From positions 1-64,000 of the forward strand of contig JAJUGR010000003.1 in assembly GCA_029265905.1 (NCBI GenBank): a stretch of DNA of 64,000 bases. Direction: 5' to 3'. The DNA comes from Sporomusaceae bacterium. Lineage in GTDB: Bacteria > Bacillota > Negativicutes > Acidaminococcales > JAJUGR01. The notes under the pieces were generated by a model, which was given only the letters and a program-made list of their open reading frames with translations, searched no databases and was not told the DNA's origin. Made by a program: the position numbers and the translations under genes. How positions within the stretch are numbered: position 1 is the stretch's first letter; every line of letters begins with the position of its first letter. This document shows positions 1-64,000 of this stretch, piece after piece.

Positions 1-37
1 AAATTGTCGATTCTAGGGTAATCTTGTATTGGGCCAT
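1..37 (-). CDS. Transposase, N-terminal 12 residues only
   Basis: A minus-strand ATG at 35-37 is preceded by GGAGGT eight bases upstream and opens a frame reading MAQYKITLESTI before leaving the window. The MAQY.ITL opening is common among IS256-type (mutator) transposases, and the adjacent terminal repeat supports that reading. Only twelve codons are visible, so no catalytic DDE residue can be seen and it is unknown whether the gene is intact. Confidence 0.5.
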   Translation of the reverse strand, partial: MAQYKITLESTI

Positions 38-139
38 GCTCTTTTACCTCCGGTTCTGTAATGTTGGGGTAGCAACTACATTCTACCGGATTTTAGAGCC
101 TGGCCCTATTCCTTTTTACACAATTATACGGACTTAATC
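1..139 (-). mobile_element. IS256-family insertion sequence, terminal part
   Basis: The stretch at 111-139, read on the minus strand, begins GATTAAGTCC and continues into GTATAATTGTG, which closely resembles the terminal inverted repeat of IS256-family elements as I remember it. It sits about 75 bp outside a well-formed minus-strand start codon at 37, the normal position of a transposase gene relative to the left repeat. The element therefore runs off the left edge of the window and ends near 139. The target-site duplication cannot be checked because the other end is outside. From 140 to 254 I see no gene or clear signal. Confidence 0.7.
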
Positions 140-254
140 TACTGCTGCAAATATGATAGCGCTTTTGGGCTTCGCTGTCTATAATTGACCAGCTTCATCT
201 TCATTCGCCCACTAATCTCCTATACGCCATGCGTTTTTAGAAAAGGGTACTTAT

Positions 255-1592
255 TTAATTCCGAACTGCCTCCGCTTCAACTGCGGGCCCGTCGTCATCA
301 GCAGCACAATGGCGCTTGTCAAGCTGTCTAGCAGCCTGCACGCCTAACAGAAGTACAAACGCCTGGAGCCAGAAGGCTGTCTGGAACGCCTCAATCGGAT
401 ACGGCATTTCCCCTTGGGATACGAAATTGATGATAACTGCCCAAATCTGCTGAAAAAGCCCGGCCCCCAACACCCACGTGGCCCCATTATTGATTCCCAT
501 AGCCGTGGCCAGTTGCGAAGGCTTCACAAGTTCCTTAATGAAAGCAAAATTGGATACCACCACCACCATTTCAAAGAAACCGAGCAAGGCCATCAACACT
601 TTCAACTCAAACACGCCGACTGTGCGCACAAAAATCGTCATATACAACCAAACCACAAAAAAAAGAACCGTACCGCGCAGCATCAGATAAGTCGTATTGA
701 AGCGCTGCATAAGCACGCCCACTCCAAAACAGCCGAGCACCATGCCAACGGCGGCCGCCAGCAAAATCTCCCCCACGATCGCTTTTGGCAAGCCGTATGC
801 ATGGGATAGATATACGCCGCCCCACAAAGCAATGATACACTGGCCGCCAGCATTCACGCCCAGCACAATAAAACTGGCCATCCAGAGCTTGGGCTGCGCC
901 GTCAATTCCTTTAGTTTCCGTTTCAGAAGTCCGCGCGACGCGTCGGCGGTCGACCGTTGAACGGCAAGGCGACCTGCCCCTTGCGGCAAAACAGAAGCGC
1001 TTGCGGTATTCGGCCGCTCTTGCAGCTTCCAACCTGCGACCAGCGCAACGAAGAGACAAAAGCCGCCCAGCAGCAAAAACACGTCTCGCCAGCCAAACCG
1101 GCTGATCATGTATTCCAGCGGCGTGGTGGCGATAATCCCCCCCATTGTGCCAAGCCCCATAAACAGCGCCCACATGCCTCGATATGCCTCGCGCGAATAC
1201 CAAGCCGCAATCACTTTCGCCGACGCATGCATAATACCGGCACTCGCTACACCGATGGCGGCGCGTCCGGCCAGCACCTGCAAAAAACTATCCGCCCGGC
1301 TGAACAAAAAACTGCCGGCGGCAATCAACAAAAATATCACCGTCAACCCCCGCCGGGCGCCAAAGCGATCAAGCAGCGCCCCAGCCGGCGCCTGCGCTAA
1401 ACCGAACGCCCACATAAAGGTCATGCCCAGCAGTCCAAAATCGATAGCGTCCAACTGCAAGTCCTGCATCAATTCCGGCCCGATCAGCGCGGGCACGCCG
1501 CGCTGAAACGGCGGCATCAAGTAACAGACGACCACAAAAGAAAAAACCGCGGCCCGCACCGCCTTGTGCTGTTTTTGCGACCTACCGTCCAT
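255..1592 (-). CDS. MFS transporter
   Basis: A 445-residue integral membrane protein of the major facilitator superfamily with about 12 hydrophobic segments. The loop after helix 2 carries the typical GALLDRFGARRG form of the MFS signature, and a basic stretch (LLKRKLKEL) marks the central cytoplasmic loop. I chose the ATG at 1592 (MDGRSQ) because a GAGGGGGG ribosome site precedes it; an in-frame start 14 codons earlier has none. The substrate is not evident. It lies between the IS element and the molybdate-type regulator and is convergent with neither; it could be an organic anion carrier for the nearby catabolic operon, but that is only proximity. Confidence 0.85.
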   Translation of the reverse strand: MDGRSQKQHKAVRAAVFSFVVVCYLMPPFQRGVPALIGPELMQDLQLDAIDFGLLGMTFMWAFGLAQAPAGALLDRFGARRGLTVIFLLIAAGSFLFSRADSFLQVLAGRAAIGVASAGIMHASAKVIAAWYSREAYRGMWALFMGLGTMGGIIATTPLEYMISRFGWRDVFLLLGGFCLFVALVAGWKLQERPNTASASVLPQGAGRLAVQRSTADASRGLLKRKLKELTAQPKLWMASFIVLGVNAGGQCIIALWGGVYLSHAYGLPKAIVGEILLAAAVGMVLGCFGVGVLMQRFNTTYLMLRGTVLFFVVWLYMTIFVRTVGVFELKVLMALLGFFEMVVVVSNFAFIKELVKPSQLATAMGINNGATWVLGAGLFQQIWAVIINFVSQGEMPYPIEAFQTAFWLQAFVLLLGVQAARQLDKRHCAADDDGPAVEAEAVRN

Positions 1593-1665
1593 CAGCGCCC
1601 CCCTCTTCTTGCTTCGCTCTTCCCAACAAAACATCCTCGCCTTGCAAGCGTCACCTGGATTTTGA

Positions 1666-2598
1666 CTAGGTTTCGGCGATGACTTGCCCCGTCTCGGTCA
1701 AGTCGTAACCGCCCAATCCCCGCACCTCCTTGCGGAAAGACTCGGAACGGAGAATGGCGAGCAACAGCTGAAACGCCGGCTTGGCGGCGTCTTCTTTGCG
1801 GATAATCAGATCGTAGCGCTCTTTTTGCAAGGGAATAAAGTCGATGCCGGCCACTTGCTGCGCGGCTTTTTCGATGCCGATTCCGACGTCGGCCTCGCCG
1901 CGCGCCACCGCGCTGGCGACGGCCAGGTGGCTCATTTCCTCCTGATCGTAGCCAAGAATGCCGCTCGCTTGAATGTTCAACTGGCGGAGCTTCTCGTCAA
2001 GCAGCACGCGGGCGCCGGCGCCTGGTTCCCGGTTGACCAGGCGGATATCCGGACGCGCCAGGTCTTCCCAGGCATTGATTTGCTTTGGATTTCCTTTTGG
2101 CACGTAAAAACCGGCCATGCGGTAGCACAAATTGATTATTTGCGCGCGCTGGCCAGGCAAAAATCGGCGAACATACGCGACATTGTACGTGTCGCTGTCG
2201 CTGTCCCACAGGTGTGCCGTTACGGCGTTGGCTGTGCCGCGGTAAAGGGCGATGAGGCCGCCAAAACTGCCGACATAGTTGCGCAGACAACGAACTGGCG
2301 GCATCTGACGTTCCAGGTGGCGGGTCAGCATGTCGAGCAGCACGTCCTGGCCGCAAAGGACCAGGTCGCTGGCTGCCGCCCCCCCCTGGTCGGCAGGCGG
2401 CTCTTGGGCTACCGCCGCAGGCGAGGCGCCTTTTGAAGCCTGGATATAGTTATCAAGGTCCGGGGCTTCGACCCGTACCTTGCGCCCAATACGGTAAGCA
2501 GCCAAGTCGCCGCGCTTGATCATTTCATATACGGTGAAGCGCGAGATCTTTAAAAGCTTCGCCACTTCTTCCGGTGTATAGGAAACTGTTTCCGCCAT
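1666..2598 (-). CDS. One-component regulator: excisionase-type HTH plus periplasmic-binding-protein-like domain
   Basis: A 310-residue cytoplasmic regulator. Residues 7-52 form an HTH_17/excisionase-type DNA-binding domain (YTPEEVAKLLKISRFTVYEMI, then RIGRKVRV). Residues about 90-300 form a PBP-like fold of the kind (PF12727, COG1910) related to molybdate-binding proteins, here without a signal peptide. Start 2598 is set by GGGGGG eight bases upstream; the frame extends 10 codons further without a ribosome site. It is divergent from the oxyanion ABC transporter at 2885-5970, so sensing molybdate or tungstate and controlling that transporter is the likely role. Ligand identity is inferred from context. 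Confidence 0.8.
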   Translation of the reverse strand: MAETVSYTPEEVAKLLKISRFTVYEMIKRGDLAAYRIGRKVRVEAPDLDNYIQASKGASPAAVAQEPPADQGGAAASDLVLCGQDVLLDMLTRHLERQMPPVRCLRNYVGSFGGLIALYRGTANAVTAHLWDSDSDTYNVAYVRRFLPGQRAQIINLCYRMAGFYVPKGNPKQINAWEDLARPDIRLVNREPGAGARVLLDEKLRQLNIQASGILGYDQEEMSHLAVASAVARGEADVGIGIEKAAQQVAGIDFIPLQKERYDLIIRKEDAAKPAFQLLLAILRSESFRKEVRGLGGYDLTETGQVIAET

Positions 2599-2638
2599 AG
2601 TACATCCCCCCACGTCCACTCTTTTCATAAAAAACCAC

Positions 2639-2680
2639 TTGCATTAATGGTACACCAAACTGTATAATTACACCATACAG
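2639..2680 (+). promoter_or_regulatory. Sigma-A promoter with overlapping inverted repeat, oxyanion transporter
   Basis: TTGCAT (2639-2644) and TATAAT (2663-2668) are 18 bp apart on the plus strand. The -10 is embedded in an inverted repeat, CTGTAT (2660-2665) and ATACAG (2675-2680), a good candidate operator for the divergently encoded HTH/PBP regulator. A second half-site pair, CCAAAC (2655) and GTTTGG (2686), brackets it with a slightly shifted centre. No binding data; the assignment is by position and symmetry. Confidence 0.55.
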
Positions 2681-2884
2681 TTTTAGTTTGGTTATGTTAG
2701 TTTATGAATGGCATTGTTGTTTTTCGCTGATACGCCTAACAAAAACAGCGCCCAAATCCATATCATCACAGTGGTGTGTCAGCTATGCGTAGTTTTATTG
2801 AACTACGTTGGCTGGCTTTTTGTTTTCCCGCCGAACGTTGCCGGCAAACAGACTAATCAGCACTAACTTGTAAGGGGGATACAT

Positions 2885-3101
2885 ATGAATCTCATAGGAA
2901 AACCAGCAGTCATTATTGCGGCGTCCTTGCTGTCCGCCGCCTTGCTCACTGGGTGCGGCGGCGGACAGCAAGGAGACGGCAAAAACGGCGCCAACGTACT
3001 CTCCGCAGCAGGTGGAACTGAATGTTTCCGCGGCTGCCAGCATGAAGGATGCGCTGGCGGAAATTCAAACATTGCTATTGTGGCCACTTGTCCAGGCGTG
3101 A
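2885..3101 (+). pseudogene. modA: modA remnant (molybdate-binding lipoprotein), frameshifted and truncated
   Basis: The frame starts well (AAGGGGG, then ATG 2885) with a lipoprotein signal peptide and lipobox LTGC at residues 20-23. Around 2990-3010 the ModA-like continuation jumps to another frame, which reads QQVELNVSAAASMKDALAEIQ, the usual start of the mature ModA domain. That frame then stops at 3101 after about 20 further codons, so the remaining 200 or so residues of the family are gone. This is a decayed paralogue directly in front of an intact binding protein. A sequencing error could explain one frameshift but not the missing domain. Confidence 0.75.
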
Positions 3102-3195
3102 TTTTTTCTTTTCGGATGTGAACTGAGCCCTATAGGACATAACCATTGAAACCTGTACATTTCAATAATCTTACAAGCAAGGAGTTGTTCCTCGT

Positions 3196-4098
3196 ATGAT
3201 TAATTTTGCACGTTACAAACAGTCTGTCATCTTGGTTGCGCTGAGCGTATGGCTACTACTATTAAGCGGCTGCGCCGGCAACAAACAATCCACTCCTAGC
3301 AGTGCTTCACCTACCGGAAAACACCTGCTTGTTTTCGCCGGGGCGGCAAGTCAGCCACCTTTGGAAGTTGCCGCCAAAACTTTTGAGCAAAAAACGGGTG
3401 TAAAGGTTGATTTGGTGTTTGGCGGGTCAGGATATGTGCTATCGCAGATGAAGCTTGGAAAAAAAGGTGATCTATATTTTCCTGGATCATCCGACTTTAT
3501 GGAAGCCGCAAAAAAAGACGGCATGGTCTTTCCCGAGACAGAACAGAAAATCGTATATCTCGTCTCTGCCATCAATGTTCAAAAGGGAAATCCTAAAAAT
3601 ATAACATCCTTGAAAGATTTAACGAAACCCGGTATAAAAGTAGCTATTGCCAACCCCGAAGGGGTCTGCGTGGGTCTTTACGCAGTTGAAATTATTGAAA
3701 ATACTTTTGCGTCGGAAGAAAAGCAAGCTTTTCGCAATAATATCTCCAACTACACTGAAAGCTGCGAAAAAACAGCTACGGCTATATCGTTAAAAACCGT
3801 CGACGCAGTAATCGGTTGGAGTGTATTTCAGTATTGGGCCCCGGAGAAAATTGAGACCGTTAAGCTAAAACCGTCTGAAATGCTGCGCATCGGCTATATC
3901 CCCATAGCTATTTCGAAATACACCGAAAACAGGGAACTGGCTCAACAATTCATTGATTTCCTGCAGTCGGAAGAAGGCAAAGCCGCCTTTAAAAAATACC
4001 AGTACTTTATGACTCCCGCTGAAGCCGCCGCTTATATTGGCGGGGACCGCCCGGTCGGCGGCGAATACGCGCTGCCAAAAGAGTGGCTAAAGCAATGA
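3196..4098 (+). CDS. Molybdate/tungstate ABC transporter, substrate-binding lipoprotein
   Basis: A 300-residue extracellular solute-binding protein with a signal peptide and lipobox (LLSGC, Cys about 26). The mature part begins LLVFAGAASQPPLE and has the ModA-type order: GGSGYVLSQMKLGKKGDLYFPGS, a central SLKDLTKPGIKVAIANPE and a C-terminal AQQFIDFLQSEEGK. The family (PBP2, COG0725) binds tetrahedral oxyanions such as molybdate or tungstate. It is the first intact gene of a three-gene transporter operon; its stop overlaps the permease start. Sequence alone does not separate Mo from W. The nearby Mo enzymes and Moco genes fit either metal. Confidence 0.8.
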   Translation: MINFARYKQSVILVALSVWLLLLSGCAGNKQSTPSSASPTGKHLLVFAGAASQPPLEVAAKTFEQKTGVKVDLVFGGSGYVLSQMKLGKKGDLYFPGSSDFMEAAKKDGMVFPETEQKIVYLVSAINVQKGNPKNITSLKDLTKPGIKVAIANPEGVCVGLYAVEIIENTFASEEKQAFRNNISNYTESCEKTATAISLKTVDAVIGWSVFQYWAPEKIETVKLKPSEMLRIGYIPIAISKYTENRELAQQFIDFLQSEEGKAAFKKYQYFMTPAEAAAYIGGDRPVGGEYALPKEWLKQ

Positions 4099-4871
4099 AA
4101 CTGAAAAACTTTTGTATAGCAGCAGCTTCTACTACCTTCCTTTTATATTTTGTCCTGACGATGTCTTTGACGTATTTCTTTTCCGGCGCTCGCTTTTGGG
4201 AGGTTCTACTGTCGGGGCGGATGCTTTATTCTATCCAGTTAAGCATTCTAGCCGCGACGGTTTCCATGGGGCTGGCAATGCTACTTGCTGTTCCAACGGC
4301 CTATGCCCTCTCGCGCTATGAGTTTTTCGGCAAAACGCTGATTGACACTGTGCTGGAATTGCCGATGATTGTTTCTCCAGCTGCCATTGGCGCTATGCTG
4401 CTGATATTTTTTAATACGCCCTTGGGCGAGTGGATACAAAACAATGTCCAGCAATTTGTCTTTACTGTATACGGCATCGTGCTGGCTCAATTCATAACGG
4501 TAGTCGGCGTAGCCGCACGCATGGTGAAGGCCGCCCTGGATGAAATACCACCTCGCTACGAAGCGGTAGCCAGAACGTTGGGAGCCTCGTCCTTTGCCGC
4601 TTTCCGTACGACGACATTGCCGCTTTGCCGCCGCGGTATTTTCGCCGCTGCCATCCTTACCTGGTCGAAAGCAATTGGCGAATTCGGTGCGACCATAACG
4701 GTTGCCGGCACGATGGCTATGCGCACAGAAACCCTGCCGATCGCCGTCTATATGCGGCTGGCGATATCTGATATCGAAGGCGCCGTCGTCTCCATCATTA
4801 TTTTACTGTTTATCGGCTTCAGCGTGCTGTTTGCCGCCAGGCTAATCGCAAAGAGGAGAACTTATGCTTAA
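4095..4871 (+). CDS. modB: Molybdate/tungstate ABC transporter permease
   Basis: A 258-residue inner-membrane permease with five to six hydrophobic helices and the ABC permease EAA-type loop near residues 150-185 (MVKAALDEIPPRYEAVARTLGAS, then FRTTTLPLCRRG). This is the ModB/WtpB/CysT layout. I place the start at 4095, where ATGA overlaps the stop of the binding-protein gene; a start 12 bases earlier is also in frame. It ends with an 8-bp overlap into the ATPase gene, so the three genes are translationally coupled. The gene symbol is used in the family sense; tungstate specificity is not excluded. Confidence 0.85.
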   Translation: MKLKNFCIAAASTTFLLYFVLTMSLTYFFSGARFWEVLLSGRMLYSIQLSILAATVSMGLAMLLAVPTAYALSRYEFFGKTLIDTVLELPMIVSPAAIGAMLLIFFNTPLGEWIQNNVQQFVFTVYGIVLAQFITVVGVAARMVKAALDEIPPRYEAVARTLGASSFAAFRTTTLPLCRRGIFAAAILTWSKAIGEFGATITVAGTMAMRTETLPIAVYMRLAISDIEGAVVSIIILLFIGFSVLFAARLIAKRRTYA

Positions 4872-5970
4872 TATTGATAATCTATGCATACGAGCCGGCA
4901 GTTTTGAAGTCAAACAGATCCGTTTTTCCGTTCCGGAAGGTGGTTGCCATGCGCTGGTGGGAGCGACCGGCAGCGGGAAAACGCTTGTTTTGGAAACGAT
5001 AGCCGGACTGCGCAAAACACAATCCGGCAATATCTACTGGCTCGGCCGGGATATTACGTTTTTACCGCCGGAACAAAGGAAGCTGGCCTATGTCCCGCAG
5101 GATTTAGCTCTCTTTCCTCACATGACAGTCCGGGAGAATATTGAGTATGGCCTGCGGATGCAGAAAAATAATTTTTCAAACAAAAATGCCATAATTGATA
5201 AACTGGCTCACGCTTTAGGAATCAGCCACCTGTTGGACCGTTCCATTCAGAACTTGAGCGGCGGTGAGCGCCAGCGCACCGCTTTAGCCAGAGCCTTAGC
5301 TCCTGGCAGTAAGTTGCTATTGCTGGATGAACCGTTTTCAGCCCTGCATGAAGCCATGCGCAAAGAACTATGGTTATTGTTGAAAACATTGCAGCAAGAA
5401 TATGGAATCACCATCCTCATTGTAACTCACGATATGGAAGAAGCATTCTTTCTTGCGGATACGGTTACTTTTATTGCTCGCGGCTCGGTAATTCAATCTG
5501 GCGATAAACAGCAAGTGTACCTCTGTCCCAAAAATGTGGAAACGGCTAAATTCTTTGGGGTGCAGAATTTGTTTCCTGCAGAAGTCATTAAGCTGGCAGA
5601 GAATAAGGCGGAATTATCTTGTCCTTGTCTAAGTATGAAGTTGCAAGTTGACTATTACGGTTTAGGTTTGCATGAAGGAAATTCAGTAACTGTTGGTATA
5701 CGGTCTGAAGATATGGTCGTAAAAGCCGAATCTGGCATGGACGCCAGTAGTGATCAACCGGATGCTAACCAGATTGTTTGTGCGGTAAAACATATTTATC
5801 CAAAAAGAACCGGGCAGGTTTTACTATTGCAGCCTGACAATGCAACAACTGATTTCTTATTTGAAGCCGATATTTCAACGGAACAGCCCGCCTCCATATC
5901 CGAAGTTTTTGTCGGTCAGAAACTAAGGGTAACTTTACCGAAAGAGCATCTGTTTTTGCTTAGTGATTGA
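4864..5970 (+). CDS. modC: Molybdate/tungstate ABC transporter ATP-binding protein
   Basis: A 368-residue ATPase with Walker A GATGSGKT (about 33-40), a Q-loop (YVPQDLALFP), signature LSGGERQR, Walker B LLLLDEP and the H-loop THD. Residues from about 235 form a regulatory TOBE-like extension, typical of ModC and other CUT1/MOI-type oxyanion ATPases. It is last in the operon and is followed at once by a strong terminator. Energises the permease encoded just upstream. Substrate identity follows from the operon, not from this protein. Confidence 0.88.
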   Translation: MLNIDNLCIRAGSFEVKQIRFSVPEGGCHALVGATGSGKTLVLETIAGLRKTQSGNIYWLGRDITFLPPEQRKLAYVPQDLALFPHMTVRENIEYGLRMQKNNFSNKNAIIDKLAHALGISHLLDRSIQNLSGGERQRTALARALAPGSKLLLLDEPFSALHEAMRKELWLLLKTLQQEYGITILIVTHDMEEAFFLADTVTFIARGSVIQSGDKQQVYLCPKNVETAKFFGVQNLFPAEVIKLAENKAELSCPCLSMKLQVDYYGLGLHEGNSVTVGIRSEDMVVKAESGMDASSDQPDANQIVCAVKHIYPKRTGQVLLLQPDNATTDFLFEADISTEQPASISEVFVGQKLRVTLPKEHLFLLSD

Positions 5971-5982
5971 AAGGATAAACTT

Positions 5983-6023
5983 AAACCGCCCTTGTCAGAG
6001 AGAAAATCTGACAAGGGCGGTTT
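5983..6023 (+). terminator. Strong intrinsic terminator after modC
   Basis: A perfect 17-bp stem, AAACCGCCCTTGTCAGA (5983-5999) against its complement at 6007-6023, with a 7-base loop. The arms end in A and T runs on both sides, so it can work in both directions. It closes the transporter operon and probably also catches minus-strand transcription coming from the thiolase at 6260. Confidence 0.9.
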
Positions 6024-6100
6024 CTTGCATTTTTGCGCTGGCGCAAAAGCTTTTCATTTTTTACGTACATACATTAACTTCAGCACTGCTTTTTTCGGTT

Positions 6101-6229
6101 TCACTTTCGCCGCCTTCGCTCTTGCCTCCGCCGCGCTTGCTCAGGACTGTCGGATAATACCGTGTGCTCGGCCAGAATGATTTCGCCGGAGTGTAAGCAA
6201 ATGTGATACCGCACTTCATATTCCTTCAT
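6101..6229 (-). CDS. Small hypothetical protein (42 aa)
   Basis: A minus-strand frame of 42 codons between the thiolase and the bidirectional terminator. It begins MKEYEVRYHICLHSGE and ends in a strongly basic tail (QARRRQERRRRK). The ribosome site is poor (GGCGGCATAGGC region). The first 30 residues have the look of a small beta-rich domain, but I recognise no family. If real it would be the last gene of the long catabolic operon. It may equally be the remnant of a longer gene or chance. Confidence 0.3.
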   Translation of the reverse strand: MKEYEVRYHICLHSGEIILAEHTVLSDSPEQARRRQERRRRK

Positions 6230-6259
6230 ACAAGGCCTATGCCGCCGGCTTGTCATAGG

Positions 6260-7441
6260 CTACAACCGTTCAACGATCGTCGCGACGCCCTGGCCACCGC
6301 CGATGCACAACGTCGCCAAACCCAGCTTCGCTTGCCGTGCTTCCATCGCATGCAGCAGGGTGACTAAAATCCGCGCGCCGCTGGCGCCGATCGGATGGCC
6401 GATCGCAATCGCACCGCCGTTGACATTGACTTTTTCCTTGTCGAACCCCAGCTGTTGTCCAACCGCCAAAAACTGCGAGGCAAACGCTTCGTTTGCTTCG
6501 ATCAGGTCCAGCTCGCCGACCGTCAGCCCGGCTTTCGCCAGCGCCTTTTGGGTGGCGGCAACAGGTCCCATGCCCATAAGGCCAGGGTCAACGCCGCCGG
6601 CCGCATAGGCGCGGATGCGAGCCAGCGGCTTGATGCCCAGCGCTTTAGCCTTGTCCGCAGACATGATCACCAAGGCTGCCGCACCGTCATTAATGCCTGA
6701 AGCATTGCCCGCCGTCACCGTGCCGTCTTTTTTAAACGCCGGACGCAGCGCCGCTAAGCCAGCCAGCGTTGTTTGCATTTTCGGATATTCGTCAGTGTCA
6801 AACACGACTTCGCCCTTTCTCGTGTTGATCGTCAAGGGCATGATTTCCCGTTTAAAATCTCCCCGTTGAATCGCCGCCGTCGCCTTCATCTGAGACTCAT
6901 AGGCCAGCTGATCCTGCGCCTCCCGGCTAATGCCGTACTGCACAGCGACATTTTCCGCCGTAATCCCCATATGATAGTTATTGAAAGCGCACCACAAGCC
7001 GTCACTAATCATCGTGTCCGTCACGCCGCCATGCCCCATGCGCAGCCCCCAGCGCACCTTGCTATCCATCGCATAGGCGGCGTTCGTCATGCTTTCCATG
7101 CCGCCGGCGACGACAACGTCGGCATCGCCGGCGCGGATCGCCTGCGCGGCCAAATTGACCGTCTTTAACCCTGATCCGCAGACCTTGTTGATCGTCATCG
7201 CCGGCGTTTCAATCGGCAACCCCGCCTTGAGTGCGGCCTGCCGCGCCGTATTTTGACCTTGACCGGCCTGCAGCACATGGCCGAACGCCACTTCTTCCAC
7301 AAGGCTCGGCGCTATGCCGGCACGGAAGACCGCTTCACGGATGACCTGCGCGCCCAATTCAACCGCAGAAAAACTCGCCAAGCCGCCATTGAAACTCCCG
7401 ACAGCCGTTCGAACGGCGCTTACAATTACAGCTTCTCGCAT
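6260..7441 (-). CDS. Acetyl-CoA C-acetyltransferase (thiolase)
   Basis: A 393-residue thiolase, full length. The nucleophile is Cys88 in VCGSGLKTV; the C-terminal active-site blocks are [13 protein letters not shown] (His) and LCIGGGQG (Cys). The biosynthetic/degradative type II thiolase interconverts acetoacetyl-CoA plus CoA with two acetyl-CoA. It is the last recognised enzyme of the long minus-strand operon, which makes acetoacetate units by ring cleavage, so it probably acts in the thiolytic direction here. A second thiolase lies at 14082-15272. Confidence 0.93.
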
Positions 7442-7509
7442 TCTATAACCCCCATTTCGTTATCTGTATTGATACACCCGACAAGCGAAATCATACATAA
7501 TCGCTGGCT

Positions 7510-8847
7510 TCATTGCCCCGCCTCCGCCAACGAAGGTTTCGCTTCACGTCCATAACCATGCTGGTCCTGAACGAAGAAGATTGCCGTGGCCGAGAGCAGG
7601 CACGGCACGGCGAAGACAAGAAAACTCTGGAACAAGGACGCCTGCATGGACAGCAGCAATCCGCCGGCAACCGGCCCGAGCAACCCGCCAACCCGGCCAA
7701 CGGACAGTCCCCATCCCATCATCGTCGACTTGACATGCGGCGGAAAATACTGCGCCACATACGCGTGCGTCAAGTTCTGCGCACCGGCGTTGCATGCGCC
7801 AGCCACCGCCACCACCGCCATCGTCGCGGCCAGCTCCATCGGCACGCTTAGCTGCAAAATGCTGACAAAGCCAATGCAATAAGCGGCGATCGAAACCCGC
7901 TTGGCGCCGAAACGGTCGGCAAAATGGCCAAACACCGGGCTGGCCACAAGCGCGCCCAGATAAAGGCAGAGGTAAATCCACAGGCTGTCACCCAGATCAT
8001 GGCCGGCATCCATCATCAGCTTGGGAATCCACGTGTTGGTACCCCAAATGACAAAGATATTCATAAAATACACGCACCAAAACAGGCCTACGCTGACCCC
8101 GCGTTGCTCGGCAAACACCTGCGAAAAGGAAGATTTTCCCTCCGCGTGGGGATAAATATAGACAGCGTCCGACGCAACGGCAACGTCAGGACGCAGATTA
8201 GCCAGTGCTGTTTTCAGTTCCGCCTGCCGCTGCTTGGCGACCAGCAGCCAGGGCGTTTCCGGCATGTATTTTATCAACAGTGGCACCAATAGAATCGGCG
8301 CCGCCCCCAAGTAATAGATCGACGGCCAGCCGTAAGGCACCATCAACGACATAGCCGCTGCGGCTGACAGAATGCCGCCCAACTGCATACCGGTCGCCAC
8401 GCCGGCAACCGCCGTCTGCCGGTATTTATTCGGGAAATACTCCGATACAAGGCCGACTTCATTTTGCAGCGTCATGCCCATGCCAATGCCAGTCAACGTG
8501 CGGAAGAAAGCGAATGTATTGGGATCTTGGGCAAACGCGCAGGCCAGCGTTCCCAGCGAAAAGATAACGACCGAGGCAATGATCGTGTTCTTTCTTCCCC
8601 ATCGGTCACCGAGCGCGCCGCCGATAACCGCGCCGCCAACTGCCGCCCCAAATGCGTAGCTGGCAATGAGACCAGCGTAAGCCGGCGACATATTCCATTC
8701 GGACAACAGCAAGGGAATGGTCGCGCCAAAGGCAACCAGGTCGTAGCCTTCAAAGGTGAGCGAAATGATGCAGCAAAGAAAAACACGCCAGTGATATCTG
8801 GTTAAGGGTGCCTCGTCAATAAGCCGCTTTACGTCTATGGTCTGCAT
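7510..8847 (-). CDS. MFS transporter, aromatic acid:H+ symporter (AAHS) type
   Basis: A 445-residue 12-helix MFS carrier. The N-terminal half has the AAHS layout: IDEAPLTRYHWRVF, then FEGYDLVAFGATIPLL in helix 1 and GGALGDRWGRKNT after helix 2. This family (PcaK, BenK, MhpT and relatives) takes up protonated aromatic carboxylates. Start 8847 (MQTIDV) follows AGAGGAG; an in-frame start 11 codons upstream lacks spacing. Its place at the end of the operon fits uptake of the aromatic substrate, for example gallate or a related phenolic acid, although no gallate decarboxylase gene is in the window. Confidence 0.85.
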   Translation of the reverse strand: MQTIDVKRLIDEAPLTRYHWRVFLCCIISLTFEGYDLVAFGATIPLLLSEWNMSPAYAGLIASYAFGAAVGGAVIGGALGDRWGRKNTIIASVVIFSLGTLACAFAQDPNTFAFFRTLTGIGMGMTLQNEVGLVSEYFPNKYRQTAVAGVATGMQLGGILSAAAAMSLMVPYGWPSIYYLGAAPILLVPLLIKYMPETPWLLVAKQRQAELKTALANLRPDVAVASDAVYIYPHAEGKSSFSQVFAEQRGVSVGLFWCVYFMNIFVIWGTNTWIPKLMMDAGHDLGDSLWIYLCLYLGALVASPVFGHFADRFGAKRVSIAAYCIGFVSILQLSVPMELAATMAVVAVAGACNAGAQNLTHAYVAQYFPPHVKSTMMGWGLSVGRVGGLLGPVAGGLLLSMQASLFQSFLVFAVPCLLSATAIFFVQDQHGYGREAKPSLAEAGQ

Positions 8848-8911
8848 GGGTTGCACTCCTCTCGTAGTCACTTGCAACATGCCCAGCGCCGTACGGCGCT
8901 GGGCATGAACA

Positions 8912-9694
8912 TTATTTCCCCGATTCGAAACGGAACTCTTGTTCAGGATCGACGAGCGCCAAGACGCGGACGATACAACCGTCGCCGCCCTCCCAGCGCC
9001 AAGGGAAGGCCATGAAGAAGCAGCGCTTGCCAGTCACCTTGTCCAAATCGCCGCCGACGTTTTCAATCCCCGGGATGCCGCCGCCGACCATCAGGTTCTT
9101 GTGCGCATCCTCCCAAAGCGGGAAGTCTTCCTTCGGATCGCGGCCATACGTCTGCTTCCATTCTTCAATCAGGTGCGGCTGCGTCGGCCCAAGGCCATGG
9201 TCGACCAGTTTCGTCGCCATCGGATGGTCGTTGGCTTGGTGGCCGTAACCGACCAATTTCACTTTTTTATCGACCAGCCATTGCGCCCCGGCGCCGCTGA
9301 TGCCGCAGCCGTAAGCAAAGTAATCGTCGCAATCCGCCCATTTGCGATGGAAACCAGTATTGATCATGACGATGTCGCCTTCCTGGATTTTGGGCGTCGC
9401 ATTTTCCAGATCCTCCGGCGTGATGATCCCCCATTTTTCTTTGGGGATCGATACGGCGACGCCGGTTCCGCACAACCGCCACAAAGGGTAGCCCGTAATG
9501 TCCGGCGTATTTTCCGTCACATGCAGCGGCGCATCCATATGGGTGCAACGGTGCATGATCCCTTCCCAGTTGACCTGGTAAATGCCGTCTTTGGCGTGGA
9601 ATTTATCGACGGTTATATTTACGCCCGGCGTAGACGGCCATTCCGGCATAAATTGTTCAAACGTATTGCTGAGGTTATAAATCTGCAAGCTCAT
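8912..9694 (-). CDS. Cyclase-family metal-dependent hydrolase, candidate dihydrophloroglucinol cyclohydrolase (copy 1)
   Basis: A 260-residue protein of the cyclase family (kynurenine formamidase-like, PF04199). The metal-binding signature is present as HRCTHMDAPLHV; Cys replaces the usual Gly of HxGTHxDxPxH. A second conserved block is QANDHPMATKLVDHG. Family members hydrolyse cyclic or amide bonds with Mn or Zn. In the phloroglucinol pathway known from Clostridium scatologenes, a cyclase-family enzyme opens dihydrophloroglucinol to 3-hydroxy-5-oxohexanoate. The BKACE gene upstream and the transhydroxylase support that role here. Start 9694 follows AGGGAG. Which of the two adjacent copies is the ring opener is unknown. 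Confidence 0.75.
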   Translation of the reverse strand: MSLQIYNLSNTFEQFMPEWPSTPGVNITVDKFHAKDGIYQVNWEGIMHRCTHMDAPLHVTENTPDITGYPLWRLCGTGVAVSIPKEKWGIITPEDLENATPKIQEGDIVMINTGFHRKWADCDDYFAYGCGISGAGAQWLVDKKVKLVGYGHQANDHPMATKLVDHGLGPTQPHLIEEWKQTYGRDPKEDFPLWEDAHKNLMVGGGIPGIENVGGDLDKVTGKRCFFMAFPWRWEGGDGCIVRVLALVDPEQEFRFESGK

Positions 9695-9719
9695 CGTATG
9701 CACTCCCTTACTTTGTCAA

Positions 9720-10526
9720 TTATTCCTCACCGGAATCAATCCGGCAGGTCCCGGCCGGATCGACCATTGCCACAAACCGCACCGGACAAGCGTCACCGCG
9801 TTTGAACTTCCAAGGCGTTGCGACAAACGTGGCGCGTTTCCCCAGCAACAGGTCGACGTCGCCGCCGACTTGTTCGATCGTCGGAATGCCTGCACCCAAG
9901 AGGGTTTTGTGGGCGACATTCCACTCGCCATGCTCCTTTTTGGGGTCGAGTCCGGTGGCCGCCTGGTAATCAACAGCCAAGCGGCGCATCGTCGGGCCGC
10001 CGCGATGCGGCCCTAAAGAAGTCGCCAAGGGGTGGTCAACCTGCTGCGTGTCGACAGCAACCATTTTGCAGTCTTTTTTGACGAGCCACTCGGCGGCGTC
10101 TTTGCTCAGCCCCGGGCATTCACCGAAATACTCCAGCGCATCGGAATACTTGTGATGCCAGCCGGTGACGATAACGACGATATCGCCCTGCTGAACCGCC
10201 GGCGTCGCCGCTTCGAGGTCCGCTGCCGTAATCACTTCGTAGCTTTTTTTCGGGATGCTCAGCACAACGCCGTTGCCAAAAAAGCGGTCTTCCGGCAGAT
10301 CGGCCAAATCTGCTCCGCGCTGAATCATATGCAGCGGGGCGTTCATATGCGTGCCGGTATGCATATTCGTATTGATTTTCCAAGCCAGCACGCCGTGCTG
10401 GGAATGTTTTACGCCGCGAACCATTCTCACGTCCGTTTGGCCAGGATAAGACGGAACGCCTAGCCCCCAAACATGGCTGAGTTCTAACAATTGCAAGCCC
10501 GTAACAGGATCTGTAACAAACGACAT
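9720..10526 (-). CDS. Cyclase-family metal-dependent hydrolase, candidate dihydrophloroglucinol cyclohydrolase (copy 2)
   Basis: A 268-residue cyclase-family protein with the more usual motif HTGTHMNAPLHM (Asn in place of Asp) and the paired block TQQVDHPLATSLGPH. It is clearly homologous to, but divergent from, the product of the next gene (8912-9694); both keep GDIV.I.TG.H and LVDPE/MVDPA-like C-termini. The start is ATG 10526 after AAGGAG. Two hydrolases may handle different ring-reduced intermediates, or form a hetero-oligomer. Function is inferred from family and operon context. Confidence 0.75.
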   Translation of the reverse strand: MSFVTDPVTGLQLLELSHVWGLGVPSYPGQTDVRMVRGVKHSQHGVLAWKINTNMHTGTHMNAPLHMIQRGADLADLPEDRFFGNGVVLSIPKKSYEVITAADLEAATPAVQQGDIVVIVTGWHHKYSDALEYFGECPGLSKDAAEWLVKKDCKMVAVDTQQVDHPLATSLGPHRGGPTMRRLAVDYQAATGLDPKKEHGEWNVAHKTLLGAGIPTIEQVGGDVDLLLGKRATFVATPWKFKRGDACPVRFVAMVDPAGTCRIDSGEE

Positions 10527-10561
10527 ACTCTTCACTCCTTGCTCTATTGATACGATCGTTA

Positions 10562-11404
10562 TTATTGATGCTTTTTCAGGCCGAGCAATTCACGCGCGTC
10601 TTGCGCCGTAGCGATCTCCCGCCCCGCCATTTTCCCGTATTCGACAGCACGGGCCACGAGCTGGGCATTAGTGGCATGGACGCCTTTTTCCAAAAACACG
10701 TTGTCTTCCAACCCGACGCGCAAGCCATCGCACCCGGCTGCCAAGCCAGCCAGCATCATCGGCACATGGGCTTTGCCGATGCCAGTAATCGACCAGGTAG
10801 AGCCGGCCGGAATCTTTGGCAGCAAATACGCCAGGGTTTCCAAGTTGCCCGGCATGCCGCCCGGCACGTCAAGCACGAACTGGCAGTGGATCGGCGCTTT
10901 GAGGAAACCTTTTTTCAGATAGTATTCAACGTTGCCAATCATACCGGCATCGAAGATTTCCACTTCCGGCTTGATTTCAAGCTCTTGGCATTTGGCGCCG
11001 AGTTTCTCCAGAAATGACGGCGTATTTAAAAACACGTAGCTGTTCGCCCAATTCATCGAGCCCGGATCATAAGAGCACATTTCCGGCATCAGCACCGGCA
11101 AGTGGGCAACGCGCATTTCTTCGGTAAAGGCGCTGCCAGACGTAGTCAAGTTCAATACGGCATCGAGATTTTCATCCGCGAGCGCTTGGCGCACCTTCTG
11201 CACGACCTCAACGAAGCGGTTCGTTTCCATCGTGTTTTTGCCGTTGTCATCGCGCACATGGAGGTGAATGACCGAGGCGCCGGCTTTTGCACAAGCAACA
11301 GCGTCAGCCGCAATTTCCTCCGGCGTAATGGGCACATACGGAGTCTGCGCTTTCGTCGTGCCTGCGCCGCACAAGGCGGCCGTGATAATCAGTTTTTTCG
11401 CCAT
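10562..11404 (-). CDS. Beta-keto acid cleavage enzyme (BKACE, DUF849), candidate triacetate acetoacetate-lyase
   Basis: A 280-residue TIM-barrel enzyme of the BKACE family, first known as 3-keto-5-aminohexanoate cleavage enzyme. The opening KLIITAALCGAGTT and the metal-binding HLHVRDDNG are characteristic. BKACEs condense a beta-keto acid with acetyl-CoA and release acetoacetate plus a new CoA ester. In anaerobic phloroglucinol breakdown a BKACE splits triacetate (3,5-dioxohexanoate) with acetyl-CoA to acetoacetate and acetoacetyl-CoA. The adjacent cyclases, CoA transferase and thiolases fit this exactly. Lysine fermentation is the alternative, but its aminomutase and dehydrogenase genes are absent. 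Confidence 0.85.
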   Translation of the reverse strand: MAKKLIITAALCGAGTTKAQTPYVPITPEEIAADAVACAKAGASVIHLHVRDDNGKNTMETNRFVEVVQKVRQALADENLDAVLNLTTSGSAFTEEMRVAHLPVLMPEMCSYDPGSMNWANSYVFLNTPSFLEKLGAKCQELEIKPEVEIFDAGMIGNVEYYLKKGFLKAPIHCQFVLDVPGGMPGNLETLAYLLPKIPAGSTWSITGIGKAHVPMMLAGLAAGCDGLRVGLEDNVFLEKGVHATNAQLVARAVEYGKMAGREIATAQDARELLGLKKHQ

Positions 11405-11493
11405 AATTGCATCACCTGTTCCTTCTCATTTTTATTTTTGTATGTTCAATTTGCCGTTGAAGCCTCTCTAATTCAGCGGCAAACCAGGTTTCC

Positions 11494-12141
11494 CTATACC
11501 CGCATAGTTGTTAGATTTGCCGCAACCTTGTAATCGGCTGCCGTCAGCGCGCGAACCGTATCCAACTCAGCGCCGGGCGCAAGCTCCGTGAGCACAAGCC
11601 CCTCGGGGCGAACGTGAAACACCGCCAGATTCGTGACGATCATGTCGACCTCGCCGCGCGCGGTCAGCGGCAACGAGCACTTTTTGACAATTTTGGCCGA
11701 ACCGTCTTTGCCGGCATGCTCCATGGCCACAATGACCCGCTTGGCGCCGACCACCAGGTCCATGGCCCCGCCCATGCCAGGCACCATTTTCCCCGGCACC
11801 ATCCAGTTGGCCAGGTTGCCCGCCTCGTCAACCTCCAGCGCCCCCAGCACGGTCGCATCCAAATGCCGCCCCCGCACAATCGCAAACGACAGCGCGCTAT
11901 CGAACATCGCGCTGCCGCGCTTGCAGGTCACAAGGCTCGCGCCGGCGTTCGTCAGATCCGGGTCAGTCGCGCCGTCTGCCGGACCGAGGCCGGTAAAACC
12001 GTTTTCCGAATGCAAGGTGACGTCGATGTCCGCCGGAATATAATCGGCCACCAGCGTCGGTATGCCGATCCCCAAGTTGACGACGTCGCCGTCTTTAAAC
12101 TCCTGCGCTACGCGCTTTGCAATCAAAGTCCGATTGTCCAT
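11494..12141 (-). CDS. Acetoacetate-type CoA transferase, subunit B
   Basis: A 215-residue beta subunit of a family I 3-oxoacid CoA transferase (AtoA/ScoB type). The catalytic glutamate is Glu46 in SENGFTGLGP; GIGIPTL and the later GGAMDLV block are conserved. It follows the A subunit by 17 bp with a strong GGGGAGG site. The pair would move CoA from an acyl-CoA (acetyl-, butyryl- or succinyl-CoA) to acetoacetate released by the BKACE, giving acetoacetyl-CoA for the thiolase. The CoA donor cannot be read from sequence. Confidence 0.9.
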   Translation of the reverse strand: MDNRTLIAKRVAQEFKDGDVVNLGIGIPTLVADYIPADIDVTLHSENGFTGLGPADGATDPDLTNAGASLVTCKRGSAMFDSALSFAIVRGRHLDATVLGALEVDEAGNLANWMVPGKMVPGMGGAMDLVVGAKRVIVAMEHAGKDGSAKIVKKCSLPLTARGEVDMIVTNLAVFHVRPEGLVLTELAPGAELDTVRALTAADYKVAANLTTMRV

Positions 12142-12158
12142 CAGCCTCCCCCTCCCCG

Positions 12159-12806
12159 CTACCCTTGTACGATATAATCGACGAATATGCCCGGCACCAT
12201 GACATCGTCCGGATCGATGCTGCCGGCCGGAACAATCTCCTGCGCCTCCACCATCACCGTGTTGGCAGCCGTGGCGATAAGCGGGTTGAAATTGCGCGCC
12301 GAGCGGCGGAAGATCAGATTGCCTTTTTCATCTGCAGTTTGCGCTTTCAGCAGCGCAAACTCAGCCAAGAGCGGTTTTTCCAGCAAATATTCCCGGCCGT
12401 CGACAACAACCGTCTGCTTGCCTTCCGCCACGACCGTGCCCAAGCCGGTCGGCGTCAGCACCCCGCCCAGTCCGGCGCCGCCGGCCCGGATTCGTTCCGC
12501 CAGCGTGCCCTGCGGAACGAGCTCCACTTCAACTTCGCCGCTATGCATCTGCCGGCCAGTTTCCGGGTTCGTCCCGATGTGCGAAGCAATGACTTTCTTG
12601 ACCTGCTTGTTGACGATCAGCCTGCCGATCCCCTTGTCGGGGAAGGCCGTGTCATTAGCAATAACAGTCAGGTTATTTACCTTTTTTTCTACCAGCGCAT
12701 CAACAAAAGCTTCCGGCGTGCCAACGCCCAGGAAGCCGCCAAACATGATGGTGGCGTTATCGCTGATCCGTTCCAGCGCCGCTTGCATCGTAATAATCTT
12801 ATTCAT
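12159..12806 (-). CDS. Acetoacetate-type CoA transferase, subunit A
   Basis: A 215-residue alpha subunit (AtoD/ScoA type), recognised by TIMFGGFLGVGTPE near the N-terminus, FPDKGIGRLIVNKQVKKVIASHIGTNPE, and the C-terminal DVMVPGIFVDYIVQ. Start 12806 has a GGAGGT site at ideal distance; the open frame continues 51 codons upstream into the previous gene and is not coding there. It overlaps the end of the MFS gene by 8 bp, so the two are translationally coupled. Acts with the subunit B gene that follows. Confidence 0.9.
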   Translation of the reverse strand: MNKIITMQAALERISDNATIMFGGFLGVGTPEAFVDALVEKKVNNLTVIANDTAFPDKGIGRLIVNKQVKKVIASHIGTNPETGRQMHSGEVEVELVPQGTLAERIRAGGAGLGGVLTPTGLGTVVAEGKQTVVVDGREYLLEKPLLAEFALLKAQTADEKGNLIFRRSARNFNPLIATAANTVMVEAQEIVPAGSIDPDDVMVPGIFVDYIVQG

Positions 12807-14082
12807 CTTTACCTCCAGCACGCTGTAATGCCGCCCGCTCGCGCAGCGTCGGTTTGCCTGCCGCAGCAGCCTTGAAACTGCCTTGCGGCGCACGGATGTA
12901 CAGCGGAATGATGCTGCTGACCAGCGCCAAGCCGCCCAGCAGGTAAAACCCTTGCTCATAAGCCCCAGCAGCCGTCTTGATCCAGCCGCTCAGGTATGGC
13001 CCGATAATCGCCGCCACCGCAATACCCGTGGACGCCAAGCCAAAGTTGACACCAAAGTGTCGGGGCCCAAAAAAATCGCCAACAACCGCCGACACCTGCG
13101 GAATCGTACCGCCGTAACCTATCCCGATCAAGACAGCGGAAACAAGCAGTCCGGCAAAACCGAACCGCGGTACGCTGAGAGCCAGGCTGAGCATCGCGAT
13201 CGTCATGACGACTCCCGCCAGCATCATCGCAAACCGCCGTCCGGCCTGATCGGCCAGATAGCCAAATGCCACCCGACCGCAAGCGTTGCTGATGGCAAGC
13301 CCGCCCATCGCCAGCGCCGCCGCCGGAGCCGGCACGCCCTGCTCAACGCCGAACGGCACGATGTGCCCCAGCGCCGACTGTCCGCCGGCGATAATAAACA
13401 AATGCCAAATCCACAAGCCCCAAAAGGCCGGCATCCGCACCACTTCACGCCACACATAGTTTCGTTTTTGAACGGCCGTCAAACCAGCGTCGTCTCGCGC
13501 CACTGGCAGCGGCCCCGGACTGCGCAGCAGTTGGCCGGCGCCGACAAGGAGCACCAGTGCGCTGGCGCCCAGCAGTTGAAACACGACCCGCCAGCCAATT
13601 TTTTGAAACAGCGGGGCAACCAATACGCCCAGCGCCATGCTGCCGACACCGGTCCCCACCATAAGGAGGCCGGTAACCAAGCCGCGCTTTTCCGGGAACC
13701 ACCTGACAACCGTAGCAATGATGCAGTTATAGAGCAGACCAATCGCCAAGCCGCACAAAAAACCATAGGCAAGATACAGCTGCCACAATCGACCGGTCAG
13801 CGCCACCGCAAAGAAGCCGAGGCCCAGCAACCCGCCCGCCACGGTTGCCGTCAACCGGGGCCCCTGGCGGTCGACCAGTGGACCGCCAAGCAGAATGCCA
13901 ATAGAAAAGCTGATCATCGCCAGGCTGTAGGCCAAGGTCGTCTGATCGCGCCGCCAGCCGAACTCCTGTTCCATCGGCAGCACGAAGATCGACCAGGAAT
14001 CCAAGCACCCCAACACTAGCATCATTGCAAAGCCAATCGCCACAAACCGCCAGCGGCCGCCGCAAATCGCCATGCGCGCCAT
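12799..14082 (-). CDS. MFS transporter, OFA-like (oxalate/formate antiporter family)
   Basis: A 427-residue carrier with 12 predicted helices. The N-terminus (SWSIFVLPMEQEFGWRRDQTTLAYS) and the GGPLVDRQGPR loop resemble the OFA/monocarboxylate group of the MFS. The start at 14082 overlaps the stop of the thiolase gene as TAATG. Sited inside the catabolic operon, it may export short-chain acids such as acetate or exchange substrate and product. Actual substrate unknown. Confidence 0.8.
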   Translation of the reverse strand: MARMAICGGRWRFVAIGFAMMLVLGCLDSWSIFVLPMEQEFGWRRDQTTLAYSLAMISFSIGILLGGPLVDRQGPRLTATVAGGLLGLGFFAVALTGRLWQLYLAYGFLCGLAIGLLYNCIIATVVRWFPEKRGLVTGLLMVGTGVGSMALGVLVAPLFQKIGWRVVFQLLGASALVLLVGAGQLLRSPGPLPVARDDAGLTAVQKRNYVWREVVRMPAFWGLWIWHLFIIAGGQSALGHIVPFGVEQGVPAPAAALAMGGLAISNACGRVAFGYLADQAGRRFAMMLAGVVMTIAMLSLALSVPRFGFAGLLVSAVLIGIGYGGTIPQVSAVVGDFFGPRHFGVNFGLASTGIAVAAIIGPYLSGWIKTAAGAYEQGFYLLGGLALVSSIIPLYIRAPQGSFKAAAAGKPTLRERAALQRAGGKDE

Positions 14083-15272
14083 TACGCCAGCTCAACAACG
14101 GTGGCGATGCCCTGTCCGCCGGCAATGCAGAGCGTCGCCGCGCCGTACCGCACCTGCCGTTTCATCATTTCGTGGATCAGCGTCGTCAGAATCCGGGCGC
14201 CGGAGCAGCCGAGCGGATGACCCAGCGCAATTGCGCCGCCATTGACGTTAACAATGTGCGGATTCAGGCCCAGTTCCTTGATCACGGCCAGGCTCTGTGC
14301 GGCAAACGCCTCATTCAATTCAATCAAGCCAAGGTCGCCCAGCGACAAGCCAGCTGTTGTCAGTGCCTTGCGCATGGCCGGCGCCGGTCCGATCCCCATG
14401 ATTTCCGGCGATACGCCGGCCGAAGCGTGGCCGCGCAAAATCGCCAATGGCGCTAAGTTGTTCTTTTTCGCTTCCTTGGCCGACATAACAACCAAGCTCG
14501 CCGCGCCGTCGTTGCGGCCGGAAGCGTTGCCCGCCGTCACGCTGCCGCCCGCCTTAAACACTGGTTTTAATTTCGCCAGTTGCTCGAGCGTCGTTTGGCG
14601 CGGGAACTCATCCGTATCAAACACGATCGGATCGCCCTTTTTCTGCGGTATTACCACCGGTACGATCTCGTCGCGAAAACGCCCTTGGCGAATCGCCTGC
14701 GCCGCCTTTTCCTGGCTCGCCAGTGCAAACGCATCCTGCTCTTCACGGCTGATGCCGTATCTTTCTGCCAGGTTTTCCGCCGTCAGTCCCATCGTCAAGT
14801 CGCCGTACACCTCACGCGGCTGCGAGCGCGGCTGGCTTTCCGTATTGGAGTCGACAAGCACGCTGTTGCCGGACCCATATCCGTACCGCGCGCCGCGCAA
14901 GTAATACGGCGCGTTGCTCATGCTTTCCGTGCCACCGGCGACTACCACATCCGCCCGCCCGCACATAATGGCCTCAGCGGCGTTGTTAACTGCTTGCAGG
15001 CCTGATCCGCACTGTCGCATGACCGTATAGGCCGGCGTTTCAATCGGAATTCCCGCCCGCAGCGCCGCGACCCGGGCGATATTCGGCGCATCCGCACTCT
15101 GCTTCGTCTGCCCAAAAATGACTTCATCTATTTTCGCAGCGTCAATCTGGGCACGCTTTACTGATTCCTTCATGACAAGCGTAGCCAACTCTTCCGGCTG
15201 CACAGTTTTCAACGTCCCACCGATTTTCCCCATGGCCGTACGCACGGCGCTTACAATAACTACCTCTTCCAC
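14082..15272 (-). CDS. Acetyl-CoA C-acetyltransferase (thiolase), second copy
   Basis: A 396-residue type II thiolase. Nucleophile Cys88 in RQCGSGLQAV, then ALGHPLGCSGAR (His) and LCIAGGQG (Cys). It differs from the thiolase at 6260-7441 throughout, so this is not a recent duplication; the two may prefer acetoacetyl-CoA and a longer 3-ketoacyl-CoA. A 156-bp gap separates it from the transhydroxylase small subunit; the gap holds a CCGCCCT/AGGGCGG inverted repeat but no T-run, so read-through is likely. Confidence 0.93.
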   Translation of the reverse strand: MEEVVIVSAVRTAMGKIGGTLKTVQPEELATLVMKESVKRAQIDAAKIDEVIFGQTKQSADAPNIARVAALRAGIPIETPAYTVMRQCGSGLQAVNNAAEAIMCGRADVVVAGGTESMSNAPYYLRGARYGYGSGNSVLVDSNTESQPRSQPREVYGDLTMGLTAENLAERYGISREEQDAFALASQEKAAQAIRQGRFRDEIVPVVIPQKKGDPIVFDTDEFPRQTTLEQLAKLKPVFKAGGSVTAGNASGRNDGAASLVVMSAKEAKKNNLAPLAILRGHASAGVSPEIMGIGPAPAMRKALTTAGLSLGDLGLIELNEAFAAQSLAVIKELGLNPHIVNVNGGAIALGHPLGCSGARILTTLIHEMMKRQVRYGAATLCIAGGQGIATVVELA

Positions 15273-15428
15273 ATCTATTCCTCCATTCGCCTTGCCGAAT
15301 CAGAACCGTCGGCTCGTCATCGGATTAACGGGCAGCCGCCCTTGGCACTTGCGCATCATTCGCTTTGCCTGAGGGCGGCCATCCGTCGCTGTCCTAGGCA
15401 GCTATTGCACTCTGCTTGCTGCGCTTAT

Positions 15429-16280
15429 TCACCGCGGTTCGAGCATGAGCGCGCCGATATTCAGGCTGGCATACGTCCGCACCGTCATTTCTTTGGCGTA
15501 GTAGCCTTCGTATTCGGCCTTGACAACGTAATTTTTATTAACCGCCAGGTTTTTGAACTCAAAGTCACCGAAAAAGTCTGTTTTTGTTTCCACCTGGCAC
15601 GCGGCCTCGTCTTTGGCCGTCAACGTCACTTTCGCGCCCTTCAGGCATTCGCCCGGCTTGTCAGCCAGCAACACTTCCCCAGCAATGAATGGCTTGGGCA
15701 GGCTGATGTACCGCGTCGTGGCGGCCACGCCAAGTTCGGGCTTGAACACTTCCGCTTTGGCGCCTTTTTGCGCCAGCAGCTTAGCAGCGGGACTGGTTTC
15801 GTCCGCCAAATCACCGAATACCAGCGCACCGGTCGGACAAGCCTCCGCACAGCGCGTCGTTTTTTCGCCGTTATCGAGCATGTGCGCGCACATCGTGCAC
15901 TTTTGGGGCAATTGAGCAGCCTCATTCCAATACACGGCGCGGTACGGGCAGGCGTTGACGATCGACTTGCAGCCTTTTGCTTTTTCCGGATCAATGATGA
16001 CAATTCCGTCTGCGCGGCGGTACACCGCGCCGGCCGGAGCCGGCGCGGCGCAGGGCGTATCCTCGCAATGCTGACACATGTGCGGAATGTAATCGACCTT
16101 GAGCTTGGTTCCTGCTCCATGCTCCACTTCGTTTAATTTGATCCAGGTATGCCCTTTGTCCGGCTGCGCCGCTGCCGTCGGCAAATAATCATTGCCAATG
16201 AATTCATCCTTGCAGGCTAGAAAGCAAGAGTGACAGCCGGTACATTTTTCAACGTCTATAACAAAGCCATACTTAGCCAT
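15429..16280 (-). CDS. Pyrogallol transhydroxylase-type Fe-S (beta) subunit
   Basis: A 283-residue electron-transfer subunit. It has ferredoxin-like Cys clusters CTGCHSCFLAC (Cys about 14-24), CQHCEDTPC, a third around CKSIVNACPY and CTMCAH followed by CAEACP, enough for three [4Fe-4S] clusters. The last 80 residues form an Ig/prealbumin-like carboxypeptidase-regulatory domain (AGEVLLADKPGECLKGAKVTL). That combination matches the small subunit of Pelobacter acidigallici pyrogallol-phloroglucinol transhydroxylase. Start 16280 follows GGGAGGG, which lies inside the end of the large-subunit gene; 2 bp separate the two reading frames. Confidence 0.88.
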   Translation of the reverse strand: MAKYGFVIDVEKCTGCHSCFLACKDEFIGNDYLPTAAAQPDKGHTWIKLNEVEHGAGTKLKVDYIPHMCQHCEDTPCAAPAPAGAVYRRADGIVIIDPEKAKGCKSIVNACPYRAVYWNEAAQLPQKCTMCAHMLDNGEKTTRCAEACPTGALVFGDLADETSPAAKLLAQKGAKAEVFKPELGVAATTRYISLPKPFIAGEVLLADKPGECLKGAKVTLTAKDEAACQVETKTDFFGDFEFKNLAVNKNYVVKAEYEGYYAKEMTVRTYASLNIGALMLEPR

Positions 16281-16282
16281 GG

Positions 16283-18814
16283 TTAACCCTCCCACTTTCT
16301 CAGTTCGCACAAACAAGAGTTCGGCGTCATGCCCGGCGCATGCTTTGACAGCATCCGCGAGGTGGTCAGCAAGTTGACGCAGCCGGCCTTATCGGTCGAG
16401 CCCGGCTTGCCTGGCACCAAGGGGTCGTATTTGGCCGAACAGCCATAGCTGTGCAGCACGCCAGCCGGCACGCGCTCGGTCACCTCCGCAATGCAAAGCA
16501 CGGAGCCGCGGTCGTTGTAGAGTTCGACAATATCGCCGCCCTTGACGTTTCTGGCCTTTGCGTCCGCCGGATTTAGGCGAACCGGCCACCACTGATAGCC
16601 GTCCTTTTCCACGCGGTGCAAAGGAATTTCGTTGACCCAGGCCGTGTGGTTATCGTAAGCGGTGTGGAAGGAAAAGCGCGGATGCGGCGAGATAATCTGC
16701 AGCGGGTACTTTTTGTAGCCTTCGCTGCGGTGTCCTTCCCAGGAAGGAAAGTAATGCGGCACGATCGGCCGCTCTTCGTCATCCGGCATATTTTGCCGCA
16801 GGCTTTCCGACGCGAACTCGATTTTTCCGGAGTACGTGCCTAATTCGGCGGCCTTGTCAGTGCCCCGCTTCGGATTGCCGGCGTCAGCCGTGTCAACGGC
16901 CCGCCCTTCCGCAAACCAGCGCAACGCTGGTTTTGCCTGGTAATCGTCCGGAACCGGGATGAGATGGTAGCCTTTTTTGTTAAACTCATCCCAAGAGAGG
17001 GTTTTGGCGACGTCGGAAGACTCATAGAATAGTCTCGCCCAGTCGTCCTCCGTGTTGCCTTCGGTGTAGAGTTCTTTCAAGCCAAGCTTGTCCGCAAGCA
17101 AGGTGAAAATCTCATAGTCCGATTTCGATTCACCGAGCGGTTCGACGCATTTTTGCTGCCGGACGATCACCCGATAGTTATTGCCGATATGTGCGTTCGT
17201 CGTGTAGCCGCCGCAAGCCGCCCATTCGCCGAGGTCGTTGCGTTCAAGGTTTGTGCAGGCTGGCAAAATGATGTCGGCGAATTTCGCCTCGCTGCCGTAC
17301 CAGCAGTCCTGATTGACGACAAATTCCAGCTTGTCGCTTTGGTACATTTTGACCCATTTGTTTGTATCCGACATCGTGCCCATGAAGGAACCGCCGTAAC
17401 GGTAGAACATCTTCACCGTCGAATGACCTTCCATCGGATAGGTATTGTGGACAAACTGCTGATCAAGGCTTTGGCCGCAGAAGCCGTCGCCCCAAAAATC
17501 TTCCTTGCCGGTCAAGATCGCCTCCGGCAAAGTCAGGCGGAACAGGCGCTGCTTGGTCTTGTTTTGCAGCGACAGCTTGTTTTTGGCCACGCCGGATTTG
17601 CCCATCTGGCCGCGCGGTTCGGCGTAGCCGGGGAACCAGGTGTCGCTGTCAGCCGGCGCGCCCATCGATGTGCCCCAGATCGATATGCCAGGCTTGCCAA
17701 GGCCCTGCATAGCCTGCAGCGCGACCATCATGCGCGCCCATTCCGTGCCATAGGCCGTGCGGCAGGCACTGCCTTCGCCGCCGCGGGCGCCGCTGCTCAA
17801 CGAAGTCTTCTTCGAGGCCCACTCGCGAGCCAGAGCGATGATTTTGCGCGCCTCGATACCGGATTCGGCAGCCGCCCATTCCGGAGTTTTGGCCAGTTTG
17901 TCGTCGCCAACGCCGAGGATATAGTCCTTGAACTCACCAAAGCCGATCGTTTTTTCTTCAATGTAGGCTTTGTCGTATGTGCCTTCCGTCAGCCAAACAT
18001 ACGCGATCGCCATCGCCAGCGCCGTATCCGTGCCGGGGCGCGGCGGCAGCCAGGTGCCGTCCATCGCAGCGGCCGTGTAATTGAAAAATGGATCGATAAA
18101 GACGGTTTTAATGCCTTTTTCCTTTAACCACACCCGCCAGATAGCCGATTCCTGTCCGCTGTAGGTGCCGCGCGTCGTATCCGGATCATTGGACCAAAAA
18201 ACGATCATTTCCGTATGTTTCAGCGCGTCTTCCAGCAAATCGAACTGTTCCGGCATCCCCAGGCGCCACTGAAAGCCGTACATGTGTGTCGCGCCCCAGT
18301 GCCATCCTTCCCAACTGTCGGGATTATCTAGCACCGGCGTATAGTTCAGCATATTCATGAAACGCGAGAACGGCCCCATTTTGTAGCCGACGACGCCCCA
18401 GTTATGGTGAGACGATGTCATGCCAGTGATGGCCGAGCCGCCATAGGTTTCGGTCAGGCGTTTGATTTCGCCGGATACAATATCGAGCGCTTCCTCCCAA
18501 CTGATGCGGACGTACCCGGACTTGCCGCGGTTTTGCGGATTGCGTTCGCCGTTCGGGTCAAAATCAACCCGTTTGAGCGGATACAAAATGCGATTTTCCG
18601 ACTCCAGCCGGTTGCGCTCGGCATGCGCCGGCGGCGACAGCCGCACCGCCTTCGGCGGGGAATATTCTTTGCCGCCCGCTTCAATCGTCCACGGCTTGTA
18701 TTCCGCTTCCGGGATCTGCAGGGGACGGACGCGGACAATTTTTCCATCCCGCACATAGACGGAAATCGGACCACCATTGGTCAAATTAGTAAACACTTGC
18801 TCCCGATCAGCCAT
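16283..18814 (-). CDS. Pyrogallol hydroxytransferase (transhydroxylase) large subunit, bis-MGD molybdoenzyme
   Basis: An 843-residue DMSO-reductase-family protein without an N-terminal Fe-S cluster or Tat signal, as in the Pelobacter transhydroxylase alpha subunit (about 875 aa). Long stretches match it from memory: SSHHNWGVVGY, FMNML, NPDSWEGWHWG and LLEDALKHTEMIVFWS. With a constant offset of 8, His136, Tyr144, Ser167 and Trp168 fall on Pelobacter His144, Tyr152, Mo-ligand Ser175 and Trp176. The reaction moves a hydroxyl between a tetrahydroxybenzene and pyrogallol, giving phloroglucinol without net redox change. Resorcinol hydroxylase is a close relative and a possible alternative; the downstream genes favour the phloroglucinol route. 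Confidence 0.9.
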   Translation of the reverse strand: MADREQVFTNLTNGGPISVYVRDGKIVRVRPLQIPEAEYKPWTIEAGGKEYSPPKAVRLSPPAHAERNRLESENRILYPLKRVDFDPNGERNPQNRGKSGYVRISWEEALDIVSGEIKRLTETYGGSAITGMTSSHHNWGVVGYKMGPFSRFMNMLNYTPVLDNPDSWEGWHWGATHMYGFQWRLGMPEQFDLLEDALKHTEMIVFWSNDPDTTRGTYSGQESAIWRVWLKEKGIKTVFIDPFFNYTAAAMDGTWLPPRPGTDTALAMAIAYVWLTEGTYDKAYIEEKTIGFGEFKDYILGVGDDKLAKTPEWAAAESGIEARKIIALAREWASKKTSLSSGARGGEGSACRTAYGTEWARMMVALQAMQGLGKPGISIWGTSMGAPADSDTWFPGYAEPRGQMGKSGVAKNKLSLQNKTKQRLFRLTLPEAILTGKEDFWGDGFCGQSLDQQFVHNTYPMEGHSTVKMFYRYGGSFMGTMSDTNKWVKMYQSDKLEFVVNQDCWYGSEAKFADIILPACTNLERNDLGEWAACGGYTTNAHIGNNYRVIVRQQKCVEPLGESKSDYEIFTLLADKLGLKELYTEGNTEDDWARLFYESSDVAKTLSWDEFNKKGYHLIPVPDDYQAKPALRWFAEGRAVDTADAGNPKRGTDKAAELGTYSGKIEFASESLRQNMPDDEERPIVPHYFPSWEGHRSEGYKKYPLQIISPHPRFSFHTAYDNHTAWVNEIPLHRVEKDGYQWWPVRLNPADAKARNVKGGDIVELYNDRGSVLCIAEVTERVPAGVLHSYGCSAKYDPLVPGKPGSTDKAGCVNLLTTSRMLSKHAPGMTPNSCLCELRKWEG

Positions 18815-18873
18815 CTTTCGTATACCTCCTCAATCTACTTGCTGCCATGCTGCTTGCCCCGCACTTGCCCTCC

Positions 18874-19203
18874 TCATTTCGGCGCAAACAGGACTGTTTT
18901 TGCTTTTTTCTCCATTTCCTGCACCAGTTGGCTGACTTCACCGTACGTCATGCAAGCCGCCTGACAATGTTTAACGCAGGATGGCAATTCGCCATGCGCG
19001 GTTCTTTGCACGCAAAGATCGCATAAATCGGTTGGAAAGGGCAGATAATCAACCGCAACTTTATGGAACGTTTCCATCACCAGTTCATTAACTTTGATGC
19101 CCCATTGGCCCGGCTGGTAATGGTGTTCCTGCTTGCAGGCCACCTCGCAGGTGTGGCAGCCTGTGCAATATTCATAATCGATCAGCAAGCCTTTTCTACC
19201 CAT
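18874..19203 (-). CDS. Small [4Fe-4S] ferredoxin-like subunit of the second Mo enzyme
   Basis: A 109-residue protein with CTGCHTCEVAC at residues 13-23 and a second set CDLCVQR plus CVKHCQAAC near 61-84, enough ligands for about two [4Fe-4S] clusters. It resembles a shortened DmsB/AthS-type electron-transfer subunit. Its start overlaps the end of the 749-residue molybdoenzyme gene by 8 bp, so the two very likely form one complex. No membrane anchor or twin-arginine signal is seen, so the complex should be cytoplasmic. Confidence 0.85.
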   Translation of the reverse strand: MGRKGLLIDYEYCTGCHTCEVACKQEHHYQPGQWGIKVNELVMETFHKVAVDYLPFPTDLCDLCVQRTAHGELPSCVKHCQAACMTYGEVSQLVQEMEKKAKTVLFAPK

Positions 19204-21445
19204 TTCGATCCCGTCCTTCCCTGAGCTTTGCCACCTTGACCAGCGTGGTCTTGTACGCGCCGCCGCCGTAGCCGGACTTGCTTTGCGTCCCGGTCGGGGT
19301 CAGCACGTTGCAGTTGACGTCCCAGATGCCGAACAATTTCGGCTCTTGTCCGGCCTGCTCGGGGAGCCACCAGCCGTGAGGCACGCTGACCACTTTAGGG
19401 TGAACAATCGGCGTCACGACCGCCTTACGCTTGATCCGCCCCTGGTCGTTCTCAATGCAGACCCATTCGCCATTTTCAATCCCTAGTGGTTTGGCCACAC
19501 TGGGATGGATCTCCACAATCGGATCCGGGTCGCATTCGCGCAGCCAAGGAATCATCCGGTGTTCAGAGTGGAAGTAAACGGACGAGCGCCGGCCGGTTAC
19601 CATGATCAGTGGATATTTTTCGTATTGCTCCGGCGTCCTGACTTCACTAGCCGGCGGTTCTGAGAAATAAGGCAAAGGATCGAGGCCCCACTCGGCGTAG
19701 CTGCGGCTGTAGAATTCCACCTTGCCGGACGGCGTGCGAAAACCAGGTTTGCCGTCGGGCCGCAACAGGCCCTTCTCATAACGCCGGTATGGCCGCGAGG
19801 CGCTGCCCCGCTCCGGCATGACCCAACCGCCAGCCTGCTTCAGTTCGTCATAGCTCGTACCGGCGACCTTCATCCGGTCGTTGATCAGATCCTTGACCGT
19901 CTCATAGCGTTTTTTGAGTTCCGGGTTGAACCGTTTAGCCAGCTCCAGGTTGATTTCCCAGTCAGACCGACATTCGCCGACCTGCACCGCCGGAGCGATC
20001 ACCTGCAGAGGCGCCCACCAGGAGCGGAAGCTTTCCTTCTCAGCAAAGGAAGCAACCGGCAAAATGATGTCGGCGACCGCCATCGATGTCGGGTTATGGA
20101 ACAGGTCGGCGACCACGACAAATTCCATCTTTTTTAAGGCCTCGTGATGAAGCCTGACGTCCACCGCCTGGCCGCCCAATATATTGCTCGTTTGAATCCA
20201 GCAAGCCTTGATCGGATATGGTTCGCCGCTCAGCATTTGCTGTACCGTCAAATCAGGCTGCGCCCATCCCCGGAAATTTCTGACCATCGCGTATTCGTTG
20301 GCGCCAATGCGTTTTTCGTTCAATCGCTTCACGAATTCTTCGCCGTACAATTCGTGCATCTCTTGGGTCGAGAAGGGATACGTCGTTACCCCGTGGGAAG
20401 GACGGGCGATGATATTTCCGCCTGGCACGTCCAGGTTTCCGGTCAGACACCACAAATGGCTGATCGCCTGCGCGACGGTCGAGCCTTCGGGATTCATATC
20501 AATCGGCACGCCCCAGTGGATGGCCGCCGGCTTGGCGCCGGCATACAGGCGCGCTGCAGCGATGATCGCATCTTGGGGCAACCATGTAATTTCCGCCACC
20601 CGTTCCGGCGTGTATTCGGCGGCCCGCGCCTTGAGTTCATCAAAGCCTTCTGTCCACGCTTCAACAAACGCCTTGTCATACAAATGCTCCTTGATAATCA
20701 CATGGATGAGTCCCAACGCGAGTGCGCCGTCCGTTCCCGGCCGAATTTGCAAAAACTGCTCTGCCCGCGAGGCAAACCAAGTCCAGCGCGGATCAATGAC
20801 GATCAATTTTGAGCCACGCTTCATGCAATCGACGATCCAGTGGCCGAAAAAGCCATCCGGACAACCCGGCATGGGATTTTGCCCCCAGATAACAATTACT
20901 TTTGGCAGTTCATATTCGGGGTCGTCATAGCGCAATTCAGAAAACTGCGCCGCATCCAGCACGGCATAATCCCCTTGAGTTGCCATCATCGCGCCCAGCC
21001 TCGGCGTATAGCAGGAGTGCCCGCCCAACCCCAACTGCACCCAGTTGGGACTGCCGTACGAGTAGGCCAAGAACGAAATCGGCCCGCCAATGTCGCGTCC
21101 GGTCCCCTGACAAAACAGCACCGCTTCCGGCCCGTGTTCATCTCTGATGCGCCCGAGTTTTTCCTCAATCGCATCAAGTGCCTCGTCCCAGGTGATTCGC
21201 TCAAACTTGCCCGTACCCCGCTCACCCACCCGCTTGAGCGGGTAGGTGATGCGATCCGGGTGATACATGTATTGCGTCATCGCCAACAAACGCGGACAGG
21301 CGCGTCCATTGCTGAACGGGTGCTGTTCGTCGCCTTCCACGCGCACGACCTTGTCATCCTGCACAAACAGCTTGACGCCGCAGCCGCCATGACAGCCAGG
21401 ACCGGGCGACCAGGCCGTCGAAGTAACAATTTTATCGTGTCCCAT
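19196..21445 (-). CDS. Acetylene-hydratase/catechol-dehydroxylase-like bis-MGD oxidoreductase
   Basis: A 749-residue DMSO-reductase-family enzyme. The N-terminal Fe-S site reads GPGCHGGCG with a later NGRACPR; the first Cys of the usual CxxCxxxC...C set is Gly15, so only three Cys are obvious. The likely Mo ligand is the Cys in GGHSCYTPR. Blocks such as TYPLKRVGERG, FERITWDEALDAIEEKL, GSPNW and YDKAFVEAW resemble acetylene hydratase from Pelobacter acetylenicus, the clade that also includes catechol dehydroxylases. In this operon a role in adding, moving or removing a ring hydroxyl, perhaps making or regenerating the tetrahydroxybenzene cosubstrate, is an inference. Start 21445 has GGGGAG. 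Confidence 0.8.
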   Translation of the reverse strand: MGHDKIVTSTAWSPGPGCHGGCGVKLFVQDDKVVRVEGDEQHPFSNGRACPRLLAMTQYMYHPDRITYPLKRVGERGTGKFERITWDEALDAIEEKLGRIRDEHGPEAVLFCQGTGRDIGGPISFLAYSYGSPNWVQLGLGGHSCYTPRLGAMMATQGDYAVLDAAQFSELRYDDPEYELPKVIVIWGQNPMPGCPDGFFGHWIVDCMKRGSKLIVIDPRWTWFASRAEQFLQIRPGTDGALALGLIHVIIKEHLYDKAFVEAWTEGFDELKARAAEYTPERVAEITWLPQDAIIAAARLYAGAKPAAIHWGVPIDMNPEGSTVAQAISHLWCLTGNLDVPGGNIIARPSHGVTTYPFSTQEMHELYGEEFVKRLNEKRIGANEYAMVRNFRGWAQPDLTVQQMLSGEPYPIKACWIQTSNILGGQAVDVRLHHEALKKMEFVVVADLFHNPTSMAVADIILPVASFAEKESFRSWWAPLQVIAPAVQVGECRSDWEINLELAKRFNPELKKRYETVKDLINDRMKVAGTSYDELKQAGGWVMPERGSASRPYRRYEKGLLRPDGKPGFRTPSGKVEFYSRSYAEWGLDPLPYFSEPPASEVRTPEQYEKYPLIMVTGRRSSVYFHSEHRMIPWLRECDPDPIVEIHPSVAKPLGIENGEWVCIENDQGRIKRKAVVTPIVHPKVVSVPHGWWLPEQAGQEPKLFGIWDVNCNVLTPTGTQSKSGYGGGAYKTTLVKVAKLREGRDRNG

Positions 21446-21468
21446 CGCAGCATCTCCCCAAGTTGTGT

Positions 21469-22248
21469 TTAGCCGATTGCCGTCAAGCCACCGTCCGGAT
21501 AAATGATATTGCCGGTCACAAACCCCGACGCGTCAGAGCAGAGGAATACAGCCGGCCCCACGCAGTCAAACGGCATCGCCATGCGCTTCATCGGCAATTG
21601 GTCAGCCATTTCCTGTCTGGCATTGGCGCCGCGGCTGTTTAAAATCTCGGTCATCATCGGTGTTTCCGTCACCGTCGGCCCGATGCCGTTAACGGTGATG
21701 TTGTATTTCCCAAACTCAGACGCCAACTGACGGGTTAGCATGTCGAGCGCGCCTTTCGTGCCGCAGTAGCCGGCGTTGCCCGCATGGCGGGTCGCGATCT
21801 TGCCGCGCACAGACGACAGGTTGACGATTTTTCCATAGCCATTTTCGATCATGTGCTTGCCAAAATGCTTGCAGCACATCATGACGCCGGTTACGTTGAC
21901 GTCCAGCATTTGCTTGAAGACGTCCATCGGGAAGGCTTCGGCATTGAATTTTTTGTTGAAGCCCTGGGCGTTGACCAGAATCTCAACCTTGCCAAAATCC
22001 TTGACCGACGACGCGACCAAAGCTTCGACGCTTTTTTCATCGGCCGCGTCTACCGTGTAGTAGCCGACGTCGCACCCGCTGGCTTCTTTTATTTCCCGTG
22101 CCGCTCGTTGCAGCGATTCAACATTGCGGCTGGCGATGGCAACCGTCGCCCCGGCTTGCGCCAAGCCTTGCGCAATCGACTGACCGATGCCACCGGCGCC
22201 GCCGACAACAACCGCATGCTTGCCTTTAAGTGAAAACAAATCCAACAT
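21469..22248 (-). CDS. SDR oxidoreductase, candidate phloroglucinol reductase
   Basis: A 259-residue classical short-chain dehydrogenase/reductase. Nucleotide site GGAGGIGQS (about 16-24), NAQG at about 93-96 (the usual NAG with one replacement), catalytic Ser in NLSSVRG and the YCGTK (YxxxK) pair, with a C-terminal YPDGGLTA. The NADPH-dependent phloroglucinol reductase of anaerobic bacteria is an SDR, and this gene lies directly upstream of the two Mo enzymes in the operon, so ring reduction of phloroglucinol to dihydrophloroglucinol is the favoured role. The alternative is a 3-hydroxyacid dehydrogenase step of the same pathway. Confidence 0.8.
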   Translation of the reverse strand: MLDLFSLKGKHAVVVGGAGGIGQSIAQGLAQAGATVAIASRNVESLQRAAREIKEASGCDVGYYTVDAADEKSVEALVASSVKDFGKVEILVNAQGFNKKFNAEAFPMDVFKQMLDVNVTGVMMCCKHFGKHMIENGYGKIVNLSSVRGKIATRHAGNAGYCGTKGALDMLTRQLASEFGKYNITVNGIGPTVTETPMMTEILNSRGANARQEMADQLPMKRMAMPFDCVGPAVFLCSDASGFVTGNIIYPDGGLTAIG

Positions 22249-22289
22249 CTCTCAACAGCTCCTTACCGTTTGACAGTTCATTGCAGCGT

Positions 22290-22799
22290 TCACACGCCAA
22301 TTTCCGCCTCATTGCTTTCTTCCACTTCATCAGGCGCTAACGCTTGCGCCAGATAAACAAGCGCCAAGAGGCCGAAGCCGAAAGCGCAGGCATATAAGAA
22401 AGGGAATTTCGGAATCGCGAGCACGGCCGACTCGGTTTTGGCCTGAATTTCGCTGCCGGCCTTAAGAAATGCCTGCCAGGCGAACAGCGCGTACGCTGCC
22501 GCGCCAACCAAGCTTACCAGCGCCTGCATCGCTTTTTGCAGCCCTGCCGGCAGCAGTTCGATCAGGCCGGGCACGTTAATGTGGGCATTGCGCACCTGCG
22601 TGTAGCCGATGGCGAACACGATCACCAGCCCCATGATGTACTCAACCAGTTCATACGAACCTTGCAGCGGAATGTTGAACAACGCGCGCCCGAAGATGTC
22701 GACGACCACCAACAGCACCATGACCAGCGTGAGACATAGCCCCGCCAGGTTCAAGCCAGCGCTCATTTTGTACACAGACCGCTTAAACGACACCAGCAT
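22290..22799 (-). CDS. TRAP transporter small permease (DctQ type)
   Basis: A 169-residue membrane protein with four hydrophobic helices and the DctQ hallmark DIFGRALFNIPLQGSYELVEYIM near residues 34-56. It is the small membrane component of a tripartite ATP-independent periplasmic transporter. Good ribosome site AGAGGTGG before ATG 22799. Encoded after the binding protein and the large permease, an unusual M-P-Q gene order. Confidence 0.9.
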   Translation of the reverse strand: MLVSFKRSVYKMSAGLNLAGLCLTLVMVLLVVVDIFGRALFNIPLQGSYELVEYIMGLVIVFAIGYTQVRNAHINVPGLIELLPAGLQKAMQALVSLVGAAAYALFAWQAFLKAGSEIQAKTESAVLAIPKFPFLYACAFGFGLLALVYLAQALAPDEVEESNEAEIGV

Positions 22800-22838
22800 A
22801 TTTCCACCTCTCTTTCAAGCACAGGCATGAAGCAAAAC

Positions 22839-23903
22839 TCATTGCTTGCCTCTGTATTTCTCAACCAATTTTTGTGTTTCCGCTAGTACGGCTTTGGCCG
22901 GCAAACTCTTTGCTTCTAAATCGATCGCCCATTTTTCCCAAATCGGCTGGGCCTTTTCGCGCCATCGCGCTTGCTCCGCCACGTCAGGCGTCAAAATCTT
23001 GCCGCCAGCCTTGGTGAACTTATCCGTAGACTTTTTCTTCGTCTCATCCCAGGCTCTGGCAAACAACTGGCTGGCCTTTTCGCCGCTCTCCTCGTCGAAA
23101 ATCTTCTGCTGTTCCGGCGTCAAGCTGTCCCAAGCTTTCTTGTTCATGATCAAAAAGAACGTGCCTGACGTGACATTGGCATCGAGCGAATACTTGGCGA
23201 CCTCCTGGAGGTTCAGCATCTCGACGGCCTCCCAGGCCATAACGCAACCGTCGATGACCCCTTTTTCCGTCGCCTGGTACGTGTCCGGCGCCGGCATCGC
23301 CATCGCCGCCGCCCCTAGCGACTGGATGTATGGAACAAGCGGTCCGCCGGCCGTACGCAACTTTTTGCCCTGCATGTCGTCAATGTTGTTGATCGGCTTG
23401 CGCGACGTCACCGGCGCACCGTCATGCGTATGGAGCGTCAGCACCTTGACGTCTTTGAATTCATTTTTGAGATAAGGCGAATTTTGATACAGGTCCCAGA
23501 CGACCTTGCTGCCCATAGTCGCCTTGTCCACGCCGAGCATCGGCAGGTTCAACACTTCCGTCATCGGAAACCGCCCCGGATAGTAGGCGATGTAGCTCCA
23601 GGCGATATCCGCCGTGCCTTTGACGACCGCGTCATAAGCGTCCTGAGGCTTAGCCAGGGTCGAAGAAGGATAAATGTCGATCTTTACCTGCCCGCCCGTT
23701 CTCTTTTCAATTTCTTTGGCCCAGGGCTCGAATCCATCCGTGCAGACAAAAGCGTTGGGCGGGTTATGGTGGGTAAATTTTAGACGCGTCACTTTCTTGC
23801 CGTCAGCCGCAGCGTCCTTGGACGCACCGCATCCGGCCAACAGACTTCCCGCCAGCATCATCGCCAAGGCGCCGGCTGCAACTATTTGCCATCGTTTTTT
23901 CAC
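22839..23903 (-). CDS. TRAP transporter substrate-binding lipoprotein (DctP type)
   Basis: A 354-residue binding protein with a lipoprotein signal (lipobox LLAGC, Cys about 25) and the DctP fold: FTHHNPPNAF at the mature start, KIDIYPSSTLAKPQDAYDAVVKGTADIAW, and MPAPDTYQATEKGVIDGC. GTG start 23903 follows AGGGGG. The TRAP system takes up an organic anion using an ion gradient; the operon context suggests an aromatic or ring-fission acid. The ligand Arg of carboxylate-binding TRAP proteins may be the Arg in KKLRTAGG. Confidence 0.9.
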   Translation of the reverse strand: MKKRWQIVAAGALAMMLAGSLLAGCGASKDAAADGKKVTRLKFTHHNPPNAFVCTDGFEPWAKEIEKRTGGQVKIDIYPSSTLAKPQDAYDAVVKGTADIAWSYIAYYPGRFPMTEVLNLPMLGVDKATMGSKVVWDLYQNSPYLKNEFKDVKVLTLHTHDGAPVTSRKPINNIDDMQGKKLRTAGGPLVPYIQSLGAAAMAMPAPDTYQATEKGVIDGCVMAWEAVEMLNLQEVAKYSLDANVTSGTFFLIMNKKAWDSLTPEQQKIFDEESGEKASQLFARAWDETKKKSTDKFTKAGGKILTPDVAEQARWREKAQPIWEKWAIDLEAKSLPAKAVLAETQKLVEKYRGKQ

Positions 23904-23952
23904 TTATTATTCCCCCTTACGTTTTTATAGCGCACCAGCCAAAGCCGGCAAC

Positions 23953-25254
23953 CTATACGAGCAATTTGGGCAGGAAAGTGGCCAGTTCCGGAATGACGAA
24001 CATCAGCGCCAGCATCCCGACGATCGCGCCCCAGTAAGGCCAGACGCCTTTATAAATGGTCTGCAGGCTAATGGTTTTGTCGACGCCGGCGATGATGAAG
24101 CAATTCATGCCGACCGGCGGGCAAACCATGCCCGAAGCCATGACCAGGACCAAAATCACACCGAACCAGTACGGGTCAAACCGCAGCGCCTGAATGACCG
24201 GGTAAAAAATCGGAATCGTCAATAGCAACATGCCGATTTCGTCCATGATCGCGCCGAGGAAGATGTACACTACGATGATGCCCAGCATTACCAGGTTGCG
24301 GTGGACCGGCAGGCTGGAAAAAAACGCGGCCATCTCGCCCGGCAGCCGCGAAACCGCCAAAAACTGATTGAAGATCATCGCGCCGATGATGATCATGAAG
24401 ATCATTGCCGACGTCTTGCCGGCATCCAGCAGTGACTTTTTGAGCATATCCACGCTCAGCTTCCGTCGAATCGCCGCCACGATAATTGCGCCGAACACGC
24501 CCATGGCCCCGCCCTCGTTGACGGTGAAAAACCCAGCCAACATGCCGCCGATCACAATCACAATCAAAACCAGCAAGTCCTTGACCGCGTACAGGGCGGC
24601 GAACCGTTCTTTCCAACTGCACTTCGGCCCCTTGGGTCCTAAATCAGGATTCCGCTTGATCATGATGTAAGCCACAATGATGTACAGCAGCATCAGCGTG
24701 CCGCCAGGAATAATGACGGCGGAAAACAGTTTGCCGATCGACAACGAGCACATCACGCCGTAAAGCATCAGCAATACGCTCGGCGGCACCATTGTACCCA
24801 ACGTGCCGGCGCAAGCCACGGTAGCGGCGGAAAAGCCGCCCTGGTAGCCAAACTTCTTCATCTCCGGCAAGGCGACGATGCCCATCGTCGCGGTCGTTGC
24901 TGTCGTCGAACCGCACAAAGCGCCAATTCCCGTGCAGGCCACAATGGTCGACATCCCCAGTCCGCCGGGCAGATGGCCCAGCCAGGTGTAGGCGGCCCGG
25001 TACATGTCATAGCTAAGTCCCGAGTGGTAGGCCAACTGGCCCATCAGAACAAACAGAACAATCACGCTGAGGCCGTAGTTAGCCATGCTGGAATATGGCG
25101 TTGTCTGGAGAATGCCCCATGCCGCATCCAGGTTTGTGACTGCCGCCATGCCGATGAAGCCTGCCACCGCCATGGCCGTGCCGATATGCACGCCCAAGAC
25201 GATCAAAACGATCATGGCGATCGTGCCAACAATGCCAATAGTTGTCGGATCCAC
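23953..25254 (-). CDS. TRAP transporter large permease (DctM type)
   Basis: A 433-residue integral membrane protein with about 12 helices. Signature regions include CTGIGALCGSTTATTATMG, CAGTLGTMVPPSVLLMLYG and the C-terminal VCPPVGMNCFIIAG. It forms the main translocation channel of the TRAP system together with the DctQ and DctP products encoded downstream. Start is GTG 25254 after GGGAGG, 12 bp beyond the dehydrogenase gene. Confidence 0.92.
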   Translation of the reverse strand: MDPTTIGIVGTIAMIVLIVLGVHIGTAMAVAGFIGMAAVTNLDAAWGILQTTPYSSMANYGLSVIVLFVLMGQLAYHSGLSYDMYRAAYTWLGHLPGGLGMSTIVACTGIGALCGSTTATTATMGIVALPEMKKFGYQGGFSAATVACAGTLGTMVPPSVLLMLYGVMCSLSIGKLFSAVIIPGGTLMLLYIIVAYIMIKRNPDLGPKGPKCSWKERFAALYAVKDLLVLIVIVIGGMLAGFFTVNEGGAMGVFGAIIVAAIRRKLSVDMLKKSLLDAGKTSAMIFMIIIGAMIFNQFLAVSRLPGEMAAFFSSLPVHRNLVMLGIIVVYIFLGAIMDEIGMLLLTIPIFYPVIQALRFDPYWFGVILVLVMASGMVCPPVGMNCFIIAGVDKTISLQTIYKGVWPYWGAIVGMLALMFVIPELATFLPKLLV

Positions 25255-25266
25255 AAATACGCCTCC

Positions 25267-26226
25267 CTAAATCTTTTCGTTAATCATCTCTTTTGTTTCC
25301 TTGAACACCTTCAAGAGCATTTTGTCGCGTTTTTGGCAAATTTCTGCCGCGCTGCGTCCGCCGTAATCAAAAAAGCCTTTGCCGGTTTTGACGCCCAATT
25401 CGCCTTTGTCGACATGGTCGAACAGCGCTTTTGGACGCTTGCTTGTTTCCGGCATGACGTAGCTGGCGTTCGTGATGTTGTTGGCACTGATGTCAAGACC
25501 GGTGAAATCATACCGCTGGACCAATCCCAGCACCATACCGCGCGGCATGAGGCTTGCCTTGACCGCCAAATCAATCTGTTCCGGCGTGCAGATGCCGTTG
25601 TCGAGCAAGTAGAACACCTCTGTGTTCAGCAAAATCTGAATCCGGTTGATGATGTATCCCGGAACAAATTTTTCAAGCCGGACCGCCGTCTTGCCGCAGT
25701 TGTTCAGCAGGTGGATCGTGGTCTCCATCGTCTCCTCAGAAGTCGCTTCCCCTTTGGCCACTTCCACCAGCGGAATGATGTGCGGCGGTGCATACCAATG
25801 CGCCGTAGTGAACATTGCCAATCGGCGCTCCGGAGCAAACTTGAAGGGATTGAGCGAGGATGCGTTGGAGGCAACAATCACGTTCTCCGGCAGCAATTTG
25901 TCCAACTCCTCAAACAAAGCCACCTTCACGTCCGGTTTTTCCGCCACAGTTTCCTGCACGAACTGCGCACCATCAACCGCTTCGGCAACCGTCCGGCAAT
26001 ACGAAATACGGTCCAAAACCCGCTTCGCAGCATCAGACGCCAAGAGTCCTTCCTCCACAAACGTATCCAGGTTGGCATGCAGCATGACTTTCGCTTTTTC
26101 CATCGTGCTTTCACTTCTGGTATACAACGTGACGTCATAACCACCCATGGCATAGTTTTGCGCAATGCCTGGCCCCATGGTTCCGGCTCCCAGCACGGCT
26201 ATTTTTTTCACATCTTCAATTTTCAT
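25267..26226 (-). CDS. 3-hydroxyacyl-CoA dehydrogenase-like, candidate 3-hydroxy-5-oxohexanoate dehydrogenase
   Basis: A 319-residue protein of the 3-hydroxyacyl-CoA dehydrogenase superfamily. NAD site VLGAGTMGPGIAQ at residues 12-24, NASSLN, the catalytic-region HWYAPPHIIPLVEV and NRIQ in the C-terminal helical domain, ending GVKTGKGFFDYGG. The start is ATG 26226 with AAGGAG; the frame upstream is noncoding. In the phloroglucinol pathway the ring-opening product 3-hydroxy-5-oxohexanoate is oxidised to triacetate by an NAD-dependent dehydrogenase, and this is the best candidate here. A normal 3-hydroxybutyryl-CoA dehydrogenase is the alternative. Confidence 0.78.
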   Translation of the reverse strand: MKIEDVKKIAVLGAGTMGPGIAQNYAMGGYDVTLYTRSESTMEKAKVMLHANLDTFVEEGLLASDAAKRVLDRISYCRTVAEAVDGAQFVQETVAEKPDVKVALFEELDKLLPENVIVASNASSLNPFKFAPERRLAMFTTAHWYAPPHIIPLVEVAKGEATSEETMETTIHLLNNCGKTAVRLEKFVPGYIINRIQILLNTEVFYLLDNGICTPEQIDLAVKASLMPRGMVLGLVQRYDFTGLDISANNITNASYVMPETSKRPKALFDHVDKGELGVKTGKGFFDYGGRSAAEICQKRDKMLLKVFKETKEMINEKI

Positions 26227-26266
26227 AAACGTCTCCTTCGGTTCTCCCCTTGAACCAAGCATATTA

Positions 26267-26602
26267 TTAACAATTGGCAACAATGACCAGAACCCTGGCC
26301 GCGACAACCCCGTTAACCGCCATATCGCGTTTTTCCCCAGGCGCGATATAGATCATGTCTCCTGCATCTAACATGTGGGCCTGTCCGTGCTCATCATTGA
26401 CGGTAATGGAGCCTCTCAGCACACAGTAGATGCGCTCCTTATCCGACGCGGTCATGGCCGCGCCGCCGTTAGGCAGGAATTCTGAAATGGAAACATTGAC
26501 GGTCTTCGCACCGTCGGGCGGGCCGAATTTTCGCACGCCCCACATATTGAAATGATGTTGGGCTTCGTAGACGCTTCCTTCATTGGCCTTAATCACTTTC
26601 AT
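26267..26602 (-). CDS. Cupin-domain protein
   Basis: A 111-residue single-domain cupin. The first motif region reads ERIYCVLRGSITVN and the second MLDAGDMIYIAPGEKRDM; the usual metal-binding His residues are mostly absent, so it may bind a ligand without metal. The start at 26602 is set by GGAGGT eight bases upstream. It is the second gene of the catabolic operon, between DUF3870 and the dehydrogenase. Roles such as isomerisation of a ring-fission product or substrate sensing are possible; I cannot choose. Confidence 0.75.
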   Translation of the reverse strand: MKVIKANEGSVYEAQHHFNMWGVRKFGPPDGAKTVNVSISEFLPNGGAAMTASDKERIYCVLRGSITVNDEHGQAHMLDAGDMIYIAPGEKRDMAVNGVVAARVLVIVANC

Positions 26603-26688
26603 GGTCATTCACCTCCCCTCAAGTACGCTATTGAATGGAATTTTTATACGCAGGCCCGCCCTAATGACGAGCCGACGATGCCGGCGCT

Positions 26689-27018
26689 TTACCAAGGATG
26701 CATATTATTCTTTTTGTATACGGCATAACGATTTTGCAAAGTCTGCACGGCAGAAATCAGCGCCCACTTCGACAACGAATGCATGCGCGAATCGATCTCT
26801 GCGATAATCAAGTCTAGGTCATTAGAAAGGTTTTTCCCGATCAGAATCTCGGCAACAAAATCGCCGCTTTCCCGACAATAAATCGGAACTTCACAATCGA
26901 GAATTGTCCCGTTTCGCACATCCACCTTGGCAACAACCGTGATGTACTTGTAATTCTCATGGATGTCCGATCCTTCCGCCAGTTGAGCGTGGCCGGAAAA
27001 AATGTGGATATATTTCAT
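26689..27018 (-). CDS. DUF3870 protein, copy 1 (first gene of catabolic operon)
   Basis: A 109-residue protein of the DUF3870 family (begins MKYIHIFSGHAQLAEGSDI; conserved YKYITVVAKVD, LDCEVPIYCRESGDFVAEIL, HSLSKWALISAVQTLQNRY). The family is small and of unknown function. Start 27018 follows AAAGGAGG. It lies directly downstream of the two tandem leader RNAs, so it is the first protein made when they permit transcription. A paralogue sits at 27381-27773, at the end of the Moco operon. Confidence 0.75.
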   Translation of the reverse strand: MKYIHIFSGHAQLAEGSDIHENYKYITVVAKVDVRNGTILDCEVPIYCRESGDFVAEILIGKNLSNDLDLIIAEIDSRMHSLSKWALISAVQTLQNRYAVYKKNNMHPW

Positions 27019-27052
27019 CTTCCTTCCTCCTTTCAGGCAAATTAGGACAAAG

Positions 27053-27157
27053 AAAAAAGCAAGCCAAACCCAAAACACGACCAAAGCTGATCGTGAGCTG
27101 AGCTAGGCTTGCTTACTCAATATCGGAATTTTGTTCCGATACCATAACCAAGCGACT
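27053..27157 (-). ncRNA. Leader RNA element A (candidate ON riboswitch with terminator)
   Basis: The minus-strand RNA starts AGUCGCUUG. P1 pairs GCUUG (27153-27149) with CAAGC (27111-27107); P2 is an 8-bp stem (27141-27134 with 27128-27121, loop CAAAA). The internal loop has UAUGG on one side and GAGUA on the other. The 3' strand of P1 is also the 5' arm of a terminator, AAGCAAGCC (27114-27106) against GGCUUGCUU (27065-27057) followed by six U. P1 and terminator exclude each other, so stabilising P1 should allow transcription. It is about 95% identical to element B upstream and shares the core with element C at 33466-33586. Confidence 0.75.
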
Positions 27158-27221
27158 CTCGTTTGTCGCATATGCAATTTGTGTCCATTTTCACATGCCC
27201 GAGCCTAAGTTGCTCGCACAA

Positions 27222-27327
27222 AATAAAAAGCAAGCCAAACCCGAACACGACCAAAGCTGATCGTGAACTGAGCTAGGCTTGCTTACTTAATATCGGAATT
27301 TTGTTCCGATACCATAATCAAGCGACT
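27222..27327 (-). ncRNA. Leader RNA element B (first of the tandem pair)
   Basis: A near-identical copy of element A, displaced by 171 bp. P1 is 27323-27319 with 27281-27277, P2 is UAUCGGAA with UUCCGAUA, and the terminator arms are 27284-27276 and 27236-27228 followed by UUUUUAUUUU. It begins about 26 nt after the predicted start of transcription from the promoter at 27360-27388. Polymerase must pass B and then A before the DUF3870 gene. The only differences from A are a handful of bases in loops and linker, so the duplication is recent or under conversion. Confidence 0.75.
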
Positions 27328-27359
27328 CCTGAAAAGCCATCTGTTTTTTATACATTTTC

Positions 27360-27388
27360 ATTATAGTCAGTTTTTTCTGTCTAGTCAA
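27360..27388 (-). promoter_or_regulatory. Sigma-A promoter of the polyhydroxybenzene operon
   Basis: On the minus strand TTGACT (27388-27383) and TATAAT (27365-27360) are separated by exactly 17 bp, close to consensus. It overlaps the stop codon of the upstream DUF3870 copy 2 and is followed within about 30 nt by leader element B. No other promoter as good was seen before the end of the operon at 6260. Confidence 0.8.
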
Positions 27389-27773
27389 CAACTTTTCTTT
27401 CGAGTTTCTTTTCCCGCTGAACGCTCTTTCGCACTGGCCCGACACAGACGACGTTGGCCTGCTGGTTTTTGCAAACAACATAACGATTGTAAGCCGCCTG
27501 CAAGGCGGTGATCAGGGCCCGCGTCGACAGACTGTGCACCGTTTCTTCAATTTCCGCAATAATCGACGAGATATCTTTGTCCAAACACTTGCCACGCAAA
27601 ATGTCGGCGACGAAATCATTGTGCATTTTGCAATAATTCGGGATCACGCAGTCAAGCACCTCGCCCGTCTCCATGTTGACAGTCAAAACGATCGTTGCGT
27701 AACGGCATGTTTCGTACAGATCAGTGCCAACGGGCAGTTGGCCATGCCCGGAAAAAAGATGGACCTTTTTCAC
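27381..27773 (-). CDS. DUF3870 protein, copy 2 (end of Moco operon)
   Basis: A 130-residue DUF3870 paralogue: VHLFSGHGQLPVGTDLYE, YATIVLTVNM, LDCVIPNYCKMHNDFVADIL and HSLSTRALITALQAAYNRY align with copy 1, and a basic 30-residue tail (SVQREKKLERK) is added. The start is GTG 27773 with AGGAGGG eight bases upstream. It lies 173 bp after mobA with no clear terminator between, so it may be the last gene of the Moco operon. Its presence at both RNA-controlled operons suggests a role linked to the same signal. Confidence 0.75.
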   Translation of the reverse strand: MKKVHLFSGHGQLPVGTDLYETCRYATIVLTVNMETGEVLDCVIPNYCKMHNDFVADILRGKCLDKDISSIIAEIEETVHSLSTRALITALQAAYNRYVVCKNQQANVVCVGPVRKSVQREKKLERKVVD

Positions 27774-27946
27774 AAATGAAACCCTCCTAGCCACTTTATC
27801 CACTCGCAAAGCAATTGAAGCGGTCAGCTTTTGTAGATGTTATTATTCGACCGACAAGCAAAAAAATCCTTGCGTCAACATATTAAGATGACAGCAAATT
27901 TTGTTGCCGAAGCCACAGGTTGCTCTATTATTTGCCGACGAGTTGC

Positions 27947-28531
27947 TCACTGTCTTCGCCTTTGCTTTTGTTCAGCCAATACATAGTCACCGGGAGAATT
28001 GATGTTGGTAAATATTTCGTCCGCCTGCTCGCCAGGAAAGATATCCGCCATGTCAACGCCCAGCATACTTACCCGGGGAAAAATGTCCAATGGGCAGGTT
28101 CGCCCTTGCTCCAGCAACTGTGTGATAACCGGCAGACAGGCAGAACGCGAATACCAGGCACATAATGGCTCGCAGCCTTGCGAATGAACGGGCAGCACAA
28201 CATCTGCCTGTTGCGCTAACCCAGCCAAATAACGTAAAACGGCCACCGGCAACAACGGCATGTCGCAAGCAACGACCAAGGCTCCGGCCGACATCGTTTC
28301 CGCTAGACCGGCATGCAGTCCGGCCAACGGGCCAACTCCGCTATAGCGATCAGTTGTCCAGCGTACTTTTCTCCCTAATGGTCGCGGTTGCCCCACAACA
28401 ATGATGTCACTGCAAATACAAGCCAACTTATCGACCATTGCCGATAAAAACGTGCCGCCGCTCCACGGCAGAACCGCTTTATCCGAACCCATGCGCCGAC
28501 TTTTTCCACCCGCCAATACGATTCCTGTCAT
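27947..28531 (-). CDS. mobA: Molybdenum cofactor guanylyltransferase
   Basis: A 194-residue nucleotidyltransferase with the MobA signature at the N-terminus, LAGGKSRRMGSDKA (residues 5-18), and DMPLL further on. It links GMP from GTP to Mo-molybdopterin to give the MGD form required by the DMSO-reductase-family enzymes encoded nearby. Start 28531 after GGGGTG. Last recognised cofactor gene in the operon, 21 bp after the MOSC gene. Confidence 0.92.
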   Translation of the reverse strand: MTGIVLAGGKSRRMGSDKAVLPWSGGTFLSAMVDKLACICSDIIVVGQPRPLGRKVRWTTDRYSGVGPLAGLHAGLAETMSAGALVVACDMPLLPVAVLRYLAGLAQQADVVLPVHSQGCEPLCAWYSRSACLPVITQLLEQGRTCPLDIFPRVSMLGVDMADIFPGEQADEIFTNINSPGDYVLAEQKQRRRQ

Positions 28532-28552
28532 ATGCCGCACCCCAACTGCCTG

Positions 28553-28990
28553 CTAACGCAGCACGCATATTTCGTCACCCGCCTGAATCCAGCCTGGCGC
28601 AATCACTTTGGCAAAAATGCCTTCTCTAGGCATAATGCAGTCGCCAACTTTTTGCCTTATTGCGCAACCAGCGTGGCACTCCTTGCCGATCTGCGTCACT
28701 TCCAACACCACGGCCTTGCCAACGGCCAACGTTGTGCCTACCGGCAGCGAAAACAGCTCCAAACCTTCGGTGGTAATGTTTTCGGCAAAATCGCCCAAAG
28801 CCAAATCGGCTAGCCCTTTTTCTTTCATTTTATTGATGCTTTCCACGCCAAGCAGGCTCACCTGCCGGTGCCAAGCGCCGCCATGCGCATCGTTTTCCAA
28901 CCCCCAGTCTATACTGAAATGCCCCTTCGCAATCGGTTGCTTTGGCACCCCCTTAGACTCACTGATATTCACCGCTACTACAGCTGCCAT
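28553..28990 (-). CDS. MOSC-domain protein
   Basis: A 145-residue stand-alone MOSC (Moco sulfurase C-terminal) domain. The conserved Cys sits in GKECHAGCAIRQKVGDC; LGDFAENIT and MPREGIF are also typical. Such proteins are placed with moaC/mogA in many anaerobes and are thought to bind molybdopterin or carry sulfur. The ribosome site GGAGGCG lies in the end of the moaC-mobB gene, which stops 3 bp before this start. Confidence 0.88.
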   Translation of the reverse strand: MAAVVAVNISESKGVPKQPIAKGHFSIDWGLENDAHGGAWHRQVSLLGVESINKMKEKGLADLALGDFAENITTEGLELFSLPVGTTLAVGKAVVLEVTQIGKECHAGCAIRQKVGDCIMPREGIFAKVIAPGWIQAGDEICVLR

Positions 28991-28993
28991 GTC

Positions 28994-29998
28994 TTACGCC
29001 TCCTCACCAAGGTTGGTATCAGGAAATTTGTTTTCCGCCGAAAGAAACCGCTCGATGATGAATTCGGCGACCAAGTCATAGTCATCCAAGGAAAATACGG
29101 GCACATCGACCTCCAGTTCTGTTACATCCGTAGCAACAGCCACTAAATTGTCTCCGCTCGTCGCTAACTGTGTCCCCTTTTCCCGCCTCACGACTTCAAT
29201 AACAGGCCTTCCGGCGCGCTTGAACCCTTCCACAAGCAAAAGATCGACGCCCTCTACCTTTTCAGCCGCACTGCTTAATGTCATTTTATCACCGGTCTTT
29301 TGCATCAGCGCCCATTGATCAGGTCCAATAATGGCGGTTGCCTTGGCGCCGGCTTGGGTGAAGCGCCAGGTGTCCTTTCCCGGAACGTCAATTTCAAAAC
29401 CGTGGCAGTCTCCTTTTATTGCGCCAACCCGATAGCCGCGTCCTGACAGTTTACGGATCAAGTTTTCCATCAGCGTCGTCTTCCCCGTTTTAGAACAGCC
29501 TGACGCGATGCAAACAACAGGTACTTGGCGTCGTCGCACATGACCGGTTTTCCCTCCGCGCTTTTCCATCAACCGAATCTCGCTGATCGTCATCCAGCGG
29601 TCAACGGCCTTGCACATGTCATAAATCGTCATCGCCGCTACGCTCGCGCCGTGGATCGCTTCCATTTCAACACCGGTTTGCCCGTTTGTTTTTACCGCAC
29701 ACTCGACCACCACCCGCGCGGCCTCCGAATCAAATGAAAAGGAAAAATCAACCGCCGTCAGCATCAACGGATGGCACATCGGAATCGCCGCCGACGTATG
29801 TTTAGCCGCCATTACGCCTGCAACCTGGGCCACAGCCAGGACATCCCCTTTTTTAACGCCGCCTTTTTGAATCGCCACCAGCGTTTCCGGCTGCATATTC
29901 ACCACTGCCTGAGCGATAGCAATGCGGTTTGTGTTTTGTTTGCCACCCACATCAACCATTTTCGCCCGGCCGCTTTGATTAAAATGCGTGAACTCCAT
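28994..29998 (-). CDS. MoaC-MobB fusion: cyclic pyranopterin monophosphate synthase plus GTP-binding Mob protein
   Basis: A 334-residue fusion. Residues 1-155 are MoaC (MVDVGGK, MCHPL, GVEMEAIHGASVAA, YDMCKAVD), which completes cyclic pyranopterin formation after MoaA. Residues 158-334 are MobB with Walker A GCSKTGKTTL and the later VEGFKR, a GTP-binding adaptor in MGD synthesis. The start is ATG 29998, six bases after AGGAGG; GTG 30004 is in frame but too close. The junction (KRGGKTGHVRRRQ) is basic and looks like a linker. It follows moaA by 2 bp. Confidence 0.92.
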   Translation of the reverse strand: MEFTHFNQSGRAKMVDVGGKQNTNRIAIAQAVVNMQPETLVAIQKGGVKKGDVLAVAQVAGVMAAKHTSAAIPMCHPLMLTAVDFSFSFDSEAARVVVECAVKTNGQTGVEMEAIHGASVAAMTIYDMCKAVDRWMTISEIRLMEKRGGKTGHVRRRQVPVVCIASGCSKTGKTTLMENLIRKLSGRGYRVGAIKGDCHGFEIDVPGKDTWRFTQAGAKATAIIGPDQWALMQKTGDKMTLSSAAEKVEGVDLLLVEGFKRAGRPVIEVVRREKGTQLATSGDNLVAVATDVTELEVDVPVFSLDDYDLVAEFIIERFLSAENKFPDTNLGEEA

Positions 29999-30000
29999 CT

Positions 30001-30981
30001 TCACCCTCCTATTTGATACATCTTTCGTGAATTATCCGCTCCCCAGCCCTTCTCCATGTGATGGCGGTCAGGTTTCTCACGAATCGCCTGCCGGATCATG
30101 ATCGCCAGCCTGTCATCGCCAGTGCCCCTATCCATGGCCGCTTTCACATTGATTTCCCGCTTGTCAAACAGACAGCTGCGCAGCCGTCCGTCGGCCGTCA
30201 GGCGAATGCGGTTGCAATCACCGCAAAAATGGTTGCTCATGGCGCTGATAAAGCCGATCGTTCCTTTTCCGCCGGCGATTTGATACACTTTTGCAGGTCC
30301 GTTGCCGCGCCCAGCCAAACCGTTTAGAAGTTGATACGACGACTTTATTGTCCGTTTGACTTCATCCATATTCACTAAACGCTCCTCTTGGTAAAACGGC
30401 AAATCTCCGACCGGCATAAATTCAATAAAGCGGACATGCACAGGCATTTCAGCCGCCAGGCGCGCAAAATCCAGTATTTCATCATCGTTGACGCCCTTCA
30501 TGACAACCGTATTGATCTTCACCGGCATCATGCCGATCGCCAGCGCTTTTTCAATCGACCGCCACACGTCGCTTATATTGCCTAGCCGGGTGATGTAACG
30601 GAAGCGGTCCGCATGCAAGCTGTCCAAGCTGAAATTAACCCGAACCAGCCCGGCTCGCTTCAAGTCATCCGCCATATCGGCAAAGCAAATCCCATTTGTC
30701 GTCAGCGAAACATCCTGCATTCCCGGCATGGATGAGACAGCCTCAATCAGCTTGACAATATCCTTGCGCACCAAGGGCTCACCGCCCGTAAAGCGGACCT
30801 TGCGCACGCCGCACTCCGCCGCCAGTTTTACTAGGCGAATAATTTGTTCAAAAGTCAAAATACGCTCGTGCCCGCTGTCTTGAATCCCTTCCGCCGGCAT
30901 GCAGTATTGGCACCGCAAGTTGCAGCGGTCGGTAACCGACACCCGCAGATAATTAATTTCACGTCCGTAGCAATCCATCAT
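30001..30981 (-). CDS. moaA: GTP 3',8-cyclase (radical SAM)
   Basis: A 326-residue MoaA. The SAM cluster Cys20, Cys24 and Cys27 lie in TDRCNLRCQYC; the second cluster is formed by FCGDCNRIRL and the later RSCLF. RFTGGEPLVRKDI is the GGEP motif and the protein ends in Gly-Gly as required for activity in known MoaA proteins. It carries out the first step of Moco synthesis. Oxygen-sensitive clusters fit the anaerobic setting. Preceded by AAGGAG. Confidence 0.95.
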   Translation of the reverse strand: MMDCYGREINYLRVSVTDRCNLRCQYCMPAEGIQDSGHERILTFEQIIRLVKLAAECGVRKVRFTGGEPLVRKDIVKLIEAVSSMPGMQDVSLTTNGICFADMADDLKRAGLVRVNFSLDSLHADRFRYITRLGNISDVWRSIEKALAIGMMPVKINTVVMKGVNDDEILDFARLAAEMPVHVRFIEFMPVGDLPFYQEERLVNMDEVKRTIKSSYQLLNGLAGRGNGPAKVYQIAGGKGTIGFISAMSNHFCGDCNRIRLTADGRLRSCLFDKREINVKAAMDRGTGDDRLAIMIRQAIREKPDRHHMEKGWGADNSRKMYQIGG

Positions 30982-31029
30982 CGTCCATCACGCTCCTTCC
31001 TAACCCATCTTACCAAGGCGGTTATTTGC

Positions 31030-32268
31030 CTACTCGTCGACATCTTGAATTTTTCCAACGACATGAGCCAGCACGGTTTCTCCGGCAGCAAGCGCGCCGC
31101 TACCGGCCGGAATATCGACAAACAAATTACATTCCGCCATGGATTTTAACGCGCTGTTGGTTTGCATCCCCATCAGCCTAATCCACAGCCTACCGCTTTC
31201 CGTGAGCAGCTTTGCCCGCAGAAAACGCCTCTGTTCGCTGGCTTTGTGAAAACCATTCACCAGCGTCCCCTGCAGTCTCGAATAAAAATATTTATTATAA
31301 CCCATCATCTTTTTTAAAAGCGGCACGGCCAGCAAATCAAAGGTAATCATTGCCGCCACCGGATTGCCCGATAAACCGATGATCATTTTCCCGTCTTTAA
31401 CAGCCGCCAGCATCGGAGACCCCGGCTTTATATCGACCCGCCAAAACAAGATGCTGGCGCCAAGCGTTTCTACCGCGTCTTTGACCAGATCATAGTCGCC
31501 GACCGAAACCCCACCGGTCGTGATGACAACGTCCGCCGCCGCAAGGCCCTCTTCTATGCGCGCGGCAATCTGCGCCCGGCAGTCAGGCACGTTCGCCAAC
31601 AGTACCGGATCGATGCCCAATTCCTTGCAGCGCGCCTGCAACGTGTGTCGGTTGCTGTCGTAAATTTTCCCCAGCGTCAGCGGCTCATCCAAGCCGACTA
31701 ATTCGTCTCCTGTGCTGATGATCGCCGCTTTAATGGGCTCATAAACATAAAGCGTCTTGATGCCCTGTTCCGCCAATAGACCGATAATAGCCGCCGTAAC
31801 TATCGTTCCTTGCTTCGCCAGCATTTCGCCATGCTTAATATTCTCGCCTATATGCACGACGTTGTTGCGCGCCCGCAGCGGCTGAAAAACATGAATCAAA
31901 TTGCCGTCTACAAAAACGTCTTCCTGCTTGACCACCACGTCAGCACCTTCCGGGATAGGCGCGCCAGTCAGCACCTTAGCCGCCGTCCCCCCCGTTACAG
32001 TCTTTGCCGCAGCGCGGCCAGCCGGAATCTCTTCAATCACCCATAGTGTGACTGGCTGCGTAGGTTGGGCCGACATTGTGTCGCAAGCGCGAAGCGCATA
32101 GCCATCAAGCGGTGAACGGTCAAATGAAGGCAGGCTTTGTGCAGCCACCACGTCACGACTGACAATCCGTCCCAGCGCTTCGCCAATCGACAACTCGCAC
32201 TCACCAGGGCTGGTTGCTCGCTCCAACAGCAAATGCTGCGCTTCTTCCAACGAAATATTCTGTCTCAC
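31030..32268 (-). CDS. moeA: Molybdopterin molybdenumtransferase
   Basis: A 412-residue MoeA with all parts: SFDRSPLDGYALR near residue 45-57, the VKQEDV region, the MoCF-binding domain with ISTGDEL and TTGGVSVGDYD, then GLSGNPVAAM and a C-terminal beta domain. It inserts molybdate into adenylated molybdopterin. I set the start at GTG 32268 because AGGAGG is seven bases before it; the ATG at 32274 is only one base from the site. A second, shorter MoeA-like gene precedes it. Confidence 0.92.
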   Translation of the reverse strand: MRQNISLEEAQHLLLERATSPGECELSIGEALGRIVSRDVVAAQSLPSFDRSPLDGYALRACDTMSAQPTQPVTLWVIEEIPAGRAAAKTVTGGTAAKVLTGAPIPEGADVVVKQEDVFVDGNLIHVFQPLRARNNVVHIGENIKHGEMLAKQGTIVTAAIIGLLAEQGIKTLYVYEPIKAAIISTGDELVGLDEPLTLGKIYDSNRHTLQARCKELGIDPVLLANVPDCRAQIAARIEEGLAAADVVITTGGVSVGDYDLVKDAVETLGASILFWRVDIKPGSPMLAAVKDGKMIIGLSGNPVAAMITFDLLAVPLLKKMMGYNKYFYSRLQGTLVNGFHKASEQRRFLRAKLLTESGRLWIRLMGMQTNSALKSMAECNLFVDIPAGSGALAAGETVLAHVVGKIQDVDE

Positions 32269-32279
32269 GTTCATTCCTC

Positions 32280-33299
32280 CTACACTCCAATTCCAAATGT
32301 GCAATTGGGATAATGGCAAACCTCGCACTGCAGGCACAGCCCGCCTAAACCAAACCCGGCAAGGCGTTCCTTGGTGATCGCTACATCGGCTAATACAAAA
32401 GGCAACAGCAAGTCCAGCGCCGATACCTTCGAGAACATGACACCCCCCGGCAGTCCTAGGATCGCCCGTTCGCCCAAATAAGCGACCAGCGTCATCGCCC
32501 CGGGCAAAATCGGCGTTCCGTACGTGACGACAGCCGCCCCTGCCTGCCGGATGCCTAGCGGAGTTACGTCATCCGGATCAACCGACATCCCGCCAGTCGT
32601 CAAAATCAGCTCCGCTCCATTGCCTATTAGCTTGCGGATCTCCCGCGCAATCTCGTCCGCATCATCCGGACAAAACACCTGCTCCGCCACTGCGCAGCCG
32701 TATTCCGCCAGCTTCGACTGCAAAAACGGCCCAAACTTATCTTGGATCAGCCCATGATACACTTCGTTGCCAGTCGTCACGACGCTGATTTTGGGCCGCT
32801 TTAGCGGCAAGACATCGACGAGGCCATCCGAACAGATTGCCTCCACTTGTTCGATCAGGCTTTGCTCAACAACCAACGGAATCGCCCGCAGTCCAGCAAC
32901 GATTTCGCCCTTTTTCACCAGCCGAAAATTGCTTCGCGTTGCGATCATCACGTCCGAAAGCATATTGACCGCTTTGAGACGAGCTTCGTCAATGACGCAC
33001 AGCCCATCATATTGCGCCCGCAGCATGATCTTGCCTTCCGCCGGTTCCCCGTAATCAATGCCGACGCCGACCGCTGCACAGGCCATTCTCAGCGCAGCCT
33101 CGTCCTCGTGCAATCGTCCTCCGGTTTCTTCCCAGATATAAATATGTTCCTTGCCCAATCTGCGCAATTCAGGGATGTCCTCCTTGGTAATCACATGCCC
33201 GCGCCGATACGCCCGCCCCTTGAACTCTCCGGGCACAATTCTCGTCATGTCGTGGCAGCAAACGCAATTGACCGCTTCTTCGATCCGAATTTTCTTCAC
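32280..33299 (-). CDS. MoeA-like molybdopterin-binding protein with C-terminal Cys motif
   Basis: A 339-residue protein of the Firmicute molybdopterin-binding group related to MoeA/CinA. The N-terminus reads IRIEEAVNCVCCHDMTRIVPGEFKG; the MoCF domain has VVTTGNEVYHG and LTTGGMSVDPDDVTP, and LGLPGGVMFSK. The last 25 residues carry C-x2-C-x2-C-x4-C (LCLQCEVCHYPNC), a possible metal or cluster site. It is first in the Moco operon, behind leader RNA element C, and starts with GTG 33299. Its exact step, possibly metal selection or sensing, is unknown. Confidence 0.85.
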   Translation of the reverse strand: MKKIRIEEAVNCVCCHDMTRIVPGEFKGRAYRRGHVITKEDIPELRRLGKEHIYIWEETGGRLHEDEAALRMACAAVGVGIDYGEPAEGKIMLRAQYDGLCVIDEARLKAVNMLSDVMIATRSNFRLVKKGEIVAGLRAIPLVVEQSLIEQVEAICSDGLVDVLPLKRPKISVVTTGNEVYHGLIQDKFGPFLQSKLAEYGCAVAEQVFCPDDADEIAREIRKLIGNGAELILTTGGMSVDPDDVTPLGIRQAGAAVVTYGTPILPGAMTLVAYLGERAILGLPGGVMFSKVSALDLLLPFVLADVAITKERLAGFGLGGLCLQCEVCHYPNCTFGIGV

Positions 33300-33465
33300 A
33301 ATGATTTTCCCGTCCTTTCTCTTTGAGATATTGGTAAAACAAAAACTTCCATGCGGCAGCGCACAGAAGTTCTTTAGAAAACTTTTTCTGCGCGACGCTT
33401 GCAGTTCTGGCTGCCGATCCGTGGAAATTCGTTAGGACGGGCAGCTCGGTTCGCACCGTATTTTG

Positions 33466-33586
33466 TTGAAAAAAAAGAAACAAGCCCAGCTTTAAGAACA
33501 CAGCAAACAGACATGCTGTGCCTTGCAAAAGCTAGGCTTGTCTACTCTGTATCTGAATGTGCTTCAGATACCATATACAAGCGACT
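33466..33586 (-). ncRNA. Leader RNA element C (same class as A and B) before the Moco operon
   Basis: The minus-strand RNA has the same core: GUCGCUUG, UAUGGUAUC, then GAUACAGAGUAGACAAGCCUAGCU. P1 is 6 bp (33582-33577 with 33541-33536). P2 is 8 bp (33570-33563 with 33557-33550, loop GCACA); one P2 pair is U-A here and G-C in A and B, a compensatory change. The terminator has a 14-bp outer stem (33541-33528 with 33493-33480) and an inner CACAGCA hairpin, followed by UUUCUUUUUUUU. Its outer sequences differ from A and B but keep pairing. P1 again overlaps the terminator 5' arm. Confidence 0.75.
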
Positions 33587-33606
33587 TTGAAAGAAACCGT
33601 ATTTTC

Positions 33607-34296
33607 TTACTTGTTAGTATAATCAGTTTTTATGACGGCGTCAAGCCGCCCGTTTGCCAAAAGGCGGCTGACCGCCGCGCCGATATCGTCGGCGCGCGTG
33701 ATGCCGCTGACCACGGCGATCGTCTTGGCGCCATGCGCCGCCACTTCGCCGATGTTGTGCTCCTTCACGCCGCCGATCGCGACAAACGGCAACGTCGTAT
33801 GTGCCCGCACAAAATCCAGGTAAGCCAGCCCCACCGGCGAGCAGACGTCCTTTTTCGTCTGCGTGGCAAACAGCGGGCCGACTCCGATATAGTCGACGTC
33901 TGCGTCTGCTTCGGCCGCCAGCGCTTCCGCGGGTGCATGGGTCGACAGGCCGATGAATTTATCCGGCCCCAGGAGGCGCCGCACTGCCGACGGAGGATAA
34001 TCCGCCTGCCCGATGTGGACGCCGTCCGCGTCAGCCAGCAGCGCCAGATCCGGGTGATCGTTGACGACAAACAGCGCCCCCGCCGTCCGCGTCAGCTCGC
34101 GCAAGGCCCGGCAATCCGCCAGCTTCTCGCCCGGCTTTTTACTTTTGTCGCGATACTGGATGATCTTGATGCCGGCCGCCAGCATGGACGCCGCCACGTC
34201 CACCGTGCTCCGGCCGTTTGACTGCTCGTTGTCGGTGATGCCGTATAAGCCTGCTGCCTCAAATAAGGCGCGCAGCCTGTTTCTCCGCTCGTTCAT
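33607..34296 (-). CDS. thiE: Thiamine-phosphate synthase
   Basis: A 229-residue TIM-barrel enzyme: QYRDKSK, FVVNDHPDLALLADADGVHIGQ, GLSTHAPAEA, DYIGVGPLFATQTK and AIGGVKEHN are standard ThiE blocks. It joins the thiazole and pyrimidine moieties to thiamine phosphate. Last gene of the thi operon; its 3' end carries the promoter for the Moco operon, and no terminator of its own is visible before leader RNA C, which may stop thi read-through. Confidence 0.93.
   Translation of the reverse strand: MNERRNRLRALFEAAGLYGITDNEQSNGRSTVDVAASMLAAGIKIIQYRDKSKKPGEKLADCRALRELTRTAGALFVVNDHPDLALLADADGVHIGQADYPPSAVRRLLGPDKFIGLSTHAPAEALAAEADADVDYIGVGPLFATQTKKDVCSPVGLAYLDFVRAHTTLPFVAIGGVKEHNIGEVAAHGAKTIAVVSGITRADDIGAAVSRLLANGRLDAVIKTDYTNK
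33616..33644 (-). promoter_or_regulatory. Sigma-A promoter of the Moco operon
   Basis: TTGACG (33644-33639) and TATACT (33621-33616) on the minus strand, spaced 17 bp. It lies inside the last codons of thiE and fires directly into leader RNA C. The arrangement mirrors the promoter at 27360-27388, which also overlaps the end of the preceding gene. Confidence 0.75.
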
Positions 34297-34364
34297 ACGC
34301 TCCCGCCTTTCCTCTGTCGCGGAACCGGCAACGCTGCGGAAAAAGAGCGCGCGCCCAGGCGCTT

Positions 34365-35228
34365 TTACCGCAGCGTGTTGACCAGGGTTCCGATCTGTTC
34401 AATCGTGACCGCCACTTCATCGCCAGCCTTCAGCCAGACCTGCTTGTCGGCCGGATAGCCGAGCACGACGCCGCTGGGCGTGCCGGAGAAAATAAGGTCG
34501 CCCGGCTTCAGCGTCATGTATTGGGAAACATAGCTGATGATCGTCGCGCAATCAAAAATCATGTCGCGCGTATTGCCGTCTTGCCGCAGTTCCCCGTTGA
34601 CCCGGCACTGGACGGACAAGTTCGCCGGGTCGAGGGCGTCGGCCGTCACCAGGCAGGGGCCGATCGGCGCAAACTGGTCGCAGGTTTTGCCCAGCAGCCA
34701 CTGACTGGTGCGCAGCTGCAAGTCGCGCACGCTCAGGTCGTTGCCCGCCGTATAGCCGAAAACGTACGACAGGGCTTCTTCTTTCGCCACCTTCGACGCC
34801 TCTTTGCCGATCACGATGACGAGTTCCGCCTCGTAATCAAATTTGACGGCCCCCTCCGGCAACCGGACGCTTTCTTTGTGCGCCGCCAGCGCGTTGTTGA
34901 ACTTGCTGAACAGCACCGGAAATTCCGGCTGTTCAAAGTTGCATTCGTCGCGATGGCTCATGTAGTTCAAGCCAACGCACAGAATTTTTTCCGGATTGGC
35001 CACGCACGGCGCATACGCCACCGCGTCTTCCGGCAAAAACTGCCTGGCCTGTTTGGCAACCGCCCGCAGCTGTTCCAGCGCCGCTGCCCCGCCCGCGATC
35101 GCCGCCGCCATGGATGACGGCGCGGTCAGCGCGTGGACGGCCGCCTCCTTGGCCACATCGATAATGCCCTGTTCCGTTTGAATGCCCAAACAAAGGCTGC
35201 CGTTTTGCTTGAAATTGACTAGCTTCAT
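34365..35228 (-). CDS. Fumarylacetoacetate hydrolase (FAH) family protein
   Basis: A 287-residue FAH-superfamily protein with the divalent-metal site DYEAELVIVIGKEA, GYTAGNDLSVRDLQ and the C-terminal FSGTPSGV. Members hydrolyse or decarboxylate keto acids, often from ring fission. I prefer ATG 35228 over ATG 35234 because of the spacing to GGGGG. Its position between thiF and thiE is odd; it has no known thiamine role. It may be a passenger, a metabolite repair enzyme, or an acyl-pyruvate/oxaloacetate-type hydrolase. Confidence 0.88.
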   Translation of the reverse strand: MKLVNFKQNGSLCLGIQTEQGIIDVAKEAAVHALTAPSSMAAAIAGGAAALEQLRAVAKQARQFLPEDAVAYAPCVANPEKILCVGLNYMSHRDECNFEQPEFPVLFSKFNNALAAHKESVRLPEGAVKFDYEAELVIVIGKEASKVAKEEALSYVFGYTAGNDLSVRDLQLRTSQWLLGKTCDQFAPIGPCLVTADALDPANLSVQCRVNGELRQDGNTRDMIFDCATIISYVSQYMTLKPGDLIFSGTPSGVVLGYPADKQVWLKAGDEVAVTIEQIGTLVNTLR

Positions 35229-35304
35229 CTTCATCCGCCCCCTGATGTCCTATTTGCCATACGCTTTTAGCATACCATTTTCACCGGGGAAGCGGTTAGT
35301 TTTT

Positions 35305-35928
35305 CTACAGTCGGCCGCCGCCTTTTTGCGCAGCCTGCCGGAGGGCAAAATGCAGCACGGCATTGGCCTGCAGCGCCGCCGCTGCCGCCACGCGCGGTGC
35401 CAGCGGCGGCGACTGGTCGATGTCGCTTTGTTCGTCGCCCACCAGCACCAGCTTGCCGATCTGCCGTACGGGAAGGGGGCGCAGGTCGCAGCCGGCAATG
35501 CCCGAGGCGGCCACGACCAGCTTGCCGGCCGGGACATACGCCTCAATCAGCCACGCCTTCACCTCCGGCGCATCGACGCATTCTACAACCACGTCGCAGT
35601 CGGCAAACCAGTCGGCCGCATTGCCTTCCGTGATGCGCGCCTGCGCCAGCGTCAACGCCAAGTCCGGCGTGATGCGGCGCAAGTTTTCCGCCAGCGCCGC
35701 CACTTTCGGCCGGCCGACCTGGTCGGCGAAAAAAAACTGGCGGTTCAGGTTGCTCGGCTCCACGCAGTCAAAATCGACAAGGTGCAGGTTGCGAAACCCG
35801 CTGCGGACCAAGTGCGCGGCACAGTTGGAGCCCAGGCCGCCCGCCCCGGCAATGCCGACCGACAAGCCGCCGATCGCCGCCAGTTGTTCCGGCGTCAGAT
35901 AGCGGCCCAAAGCCGTTTGAAAATCCAT
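35305..35928 (-). CDS. thiF: ThiS adenylyltransferase (ThiF/MoeB/E1-like)
   Basis: A 207-residue E1-like protein. The ATP site is GIAGAGGLGSN (about 24-34); LVDFDCVEPSNLNRQ and VVECVDAPEVK follow. It is short for the family and I see no CxxC zinc pair, as in the compact clostridial ThiF form. It adenylates the C-terminal Gly of ThiS for thiazole synthesis. Start 35928 (MDFQTA). Confidence 0.88.
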   Translation of the reverse strand: MDFQTALGRYLTPEQLAAIGGLSVGIAGAGGLGSNCAAHLVRSGFRNLHLVDFDCVEPSNLNRQFFFADQVGRPKVAALAENLRRITPDLALTLAQARITEGNAADWFADCDVVVECVDAPEVKAWLIEAYVPAGKLVVAASGIAGCDLRPLPVRQIGKLVLVGDEQSDIDQSPPLAPRVAAAAALQANAVLHFALRQAAQKGGGRL

Positions 35929-35951
35929 GCAAGCCACCGCCTTTTGCTCTG

Positions 35952-37058
35952 TTACAGCTGATAGTGCCAATCCTGGAACAGCGGCTGGTAGCCCTTCGTT
36001 TTCAGCATCGCCGCCATTTCCGCAACGCTGCGCCCATCGGCCGGCTCAAACTGTTCCTCCTGCTCGGGGTGGCTGTGTCCGCCGACCGCCGTCGACACCC
36101 CCGCCGACATCTTGGTCACGCCAAGCTGGACCAATTCGTCGCGCAGGCCCTGCCGCTCGCGCGTCGAAACGCAAATCCCGCTGTGCGGCATGAAAATGCG
36201 GTACGCCGTAATGTACTGCACCAAGTCGCGGTCATTCACCGCGTCGGCGGGCGGAAAGCCGCCCAGGCAGGGCCGCAGGCGGGGCGGCGCGATCTGGACC
36301 TCTGTGCCGGGATACTGCTGCTGCAGGTAATAAGCGTGCAAACCGGTATAAAACGCCTCCCGCCGCCAAGGCGCCAGCCCGAGCAGGGCCCCGACGGTGA
36401 CCGAGCGCATCCCGCCCCGGCAGGCGCGTTCCGGCGCGTTCAGGCGGTACAGGTAGTCGCTTTTCGGCCCCCAGGGATGCAGCGGACCGTACAGCGCGCG
36501 CTGGTAGACCTCCTGGTACATGGTCATGCCGTCCACGCCAGCGGCGGCCAAGGCGCGATAATCGTCTTCCGTCAGCGAATACACCTCGATGCTGATCGAA
36601 CTGAAATGGCGCTTCAACACCTCCACGCAATCCAGCATGTAAGCGACCGTCGATTTGCCCGGATGCTCGCCGGTGAGAAACAGCACGTGCTTGAGCCCCG
36701 TCCGGCTGATCGCGCGCGCCTCAGCGTCAACCTCCGCCAGCGTCAGCTGGCGGCGGCGGAATTCATTGTTGTGGCGAAAGCCGCAGTATACGCAGCCGTT
36801 GATGCAGTAATCCGAGACGTACAGCGGCGTAAACAGCTGGATTGTCCGGCCAAAATGCTTGCGCGTTTCGGCCTGCGCCCGCCGGGCCATTTCTTCTAAG
36901 CGTTCGGCCGCCACCGGCGCCAAGAGCTTCAGGTAATCCGCCGGCTGCAGGCGCTCTTTGGCCAGCACGGCGTCAACCTCCGGCAGCGTAACCTCGGCCC
37001 AGAACGCATCGAAATCAAACGCCTCGTAAGGCTGAAGCACGTCATATACGCCGCTCAT
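35952..37058 (-). CDS. thiH: 2-iminoacetate synthase (radical SAM)
   Basis: A 368-residue ThiH. The radical SAM cluster is Cys85-x3-Cys89-x2-Cys92 ([12 protein letters not shown]); LFLTGEHP and GQ-type [12 protein letters not shown] fit the family. It splits tyrosine to dehydroglycine for thiazole assembly under anaerobic conditions, while aerobes use ThiO. It overlaps thiG by 4 bp. Confidence 0.94.
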
Positions 37059-37843
37059 CGGTTCGCCTCCCGCGATAAAAAGCCGGTCAGGGGCGACGAG
37101 GCGACCGCTTCTTCGCGCCGCGCGCCCGCCCCGGCCAAGTAGGCGAGGCGGCCGGCCTCCACCGCCCGGGCAAACGCTTCGGCCATCAGCACCGGATCGT
37201 TGGCGGACGCGATGGCCGTGTTCACCATTACGCCGGCCGCCCCCATCTCCATCGCCTCCGCCGCCTCCGACGGGCGGCCGATGCCGGCGTCGACGATGAC
37301 CGGCGTGTCCGGCAATTCGCCCAGCAGAATGCGGATCATCTCTTTGGTCTGCAGGCCGCGGTTGCTGCCAATCGGCGCGCCCAGCGGCATGACCGCCGCC
37401 GCGCCGGCCGCGACCAGCGCCCGGGCCGCATATAAGTCGGGGTTCATGTAGGGGAAGACCTGAAAGCCTTCCCGGGCCAGCTGTTCAGTCGCCTTGATCG
37501 TCTCGGCATTATCCGGCAGCAGGTAGCGCGCATCGGCGATAACCTCCACCTTGATCCAGTCGCCGCAGCCGGCGGCTCTGGCCAGGCGAGCGATGCGCAC
37601 CGCCTCCTCGGCAGTGCGGGCGCCGGAGGTGTTCGGCATCAAGACCGCCCCCTTGGGAATACAGTCGAGAATGTGCTCCTGCATACCGGCCGGATTGATT
37701 CGTCGCACGGCCACCGTCACCGCGTTCGTCTGCGCCGCCGCCATCACGCGCGGCAAAATGCTTTGATCACCATATTTTCCAGTGCCAACTATCAAGCGGC
37801 TTGATAGTTTTTGTCCCCCTATTTCCCACGCTGTCGTCATCAT
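37055..37843 (-). CDS. thiG: Thiazole synthase
   Basis: A 262-residue ThiG with [12 protein letters not shown], the catalytic Lys in [25 protein letters not shown] and [12 protein letters not shown]. It forms the thiazole ring from deoxyxylulose phosphate, dehydroglycine and ThiS thiocarboxylate. AGGAGG precedes ATG 37843; thiS ends just upstream. Confidence 0.94.
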
Positions 37844-37844
37844 G

Positions 37845-38045
37845 TCAGCCCCCTCCTACGAAAGTAACAATTTCCAACGCATCGCCCGCCTGCAACAGGA
37901 TGCTGTCCCACTCGTCGCGCCTGCGGATGGCGCCGTTTAACTCAATGACGATGTGTTTGTCCAACAACCCCTGTGCCGCCAGGTAGCCGGCCAGCGTACC
38001 GGCGTTGGGCAGCGGCGTTTGTTCGCCGTTCACGATAAAAGCCAT
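37845..38045 (-). CDS. thiS: Sulfur carrier protein
   Basis: A 66-residue beta-grasp protein that ends in Gly-Gly-Gly (IVTFVGGG), so the thiocarboxylate-forming di-glycine is followed by one extra Gly. Start 38045 (MAFIVNG) follows AAGGAGGG. First gene of the operon, behind the TPP riboswitch terminator. The extra terminal Gly might need trimming or may be tolerated. Confidence 0.9.
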
Positions 38046-38073
38046 TTTCTTCTCGCCCTCCTTGTTTGCGCAT

Positions 38074-38108
38074 AAAAAGACGCACCCCCCGCAAAAAGGT
38101 GGTGCGTC
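38074..38108 (-). terminator. Riboswitch-controlled terminator before thiS
   Basis: On the minus strand GACGCACC (38108-38101) pairs with GGTGCGTC (38086-38079), followed by TTTTT. It sits between the TPP aptamer and thiS and is the expected expression platform for OFF control by thiamine pyrophosphate. Confidence 0.85.
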
Positions 38109-38147
38109 AAAACGCTGCAACAGATAGAAAAACCCCTGTGCATTCAC

Positions 38148-38240
38148 TGACTACCTTTCCTACGCGGGCATTATCCCGATCAGGTGTGGAGGTAAGCGCT
38201 CCTAGCGCACTCTCAGCCCATAACATGAGCTCCCTCGGTA
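38148..38240 (-). ncRNA. TPP riboswitch (THI element)
   Basis: The minus-strand RNA carries the defining TPP aptamer segments in order: GGGAGCUC, GGGCUGAGAGUG, ACCUGAUC, GGAUAAUGCCCGCGUAGG. Ligand binding should favour the terminator at 38074-38108 and switch off thiSGHF-FAH-thiE. Confidence 0.95.
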
Positions 38241-38265
38241 ACAGACGACTATTCAATTGAAATTC

Positions 38266-38294
38266 ATTATAGACCTGCCTGGCAATTCTGTCAA
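38266..38294 (-). promoter_or_regulatory. Consensus sigma-A promoter of the thi operon
   Basis: TTGACA (38294-38289) and TATAAT (38271-38266), both perfect, with a 17-bp spacer, on the minus strand. Transcription would start near 38258, just ahead of the TPP aptamer. Confidence 0.88.
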
Positions 38295-38322
38295 ATATCA
38301 AAATCGCAGCGGCCTCTGCCGG

Positions 38323-39051
38323 TCAATTCATATACAAGCCGCCGTTCACATCCAGCGTGCAGCCTTGAATATGCTTCGAATCATCGCTGGCCAAAAAGGC
38401 GATGACATTCGCCACGTCGCGGGGCTGACCGACAATCGTGCCGGGCGCATAATCGTTCGAAGCCGTGAGCGGCGTGGCGATCACGCCGGGGGCGACGCCA
38501 TTCACATTGATATGATGGGGCATGCCCAGCTTGGCGAGGGCGTACGTCGTGGAAACAACGCCGCCTTTGGAGGCGACGTAATTGATGCCGGAGGCGATGC
38601 CGCCAATCCGGGCGGCGACCGAAGCGACATTAATGATTTTGCCGTACTGCTGGGCCTTCATATAGGGAAAAACTTCGCGGGCGCACAGATAACTGCCGCG
38701 CAAATTGATGTTCAGCGTCTTGTCCCAAACCTCGGCCGTCACGTCCTCCATGCTGATGTAAGGGCAGATGCCCGCCCCGTTGACGAGAATATGTACCGTG
38801 CCGAACCGTTCGACGGCAAACGCGATCAAGGCTTCAATATCGGCCGGCTTGGACACGTCGAGCGCAAATGGCAGGCAACGGCAGCCGGTGATCGTCGCAA
38901 TCTCGTCCGCCGCCGCTTTGGCGTTGTCAAAGTTCAGGTCCGCCAAAACAAGCCCCTTGGCCCCGCGTTCGGCCAGGACCAGTCCCGTCTCGCGGCTGAT
39001 GCCGCTGCCGCCGCCTGTGATGACCGCGTATTTCCCCGTAAACTGTTTCAT
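38323..39051 (-). CDS. SDR oxidoreductase (3-oxoacyl reductase-like)
   Basis: A 242-residue short-chain dehydrogenase with GGGSGISRETG (about 11-21), LVNGAG, Ser in NVASVAAR and YVASK. The Asp after the second strand (LVLADLN) suggests NAD(H). ATG 39051 follows AAGGAG at good spacing. It follows the OFA-type carrier gene by 33 bp and shares its MerR-type promoter. The substrate, a hydroxyacid or polyol, is unknown. Not part of the polyhydroxybenzene operon. Confidence 0.85.
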   Translation of the reverse strand: MKQFTGKYAVITGGGSGISRETGLVLAERGAKGLVLADLNFDNAKAAADEIATITGCRCLPFALDVSKPADIEALIAFAVERFGTVHILVNGAGICPYISMEDVTAEVWDKTLNINLRGSYLCAREVFPYMKAQQYGKIINVASVAARIGGIASGINYVASKGGVVSTTYALAKLGMPHHINVNGVAPGVIATPLTASNDYAPGTIVGQPRDVANVIAFLASDDSKHIQGCTLDVNGGLYMN

Positions 39052-39084
39052 TTCTACCACTCCTTATCGTTTGTTATCGCGAAA

Positions 39085-40323
39085 TCAAACCGATTCCGTC
39101 ACGACCGCATTTCCCCGCCGGCGCTGCTTCAGCATAATCGCGCCGACGAGCAGCACCCCAAATGACGCCACGCCGGCGGCCGAAAGATAAGCCAGCGAAA
39201 AGCTGCCCGTTGCATCAAAGAAATATGACGACAGGCGCGGCCCGACATAAGCGCCGCCGGCATAGCCCAGGAACATGATGCCGTAATTGACGCCCAGGTT
39301 TTTTGTCCCGAAGGAAAGGCTCGTAATCGGCGGGAAAAGGACTAGCAGACCGCCGAAGGCAAAGCCGAGCAGCACAACGCAGACAAGAAAGACCGGCATT
39401 GATTTGGCTGTGCCGAGCAGCAAGAGCGCGCCGATCGTCAAAGCGAAGCTGACCAGCAGCGATTTGAAGCCGCCGATTTTGTCGTAAATAACGCCGAACG
39501 AGAGCCGGCCGACAAAATTCGCCATCGTGCTGACGCTCACCACCAGGGCGCCGACGGTCGCGGCGACACCAAGCTGGGTTTGGGCGATGACAGACGCGGA
39601 GTTGATCATCATCGTGCCCGCCGTGCTGGCGCACACGAACACCGCCAGCAGCATGTAAAACAGCGGCGTGCGCAGCATCTCGCCCCACTCGTAATCCCGC
39701 CCGGCGGCCGCCGGCGTGCCGGGTTGCGGCGACGTCCACCCCTCCGGCTTGTAGTTGGCCGGCGCCAGTTCCATCATCCAGCCGACCGCGCAAATCCCGA
39801 CAATGAACAAAGCCCCCAGCACTTCAAAGGCCCGAACAACACCGAACCGTTCGATCAACAGCGAGGCGACCGGCGCCAGCACAAACGGCCCCACCGAGGC
39901 GCTGGCCAGCAGCAGACCGGAAATTTTTCCGCGCTTGTCCGGAAACCAGCGCAGCGCCGTCGTCAGCGCGGCATTGTAGACAATCCCGCCGCCGCTGCCC
40001 GCCAGCACCCCGTAAACCAAATACAGCTGCGTGATCATCTCGCACTTGCCGGTGAAAAACCAGCCCAGGCCAAACAAAACCCCGCCGACATATATGTTCA
40101 TTTTCGCCCCGTAGGTGTCGGCCACGCGCCCGGAGAAAATCCCCAAAATCGACAGACACAAGGTGTAGATAGTGAACGACAAGGAAAAATCCGTCATCGT
40201 CCAGCCCCTCAAGCTGAGCATTGGTTTGGCAAAAACGCTGAAGATGGCTGCCGACGCCGCGAAAAAAATGATAGTCCAACCGGCGCCGAACACTGACCAA
40301 CGATTGACTTTCTTTTCTGCCAT
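39085..40323 (-). CDS. OFA-family MFS transporter
   Basis: A 412-residue 12-helix carrier of the oxalate:formate antiporter/lactate group: GWTIIFFAASAAIFSVFAKPML at the start, IFSGRVADTYGAK after helix 2, YGVLAGSGGGIVYNAAL and RWFPDKRGKISG. Likely moves a small monocarboxylate or dicarboxylate. GAGGAGAGG precedes ATG 40323. Under the MerR-type promoter at 40372-40402 with the SDR gene downstream. Confidence 0.87.
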   Translation of the reverse strand: MAEKKVNRWSVFGAGWTIIFFAASAAIFSVFAKPMLSLRGWTMTDFSLSFTIYTLCLSILGIFSGRVADTYGAKMNIYVGGVLFGLGWFFTGKCEMITQLYLVYGVLAGSGGGIVYNAALTTALRWFPDKRGKISGLLLASASVGPFVLAPVASLLIERFGVVRAFEVLGALFIVGICAVGWMMELAPANYKPEGWTSPQPGTPAAAGRDYEWGEMLRTPLFYMLLAVFVCASTAGTMMINSASVIAQTQLGVAATVGALVVSVSTMANFVGRLSFGVIYDKIGGFKSLLVSFALTIGALLLLGTAKSMPVFLVCVVLLGFAFGGLLVLFPPITSLSFGTKNLGVNYGIMFLGYAGGAYVGPRLSSYFFDATGSFSLAYLSAAGVASFGVLLVGAIMLKQRRRGNAVVTESV

Positions 40324-40351
40324 AAAAGCCTCTCCTCTGTTTTTTCATTAC

Positions 40352-40365
40352 GTGAAGCGCTTCAC
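40352..40365. promoter_or_regulatory. 14-bp perfect palindrome at the OFA-carrier promoter
   Basis: GTGAAGCGCTTCAC is fully self-complementary. It lies at or just after the predicted transcription start of the carrier gene, where a bound repressor would block elongation. The core resembles LacI/CcpA-type half-sites but is shorter than the usual cre box. The protein that binds it is not identifiable here. Confidence 0.5.
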
Positions 40366-40371
40366 AAACAT

Positions 40372-40402
40372 ACCGTACGCCTTCAAGCCGCTTGAGAGTC
40401 AA
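40372..40402 (-). promoter_or_regulatory. MerR-type promoter with 19-bp spacer
   Basis: TTGACT (40402-40397) is followed after exactly 19 bp by TACGGT (40377-40372) on the minus strand. The long spacer carries a dyad, CTCAAG and CTTGAAG around a short centre. A stretched spacer with central dyad is the hallmark of promoters activated by MerR-family proteins; a MerR gene lies at 40503-41312, reading toward this promoter. Confidence 0.6.
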
Positions 40403-40440
40403 CAAAAAGTTAGAATTAAACGATAAATCAGTGCGGCAAT

Positions 40441-40489
40441 AAAAAGACCGCTTCTTTGCCCGCATAAACAGGCAAGAAACGGTCTTTTT
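40441..40489. terminator. Intrinsic terminator after the MerR gene
   Basis: AAAAAGACCG...TTCTT.GCC pairs with GGCAAGAA.CGGTCTTTTT across a 10-base loop, with A/T runs on both sides. It follows the stop of the MerR gene (40503) and separates it from the carrier promoter. Confidence 0.88.
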
Positions 40490-40502
40490 CAAGCGAAACG
40501 TG

Positions 40503-41312
40503 CTATTCGATTGGCAGCCATAGCTGATGCCAGCTGTAATAATGGCCCTCCCGCTTATTCATCAAGACGACGCGGCTCACTACGTCGGCCTTCAACTTCA
40601 TTCCCAGCGAATGCAGGTAGCGAATCGCCGGCTCCAGGTGCTGCGGCGTCAGAATCATATCTGAACTGGTAATCAGCGTTGTATGAAGCGACAGGCGCGG
40701 AGGGTAAAAGGCGACCAAATTTGATTCCCGAACCTGCTGCAGCTCAGCATACTCACCCTCGACCATCAACCCGAAGGAAAAGTCCTGCTGCCCGTTCTCA
40801 ATCGCACTCTTGCGGAACAGGGCGCTCGGAAAAACAAACGGCACCTTTTCAATCCACTCGTGATAGCGCTCCCAATTAAAGGAGTCCGCGTGCAGTTCAT
40901 AGCCTTTTTGCCCGTCAATCCGGTAAAGGGGCGGCCGGTACTCCAGCCGGTATTTGTCAACCATGGCCTGCGCATCCTGGATCAACTGCTGCATGTGGCG
41001 GATATGCTTGAGCAGGTTCATATTCCAAAAAATCGTCGCCTCGATGTCGCTTTCTTTGGTTTTCAGCGAGCCGACAATATCATCTGCCTTTCGATGGTTG
41101 ATCAAGTCCGCCGCCTCCGCCAGCGAGTAGCCGAGCTGCCGGTACACCCGCGTACGAATCAAGAGATGAATATCCCACACGCCGTAGTAGCGGTAGCCGT
41201 TTGTCTGCGATTTAACCGGGGAAATGATGCCCTGCTCTTCGTAATAGCGGATGGCTTCCGGCGTAATGCCGAGCAGCTTCGCCACGTCGCCAATCTTATA
41301 CTGCTTAGCCAT
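40503..41312 (-). CDS. MerR-family transcriptional regulator with GyrI-like effector region
   Basis: A 269-residue regulator. Residues 1-75 are the MerR wHTH (YKIGDVAKLLGITPEAIRYYEEQGI, then YRYYGVWDI), followed by a coiled coil (about 85-120) and a 150-residue C-terminal domain that looks like the GyrI/BmrR multidrug- or small-molecule-binding fold. It lacks Cys metal sites in the dimer helix, so an organic effector is likely. It probably activates the OFA-carrier/SDR operon downstream through the 19-bp spacer promoter. Confidence 0.85.
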   Translation of the reverse strand: MAKQYKIGDVAKLLGITPEAIRYYEEQGIISPVKSQTNGYRYYGVWDIHLLIRTRVYRQLGYSLAEAADLINHRKADDIVGSLKTKESDIEATIFWNMNLLKHIRHMQQLIQDAQAMVDKYRLEYRPPLYRIDGQKGYELHADSFNWERYHEWIEKVPFVFPSALFRKSAIENGQQDFSFGLMVEGEYAELQQVRESNLVAFYPPRLSLHTTLITSSDMILTPQHLEPAIRYLHSLGMKLKADVVSRVVLMNKREGHYYSWHQLWLPIE

Positions 41313-41331
41313 GACGGCCTGCCCCCCAGCG

Positions 41332-42030
41332 TCAAATGTCCTCGATCTGCCAGTCGATCGGCGTTTTGCCCAGCGCAGTCAAAATCGCATTCGCCCGCGA
41401 AAACGGCTTGCTGTTGAAAAAGCCCCGGTGGGCGGACAGGGGGCTCGGGTGGGGCGACTGGATAATCTGGTGGCGAGGATTCGTGATCAGACGCCGCTTG
41501 GCCTGCGCCGGCGCGCCCCACAAGAAAAACACGATCGGATCTTCCCGTTCGTTCAGCAGCTCGACGATGCGATCCGTAAATTGCTCCCAGCCCTGGTTGC
41601 GGTGGGAATGCGCCTGCCCGGCCACGACAGTCAGCACCGTGTTCAACAGCAGCACGCCCTGGTCGGCCCATTTTTTCAGGTAGCCGTTGTTCGGCACGGT
41701 GCAGCCCAAATCGTCCTGCAGCTCCTTGAAGATATTGACCAGGGATGGCGGCGGCTGGACGCCCGGCTTCACAGAAAAGCTCAGCCCATGCGCCTGGTTT
41801 GGCCCGTGATACGGATCCTGTCCCAAAATGGCCACCTTCACGTCCTTATAGGCCGTGTAATGCAGGGCGTTGAAAATATCGTATTTGTCCGGATAAATAC
41901 GCTTGGTGCTGTATTCTTTGATCAAAAACTGCCGTAGTTGCAGGTAGTATTCTTTTTTCAGTTCTTCGCCCAGCAACTCGTGCCAGTCGTTTTTAAAAAT
42001 TTGCACGTCAAACACCACATCCCAATCCAC
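41332..42030 (-). CDS. ung: Uracil-DNA glycosylase
   Basis: A 232-residue family 1 UDG. The catalytic [16 protein letters not shown] (Asp, with His of the water-activating loop nearby) and [12 protein letters not shown] are intact. It removes uracil from DNA in base excision repair. The start is GTG 42030 with a weak ribosome site; a downstream GTG (QIFKNDW region) is possible. The gene ends 19 bp before the MerR start. Confidence 0.93.
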
Positions 42031-42047
42031 GCTTTTTCTTCAGCCAG

Positions 42048-42239
42048 GTGTTGTTCCTGGCCGAAGCCGGCCCCCTTTCGGTCGATGCGCTTGCAAACCG
42101 CAGCGTTTTTTATCAAAAAGACTGCCGGCCGCACTATCTTATACAACGCGGCCGCCTCGTTATCCTGCCAGAAGAGGCGCAGTGGGAAAAAATAGCCCAC
42201 TTGTCTGAGCGCTTAATCCGCCTCTTGGAGCCTGCTTAA
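42048..42239 (+). CDS. Small hypothetical protein (63 aa), doubtful
   Basis: A plus-strand frame divergent from ung: GTG 42048, then LFLAEAGPLSVDALANRS, ending in an amphipathic helix (KIAHLSERLIRLLEPA). No ribosome site is visible. It contains the left copy of the 55-bp direct repeat in codons for LIQRGRLVILPEEAQWEK and overlaps the 3' end of the NUDIX gene by 27 bp. It may be the remnant of a gene interrupted by the helicase cassette. Family not recognised. Confidence 0.25.
   Translation: MLFLAEAGPLSVDALANRSVFYQKDCRPHYLIQRGRLVILPEEAQWEKIAHLSERLIRLLEPA
42137..42191. repeat. 55-bp direct repeat, left copy
   Basis: Starts TCTTATACAACGCGG and ends AGTGGGAAAAA; identical over 55 bp to 45793-45847, with the identity continuing a few bases after a one-base slip. 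The two copies bracket the NUDIX-helicase cassette and are 3,656 bp apart. This pattern suggests an inserted block or attachment-site type duplication. Confidence 0.85.
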
Positions 42240-42599
42240 AAACGCTTCGTCCGCCGGGCAAAACGCATACTGCGCGATCTCGCCCGCTGTTATCCACCGG
42301 ATGTCGTTGTGCTCCAATTGGCGCGGAACGCCGGCGGCAATGGTGGCGTTAAACAGCGTCAGATGCACGCTGAGGTCAGGATATTCATGCACCACGTCCA
42401 TGAACACATCCCCGACACGGAGCGTGACGGCCAATTCCTCCCAACACTCGCGGATCAGGGCCTGCGCTTTTGTCTCGCCCGGTTCAACCTTGCCGCCGAC
42501 AAATTCCCACAGCAGTCCGCAGGCTTTGTCTGCCGGGCGCTGGCAAATCAGAAATTTATCCTTGTCCCAGATCAAAGCGGCCACTACTTCTGTCATCAT
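42213..42599 (-). CDS. NUDIX hydrolase, 8-oxo-dGTPase (MutT)-like
   Basis: A 128-residue NUDIX protein. The Nudix box reads GGKVEPGETKAQALIRECWEEL (split here by family spacing GX5EX7REUXEEXGU), and AALIWDKDKFLICQRP begins the fold. It resembles (deoxy)nucleoside triphosphate pyrophosphohydrolases that clear oxidised nucleotides. ATG 42599 overlaps the helicase stop as ATGATGA, so it is coupled to the helicase. It could supply a nucleotide-processing activity to the cassette. Confidence 0.88.
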   Translation of the reverse strand: MMTEVVAALIWDKDKFLICQRPADKACGLLWEFVGGKVEPGETKAQALIRECWEELAVTLRVGDVFMDVVHEYPDLSVHLTLFNATIAAGVPRQLEHNDIRWITAGEIAQYAFCPADEAFLSRLQEAD

Positions 42600-45500
42600 C
42601 CCACCACCAATTTGTTCGTCTTCTTCAGATACTTCGCCGGAATGGGCTTGTCGAGTCTCCACGTCACGTTCATCGGTCGGCTGCCCTCGTGCTTGACATA
42701 GCTGGCGGTGCCCAAAAAGGTATAGGGTGCTGTGCCGGCCATGTCATTTTTGAATTCACGCACGAACAGCAACACCTTGCTGCCTTGCGCGCGATGATGA
42801 ATATACCGCTGGCCGGTCGAAGACGCATCCGCCGTGGTGCTCTGACTTTGCCAGTGGAACAATGCCTCGTTTATCGAGTAATCGTCATACATGGTCGTTG
42901 GCGAATAGTCCTTGTCAGACTTGTTCAGCGTCACGAAAAACACATCCAGCTTCTTGTCCGGCAGCCACTTCACGCCCGCAACTACATTGCCTGGCGTCAG
43001 ATAGTCCAGCGCCACGAGCAGTTGATCGCGCGTATAAGTGCAGTGCAAATCCAGCGGGCAGTCAAAGCCTAGATCAACCGGCTCATCAATGAAATCGATC
43101 TGGTCGTACTTGTATTGGAGCAGTTCCGTCAGTTCAGCGAGCATCTCCGGGCTATCCGCCAGACTGAACAGGTTGCCCCGCACTTCGTCGCTGTTGAAGT
43201 CATCAACGCCCTTTTGCCAAATCGTGATGTAGAACATGCGCAGCATCCGCTGCTCGAGCGGCGGCAGCGCGGTCAAGTCTTCGCTTGCGATGCGCGGCAG
43301 CAGGCCTAGCAAAAAAGCAATCCAGCGACGGGAATCGATCGCCGCAAAGCGACTGAAAGCTTTCGTCAGCGCATTCTCGACTGGCTCCTCAAAGTCTTTC
43401 TTTACGCCGGCCACTGCGCACAAGCGCGCGAAGCTGAATTTCGCATAAATCGTGCGGATATCCAGATGATAATATCCGGCAAAATTGGCGAGTGTCAGTG
43501 GCAGGCCGCTGTCCTCTTCAAAGCTGGCCAGGCGGCCGACAAGCCCTTGTCTTATGTTGAACGAACGCTTGATGTTGTCAAGGATGTATTGGGCGGCTTT
43601 TTTCTCCAACTGTATGTAGCAGCCTTTCGGGGCCGAGACGAAGCCTTTTTTCAGCTCATACTGCACGCCATGGGCCGTTCTGGTTAACAGAGCCGCAAAC
43701 TTTTCTTCAAAGTTGTATTTTTTGTTGGCCTGGCCGATAAAGTCCAGAACGGTCAGACATTCCTTGCCCTCGGCCAGGCGCAGGCCGCGTCCCAGTTGCT
43801 GCAAAAATACCGTCAGCGATTCGGTGGGACGCAAAAACAGCACCGTATTTACCTCGGGGATGTCCACGCCTTCGTTGTAGATGTCCACGACAAAGATAAA
43901 GCGAAGCGCCCCGGAAAGCAGACGCGACTTCGCCGTATGCCGTTTTTCGTCGGCGGACTGGCCGGTCAGAGCGATGGACGGGATACCGCTGGCATTGAAA
44001 TGCTTCGCCATGAACTCGGCGTGCTCGATCGAAACGCAGAAGCCCAGGCCCTTTACCGCGTCCATGTCGGTCACATATCTGTGCAGCGACTTGATGATGT
44101 TGTCCGCCCGGCGCTCTGCCACCGCTCGATTGAGGGAATACAAGTTGCTCAGTTCGGTTTTGTCGTAGCCGCCGCGCACCCAGCGCAGGGCGGACAAGTC
44201 CGCCGTGTCCGTGACGCCAAAGTACTGGAAGGGCGACAGCAGCTTGCGGTCAATCGCCTCCGGCAGGCGAATTTCGGCGGCAATGCGGCCGCCGAAATAA
44301 TCCAGAATGCTTTTGCCATCCATTCGTTCTGGTGTTGCCGTTAATCCCAACAGGATTTTGGGCTTAAAATGCTCGAGCGCCGGCTGGTAAGACTGTGCCG
44401 CCGAGTGATGCGACTCGTCGATCACCATATAATCATAATAATCCTCAGGCAGTTTGCTGCACAGAGCCTGAGAATTAAGCGTTTGCACGGAGATGAACAG
44501 ATGCTCCACGTGCCCGGGCCTGTAACTGCCGACGAACAGCTCGCCGAAGTTCGGATCCTTCAGTACGCCGCGGAAGGTGTCGAGGCTCTGTTTTAGAATC
44601 TCCTCCCGATGGGCAAGGAAGAGCAGCCGGCCGGGCGTGCCTGGCCGCTTGCGGCGAAACCTGTGGTAATCGAAAGCAGCAATCACGGTTTTCCCCGTAC
44701 CGGTAGCCGCCACCACAAGATTACGGTATAAGCCGCGCACCTCGCGTTCCGCGCTGAGCTTGTCTAAAATTTCCTGCTGGTATGGGTAGGGGCGGATGTC
44801 AAACACAAAGGCGCGGGCGTCGCCGTTCCCCATAAATCGCTCTGCTTTCAGCGCACGACACAGGCGCTCTCGCTCATCTTCCCGGTAAAATTCAAACTCT
44901 GTGGCGTTCCAGTAACTGTCGAAGGTAGCGGTAATTTTCCGCAAGGTGCCTGGCAGATCCTTGGCCGCGACCTTCACGTTCCACTCCAAACCGCTGGAAA
45001 TGGCAGCATTGGAGAGATTTGACGAGCCAACATAGGCCGTCGTGAAGCCGGTGTCCCGATAGAAGACATAGGTCTTGGCATGCAGGCGGGTGCGCTTCGT
45101 GTCATAGGAAACCTTGATCTCTGTTCTTTGCAGCTTGCTCAGCTCTTCGATCGCCTTGATGTCAGTCGCGCCCATATACGAGGTCGTGATGATGCGCAGT
45201 TGTCCGCCGCCCTGCGTAAACTCCCGAAGCTCGTCGATGATGAGCCGCAGGCCGCTCCACTTGATGAAAGAGACCAGCATGTCGATCCGATCGGCCGAGG
45301 CAATTTCCTTTTTCAATTCCGTAAACATTTGCGGTTCATGCACCGCACCGGTAAAGAGCGAGCTTTGCGCCACGGAAGTTTCAGGCCGCCCCACATCAGC
45401 GGCCGTCTTGCCGAGGGCCAGCCGCGGGTCGGTGTCCCGCAACAGCGCCAAGAGCTGCTCGGCGCGCTCGTCCACGGCCAGGGCGGAAAAGGCTGCTTCT

Positions 45501-45745
45501 TCTGTAGTTTGCCTGATAATGCCTACGATTTGATTGACGAGGCCGATTTGGGCGCAAATATCCCCGCCGCTGTCGAGCACGTTGTCCAGCCCTTTTTGAA
45601 CAACGTCAGCAACATACTGCGTCAGCACTTTAGCCGCTTCCGCCTTATCGATGGGCGCTGTTGCCCGGCAAGCAGCCGGCACGCCCGACAATTCACGTTT
45701 TATCTGCTGATTGATAACCTGCTCATAAAGCCCCGGTTTCAACAT
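42596..45745 (-). CDS. PLD-nuclease/superfamily II helicase with DUF3427 C-terminus
   Basis: A 1049-residue multidomain protein. Residues about 130-270 form a phospholipase-D-like nuclease domain with one HxK motif (LHAKTYVFY, His222-Lys224) and SSNLSNAA. The SF2 helicase core follows: Walker A AATGTGKT (346-353), DESH box (443-446), motif VI QQLGRGLR (649-656). The C-terminal 320 residues match the DUF3427 type. Such proteins occur sporadically in bacteria, often by NUDIX or restriction genes, and are suspected DNA-processing or defence factors. Start 45745 is chosen by GGGGAACGGAG. The cassette is flanked by a 55-bp repeat. Confidence 0.85.
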   Translation of the reverse strand: MLKPGLYEQVINQQIKRELSGVPAACRATAPIDKAEAAKVLTQYVADVVQKGLDNVLDSGGDICAQIGLVNQIVGIIRQTTEEAAFSALAVDERAEQLLALLRDTDPRLALGKTAADVGRPETSVAQSSLFTGAVHEPQMFTELKKEIASADRIDMLVSFIKWSGLRLIIDELREFTQGGGQLRIITTSYMGATDIKAIEELSKLQRTEIKVSYDTKRTRLHAKTYVFYRDTGFTTAYVGSSNLSNAAISSGLEWNVKVAAKDLPGTLRKITATFDSYWNATEFEFYREDERERLCRALKAERFMGNGDARAFVFDIRPYPYQQEILDKLSAEREVRGLYRNLVVAATGTGKTVIAAFDYHRFRRKRPGTPGRLLFLAHREEILKQSLDTFRGVLKDPNFGELFVGSYRPGHVEHLFISVQTLNSQALCSKLPEDYYDYMVIDESHHSAAQSYQPALEHFKPKILLGLTATPERMDGKSILDYFGGRIAAEIRLPEAIDRKLLSPFQYFGVTDTADLSALRWVRGGYDKTELSNLYSLNRAVAERRADNIIKSLHRYVTDMDAVKGLGFCVSIEHAEFMAKHFNASGIPSIALTGQSADEKRHTAKSRLLSGALRFIFVVDIYNEGVDIPEVNTVLFLRPTESLTVFLQQLGRGLRLAEGKECLTVLDFIGQANKKYNFEEKFAALLTRTAHGVQYELKKGFVSAPKGCYIQLEKKAAQYILDNIKRSFNIRQGLVGRLASFEEDSGLPLTLANFAGYYHLDIRTIYAKFSFARLCAVAGVKKDFEEPVENALTKAFSRFAAIDSRRWIAFLLGLLPRIASEDLTALPPLEQRMLRMFYITIWQKGVDDFNSDEVRGNLFSLADSPEMLAELTELLQYKYDQIDFIDEPVDLGFDCPLDLHCTYTRDQLLVALDYLTPGNVVAGVKWLPDKKLDVFFVTLNKSDKDYSPTTMYDDYSINEALFHWQSQSTTADASSTGQRYIHHRAQGSKVLLFVREFKNDMAGTAPYTFLGTASYVKHEGSRPMNVTWRLDKPIPAKYLKKTNKLVVG

Positions 45746-45792
45746 GCTCCGTTCCCCATTCGCTTCCGATTTCCCTGACAAGATTATCTTAC

Positions 45793-45847
45793 TCTTATAC
45801 AACGCGGCCGCCTCGTTATCCTGCCAGAAGAGGCGCAGTGGGAAAAA
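45793..45847. repeat. 55-bp direct repeat, right copy
   Basis: Perfect copy of 42137-42191. It lies about 50 bp upstream of the helicase start and may contribute to its promoter region. The gap from 45746 to 46046 otherwise holds only the terminator at 45861-45895; no gene was seen in it. Confidence 0.85.
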
Positions 45848-45860
45848 TAGCCGCATAAAA

Positions 45861-45895
45861 CACAAAAAGACGCTCCCGCAAGGGCGTCTTTTGTG
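45861..45895. terminator. Intrinsic terminator downstream of the LysR gene
   Basis: CACAAAAAGACGC and GCGTCTTTTGTG form a 12-bp stem (one bulged A) around tcccgcaagg. It stops minus-strand transcription from the LysR gene before the helicase cassette. Confidence 0.85.
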
Positions 45896-46046
45896 CTGCA
45901 CGGTGATTTATGGTCGATCAAATCTCGGCTTCTTTAGTTGGACAACATGATGCAATCGAATGTGCCTCGTTAGATCTTACTTGTATTATAGTGTGCCGCC
46001 CGAACAAACGGAAATTGCCGGTTGTTATCACATTAATAAAAAACTT

Positions 46047-46952
46047 TTATGATCCTTCGGCCAGATACTTCAACAGGTCATTTTCAATGTCCGCCTGCTG
46101 GGCCAAGATCGTGAGAAACGCCCGCATGGCCGGCGTCAGTTCCTTCCCCTTGCGGAAGGCGACAGAGATGGTAAAGGTAAGGCGCGGATCATCGGCAAAC
46201 TTGACCAGCGTGCCATCCGCCAAAAACGGCTTGACCAGCACGTACGGCAAAATGCTGGCGCCAACCCCCTCCACCACCGCCCGCTTCAGCGCTTCGGCGT
46301 CATTGTACTCCAATAAGGGACGGATATCCTTTTCTTTGACAATTTCTTCGACAATCAGCTTAGCCATGCCGCTGCGCCGCAAGTTGATAAACGGGTATTC
46401 ACGCAGGTCCTGGCTGTTGTGATGCGCTTCCAGCAGTTCGCGCTTCACCACCCAGACCTGCCGCTCGTTTGACAACGCAAATTGCACAATCTGGTTGTGG
46501 TTGATCTTGCTGTGGGCGATGGCGATATCAAAGCTGTTGTCCAGCAGGCCTTTTATCGTCGCAGGAAGGTCGGGGCAAATGTTGACGACAATCTGGCTGT
46601 CAATCTCCCGCTTTTGGAATTCCAACAGCACCGGCGAAAGAATGTAGCTGGCCGTTGTCGTCGAGGCGCCGACTCTGAGCGAGCTCTGCAAGTCGGAAAA
46701 GCGCTGCATTGCAATATTGGTGTCCTGATAGGCAGTCAGCAGTTTCTCCGCATGGCTCGACAGCTCGCGGCCCGCCTCGGTAATATACAGTTTTTTGCCG
46801 ATGCGCTCAAACAGCGTGACCCCGTAGTGTTCTTCCAGGGTTCTGATTTGAGCGGTAACTGCCGGTTGCGTAAAATTCAGCTGTTCGGCGGCCTGCGTGA
46901 TGTTGTTCAGTTGCGCCACGATTTGAAACGTTTTAAACAATTGGATGTCCAC
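46047..46952 (-). CDS. LysR-family transcriptional regulator
   Basis: A 301-residue LTTR. The winged HTH is at residues 1-60 (FKTFQIVAQLNNITQAAEQLNFTQPAVTAQIRTLEEHYG), followed by the linker helix and a PBP-type effector domain (RVGASTTTASYILSP, about 90-290). GTG 46952 is preferred over GTG 46955 because AGGAGG is seven bases before it. No gene is divergent from it; the nearest neighbour upstream is a nitroreductase. Target unknown. The upstream region has TATACT within a direct repeat of GGTATA. Confidence 0.92.
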   Translation of the reverse strand: MDIQLFKTFQIVAQLNNITQAAEQLNFTQPAVTAQIRTLEEHYGVTLFERIGKKLYITEAGRELSSHAEKLLTAYQDTNIAMQRFSDLQSSLRVGASTTTASYILSPVLLEFQKREIDSQIVVNICPDLPATIKGLLDNSFDIAIAHSKINHNQIVQFALSNERQVWVVKRELLEAHHNSQDLREYPFINLRRSGMAKLIVEEIVKEKDIRPLLEYNDAEALKRAVVEGVGASILPYVLVKPFLADGTLVKFADDPRLTFTISVAFRKGKELTPAMRAFLTILAQQADIENDLLKYLAEGS

Positions 46953-47062
46953 CACACGGCCTCCTAGCGATTTTTTGAGTCTCCTGCCAACTTCGTCCTC
47001 TATACCAGTTAGTATACCACAGCTGCTTGCGGGATAGCAGACGGAGCTGTCTCACAAAACCG

Positions 47063-47109
47063 AAGCAAAGCGCCCGCGTTTGGCCATAGCCGATGCGGGC
47101 GCTTTGCTT
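47063..47109 (-). terminator. Intrinsic terminator after the nitroreductase
   Basis: AAGCAAAGCGCCCGC and GCGGGCGCTTTGCTT form a 15-bp stem with a 17-base loop, followed on the minus strand by CGGTTTTG. It begins nine bases after the nitroreductase stop. Confidence 0.85.
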
Positions 47110-47117
47110 GCAGTTGT

Positions 47118-47720
47118 TCAGGATCGATGCACCTTGAAACGCTCTTCTATCGGATTGAAAGTTTTCTCCCCTGGCTCGGCCGTCGGCTGGCCGAACGGCA
47201 TTTGCGCAATCAATTTCCACGATTTCGGCACGCCCCATTTTTGCTGGACGCCTTCGTCAATAAGCGGCGCATAATGTTGTAGCGAAGCGCCTAGCCCTTC
47301 TTGCTCCAGGGCGGTCCAGACCACAAACTGCAGCATGCCGGAGGAATGATTTGACCACAGGGGAAAATGATCCTTATACAACGGGAACTGCGCCTGCAGG
47401 CCTTCCACTACGCTTTGATCCTCAAAAAACAGCACCGTGCCATAGCCGGCCTGAAAGCTGTTAATCTTCTCCTCCGTCGGCGCAAACTTATCGGCCGGCA
47501 CTAACTTGCGCAGCGTCTCCTTGGTGAGCGCCCAAAGAGCGTCGTGTTCCTTGCCCAACAGCAAAATGACCCTGGCGCTTTGCGAATTGAATGCCGAAGG
47601 CGTATGCAGCAGCGCTTCCTCCACCACCGCTTGAATCCGCTCGTCCGCCACGCTAACCGCCTTGCCGATTCCATAATAAGTCCGCCGCGCCTTTACCGCT
47701 TCCAAAAACGTATTGACCAT
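47118..47720 (-). CDS. Nitroreductase-family FMN protein
   Basis: A 200-residue nitroreductase of the short YdgI/Frp-like group: ARRTYYGIGK at the start (FMN phosphate site), HTPSAFNSQSARVILLLG and the C-terminal AEPGEKTFNPIEERF. Likely an NAD(P)H-dependent flavin reductase acting on nitro compounds or quinones. ATG 47720 has GAGGAGG. Stands alone with its own terminator. Confidence 0.92.
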   Translation of the reverse strand: MVNTFLEAVKARRTYYGIGKAVSVADERIQAVVEEALLHTPSAFNSQSARVILLLGKEHDALWALTKETLRKLVPADKFAPTEEKINSFQAGYGTVLFFEDQSVVEGLQAQFPLYKDHFPLWSNHSSGMLQFVVWTALEQEGLGASLQHYAPLIDEGVQQKWGVPKSWKLIAQMPFGQPTAEPGEKTFNPIEERFKVHRS

Positions 47721-47841
47721 AACTTGTTCCTCCTCTATTCGCCGGTGCCGCTAGGCAAATCTAAACCTGCCAGCTTGGGATACTATTCTTTTCTACGGCA
47801 AGCGAATAATCCCTCTTGTTGGAGAAATATTTTTAAGCCTG

Positions 47842-48377
47842 CTATACGGGCGGGACAACCGATCGTTCCAATCCGTCCAGCCACTGTCCGGCTTTATGGT
47901 CATAAGTCTTTATCACAACCTTGTCCGGATACAGATAGAGAGAGTTAGACCAGATTGTCAACCGATCCATGTCGGCATTGTGAGGATTCATGATGCTGCC
48001 TTTGTACCGGTTGACAGGCGCAGCAAAGTTAGGATTGGTTGCCGCCGTATGCGTGTGACCGGAAACCCAAAGAAAAACCTGCGGGTTGTCCGCCAAAATC
48101 GCGTCTAGTGCGGCGGCCGGCTGGGCAAAATCATTTGCCGCCTGTTTAGGCTCGCTGTAGCCAGCGTACCGCTTAGCGGTGCGTGAAAAAAGATGATCGT
48201 CGGTTCCTGGCGATGGCCGGCCAGTTCCTGGCGCAGCCATTGCAGTTGCCCCTGCGACATCTGTGCGAGCACAACCGAGTCCAATGAGTCAACCGCCAGA
48301 AAGACCAGGCGGTAGCGCCCTAGTTGCTCGCTGTAATATACAGCAGGCAGGGCGTGGACGCAGCTTGAATTAAGCAC
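47842..48377 (-). pseudogene. Metallophosphoesterase remnant (calcineurin-like), frameshifted and 5'-truncated
   Basis: Two minus-strand frames share one gene. The first (from 48377) reads YRLVFLAVDSLDS, QLQWLRQELAG and TIIFFHAPL, the middle of a calcineurin-like phosphoesterase. After a frameshift near 48170-48200 the second frame continues AALDAILADNPQVFLWVSGHTH, the C-terminal metal-binding GHTH motif. The N-terminal third with the DxH motif is missing. The fragment starts exactly where the RND pump gene stops, so it probably is a leftover brought beside it by rearrangement. Confidence 0.75.
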
Positions 48378-51300
48378 CTACTCCCGCGGCTCCGCCTTGT
48401 ACCAAGCCGCATACATGGTCGGCAGCACCAAGAGCGTCAATACGGTCGCCCCAAACAATCCGGCGGCAATCGCAACCGCCATCGGCCCCCAAAAGACGCT
48501 GGAAACCAACGGCAGCATGCCCAGGATCGCGGCCGCCGCCGTCAGCATGATCGGGCGGAAGCGGGTGACGGCCGCGTTGATAATTGCCTCCCACAAGGTC
48601 TCGCCGGCTTGCACATGCTGGTCAATCTGGTCAATCAAAATAACCGAGTTGCGCATAATAATCCCCGACAGCGCCAAGATGCCCAGCTGCACGACAAAGC
48701 CCATCGGCCGGCCCGTCAACAGCAGCCCGGCGCTGACACCGATAATCCCCAGCGGCGCCGTCAACAAGGTTAGGAACATTTTTGAAAGGCTTTGCAGTTG
48801 CACCATCAACAGGGTGGTGATGATGAGCAGCATGACCGGCACCGGCTGCAGCAGCCACCGCGTCGCCTTCGCGCTCATTTCCAGCGGCCCGTCAAGCTCG
48901 ATGCTGTAGCCGGCGGGCAAGGCGTCGCGGATGTCCTGCAGACTCTGATAGGCGGCTTTGGCCGCGTCGTCCCCCATCACGCCGGGAGCCGTATTCGCCT
49001 GCACCGTAATCGTTGGCTTCAAGTTGCGGCGCCAAATCAGGCCCTCCTCCGCTTCATAGCTGAGCGAGGCAATTTGCTCCAGCGGCACATATTTGCCGTT
49101 GCCGAGGGGAACGTTCAAATCCTTCAGCCGCGACAGATCGTTGCGGCTGGCCGCATCGAGGCGGAAATCGATTCCGACCGTGCGGTCCCGCTCGCGGAAC
49201 TCGGCGATTGTCGTGCCGGAAACAAGCGCCTGCAAGCTGGCGGACAGCGCCTGGCTGCTGACGCCGAGCATGCGCGCCTTGTCCTGATCGATTTTAAGGC
49301 GCATGACCTTGCTTTTTTCGTTCCAGTTCAAGTTGACGTCAACAAGCTGGCGGTTGTCTGCCAGGCGGTCGCGCACCTGGTTGGCAAGCTCCCGGACCTG
49401 GTCATGGTCGTAGCCGCTGACGCGCAGCATGACCGGGTAGGCGCTGGACGGCCCCGTTTTGACAAGCTTCAGGTTGCCGCGCACCTCAGGAAAGGCTGTG
49501 TCAAACAAATCCTGCACCTTTTTCTCCAGGGCCTGGCGGGCCGCCAAATCCTTGGCGACAAGGACAAACTGGGCGTAAGCCGGGTTGGGCAGGGTCGGTT
49601 CGGCCGTCAGGACAAAGCGGGGTGCGCCTTGCCCGACATAGTAGGAATAGTTGGCGACATGCTCGTCACCGTCAAAGCACGCGGCGAAGCGCGATGCCAC
49701 CCGCTCCGTCGACGCAATCGAGGCGCCTTCCGGCAGCCGCAGCTCCACAATCAGTTCCGGCCGCGTGGAGGCCGGGAAAAACTCCTGCTTGACGAAGCCA
49801 AGCAAGAAGACAGAAGCGATAAAGCAAACCAGCGTGGCCGCTAGCACCGCCTTGCGGTGGCGCAGGCACCACACCAGGGTGCGCCGGAACGCACGGTAAA
49901 AGCTCGTGTCATAGAGGTCGTGTCCGGCGGCGGCGTGCTTTTGTACCGCGACCAGCTTGTAGCCAAGCAGCGGCGTGACCAGCACGGATACAAACCAGGA
50001 GATCAAGAGCGCAATCGTAATGACGGAAAACAGGCTGCCGACAAACTCCGACGCCGAGCCTTTGGAAAACCCGACCGGAATGAAGCCGGCGCAGGTAATC
50101 AGCGTTCCCGTCAGCATGGGGAAGGCGGTCGCCGTATACGCATAGCAGGCCGCCTCAAACCGCCCCCAGCCTTGCTCGAGCTTGACGATCATCATCTCAA
50201 TCGCAATGATGGCGTCGTCCACCAGTAGCCCCAGCGATATGATCAGCGCCCCCAGGGAAATCTTGTGCAAGTCGATTCCGAACAGCTGCATGCCGACAAA
50301 GACGCCGGCCAGAACCAGCGGAATGCACAGCGCCACCACGACGCCCGAGTGAACGCCGAGGCTGATAAAGCTGACCACGAGCACGATCACCAGCGCCTCG
50401 GCCAAGGACTTGGTGAACTCCCCGATCGACCCGGTCACAACCTGCGGCTGGTTGGAAACCGTATGCAGCTCCAGCCCGAGGGGCAGCTCGCGTTTGACCT
50501 TGGCCAAGGTGCTGTCCAGGTTCTCGCCGAGGGCAAGGATGTTGCCGCCTTTTTCCATCGACAGGGCCAGCCCGATCGCCGCCTGCCCGTTGAAATAGAA
50601 TCTCGGCTCCATCGGCTCGCTGTAGTGGCGTTCGATTTTGGCTAGGTCGCCCAGCCGCACGCTGCGCCCGCCGGCGCGAATCGGCAGGTTTTTCAGATCG
50701 TCGAGGCTTTCAAACATCCCCGTCACGCGCAGATAAACGTTGTCGGTGCTTGTTTCCACCATGCCGGCGGCAGCCATGGCGTTTTGCGCCTGAATCGCGC
50801 CGGCGATGTCCGAGGGCGAGAGGCCGAGCTGGCCCAATTTTTCCGTCTCGACCTCAATGTAGATTTTTTCCGGCTGCACGCCCAGGAGATCCACTTTTTT
50901 CACGCTCGGCACGCCCAGGAGGATGCGGCGGATGACCTCCGCCCGGGCCCGCATTTCTTCATACGTGTAGCCGTCGGCCGTCAGCGCGTAAATGCAGCCG
51001 AACACATCGTCGAAGCGATCGTTGAAATAGGGGCCGTTCACGCCCTGCGGCAAGTTGGGCTTGATATCCTCGACCATGTTGCGCACGTCCCGCCAGATCG
51101 GCCTGACCTGCGCTTCAGTCACGGCGTCGTCCTTCAGCACGACATAGACAACCGCCTTGCCCGGACGGGAAAAGCTCTTCAGGTAATCAATCCCCGGCGT
51201 ATCCTGCAGCTTTTTTTCAATCTTGTCCGTGACCTGTTCTTCAATCTGGCGGGCCGTCGCCCCCGGCCAGGACACCGTCACGATCATTTGGCGGATGGTG

Positions 51301-51431
51301 AAATCAGGATCCTCCATGCGGCCGAGATGGCGGTAGGAAAAAATGCCGCCCGCCAGCACGACGAAGATCAGGTAATAAATCAGCTGCTTGTGATGGAGCG
51401 CCCATTCCGTCAAGTTGAAGCCCCGCTTCAT
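48378..51431 (-). CDS. RND efflux pump, inner-membrane transporter (AcrB/MMPL-type)
   Basis: A 1017-residue RND transporter with two sets of six helices and large extracytoplasmic loops. LGLLVDDAIIAIEMM carries the paired Asp of the proton relay, and LSGIIMRNSVILIDQID marks the second repeat. It extrudes drugs or organic compounds with the adaptor encoded just upstream. Its presence implies an outer membrane and so a diderm cell; no TolC gene is visible in the window. It overlaps the adaptor gene by 4 bp. Confidence 0.93.
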   Translation of the reverse strand: MKRGFNLTEWALHHKQLIYYLIFVVLAGGIFSYRHLGRMEDPDFTIRQMIVTVSWPGATARQIEEQVTDKIEKKLQDTPGIDYLKSFSRPGKAVVYVVLKDDAVTEAQVRPIWRDVRNMVEDIKPNLPQGVNGPYFNDRFDDVFGCIYALTADGYTYEEMRARAEVIRRILLGVPSVKKVDLLGVQPEKIYIEVETEKLGQLGLSPSDIAGAIQAQNAMAAAGMVETSTDNVYLRVTGMFESLDDLKNLPIRAGGRSVRLGDLAKIERHYSEPMEPRFYFNGQAAIGLALSMEKGGNILALGENLDSTLAKVKRELPLGLELHTVSNQPQVVTGSIGEFTKSLAEALVIVLVVSFISLGVHSGVVVALCIPLVLAGVFVGMQLFGIDLHKISLGALIISLGLLVDDAIIAIEMMIVKLEQGWGRFEAACYAYTATAFPMLTGTLITCAGFIPVGFSKGSASEFVGSLFSVITIALLISWFVSVLVTPLLGYKLVAVQKHAAAGHDLYDTSFYRAFRRTLVWCLRHRKAVLAATLVCFIASVFLLGFVKQEFFPASTRPELIVELRLPEGASIASTERVASRFAACFDGDEHVANYSYYVGQGAPRFVLTAEPTLPNPAYAQFVLVAKDLAARQALEKKVQDLFDTAFPEVRGNLKLVKTGPSSAYPVMLRVSGYDHDQVRELANQVRDRLADNRQLVDVNLNWNEKSKVMRLKIDQDKARMLGVSSQALSASLQALVSGTTIAEFRERDRTVGIDFRLDAASRNDLSRLKDLNVPLGNGKYVPLEQIASLSYEAEEGLIWRRNLKPTITVQANTAPGVMGDDAAKAAYQSLQDIRDALPAGYSIELDGPLEMSAKATRWLLQPVPVMLLIITTLLMVQLQSLSKMFLTLLTAPLGIIGVSAGLLLTGRPMGFVVQLGILALSGIIMRNSVILIDQIDQHVQAGETLWEAIINAAVTRFRPIMLTAAAAILGMLPLVSSVFWGPMAVAIAAGLFGATVLTLLVLPTMYAAWYKAEPRE

Positions 51432-52540
51432 AAGGCGTCACCGCCCATAATGCGCACCCGCTGGCCGTCACGCAGCTTGTGGACGCCCGCCGTCACTACC
51501 GTTTCGCCGGCTTGGAGGCCGGATAAAATGCGGATCTTGCCGTCGCCGAACGCGCCAACTTTTACGGGGCGCAGCACGGCGACGCCCTCTTCCACCACCC
51601 ACACGTTCGCTTGCTCGCCGGCCTGGTAAAGGGCGGACAGGGGCACATAGAGGGAGGCGGCCGGCGCAGTGCCGGCTACCTTGACGGAGGCCGTCATGCC
51701 CAACTTTATCTCGGCCGGCGCCGTTGCCAGGCTGATCCGCACCTTGTAGGTGCGCGTCGCCTGGTCGGCCATCGGGGCGACTTCGCGCACCCGCCCTTCC
51801 GCCAGCACGCCGGGCAGCGCCCAAAACGCCGCTTGCAGCCGTTCCGCCTTCTGCAAATCCGCCAGGCGGTTCTCCGGCACGCTGATTTCAATTTCCCGCT
51901 CGCCGTCCTGCACCAAGGTCAAAACCATCTGTCCGGCGCTGACCACCTGGCCCGCCTCCACATTGACAGAGGACACCACCCCGGCCTTATCGGCGTAAAG
52001 CGAGCTGTAGCCAAGCTGGTTCGACCCTTGCGCATACTGGGCGCCGGCCTGCCGCGCCGCCGCCTGGGCCACATCATAGGCATTCTGGTATTGGTCAAGG
52101 GCAGCCTGGCTCACGGCCCCCTGCTCATACAATTGCCGGTAGCGCGCCAGGTTGCTTTCGGCCAGCTTTAGCTGCGATTCAGCCGAAGCCACTTGCGCCG
52201 CCGTGCTGTTGACCGCCTGCTGCAAATCCTTCGGATCCAGCTCCAGCAGCAAGTCGCCGGCCTTCACCGCGCTGCCGGCCTGGACGTAGCGCTGCGTGAC
52301 CTTGCCGCCAACGCGAAACGCCAGCGGGCTTTCGTAACGGCCGCGCACCTCGCCGGAATAGGTGTGCTGGGCGCCGTTTTCATCAGCGCGCACCACAGCC
52401 GTCCGGACAAGCGGGATCACCTCCGGCGCGGTTGGAACCGGCCGGGCATTCTTCCACAAAAGGCCGCCGCCCACGCCCAACAGCACCAGCACTGCCGCCA
52501 GCAGGCCGATTTTTTTATTATTCTTCCATTGCCGCAGCAT
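51428..52540 (-). CDS. RND efflux periplasmic adaptor (membrane fusion protein)
   Basis: A 370-residue AcrA-type adaptor. An N-terminal signal anchor (KIGLLAAVLVLLGVGGGLL) precedes a biotinyl-lipoyl half (SPLAFRVGGKVTQRYVQAGSAVKAGDLLLELD), an alpha hairpin coiled coil (about 110-180) and the second lipoyl half with a beta-barrel. ATG 52540 lies within the end of tetR and has GGGGACGG; the upstream extension is the tetR C-terminal region in another frame. Confidence 0.92.
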   Translation of the reverse strand: MLRQWKNNKKIGLLAAVLVLLGVGGGLLWKNARPVPTAPEVIPLVRTAVVRADENGAQHTYSGEVRGRYESPLAFRVGGKVTQRYVQAGSAVKAGDLLLELDPKDLQQAVNSTAAQVASAESQLKLAESNLARYRQLYEQGAVSQAALDQYQNAYDVAQAAARQAGAQYAQGSNQLGYSSLYADKAGVVSSVNVEAGQVVSAGQMVLTLVQDGEREIEISVPENRLADLQKAERLQAAFWALPGVLAEGRVREVAPMADQATRTYKVRISLATAPAEIKLGMTASVKVAGTAPAASLYVPLSALYQAGEQANVWVVEEGVAVLRPVKVGAFGDGKIRILSGLQAGETVVTAGVHKLRDGQRVRIMGGDAL

Positions 52541-53144
52541 GTTCCGTCCCCGCCTTCCTGCCGGATTGTTCGTCAACCCGGTCTCCATCTCGCGACAGCA
52601 GGCCAAAAATAATGATGTCGGCCAAGTCGGCCAATGCGTCAGCGATTGTCAGCTTGTTGTCCAGCAAAAAGCGATAGGTGAACAGGTCGTTCGTGGCGCT
52701 GACAAGCACCTGCTGCAAGACCTGCATATTGACCGGACGCGCCGTTTTGTTGGCGATGCATTCGGCCAAGAGCGCGCTTTGACAGCGGAACTGTTCCTGT
52801 TTGAAGGCCTCGAGCATTTCCTGTCCGCCCGGATGATGACAGCGCAAATCTTCGTAAATGCGCTGGTTGTTGATCGGCCCGAAAATATCCGGCACAACCG
52901 TAAACAGCGCCTGCAGCTTCTCAGGCAGCGTCAGCGTCTGGTCGGCATAGATCGCCTCGTCCTGCTGGCGCATATCCTCAAGGGCGACGGCCAGCACGGC
53001 GTTGATGATCTCCTCCTTTGAGGCAAAATGCTCGTACAGGGAGGTCTTGCTGACCCGCAGTTTAGTCGCCAGATCGCTCATGGTAAACTTCAGGCCGCGC
53101 GTCACCATTTCTTCCGCCGCCGCCCAGATGATTTTATTTCGCAT
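52518..53144 (-). CDS. TetR-family regulator of the efflux operon
   Basis: A 208-residue TetR repressor. HTH at residues 10-50 (AAEEMVTRGLKFTMSDLATKLRVSKTSLYEHFASKEEII), then a helical ligand domain. ATG 53144 follows GGGGGAG. The gene precedes and overlaps the adaptor gene by 23 bp, so it controls its own operon. A palindrome over the promoter -10 at 53200-53215 is its likely operator. Confidence 0.92.
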   Translation of the reverse strand: MRNKIIWAAAEEMVTRGLKFTMSDLATKLRVSKTSLYEHFASKEEIINAVLAVALEDMRQQDEAIYADQTLTLPEKLQALFTVVPDIFGPINNQRIYEDLRCHHPGGQEMLEAFKQEQFRCQSALLAECIANKTARPVNMQVLQQVLVSATNDLFTYRFLLDNKLTIADALADLADIIIFGLLSRDGDRVDEQSGRKAGTEHAAAMEE

Positions 53145-53199
53145 GCTGCTCCCCCGCTTCTGTGCCAATTCGACAAAATCGGTACTGTCGTTCTAGCTA

Positions 53200-53229
53200 C
53201 AGACTATTCCGTCTGCGCCAATCTGTCAA
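53200..53229 (-). promoter_or_regulatory. tetR promoter with operator palindrome
   Basis: TTGACA (53229-53224) and TAGTCT (53206-53201) are 17 bp apart on the minus strand. CAGAC (53200-53204) and GTCTG (53211-53215) form a 16-bp palindrome with 6-bp centre over the -10, a typical place for TetR autorepression. Confidence 0.6.
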
Positions 53230-53243
53230 GGTGCAACCGCAAT

Positions 53244-53294
53244 AAAAAACAGGGCCAGGCGAAAAGTTATGTGGTTATGTGGTGCCTGACCCCG
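53244..53294 (-). terminator. Terminator after the DUF815 ATPase
   Basis: On the minus strand GGGTCAGGC (53292-53284) pairs with GCCTGGCCC (53260-53252), with one mismatch or G-U, followed by TGTTTTTTATT. It lies 12 bases after the ATPase stop. Confidence 0.75.
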
Positions 53295-53305
53295 TTGCTA
53301 TTCAG

Positions 53306-54532
53306 TTAGTCGCGCCCGAGCAAGTGGTTGATGAACTGCTGGGCCGTGCGGCCGGAGCGGCCGTTGTGGTTGCTCTCCCAGCGGAGCGCCTCCATGCGCA
53401 GCGTGTCCTCTGGGATATCGATCTGGTGCTTCTTCACCAGATCCTTGACAATCGCGAGGTATTCGGCCTGGTTCGGAGTTTCAAAAAACAAGCTGATGCC
53501 GAACCGGTCCGACAGGGAAATTTTTTCGTTCACCGTGTCGAAGCGGTGGATTTCGTCCGGATCGCCGTTGCGGTCGCTCCAGTTCTCTTTGATCAAATGG
53601 CGGCGGTTGGACGTGGCATAGATCAGCACATTGGCCGGTCTGGCTTCCACGCCGCCCTCAATGGCCGATTTCAGGTATTTGTACTCCACCTCAAAATCTT
53701 CAAAGGAAAGATCGTCCAAATAAATCAGGAATTTTTGGCCGTGCGCGCGCAAGAGCTCCATGATCTTGGCCAGGTCCTTCAAGTCCTGCTTGACCACTTC
53801 CACCAGGCGCAGCCCATCACCGTAATACTCATTGACCAGCGCCTTGACGGAGGAGGATTTGCCCGTGCCGCGCGAGCCGTGCAAGAGGGCGTTGTTGGCC
53901 GGTTTGCCCGCCAAGAGCGCCTTGGTGTTGTCGATCAGAATTTTCTTTTGGCGCTCGTAGCCGACCAGATCAGCCAGGCGAATCGGATCAAAGTTTTTGA
54001 TGCCGACCAGTCCGTCTTCGCTGTCCCAGCGAAACGCGGCAAACCCGGCCATGTAGCCGCAGCCATGATGGGCGTAATGACGGGCCAGCCGCTTCGCCGC
54101 CTCTTCGGGCGCGGCGCCGGCAAACAGCTGATAATAGGCCGCCTGTCCCGGCCAGACGACGGTCGGTGTGTAGTCATCAATCAGGGTGGTGTCCATGTAG
54201 GCGCTGAAATCGGCATCCAGCACGCGCCTGATCACCTTCAGGTCGTTTACGACCGCGGCAAACAGGCTGCCGCTGGCCTGTCCGTTCGTGCGCTCGCACG
54301 CCAGGCTGAACACATTCTCATCCCGCGCGATTAAATACTGCAGATAGTTTTTCGGCAGGTTGCCCTGCAAGCCGAGCTGTTCGGCCTTGGCGATCAATTC
54401 GCCGATAAACTGGCACTGCACTTCAGCCGTGCTTTGTCCGCTCAAGATCGCCTGCATCTGCCGCACAAGTTCATCCTGAAGCAAACTGCGATAAATAATC
54501 AACAGGCCCAGTTGGGGTTGTTTACTTGTCAT
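53306..54532 (-). CDS. DUF815-type AAA+ ATPase
   Basis: A 408-residue protein. Residues from about 190 are an AAA+ module of the DUF815 family: LVGYERQKKILIDNTKALL, Walker A LLHGSRGTGKSS, Walker B FLIYLDDLSFE, sensor 1 IYATSNRRHL. The first 180 residues are helical and less conserved. The family is common but its partner is unclear; it is often placed near chromosome-maintenance genes. ATG 54532 follows GGGAGGT. Transcribed alone, divergent from cbiM. Confidence 0.88.
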   Translation of the reverse strand: MTSKQPQLGLLIIYRSLLQDELVRQMQAILSGQSTAEVQCQFIGELIAKAEQLGLQGNLPKNYLQYLIARDENVFSLACERTNGQASGSLFAAVVNDLKVIRRVLDADFSAYMDTTLIDDYTPTVVWPGQAAYYQLFAGAAPEEAAKRLARHYAHHGCGYMAGFAAFRWDSEDGLVGIKNFDPIRLADLVGYERQKKILIDNTKALLAGKPANNALLHGSRGTGKSSSVKALVNEYYGDGLRLVEVVKQDLKDLAKIMELLRAHGQKFLIYLDDLSFEDFEVEYKYLKSAIEGGVEARPANVLIYATSNRRHLIKENWSDRNGDPDEIHRFDTVNEKISLSDRFGISLFFETPNQAEYLAIVKDLVKKHQIDIPEDTLRMEALRWESNHNGRSGRTAQQFINHLLGRD

Positions 54533-54636
54533 CACATGCACCTCCCGGAAAATACTATTATTGTAACATAAAATTCGCCCAGACGCGCCTTTAATCGCAA
54601 CGGGGCGGGCAGATTACATTTTTCTAGCCAATCTAC

Positions 54637-54670
54637 TTGACGTGGTGTAGAATATTAGTATTGTAATATT
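54637..54670 (+). promoter_or_regulatory. Candidate cbiM promoter with AT-rich inverted repeat
   Basis: TTGACG (54637-54642) and TATTGT (54659-54664), 16 bp apart, form a moderate promoter. AATATTA (54651-54657) and TAATATT (54664-54670) form a perfect 7-bp inverted repeat with a 6-bp centre across the -10, suited to a dimeric metal-responsive repressor. A second possible promoter (TTGACA near 54678) overlaps the leader hairpins. Confidence 0.4.
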
Positions 54671-54682
54671 GTTTTTGTTGAC

Positions 54683-54744
54683 ACAACCACGAAGGTTGTA
54701 AAATGGCTACGAAGGTCATGCCCCAGCTTTGTTTGGGGCTTTCT
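54683..54744 (+). ncRNA. Two-hairpin leader with identical ACGAA loops plus terminator, upstream of cbiM
   Basis: Hairpin 1: ACAACC (54683-54688) with GGTTGT (54694-54699). Hairpin 2: AUGGCU (54703-54708) with GGUCAU (54714-54719), including G-U pairs. Both close the same loop ACGAA, three bases separate them, and the loops repeat with a period of exactly 20. A terminator-like hairpin GCCCCA/TGGGGC (54720-54739) and TTTCTT follow directly, 50 bases before cbiM. It may be a metal- or cofactor-sensing leader or a protein-binding RNA; I do not recognise the class. Confidence 0.5.
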
Positions 54745-54795
54745 TGCGTGGCCTTTTTGATTGCGCAAAGACGTTTCTTTAAGGAGTGATCCCTT

Positions 54796-55806
54796 ATGCA
54801 TATGGCAGACGCCTTGGTCTCACCAGTTGTCGGCGGGGCGATGTGGGCGGCCTCGGCCGGCCTCGCTTCCTACGCCGCAAAACAAGTCCAAAAGAATCTT
54901 GATGAAAGCAAAGTGCCGCTGATGGGCGTTCTGGGCGCCTTCGTGTTTGCCGCCCAGATGATCAATTTCACTATCCCCGGCACCGGCTCCAGCGGCCACT
55001 TGGGCGGCGGCCTGCTGCTGGCGGCGCTCCTCGGACCGCATGCGGCCTTTTTAACCGTCGTTTCCATCCTGGCCGTCCAGGCCCTCTTTTTCGCCGACGG
55101 CGGCCTGCTGGCCCTGGGCTGCAACATCATCAACATGGGGCTTTTCCCCTGCTATGTCGCCTACCCGCTTTTGTACGCCCCCTTGGCCGGCAAGCAGCCG
55201 TCAAAAGCGCGTATTTTCATCGCCGCCCTGACTGCCGCCGTGGCCGGGCTGCAGCTTGGCGCCTTCGGGGTCGTGCTGCAAACCGTATCCTCCGGCGTCA
55301 CGTCCCTGCCCTTTTCGACCTTTGCGCTGTTGATGCAGCCGATTCACCTGGCAATCGGCCTCGTGGAAGGACTGATTACGGCAACCGCGCTGGCCTTCAT
55401 TCGGCGCGAAGCGCCTTCTTTGCTGCGCCACCAAACAGGCGCAAGCCGCACTGTGTTGTTGACCATGCTGGTGCTGGCGCTGGCAACCGGCGGGCTCCTG
55501 TCCTGGACGGCCTCGACCAATCCGGACGGGCTGGAATGGTCGATTGCCGCCGCAAGCGGCGAAGAAGAACTGACGGCGGAGGGCCCCGTCCACACGTTCT
55601 TCGCTGAGTTGCAGGAAAAACTTTCCTTCCTGCCGGATTACAATTTCAAGCCTGATCCGGAACAAGCGCAGCTGACTGAAGCCAAACCGACCGCCTGGCC
55701 GGCAGTCGCTCCCGGCACCTCTGTCGCCGGGATTACCGGCGCGCTCATCACGCTGCTCTTGGCCTTCGGCGCCGGCAAAGCCCTGCAGCACGCCGCAAAA
55801 CACTGA
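54796..55806 (+). CDS. cbiM: Cobalt/nickel ECF transporter substrate-binding component CbiM (with fused C-terminal CbiN/PDGLE-like domain)
   Basis: A 336-residue membrane protein. It begins MHMADALVSP, where the Met-His-Met amino end and a later His form the Co/Ni site of CbiM/NikM. About six helices follow (GTGSSGHLGGGLLLAALLGP is typical). The last 110 residues have one soluble region with NPDGLEWS (the PDGLE motif) and a final helix, the usual CbiN/NikN-like extension. AAGGAG precedes the start. First gene of cbiMQO; likely supplies cobalt for corrinoids or nickel. Confidence 0.9.
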   Translation: MHMADALVSPVVGGAMWAASAGLASYAAKQVQKNLDESKVPLMGVLGAFVFAAQMINFTIPGTGSSGHLGGGLLLAALLGPHAAFLTVVSILAVQALFFADGGLLALGCNIINMGLFPCYVAYPLLYAPLAGKQPSKARIFIAALTAAVAGLQLGAFGVVLQTVSSGVTSLPFSTFALLMQPIHLAIGLVEGLITATALAFIRREAPSLLRHQTGASRTVLLTMLVLALATGGLLSWTASTNPDGLEWSIAAASGEEELTAEGPVHTFFAELQEKLSFLPDYNFKPDPEQAQLTEAKPTAWPAVAPGTSVAGITGALITLLLAFGAGKALQHAAKH

Positions 55807-55819
55807 AAGAGGCTTTCTT

Positions 55820-56629
55820 ATGCGCAACATCGTAACCGCTTGGCTTGATCTGCACTATCTGGACGACCTGGCGCGCCAGGCGTCTTTCTTCCACCGCCTT
55901 CACCCGGCCGGCAAGCTGGTCATTACCCTGGCGTTTGCCGTCACGGCGGCTTCTTTCGATAAGTATGAAATAGCGGGACTGCTCCCGCTATTTTTCTATC
56001 CCCTCGCCGTTATGGCCTTGGGCCGCCTGCCGAGCAGCCGCCTCTTGCAACGCCTGCTCCTCGTATCGCCCGTTGTGCTTTTGGTCGGGCTGTTCAATCC
56101 CTTGCTCGACCGGACGCCGCATGACGTCGCCGGCCTCTTTACCATCGCCGGCGGGTGGCTGTCCTTCCTCAGCCTCACGCTGAAGCTGACGCTGACGACA
56201 ACGGCCGCCCTGCTTTTGATTGCCACAACCAAGCTGCCGGCAATCGGCGCCGCGTTGCGACAGCTCGGCCTGCCGCGCGCCCTGGTCGTGCAGCTCTTGC
56301 TCCTCCACCGCTACTTATTCGTCCTGCTGGAGGAAGTCGGCCGGATCGCGCAAGCTTGCGAGCTGCGTTCCGCGCCGGGGAAAGGCTTGCCCTACGGCGC
56401 CTGGGGATCGCTGCTCGGGCAACTGCTGCTGAGGACGGTATCGCGCGCCGAACGGATTTACCAGGCGATGCGCTGCCGCGGTTTTGACGGGGAAATCCGG
56501 CTGTTGATGCTTCGGCCGATGCAAGCGCGCGATTACTGGCATCTGCTCGCCTGGTGCGGCTTTTTTCTTCTCTGCCGCTTTGTTAACCTGCCGCACGCGT
56601 TTGGCCATTTTTTGCTGGAGGTACTATGA
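55820..56629 (+). CDS. cbiQ: Cobalt/nickel ECF transporter transmembrane component
   Basis: A 269-residue T component with five to six helices and the coupling motifs ACELRSAPG and YQAMRCRGFDG (the two Ala-Arg-Gly-type boxes that contact the ATPase). It joins CbiM to the ATPase CbiO. It overlaps cbiO by 4 bp and starts 13 bp after cbiM. Confidence 0.9.
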   Translation: MRNIVTAWLDLHYLDDLARQASFFHRLHPAGKLVITLAFAVTAASFDKYEIAGLLPLFFYPLAVMALGRLPSSRLLQRLLLVSPVVLLVGLFNPLLDRTPHDVAGLFTIAGGWLSFLSLTLKLTLTTTAALLLIATTKLPAIGAALRQLGLPRALVVQLLLLHRYLFVLLEEVGRIAQACELRSAPGKGLPYGAWGSLLGQLLLRTVSRAERIYQAMRCRGFDGEIRLLMLRPMQARDYWHLLAWCGFFLLCRFVNLPHAFGHFLLEVL

Positions 56630-57378
56630 GCCACCATACGATCGATCTAACCAATGTTCATTACCACTATCCCGACGGCACGCCGGCCTTGACCGGCCTG
56701 TCCTTGCACATCGGCCACGGCGAAGCGGTGGCGATCGTCGGCGCCAACGGTTCCGGCAAAACCACCCTCTTGTCGCATCTCGCCGGCCTGTTGTTTGCCA
56801 GCGCCGGCGAAGTGAACATCGGCGGCTATCCGGTCGCGCCGAAGACCCTCTCGCACATCCGCCGCACTATCGGCTTGGTGTTTCAGAATCCGGATGATCA
56901 GCTGTTCATGCCAACCGTTTACGAGGATGTGGCGTTCGGGCCGCTCAACCTGGGCCTGCCGCCCGCCTCAGTCGAAGAGCGCGTCTCTGCGGCCTTGCAA
57001 ACCGTCGACGCCCTGGCGCTCAAAGACCGGCCTCCTTACCGCCTGTCCGGCGGCCAAAAGCGCGCTGTCGCCATCGCCACGGTGCTGGCCATGGAGCCGG
57101 CAATCCTGGTGATGGACGAGCCGACCGCGGCGCTCGACCCGTTCGCCCGCCGCCAGCTGATCAACCTCTTGAAAACCTTTTCCCACACGAAAATCATCGC
57201 CACACACGACCTGGACCTGGTGCTCGACTTGTGCGAGCGGACGGTCATTCTAAAGGACGGCCGCGTGCTGGCCGACGGCCGAACGCGCGACCTGTTCCGC
57301 AACAAGCCGCTCTTGGCCGAAGCACGCCTGGAGCAGCCCTTTTCAATGCAGGCCTGCCCCGTTTGTTCCCAAGCCTAA
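56626..57378 (+). CDS. cbiO: Cobalt/nickel ECF transporter ATP-binding protein
   Basis: A 250-residue ABC ATPase: Walker A GANGSGKTT, Q-loop VFQNPDDQLF typical of ECF ATPases, signature LSGGQKR, Walker B LVMDEPTAALDP and TTHD-type IATHDLDL. The last ten residues carry a Cys pair (ACPVCSQA) that could bind metal. Ends the operon; the terminator at 57381 follows. Confidence 0.93.
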   Translation: MSHHTIDLTNVHYHYPDGTPALTGLSLHIGHGEAVAIVGANGSGKTTLLSHLAGLLFASAGEVNIGGYPVAPKTLSHIRRTIGLVFQNPDDQLFMPTVYEDVAFGPLNLGLPPASVEERVSAALQTVDALALKDRPPYRLSGGQKRAVAIATVLAMEPAILVMDEPTAALDPFARRQLINLLKTFSHTKIIATHDLDLVLDLCERTVILKDGRVLADGRTRDLFRNKPLLAEARLEQPFSMQACPVCSQA

Positions 57379-57380
57379 TA

Positions 57381-57434
57381 AAAAACGCACTGCTGTTCCG
57401 CGCTTGAATAAAGCTGCGGCGGCAGTGCGTTTTT
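57381..57434. terminator. Bidirectional terminator between cbiO and the CoA transferase
   Basis: AAAAACGCACTGC (57381-57393) and GCAGTGCGTTTTT (57422-57434), 13 bp, with A and T runs on both sides. It serves the convergent cbiO and CoA transferase genes, whose stops are three and five bases away. Confidence 0.92.
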
Positions 57435-57438
57435 ATTT

Positions 57439-58779
57439 TCAGCGCTTGTTGCTGCGGCGCCAGATATTGAGCTGCTGCGCCTGGGCGATCAATTCATCGC
57501 GGAAGTCGGGGTGGGCAATGCTGATGATCTTCTCCGCCCGCTCCCAAGTCGAGCAGCCGGCCAGGTTCACCTTGCCCCACTCCGTGACCAGGTAGTGCAC
57601 CTGGGTCCTAGGCACGGTCGCAATCCCGGCGGTCGGCAGGGTCGGCACGACGCGCGAGGCCTTTTGGCCGCTTTTCTTGTCCTCGAACGAAGAGCGGAAG
57701 CAGATGTAGCTTTTGCCGCCGCGCGACTGGTACGCGCCGGTGACAAAATCGAGCTGTCCGCCCGTGCCGCTGATCTGCCGCGGGCCGGACGATTCTGACG
57801 AAATTTGCCCGTACAAGTCCACTTCCACGCAGTTGTTGACCGACACAAAGTTGTCGATCTGGGCTATGACGCAGGGATCATTGGTGTAATCGACCGGCTT
57901 TGAGGCAAGAAACGGGTTGTGATCCACCCAGTCATACAGCGCCTGCGTGCCGACGCAAAAAGTCCAAGCGCCTTTGCCTTTATCAACCGTTTTGCACTTG
58001 TTCGTCAGCTTGCCTTTTTCATACATGGTCAGATAAGCATCCACCAGCATTTCCGTATGCATGCCGAGGTTCTTTACATCTGATTCAGCAATCATGCTCC
58101 CGACGGCATTCGGCATCCCGCCGATGCCAAGCTGGATCGTCGACCCGTCAACAATGTCGTCGACAATCAGCCGCGCCACGATTTCATCGACGGCATCGGG
58201 CATCGCCGCCGCCATTGTTGGCAACTTCATCGCACCGGCTTCCACAATAAAATCAACCTCAGAAATATGGACGCATTCCTCGCTGCCGCCAAAAGCATAT
58301 GGCAAGCATTCATTCACTTCGACAATAATGGTTTTAGCGGTTTCCAAAATCGCTTTCGTGGCCGAGTTTGACAAGGAAAAGTTAAAAAAGCCCTGCTTAT
58401 CCATAGGCGCTACCGCCACCATCGCCACGTCCACCGCAAGGTCATTACGGTAATAAAGCGGTTTGTTGCGATAAATCATCGGCACAAAATCACATAGCCC
58501 CCGGTCATGCAGCTTGCGATCGTAGCCGCTAAAATGCCAGCTCGTATAGGTGAAAGCTGCCCTTTCTGGATCCGCCTCAACTACTTGCCGCGGCGTAAGC
58601 GCCAATGCACAACGAATTTTCACATCCTGCAATTCATGTTTGCGGCGCGCCAAAGCTTCGTCCAACAAGACTGGCTGACCAAGTCCCATGCAGTAATCAA
58701 CCCAGTCGCCTGATTTCACCACTTGCACAGCCTGATCAGGCGTACGCAATTTTGCGCGATATTCATTAGCAAAATTCAT
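57439..58779 (-). CDS. Acyl-CoA:acetate CoA-transferase (Cat1/butyryl- or propionyl-CoA type)
   Basis: A 446-residue single-chain CoA transferase of the acetyl-CoA hydrolase/transferase family. Key blocks: LGIGGMPNAVG (CoA-binding Gly loop), NNCVEVDLYGQISSES, where the Glu is the likely thioester-forming residue, and GGQLDFVTGAYQSRGGKSYIC. Members exchange CoA between acetate and propionate, butyrate, succinate or 4-hydroxybutyrate. It precedes a carboxyltransferase and dehydratase set and may activate a dicarboxylate or end-product acid. Substrate not decidable. Confidence 0.88.
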   Translation of the reverse strand: MNFANEYRAKLRTPDQAVQVVKSGDWVDYCMGLGQPVLLDEALARRKHELQDVKIRCALALTPRQVVEADPERAAFTYTSWHFSGYDRKLHDRGLCDFVPMIYRNKPLYYRNDLAVDVAMVAVAPMDKQGFFNFSLSNSATKAILETAKTIIVEVNECLPYAFGGSEECVHISEVDFIVEAGAMKLPTMAAAMPDAVDEIVARLIVDDIVDGSTIQLGIGGMPNAVGSMIAESDVKNLGMHTEMLVDAYLTMYEKGKLTNKCKTVDKGKGAWTFCVGTQALYDWVDHNPFLASKPVDYTNDPCVIAQIDNFVSVNNCVEVDLYGQISSESSGPRQISGTGGQLDFVTGAYQSRGGKSYICFRSSFEDKKSGQKASRVVPTLPTAGIATVPRTQVHYLVTEWGKVNLAGCSTWERAEKIISIAHPDFRDELIAQAQQLNIWRRSNKR

Positions 58780-58819
58780 AACAATCCCCCTTTGGCATAC
58801 GCCCGATTATTTCTAGATT

Positions 58820-58855
58820 CGCATGTCTTGCGCTTGGCAAAGTGCAAAACATGCG
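58820..58855. repeat. Inverted repeat between the CMD-like gene and the CoA transferase
   Basis: CGCATGT-TTGC and GCAA-ACATGCG pair over 11 of 12 positions around a 12-base loop. There is no T-run, so it is more likely an operator or an RNA processing stem than a terminator. It sits just after the CMD-like stop and 41 bp before the CoA transferase start. Confidence 0.45.
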
Positions 58856-58863
58856 CCTAACAG

Positions 58864-59244
58864 TTACTCACATTCGAGTGGTTCAAAAATCTCCGCTGCC
58901 GGAATCAGGCTGGTCGCCCCCGCCAACATAAAGACCAAGCGCAGGGTTTCACCCAGCTCTTCAACCGTTGCGCCATTTTCCACCGCTAACTTTGCATGGA
59001 CATTGATCGTTGTCTGCGCCTTCAAGGCGCAGCCAAGCGCCATAATCATCAGCTCTTTATACTTGCGCGGAATGTTATGCATATTTTTATTGCAAATATC
59101 ATATTGCTGGCTGAAGGCCGTCAACAGATCCGGATCATTGGCGATCTGCTTGTGGAAAGTCAAAATGCTGCCACCACGTTTTTCCTTCAACTCAAGCAGC
59201 AACTGCCGCGCACGTTCTATTACCTCAGGATTTGTCTGTTTCAT
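58864..59244 (-). CDS. AhpD/carboxymuconolactone decarboxylase-like protein
   Basis: A 126-residue helical protein of the CMD/AhpD fold. The usual E-x11-C-x2-C-x3-H signature is present only in part: YKELMIMALGCALKAQTTINVHAK keeps one Cys and the His but has Lys-Ala where the second Cys would be. A peroxiredoxin-reducing AhpD role is therefore unlikely; a decarboxylase or structural role is possible. ATG 59244 follows AAAGGAG. Placed between the carboxyltransferase and the CoA transferase. Confidence 0.8.
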   Translation of the reverse strand: MKQTNPEVIERARQLLLELKEKRGGSILTFHKQIANDPDLLTAFSQQYDICNKNMHNIPRKYKELMIMALGCALKAQTTINVHAKLAVENGATVEELGETLRLVFMLAGATSLIPAAEIFEPLECE

Positions 59245-59278
59245 TGCTGATTCTCCTTTTCTGATCAAGAATGGCTGT

Positions 59279-60634
59279 TTAAGCTCCGTATTTTTTCTGC
59301 AAAAACTCGCGGGCGACTTCCGGGAACATGGCATAAGTTAAGACATCTTCCTCGCACTTAGCCAAATCGCCGACCTCAGCACGCATCACTTCAAAGCCTG
59401 GTGCCAACAAATCAGCCGGCCGGCAGGTGATCGGCTCGTCGTCGCCCAATATCTGCTTAATCAAGGCCGGATTAATTTCACCTGGCGGTCTGCCGTACAA
59501 GCCTTTAACATAATCTTTCGCCTCTTTTGACACCATTTTGTAGCGCTCGCCCAGCAATACATTGATTGTCGCCTGCGCGCCGACGATTTGACTGAACGGC
59601 GTGCCAAGCGGCGGATAACCGAAATCACGCCGCACATGATGCACTTCTTCCAGCACCTCGTTGATCCGCTCATAGGCGCCCATTTGTTTTAATTGACTCT
59701 CCAGGTTGGACAGCATCCCGCCCGGCACCTGATGGCGCAACACGCTGATATCAACGCCGGTAAACTGACTTTCGTATTCCTTGTACTTAGCGCGTATCTC
59801 GAGAAAATGCTTGTTTATTTCCTCCATCAACGCTAAGTCCATTCCCGTATCCCAGGACGTGCCCTGCAAAGCGACGACGAAGCTTTCCGTCGGCGGATGG
59901 GCCGTGCCCAGAGACAAAGCCGACATATCGGTATCGATCACGTCGACCCCCGCCTTGATTGCTTCCCAGTAGGCCAGGTCGGCCATGCCGCCAGTGCAGT
60001 GGCAGTGAATATGAAGCGGTATGTTAATCGCCGCTTTGATCGCTTTAATCGCTTCAAACGCCACGCTCGGCGTCAGTTGGCCGGCCATATCCTCAAAGTG
60101 AATCGCCTGACACCCCATGCGTTCAAAATCTTGCGCGACTTTCACATATAAATCAATGTCATGCACCGGGCTGAGCGTGTACAGCAAGTTCCCTTCCACC
60201 GCTTTGCCCGCCTTCAGCGCCGCCCGGATGGCCGTTTCACAGTTGCGCAAATCATGCAGGCCATCAAAAACCAGAAAGATATCAATGCCGGCTTCAGCTG
60301 CCTTTTCAACAAACTTTTCGACGATATCATCCGGATATTGCTTGTAGCCAAGCACGTTTTGTCCCCGCAGCAGCATGCGTAGCGGCGTATTTTTCATGAT
60401 TTTTTTTATCTCACGCACGCGTTCCCACGGGTCCTCCTGCAAAAACCGAATGCATGAATCAAAAGTCGCCCCGCCCCACATTTCTGCACAGGCAAAACCA
60501 GCCTGATCCATTTTGGCTAAAATCGGCAGCATGTCCATTGTTTTCACGCGTGTTGCCAGCAAAGACTGCTGTCCGTCTCTCAAATCCACACTGCTGATGC
60601 GCACCGGTTTGGCGCTTCCTGATACATGGTTCAT
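59279..60634 (-). CDS. Biotin-dependent carboxyltransferase subunit (oxaloacetate decarboxylase alpha/pyruvate carboxylase B-like), without BCCP domain
   Basis: A 451-residue HMGL-type TIM barrel plus conserved carboxylase domain. VDLRDGQQSLLATR holds the metal-binding Asp, AEMWGGATFDSCIRFLQEDPWERV and the catalytic-Lys region FEDMAG, plus HIHCHCTGGMA metal ligands. The C-terminal biotin carrier domain found in OadA (about 590 aa) is absent, as in 5S transcarboxylase or PycB-type subunits, so a separate carrier is needed. Possibly decarboxylates oxaloacetate from the neighbouring hydroxyacid pathway. Confidence 0.88.
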   Translation of the reverse strand: MNHVSGSAKPVRISSVDLRDGQQSLLATRVKTMDMLPILAKMDQAGFACAEMWGGATFDSCIRFLQEDPWERVREIKKIMKNTPLRMLLRGQNVLGYKQYPDDIVEKFVEKAAEAGIDIFLVFDGLHDLRNCETAIRAALKAGKAVEGNLLYTLSPVHDIDLYVKVAQDFERMGCQAIHFEDMAGQLTPSVAFEAIKAIKAAINIPLHIHCHCTGGMADLAYWEAIKAGVDVIDTDMSALSLGTAHPPTESFVVALQGTSWDTGMDLALMEEINKHFLEIRAKYKEYESQFTGVDISVLRHQVPGGMLSNLESQLKQMGAYERINEVLEEVHHVRRDFGYPPLGTPFSQIVGAQATINVLLGERYKMVSKEAKDYVKGLYGRPPGEINPALIKQILGDDEPITCRPADLLAPGFEVMRAEVGDLAKCEEDVLTYAMFPEVAREFLQKKYGA

Positions 60635-60670
60635 AAAATTTCTCCTCTGAATAGATTTCTTTACCCTTGC

Positions 60671-61963
60671 CTAAAGCAAAGCCTGCAGCAAGAAGCCGGA
60701 CAGGGCCAGAATCATCGCGCCGCCGATCCGCGTGGAAATCGCGGAGAACGGCAATAATTCCATTCTTTTGGCCGCCGACAAGATCGCCAGGTCGCCCGAA
60801 CCGCCCATGTCAGTCGAGCACAGGCCAACGGTGATCGCCGCTTCAATCGGGTTGAAGCCGATAAGCTTGCCAATGACGCCGGCGGCGAGCGCCGTCGAAA
60901 CAACAATCGTGCCGACCATCAAAATATAGCTAAACGAGAAAGCGTTGAAAACCGCATTCAAGTCGATCATCGTGACGCCTAAGCCTGCCAGCAGCAGGAG
61001 CACGAAGTTTTTCAGGCACAATTGGCACCACTGATAGCCGGCTTCCTCGACTGATTTAGGCAGTACGGCAGTCAGCTTGAGAATAACGGCAAAGATAACC
61101 ATGTAAGCGTAAGCATGAATCATCGGCGTGACCTTCATGGCCAAATAACCGGCAAACAAAACGCTTAGCGAGACCAAAATGCCGGCGCCGTACATTTTCA
61201 CGTCCACAGGTCCTTCAACTTTGTCTTCCTCCTCAGCAAGATTTTCATTGCTGGCAACCGCCAGCAGCTTGCCATTGCCGGTCCATGATGGTTTGACAAG
61301 GCCAATCCGGTTAACGAGGCCACCGCCCAAAATCGCCATCGCGTTGGCCATCGCCACCGCCGAGACCATGCTGGAAAAAATCGTCTGCGGATCTTGCTTC
61401 AACACATCGCCGAACATTTTTGACATAGGAATCGCGCCGGCCGTAATCCCGCCCCCCATAGCCGGCATGCCGATATATAGGATCGCTTGTTTGTAACCAA
61501 AACCAATCGCTTCGCCCACAGCCGCAACGCAAAGCAGGCCGACGATTTGCGCCGCCGCAATGCACGGAACATAGCGCAGGCAAGAGGCGAGCAGCGTTTT
61601 GCGATCCGTACCGAACAAGCTGCCGGTAATCAGCGTAGCCAGCGCAAAGTCAAGGAAGCCGGTTTTATTAATAAAAAACGTCACCGAATCAACTGCAGCT
61701 TTCGGCAATACCTGATACAACACCAGGGCTGCCGAACCAAACAGAATGACAATCGGGCCGCCGCCGAAATAATCCTTGATAATGGGCAGGCGATCGCCGA
61801 TAAACCCTAGGATGGAACCAATCACCAACAGCAAGGGCACCGCACCAGCCATGCCGGTCGGCAATTTACCGAAATAAGTCAATGCAAAAACGATTAGGGC
61901 AAATATCCCAAACACTTTAACATCCAGCCCCATAACTTTTATTGGCGAGCTTGCTTGTCCCAT
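60671..61963 (-). CDS. 2-hydroxycarboxylate (citrate/malate) transporter, 2-HCT family
   Basis: A 430-residue carrier with about 11 helices and the two re-entrant loops of the 2-HCT family: MGGGITAGAIPMS near residue 170 and DMGGSGDLAIL near 390 (GGxG motifs). CitS, CitP and MaeN belong here; they move citrate, malate or citramalate with Na+ or H+ or by exchange. The adjacent aconitase-family dehydratases and carboxyltransferase suggest a tricarboxylate or methylmalate-type substrate. Confidence 0.92.
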   Translation of the reverse strand: MGQASSPIKVMGLDVKVFGIFALIVFALTYFGKLPTGMAGAVPLLLVIGSILGFIGDRLPIIKDYFGGGPIVILFGSAALVLYQVLPKAAVDSVTFFINKTGFLDFALATLITGSLFGTDRKTLLASCLRYVPCIAAAQIVGLLCVAAVGEAIGFGYKQAILYIGMPAMGGGITAGAIPMSKMFGDVLKQDPQTIFSSMVSAVAMANAMAILGGGLVNRIGLVKPSWTGNGKLLAVASNENLAEEEDKVEGPVDVKMYGAGILVSLSVLFAGYLAMKVTPMIHAYAYMVIFAVILKLTAVLPKSVEEAGYQWCQLCLKNFVLLLLAGLGVTMIDLNAVFNAFSFSYILMVGTIVVSTALAAGVIGKLIGFNPIEAAITVGLCSTDMGGSGDLAILSAAKRMELLPFSAISTRIGGAMILALSGFLLQALL

Positions 61964-61991
61964 GTTGTTCCCTCACATTTCGTTTTTATTT

Positions 61992-63248
61992 TTATGCTTG
62001 AAGCGTTTTGGGATCCGTAATTTTGCCAGTAATGGCTGATGCGGCCGCAACCGCAGGCGAGCTAAGGTACGTTTTTGCCTTGGCGCTGCCCATGCGGCCA
62101 AGGAAGTTGCGGTTGTTCGTGCCGAGCAGCACTTCGTTGTCTGCCAGCAGACCGCCGCTGCGCCCCTGACACAGCGAGCAGTAGGGATGGGTTACCATCG
62201 CGCCGGCTTTGATCAGCGTTTCAATATAACCAGCGGCAATCGCTTCCTTAAAAATGCTGCGTGAGGCCGGCGTCACAATGAATTTCACAAAGGGATTGAC
62301 CTTTTTCCCTTTCAGGATTTCAGCGGCCGCCGCCAGGTCCTCCAGTCGGCCATTTGTGCAGGAACCGATGAAAACTTCATTCACCGCCACATCCGTTACC
62401 TCCGTGATCGGGTGCACGTTGTCAACGTACGGATGGCAAGCGATATATGGCACAAAGCTGGCTGCATCATAATGCAGCACCTGCTCGTAGTTGGCATCCT
62501 CATCAAAGCTCAGCCACTTGAACGCTTCGTAATCAACGCCGCTGTATTCCGCCGTCTTGCGGTCGACAGCGAAGAGTCCGACCTTGCCGCCACACTCAAC
62601 GACCATGTTCGAAATCGTCAGACGCGAATCGACGCTAAGCGCATCGACAGCCGTGCCGCAGAATTCCAGCGACTTGTACGTGCCGCCATCCGCTTTGAGA
62701 TCGCCCAGGATGCACAAGATGATATCCTTCGCGTACACGTTGTCCGGAAGCTCGCCGTCGATTTGAATCTTGATTGCGCTGGGCACCCGCGCCCACATTT
62801 CGCCGGTGCCTAGAATGGCGGCCATTTCCGTGTAACCGACGCCGGTTGAAAAACATCCAATCGCACCATAGGTAGTGGTGTGGGAGTCAGTGACATAAAC
62901 CACGTCGCCCGGCTTCGCGTACCGCAGCTCCGGCATCAATTGATGGCTGATGCCGTCTGATTCGTGCAAACAGTCAATGCCGAACTCATCGGCAAATTTG
63001 TATCCGTAGCGCAGATGGCGCGGGTCATCTTTCAAACAGGTCGGCAACAAATGGTCAAACATAATCGCCACTTTGTTCTTGTCCCAGACCTTTTGAAAGC
63101 CCATTTCCTTAAATTTCTCGTATACAAAAGGCGTGTAAATGTCGTGAAACATCACTTTATTCGGTTTCGTAATCACAATGTCACCTGGTTTACAGGACGC
63201 CACACCCGTATTATGCATCAGAATCTTTTCCGCCAATGTATGTCCCAT
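61992..63248 (-). CDS. Aconitase-superfamily dehydratase, large subunit (isopropylmalate isomerase type)
   Basis: A 418-residue LeuC/DmdA-type large subunit. Cluster ligands appear in VFIGSCTNGR and YCSLCQGRSGG (Cys-x2-Cys). DSHTTTYGAIG carries the substrate-binding His. ATG 63248 follows AGGAGG. It pairs with the small subunit at 63259, whose stop overlaps nothing and lies 10 bp upstream. Substrates of the family include isopropylmalate, homocitrate, citramalate and dimethylmalate; the absence of leuB and leuA nearby argues against leucine synthesis. Confidence 0.88.
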   Translation of the reverse strand: MGHTLAEKILMHNTGVASCKPGDIVITKPNKVMFHDIYTPFVYEKFKEMGFQKVWDKNKVAIMFDHLLPTCLKDDPRHLRYGYKFADEFGIDCLHESDGISHQLMPELRYAKPGDVVYVTDSHTTTYGAIGCFSTGVGYTEMAAILGTGEMWARVPSAIKIQIDGELPDNVYAKDIILCILGDLKADGGTYKSLEFCGTAVDALSVDSRLTISNMVVECGGKVGLFAVDRKTAEYSGVDYEAFKWLSFDEDANYEQVLHYDAASFVPYIACHPYVDNVHPITEVTDVAVNEVFIGSCTNGRLEDLAAAAEILKGKKVNPFVKFIVTPASRSIFKEAIAAGYIETLIKAGAMVTHPYCSLCQGRSGGLLADNEVLLGTNNRNFLGRMGSAKAKTYLSSPAVAAASAITGKITDPKTLQA

Positions 63249-63258
63249 AGCGCGCCTC

Positions 63259-63756
63259 CTAGTCAATAATGTTATTGCGTTTTTTCATGCTCTTGACGAG
63301 TCCGCCGTCTTCAATGATCGTGAACAAGTTGTCCGGCATGGCAGGAATGGCGAACTCCCGGCCGTTGCAGACCAGTTTGCTGTTGATTTCCACGGTTACG
63401 ATATCGCCCTCTTCGCAATGATCCGGCAACTCTGGACTTTCAATCAGCAACAAGCCATTGTTGATCGCATTGCGGAAAAAGATGCGCGCAAACGATTTCG
63501 CAATGACGCATTTAACCCCCAGCGCGCAAATGACTTCCGGCGCTTGTTCCCTGGATGAGCCGCAGCCGAAGTTCTTCCCCCCTACAAGGATGTCACCAGG
63601 GGTAATCAGCTTGGCCAGTTCCGGACGCAATGGCTCAAAAGCGTGCCATTTCATCTCTTCCATCGTCTCGATGGTGACGTGCTGTGTCGGAATAATAATA
63701 TCCGTATCGATATCGTCGCCAAATTTCCATACTTTACCTTTAAAAACCCTCTGCAT
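63259..63756 (-). CDS. Aconitase-superfamily dehydratase, small subunit
   Basis: A 165-residue LeuD/DmdB-type swivel domain: FGDDIDTDIIIPTQH, GGKNFGCGSSREQAPE and AKSFARIFFRNAINNGL are diagnostic. Its loop after DTDIIIP (TQHVTI) lies where substrate specificity is set and differs from LeuD. GGGGG precedes ATG 63756. It lies between two large-subunit genes, so it may serve both. Confidence 0.9.
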   Translation of the reverse strand: MQRVFKGKVWKFGDDIDTDIIIPTQHVTIETMEEMKWHAFEPLRPELAKLITPGDILVGGKNFGCGSSREQAPEVICALGVKCVIAKSFARIFFRNAINNGLLLIESPELPDHCEEGDIVTVEINSKLVCNGREFAIPAMPDNLFTIIEDGGLVKSMKKRNNIID

Positions 63757-63771
63757 GACGCACCAGCCCCC

Positions 63772-64000
63772 TTATATCCTATTTGGCGCCGTGATAACGC
63801 CGGTTACCGCGCTTGCAGCCGCTGTCGCCGCAGAAGAAAGATAGATTTTAGCCGTATCTGCGCCGGCGCAGCCTTTGCAATTGTGCGAGCCGGCCGAAAC
63901 AAGCACTTCGTCCGTGTCTATGATCCCTTGTGATTTTCCCCAGCAAACGCTGCAGCCTTGGTTCATGACGATGGCGCCCGCATCAATAAAGTCAGTAATC
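63772..64000 (-). CDS. Second aconitase-superfamily large subunit, C-terminal part
   Basis: The last 75 codons of a minus-strand gene that enters from the right edge: ITDFIDAGAIVMNQGCSVCWGK, where Cys-x2-Cys corresponds to two cluster ligands, then AGSHNCKGCAGADTAKIYLSS and AASAVTGVITAP. It aligns with the C-terminus of the large subunit at 61992-63248. A cysteine-rich insertion (NCKGCAG) replaces the usual NRNFxGR block. Two large subunits around one small subunit are unusual. Confidence 0.8.
   Translation of the reverse strand, partial: ITDFIDAGAIVMNQGCSVCWGKSQGIIDTDEVLVSAGSHNCKGCAGADTAKIYLSSAATAAASAVTGVITAPNRI

What the first reader, a model, noticed from the sequence alone, without database searches (positions are those of the whole stretch)
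27053..27327. Tandem, nearly identical leader RNAs in front of a 21-kb catabolic operon
Seen: two copies of about 100 nt, about 95% identical and 171 bp apart, each with a two-stem core (P1 GCUUG/CAAGC, 8-bp P2, internal loop UAUGG/GAGUA) whose P1 3' strand is also the 5' arm of a terminator with U-tract. A near-consensus promoter lies just upstream. Inference: a cis-regulatory RNA that antiterminates when P1 is stabilised, used twice in series, which would sharpen or combine responses. I do not recognise the class. The known Moco riboswitch is larger and looks different; the rare Moco-II motif is a comparison I could not make.
Basis: partly seen in the sequence, partly recalled or inferred. 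Interest (0 to 1): 0.92.

Follow-up and report, generated by a model that had tools for sequence, protein, structure and literature searches.

The report
Polyphenol-operon antiterminator RNAs paired with DUF3870
Two copies of a previously undescribed RNA on/off switch sit in front of genes that let an anaerobic bacterium ferment plant polyphenols; the same switch recurs before such genes in other bacteria, and a small protein of unknown function (DUF3870) encoded beside it is the likely partner that throws the switch.

Summary
Two ~105-nt leaders (95% identical) follow a strong promoter; each has an antiterminator hairpin sharing a strand with an intrinsic terminator. A third copy precedes the molybdenum-cofactor operon. 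Rfam has no match. A covariance model found about 50 copies in 11 genomes of the class (window included) and one in another class, with strong covariation, near-universal terminator overlap and recurring tandem copies. Controlled genes are the trihydroxybenzene (pyrogallol/phloroglucinol) pathway, transporters, chemoreceptors and Moco synthesis. Several operons hold no Mo gene, so Moco is probably not the signal.

New lead: every genome with this leader carries one clade of DUF3870, usually just upstream of a leader. Other DUF3870 clades are followed by different attenuators of the same architecture, and leader class tracks protein clade. I propose that DUF3870 stabilises these antiterminators, as LicT does RAT, in response to a pathway compound. 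That step is inference. Against it: a large DUF3870 clade has no leader, three genomes carry class II leaders without the matching DUF3870, and the predicted fold weakly resembles IscU, not a known RNA binder.

The parts
27360..27388 (-). Promoter TTGACT-17-TATAAT in front of leader A
   Evidence: 11 of 12 consensus matches; lies between the upstream DUF3870 gene and leader A
27266..27332 (-). Leader A antiterminator hairpin (P0, P1, UAU/GUA, P2), class I
   Evidence: R2 hit 83.1 bits, E 2.9e-18; covariation
27220..27284 (-). Intrinsic terminator of leader A with U-tract; its 5' arm AAGCAAGCC contains the 3' strand of P1
   Evidence: folds; U-tract UUUUUAUUUU
27096..27162 (-). Leader B antiterminator hairpin, class I (tandem partner)
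   Evidence: R2 hit 78.5 bits
27050..27114 (-). Intrinsic terminator of leader B with U-tract
   Evidence: folds; U-tract UUUUUUCUU
26689..27018 (-). DUF3870 protein, 109 aa (ATG at 27018), first gene after the tandem leader
   Evidence: Pfam PF12986 4.6e-19; clade I of the tree; AlphaFold pLDDT 88
27381..27773 (-). Second DUF3870 protein (GTG at 27773), last gene of the Moco operon, directly upstream of leader A
   Evidence: PF12986 9.4e-16; translation checked
33525..33591 (-). Leader C antiterminator hairpin, class I, before the Moco operon
   Evidence: R2 hit 70 bits
33469..33540 (-). Intrinsic terminator of leader C with U-tract
   Evidence: folds
27947..33299 (-). Moco operon under leader C: MoCF_biosynth protein, moeA, moaA, moaC-mobB, MOSC, mobA (then DUF3870)
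   Evidence: Pfam
6260..26608 (-). Trihydroxybenzene catabolic operon: cupin, HCDH, TRAP transporter, SDR, Mo oxidoreductase + ferredoxin, transhydroxylase large and small subunits, thiolase, MFS, CoA-transferase, BKACE, two cyclases, MFS, thiolase
   Evidence: Pfam; matches the phloroglucinol pathway of PMC10470551

Best explanation
The finding is a tandem pair of transcription attenuators of a previously undescribed class (class I). RNA polymerase starts just upstream. In each unit either a strong terminator forms (the default) or a long bulged antiterminator hairpin (P0-P1-P2) forms and takes the terminator's 5' arm. When trihydroxybenzenes (polyphenol breakdown products) are being fermented, a trans-acting factor stabilises the hairpin and transcription runs on into the catabolic operon; the same element switches on Moco synthesis, transporters and chemoreceptors as one regulon. 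The factor is most likely the DUF3870 protein encoded next to the leaders, which might bind the two asymmetric 1x3 internal loops much as LicT binds RAT. Two units in series would lower leakiness and steepen the response. Shown here: mutually exclusive structures (covariation and folding), the regulon, and the DUF3870 linkage. Inferred: antitermination by stabilisation, DUF3870 as RNA-binding factor, the nature of the signal, the effect of the tandem.
For: Structure: 21 pairs, 95% of cells paired, 60 double-change cells against 15.7+-4.0 in shuffles, slid controls far lower; RNAalifold finds P0, P1 and P2 unaided. Terminator overlap at 46 of 51 class I sites by a strict test. Regulon. Carriers include Sporomusa silvacetica and CTSoil_079-082; CTSoil_80-82 express phloroglucinol reductase and other phenolic enzymes under condensed-tannin amendment (PMC8084988). 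DUF3870: all 11 class I genomes of the class, and G679 of another class, carry a clade I protein, mostly directly 5' of a leader. Other clades carry other leaders of the same design: 28 of 30 clade II rows (f2/g2 offshoot left out) and 9 of 9 clade III rows; 15 label changes on the tree against 47.8 shuffled. Class II covaries. All 26 genomes with an intact clade II gene (offshoot left out) also have the class II leader. Class-blind test on DUF3870 genes of other classes, not chosen for leaders: 12 of 31 are followed by a distant terminator with strong competing upstream pairing, against 8 of 260 control genes (Fisher 1.7e-8).
Against: No experiment exists; RNA binding by DUF3870 is not shown. 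The largest DUF3870 clade (about 60 rows, several near miaB- or TSUP-like genes) has no leader, so RNA binding would be derived or the function lies elsewhere. Genomes G287, G296 and G313 carry class II leaders with no clade II DUF3870. The divergent f2/g2 offshoot of clade II lacks the leader. The predicted fold is weakly IscU-like (best PDB match E 1.7e-3, TM 0.56), not a known RNA-binding fold, and clade I proteins are slightly acidic. Linkage could also mean that both answer to the same metabolite. Related genomes are not independent, so the Fisher values overstate the case.
Confidence: 0.58

Rival explanations
1. A true metabolite riboswitch: the class I hairpin itself binds a polyphenol-pathway compound and antiterminates. 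DUF3870 is a linked pathway or ligand-handling protein.
For: Same covariation and terminator overlap; conserved letters in and around the loops (UAYG, AGUA, CUAGCU); orphan class II leaders without a matching DUF3870; DUF3870 members without leaders.
Against: The element is one bulged hairpin without junction or pseudoknot; class II can be as short as about 35 nt (GCUGCUUCAUUUAUCAUGCGUAAAUGAAAUCCAGC), small for an aptamer. Several RNA classes each tied to one clade of a single protein family are hard to explain by separate aptamers.
Confidence: 0.22
2. A different trans-acting factor (ANTAR protein, other RNA-binding protein, or a small RNA) works on these leaders, and DUF3870 is only a linked gene.
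For: An ANTAR protein is present in all 12 class I genomes searched; orphan class II leaders.
Against: ANTAR sites need two hairpins whose loops carry A1 and G4 (PMC3369936); here there is one hairpin with a loop of usually 5 nt. The BglG-type RNA-binding domain is absent from 11 of 12 of these genomes. Leader class tracks DUF3870 clade.
Confidence: 0.13
3. Moco- or molybdate-sensing riboswitch.
For: Leader C precedes the Moco operon in the window, and Moco genes follow leaders in G302 and G299; the transhydroxylase needs Mo.
Against: No match to Moco or Moco-II in Rfam. Moco RNAs have up to five stems with a GNRA tetraloop and receptor (PMC2408646). Leaders also precede HCDH-BKACE-SDR, PTB-IorA, MFS, MCP and URO-D genes in operons where no Mo gene was found.
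Confidence: 0.04
4. Leader-peptide attenuation: a mini-ORF (MVSEQNSDI[K/E]*) spans P2 and its translation decides between the hairpins.
For: All three window copies have an AUG and an in-frame stop around P2.
Against: 13 of 51 homologues lack the AUG; where present the ORF has 4, 9, 10 or many codons and no conserved peptide, while P2 covaries as a helix.
Confidence: 0.03

Closest known systems
BglG/LicT/SacY antiterminators and RAT elements
   Same: Antiterminator hairpin mutually exclusive with a terminator; [quoted passage not shown] Regulator genes flanked by their own target leaders, as in L034 (leader, DUF3870, tandem leader, DUF3870); that the bgl operon is laid out likewise is from memory.
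   Different: Different sequence; no CAT_RBD protein in 11 of 12 genomes; no known PTS link; the candidate factor is DUF3870.
ANTAR antitermination (NasR, EutV)
   Same: Protein-directed antitermination of several operons by one factor.
   Different: ANTAR sites are two hairpins with A1/G4 loops (PMC3369936); here one hairpin, loop usually 5 nt.
Moco riboswitch and Moco-II motif
   Same: Precede Moco genes; a triple arrangement with separate expression platforms is described for Moco RNAs (PMC2408646).
   Different: No Rfam match; no P1-P5 fold with GNRA tetraloop and receptor; regulon mostly non-Mo.
HutP-type small ligand-dependent antiterminators (from memory)
   Same: A small single-domain protein that would sense a metabolite and act on a terminator in front of a catabolic operon.
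   Different: DUF3870 has no sequence match in the PDB at E<=10, and HutP is not among the 50 best structure matches listed, which point weakly to IscU.

Membership tests
Rfam RNA families, Moco and Moco-II included | Covariance-model score at or above gathering | tested here: not met
   Only the TPP riboswitch at 38139-38246 in the window; eight loci with class I, II or III leaders: none
Moco riboswitch | Up to five stems with GNRA tetraloop and receptor | tested here: not met
   Consensus is a single bulged hairpin against PMC2408646
Transcription attenuator (antiterminator/terminator) | Antiterminator and terminator share a strand and exclude each other | tested here: met
   46 of 51 sites strict; z -6.5 to -6.8 in the window
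Transcription attenuator (antiterminator/terminator) | Signal-dependent read-through | not testable with these tools
   needs in vitro transcription or reporters
BglG/LicT-RAT | CAT_RBD protein in the genome | tested here: not met
   Absent from G000 and 10 of the 11 other genomes searched
ANTAR target | Two hairpins, loops with A1 and G4 | tested here: not met
   One hairpin, loop usually 5 nt, by inspection of the alignment; ANTAR proteins themselves are present
DUF3870 (PF12986) | Pfam score above gathering for both window proteins | tested here: met
   68.9 and 58.3 bits against 22
DUF3870 as RNA-binding antiterminator | Binds the leader and promotes read-through | not testable with these tools
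   only genomic linkage and clade-class agreement were tested
IscU/NifU_N fold | Significant sequence or structure match | tested here: inconclusive
   Foldseek E 1.7e-3, TM 0.56 to 1q48; hhalign pairwise E 0.009-0.18
Phloroglucinol degradation cluster | SDR reductase, cyclase, HCDH and BKACE genes together | tested here: met
   window 21469-22248, 9720-10535, 25267-26307, 10562-11404; PMC10470551

The most novel reading that the evidence does not exclude
DUF3870 is the founding family of a phylum-wide, modular antitermination system. Each leader-linked clade of this small, possibly IscU-like protein binds its own antiterminator hairpin and senses its own catabolic signal: polyphenols for class I, other (amino-acid-related or organic-acid) substrates for the other classes.
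Probability: 0.5. Interest if true: 0.9.

Novelty: new variant of a known kind. Interest (0 to 1): 0.8.

Why it matters
If true, it gives a function to an unstudied protein family (no paper on DUF3870 function was found in the library searched) and adds a new protein-controlled antitermination system beside BglG/LicT and ANTAR, with several RNA target classes ready for testing. It also supplies the likely regulatory switch for anaerobic polyphenol fermentation, a process tied to carbon storage in peat and to gut metabolism of tannins and flavonoids (PMC10470551, PMC8084988). The leaders are convenient markers for finding unrecognised polyphenol genes.

Tried and rejected
Moco or molybdate ligand: rejected on regulon content and lack of an Rfam match. 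Leader peptide: rejected, ORF not conserved. BglG/CAT factor: rejected, domain absent from 11 of 12 genomes. ANTAR target: the structure does not fit, though the protein is present. Two hits of the named-genome pattern scan outside Negativicutes (a Bacteroidetes MAG, an Erythrobacter) gave no R2 match and are taken as chance. The G317 hit has no such terminator and was dropped; the L058 hit has none either and is doubtful. Two weak phylum hits, G716 and G731 (E about 0.03), were not followed. The PDB has no DUF3870 sequence match; the viral structure library gave nothing. Searches failed for input errors. An alternative reading, DUF3870 as an obligate partner of class II leaders, is not strictly met. 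Energies alone prove nothing: terminators are more stable than antiterminators at nearly all sites, consistent with default termination.

Full report
OBSERVATION. On the - strand the window carries two near-identical leaders (A 27225-27332, B 27052-27162; 95.2% identical over 105 columns) and a third copy C (33462-33591). Each folds with z about -6.5 to -6.8 against dinucleotide shuffles. Covariation adds a helix P0 (RAGU/GCUY) below P1 and resolves the 'internal loop' into a UAU/GUA helix, leaving two asymmetric 1x3 loops (N/CUA and G/NNA). No Rfam family matches.

SURROUNDINGS. The genes from 33299 down to 6260 that have Pfam matches are all on one strand. Leader C precedes a Moco operon that ends in a DUF3870 gene (27381-27773). 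Then come the promoter, leaders A and B, a second DUF3870 gene (26689-27018), a cupin, a hydroxyacyl-CoA dehydrogenase, a TRAP transporter, an SDR, a Mo oxidoreductase with ferredoxin, a pyrogallol hydroxytransferase-like large subunit and its small subunit, thiolases, CoA-transferase, BKACE and two cyclases. This is the set known for phloroglucinol degradation (reductase, dihydrophloroglucinol cyclohydrolase, dehydrogenase, triacetate acetoacetate-lyase; PMC10470551) plus the Mo transhydroxylase that makes phloroglucinol from pyrogallol. Phloroglucinol induces the pathway genes 4.2- to 5.7-fold in Clostridium scatologenes (PMC10470551); that organism was not examined here for this leader.

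HOMOLOGUES. A model from the three copies (R1) found 51 hits in 12 of 381 genomes of the class. One (G317) was rejected and one weak extra site was added, giving 51 sites in 11 genomes. The window's family holds no other genome. Up to 11 sites per genome were reported. Named carriers are Sporomusa silvacetica DSM 10669, Sporomusa sp. KB1, the CTSoil_079 to _082 MAGs and two Selenomonadales MAGs. A phylum-wide search with R2 added one clear hit in another class, G679 (48 bits). The terminator overlap holds at 46 of 51 sites by a strict test (structures). In the 47-sequence alignment 95% of cells pair, with 60 double-change cells against 15.7+-4.0 shuffled and far lower values in slid controls. 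Tandem copies also occur in G302, G309, G311 and G312, so the serial arrangement occurs in three families.

REGULON. Genes after class I leaders: the pathway operon in several arrangements, PTA/PTB and butyrate-kinase-like genes, an IorA-type oxidoreductase, MFS, SSF, TRAP and TctA transporters, URO-D methyltransferase-like proteins, methyl-accepting chemotaxis proteins, an SLH protein, and Moco synthesis (window, G302, G299). In several of these operons no Mo gene was found, so the common signal is more likely an aromatic or pathway compound than Moco. CTSoil_80-82 (family UBA7701) express phloroglucinol reductase, indolepyruvate oxidoreductase and other phenolic enzymes under condensed-tannin amendment (PMC8084988).

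DUF3870. Every class I genome has DUF3870 proteins of one clade. In most cases the gene ends about 25 to 150 nt before a leader; the others lie inside leader-controlled operons. DUF3870 as a whole is broader (77 of 381 genomes). Reading the DNA after other DUF3870 genes showed further leaders of the same design but different sequence. Class II: GCUG-C-UUYAUUUA...UAAAUGAA-AUC-CAGC, whose CAGC strand opens the terminator. Class III: GUYUUAUUUAU-U-GGU...ACC-GAG-AUA...AAGAC. All three have a 1x3 asymmetric loop between two helices. On a tree of 131 domains leader class follows clade: 15 changes against 47.8 shuffled. Class II leaders follow 28 of 30 rows of one clade (its divergent f2/g2 offshoot of 7 left out), class III all 9 rows of another, class I belongs to a third, and a clade of about 60 (FSGYAKLPTGITASE) has none (one 'I' label in that clade, and the labels of L151 and L092 in clade III, are errors of my regular expressions). 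The tree rests on about 100 columns and many forks are unresolved. Class II covaries: 17 double-change cells against 5.7+-3.1. Across 381 genomes, 26 have both the class II leader and an intact clade II gene, 3 have the leader alone, and none has an intact clade II gene alone outside the offshoot. In G298 the DUF3870 gene has an internal stop and its leader is truncated. In other classes of the phylum DUF3870 genes again precede class II leaders or a further type (GGCCAUUUAUCUG...CGGAUAAUGUGCGGCC, here called class V); the genes after the latter look like CoA-transferases from the first translated residues, not from a database search. A class-blind energy test, on these 31 genes not chosen for leaders, finds a distant terminator with unusually strong competing upstream pairing after 12, against 8 of 260 control genes (Fisher 1.7e-8) and 4 of 53 of the leaderless clade. 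The test is crude and relatives are not independent.

MECHANISM. Default: the terminator (about -31 to -53 kcal/mol at most sites) outcompetes the antiterminator (about -11 to -27). Induced: a factor stabilises P0-P1-P2 and read-through follows. The antiterminator is a bulged hairpin with two asymmetric loops, as in the LicT target (PMC3369936), and class II examples of about 35 nt are small for an aptamer. The gene next to the leaders points to DUF3870 as the factor. The BglG RNA-binding domain is absent from 11 of 12 genomes. ANTAR proteins are present but the RNA lacks their paired A1/G4 loops. AlphaFold gives DUF3870 a confident domain of three strands and several helices (pLDDT 88) whose nearest solved structure is IscU at E 1.7e-3; profile comparison with NifU_N is weak. 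That fold has no RNA-binding role known to me, which tempers the claim. The aligned clade I proteins keep two cysteines (CxxPxYC) and a histidine, so a metal or cluster is possible.

ALTERNATIVES. A small-molecule riboswitch with DUF3870 as a bystander is the main rival; three genomes with orphan class II leaders favour it a little. Leader-peptide control is unlikely. Moco sensing is unlikely.

VERDICT. Real, conserved, and not in Rfam. As a mechanism it belongs to a known kind (antitermination); the RNA classes and the proposed protein partner are new.

Noticed in passing
window 38139-38246: TPP riboswitch (RF00059, 69.6 bits) near thiamine-type genes; ordinary.
   Followed up: no
L065, L069-L082, L084-L088, L090, L091, L130, L134, L144, L148, L149, L160: Class II leaders (GCUGCUUYAUUUA...UAAAUGAAAUCCAGC) after clade II DUF3870 genes; in the loci scanned, near MR_MLE, DcuC, Asp/Glu racemase or amidohydrolase genes.
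   Followed up: yes
L089, L092, L135, L139-L141, L143, L151, L156: Class III leaders (GUYUUAUUUAUUGGU...ACCGAGAUA) after clade III DUF3870 genes.
   Followed up: partly
L254, L257, L262, L271 (possible relatives L256, L264, L265, L270): Further leader type (GGCCAUUUAUCUG...CGGAUAAUGUGCGGCC) after DUF3870 genes in other classes of the phylum.
   Followed up: partly
L123 (G298): DUF3870 gene with an internal stop next to a truncated class II leader: both look decayed together.
   Followed up: no
window 19196-21445 with 18874-19203: Second Mo oxidoreductase (749 aa) with a small ferredoxin, kept near the transhydroxylase gene in G302, G289, G290 and G679; function unknown, perhaps another hydroxyl-transfer or dehydroxylation step.
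   Followed up: no
window 26689-27018 (model m52ccded81fa3): Predicted DUF3870 fold weakly like IscU (1q48); clade I keeps CxxPxYC and a histidine, so a metal or Fe-S site is possible.
   Followed up: partly
window 27283-27315 and 27113-27145: Mini-ORF MVSEQNSDI[K/E]* spans P2 in the tandem copies; not conserved elsewhere.
   Followed up: yes
L223, L224, L225: Class II leaders in genomes without a clade II DUF3870.
   Followed up: partly
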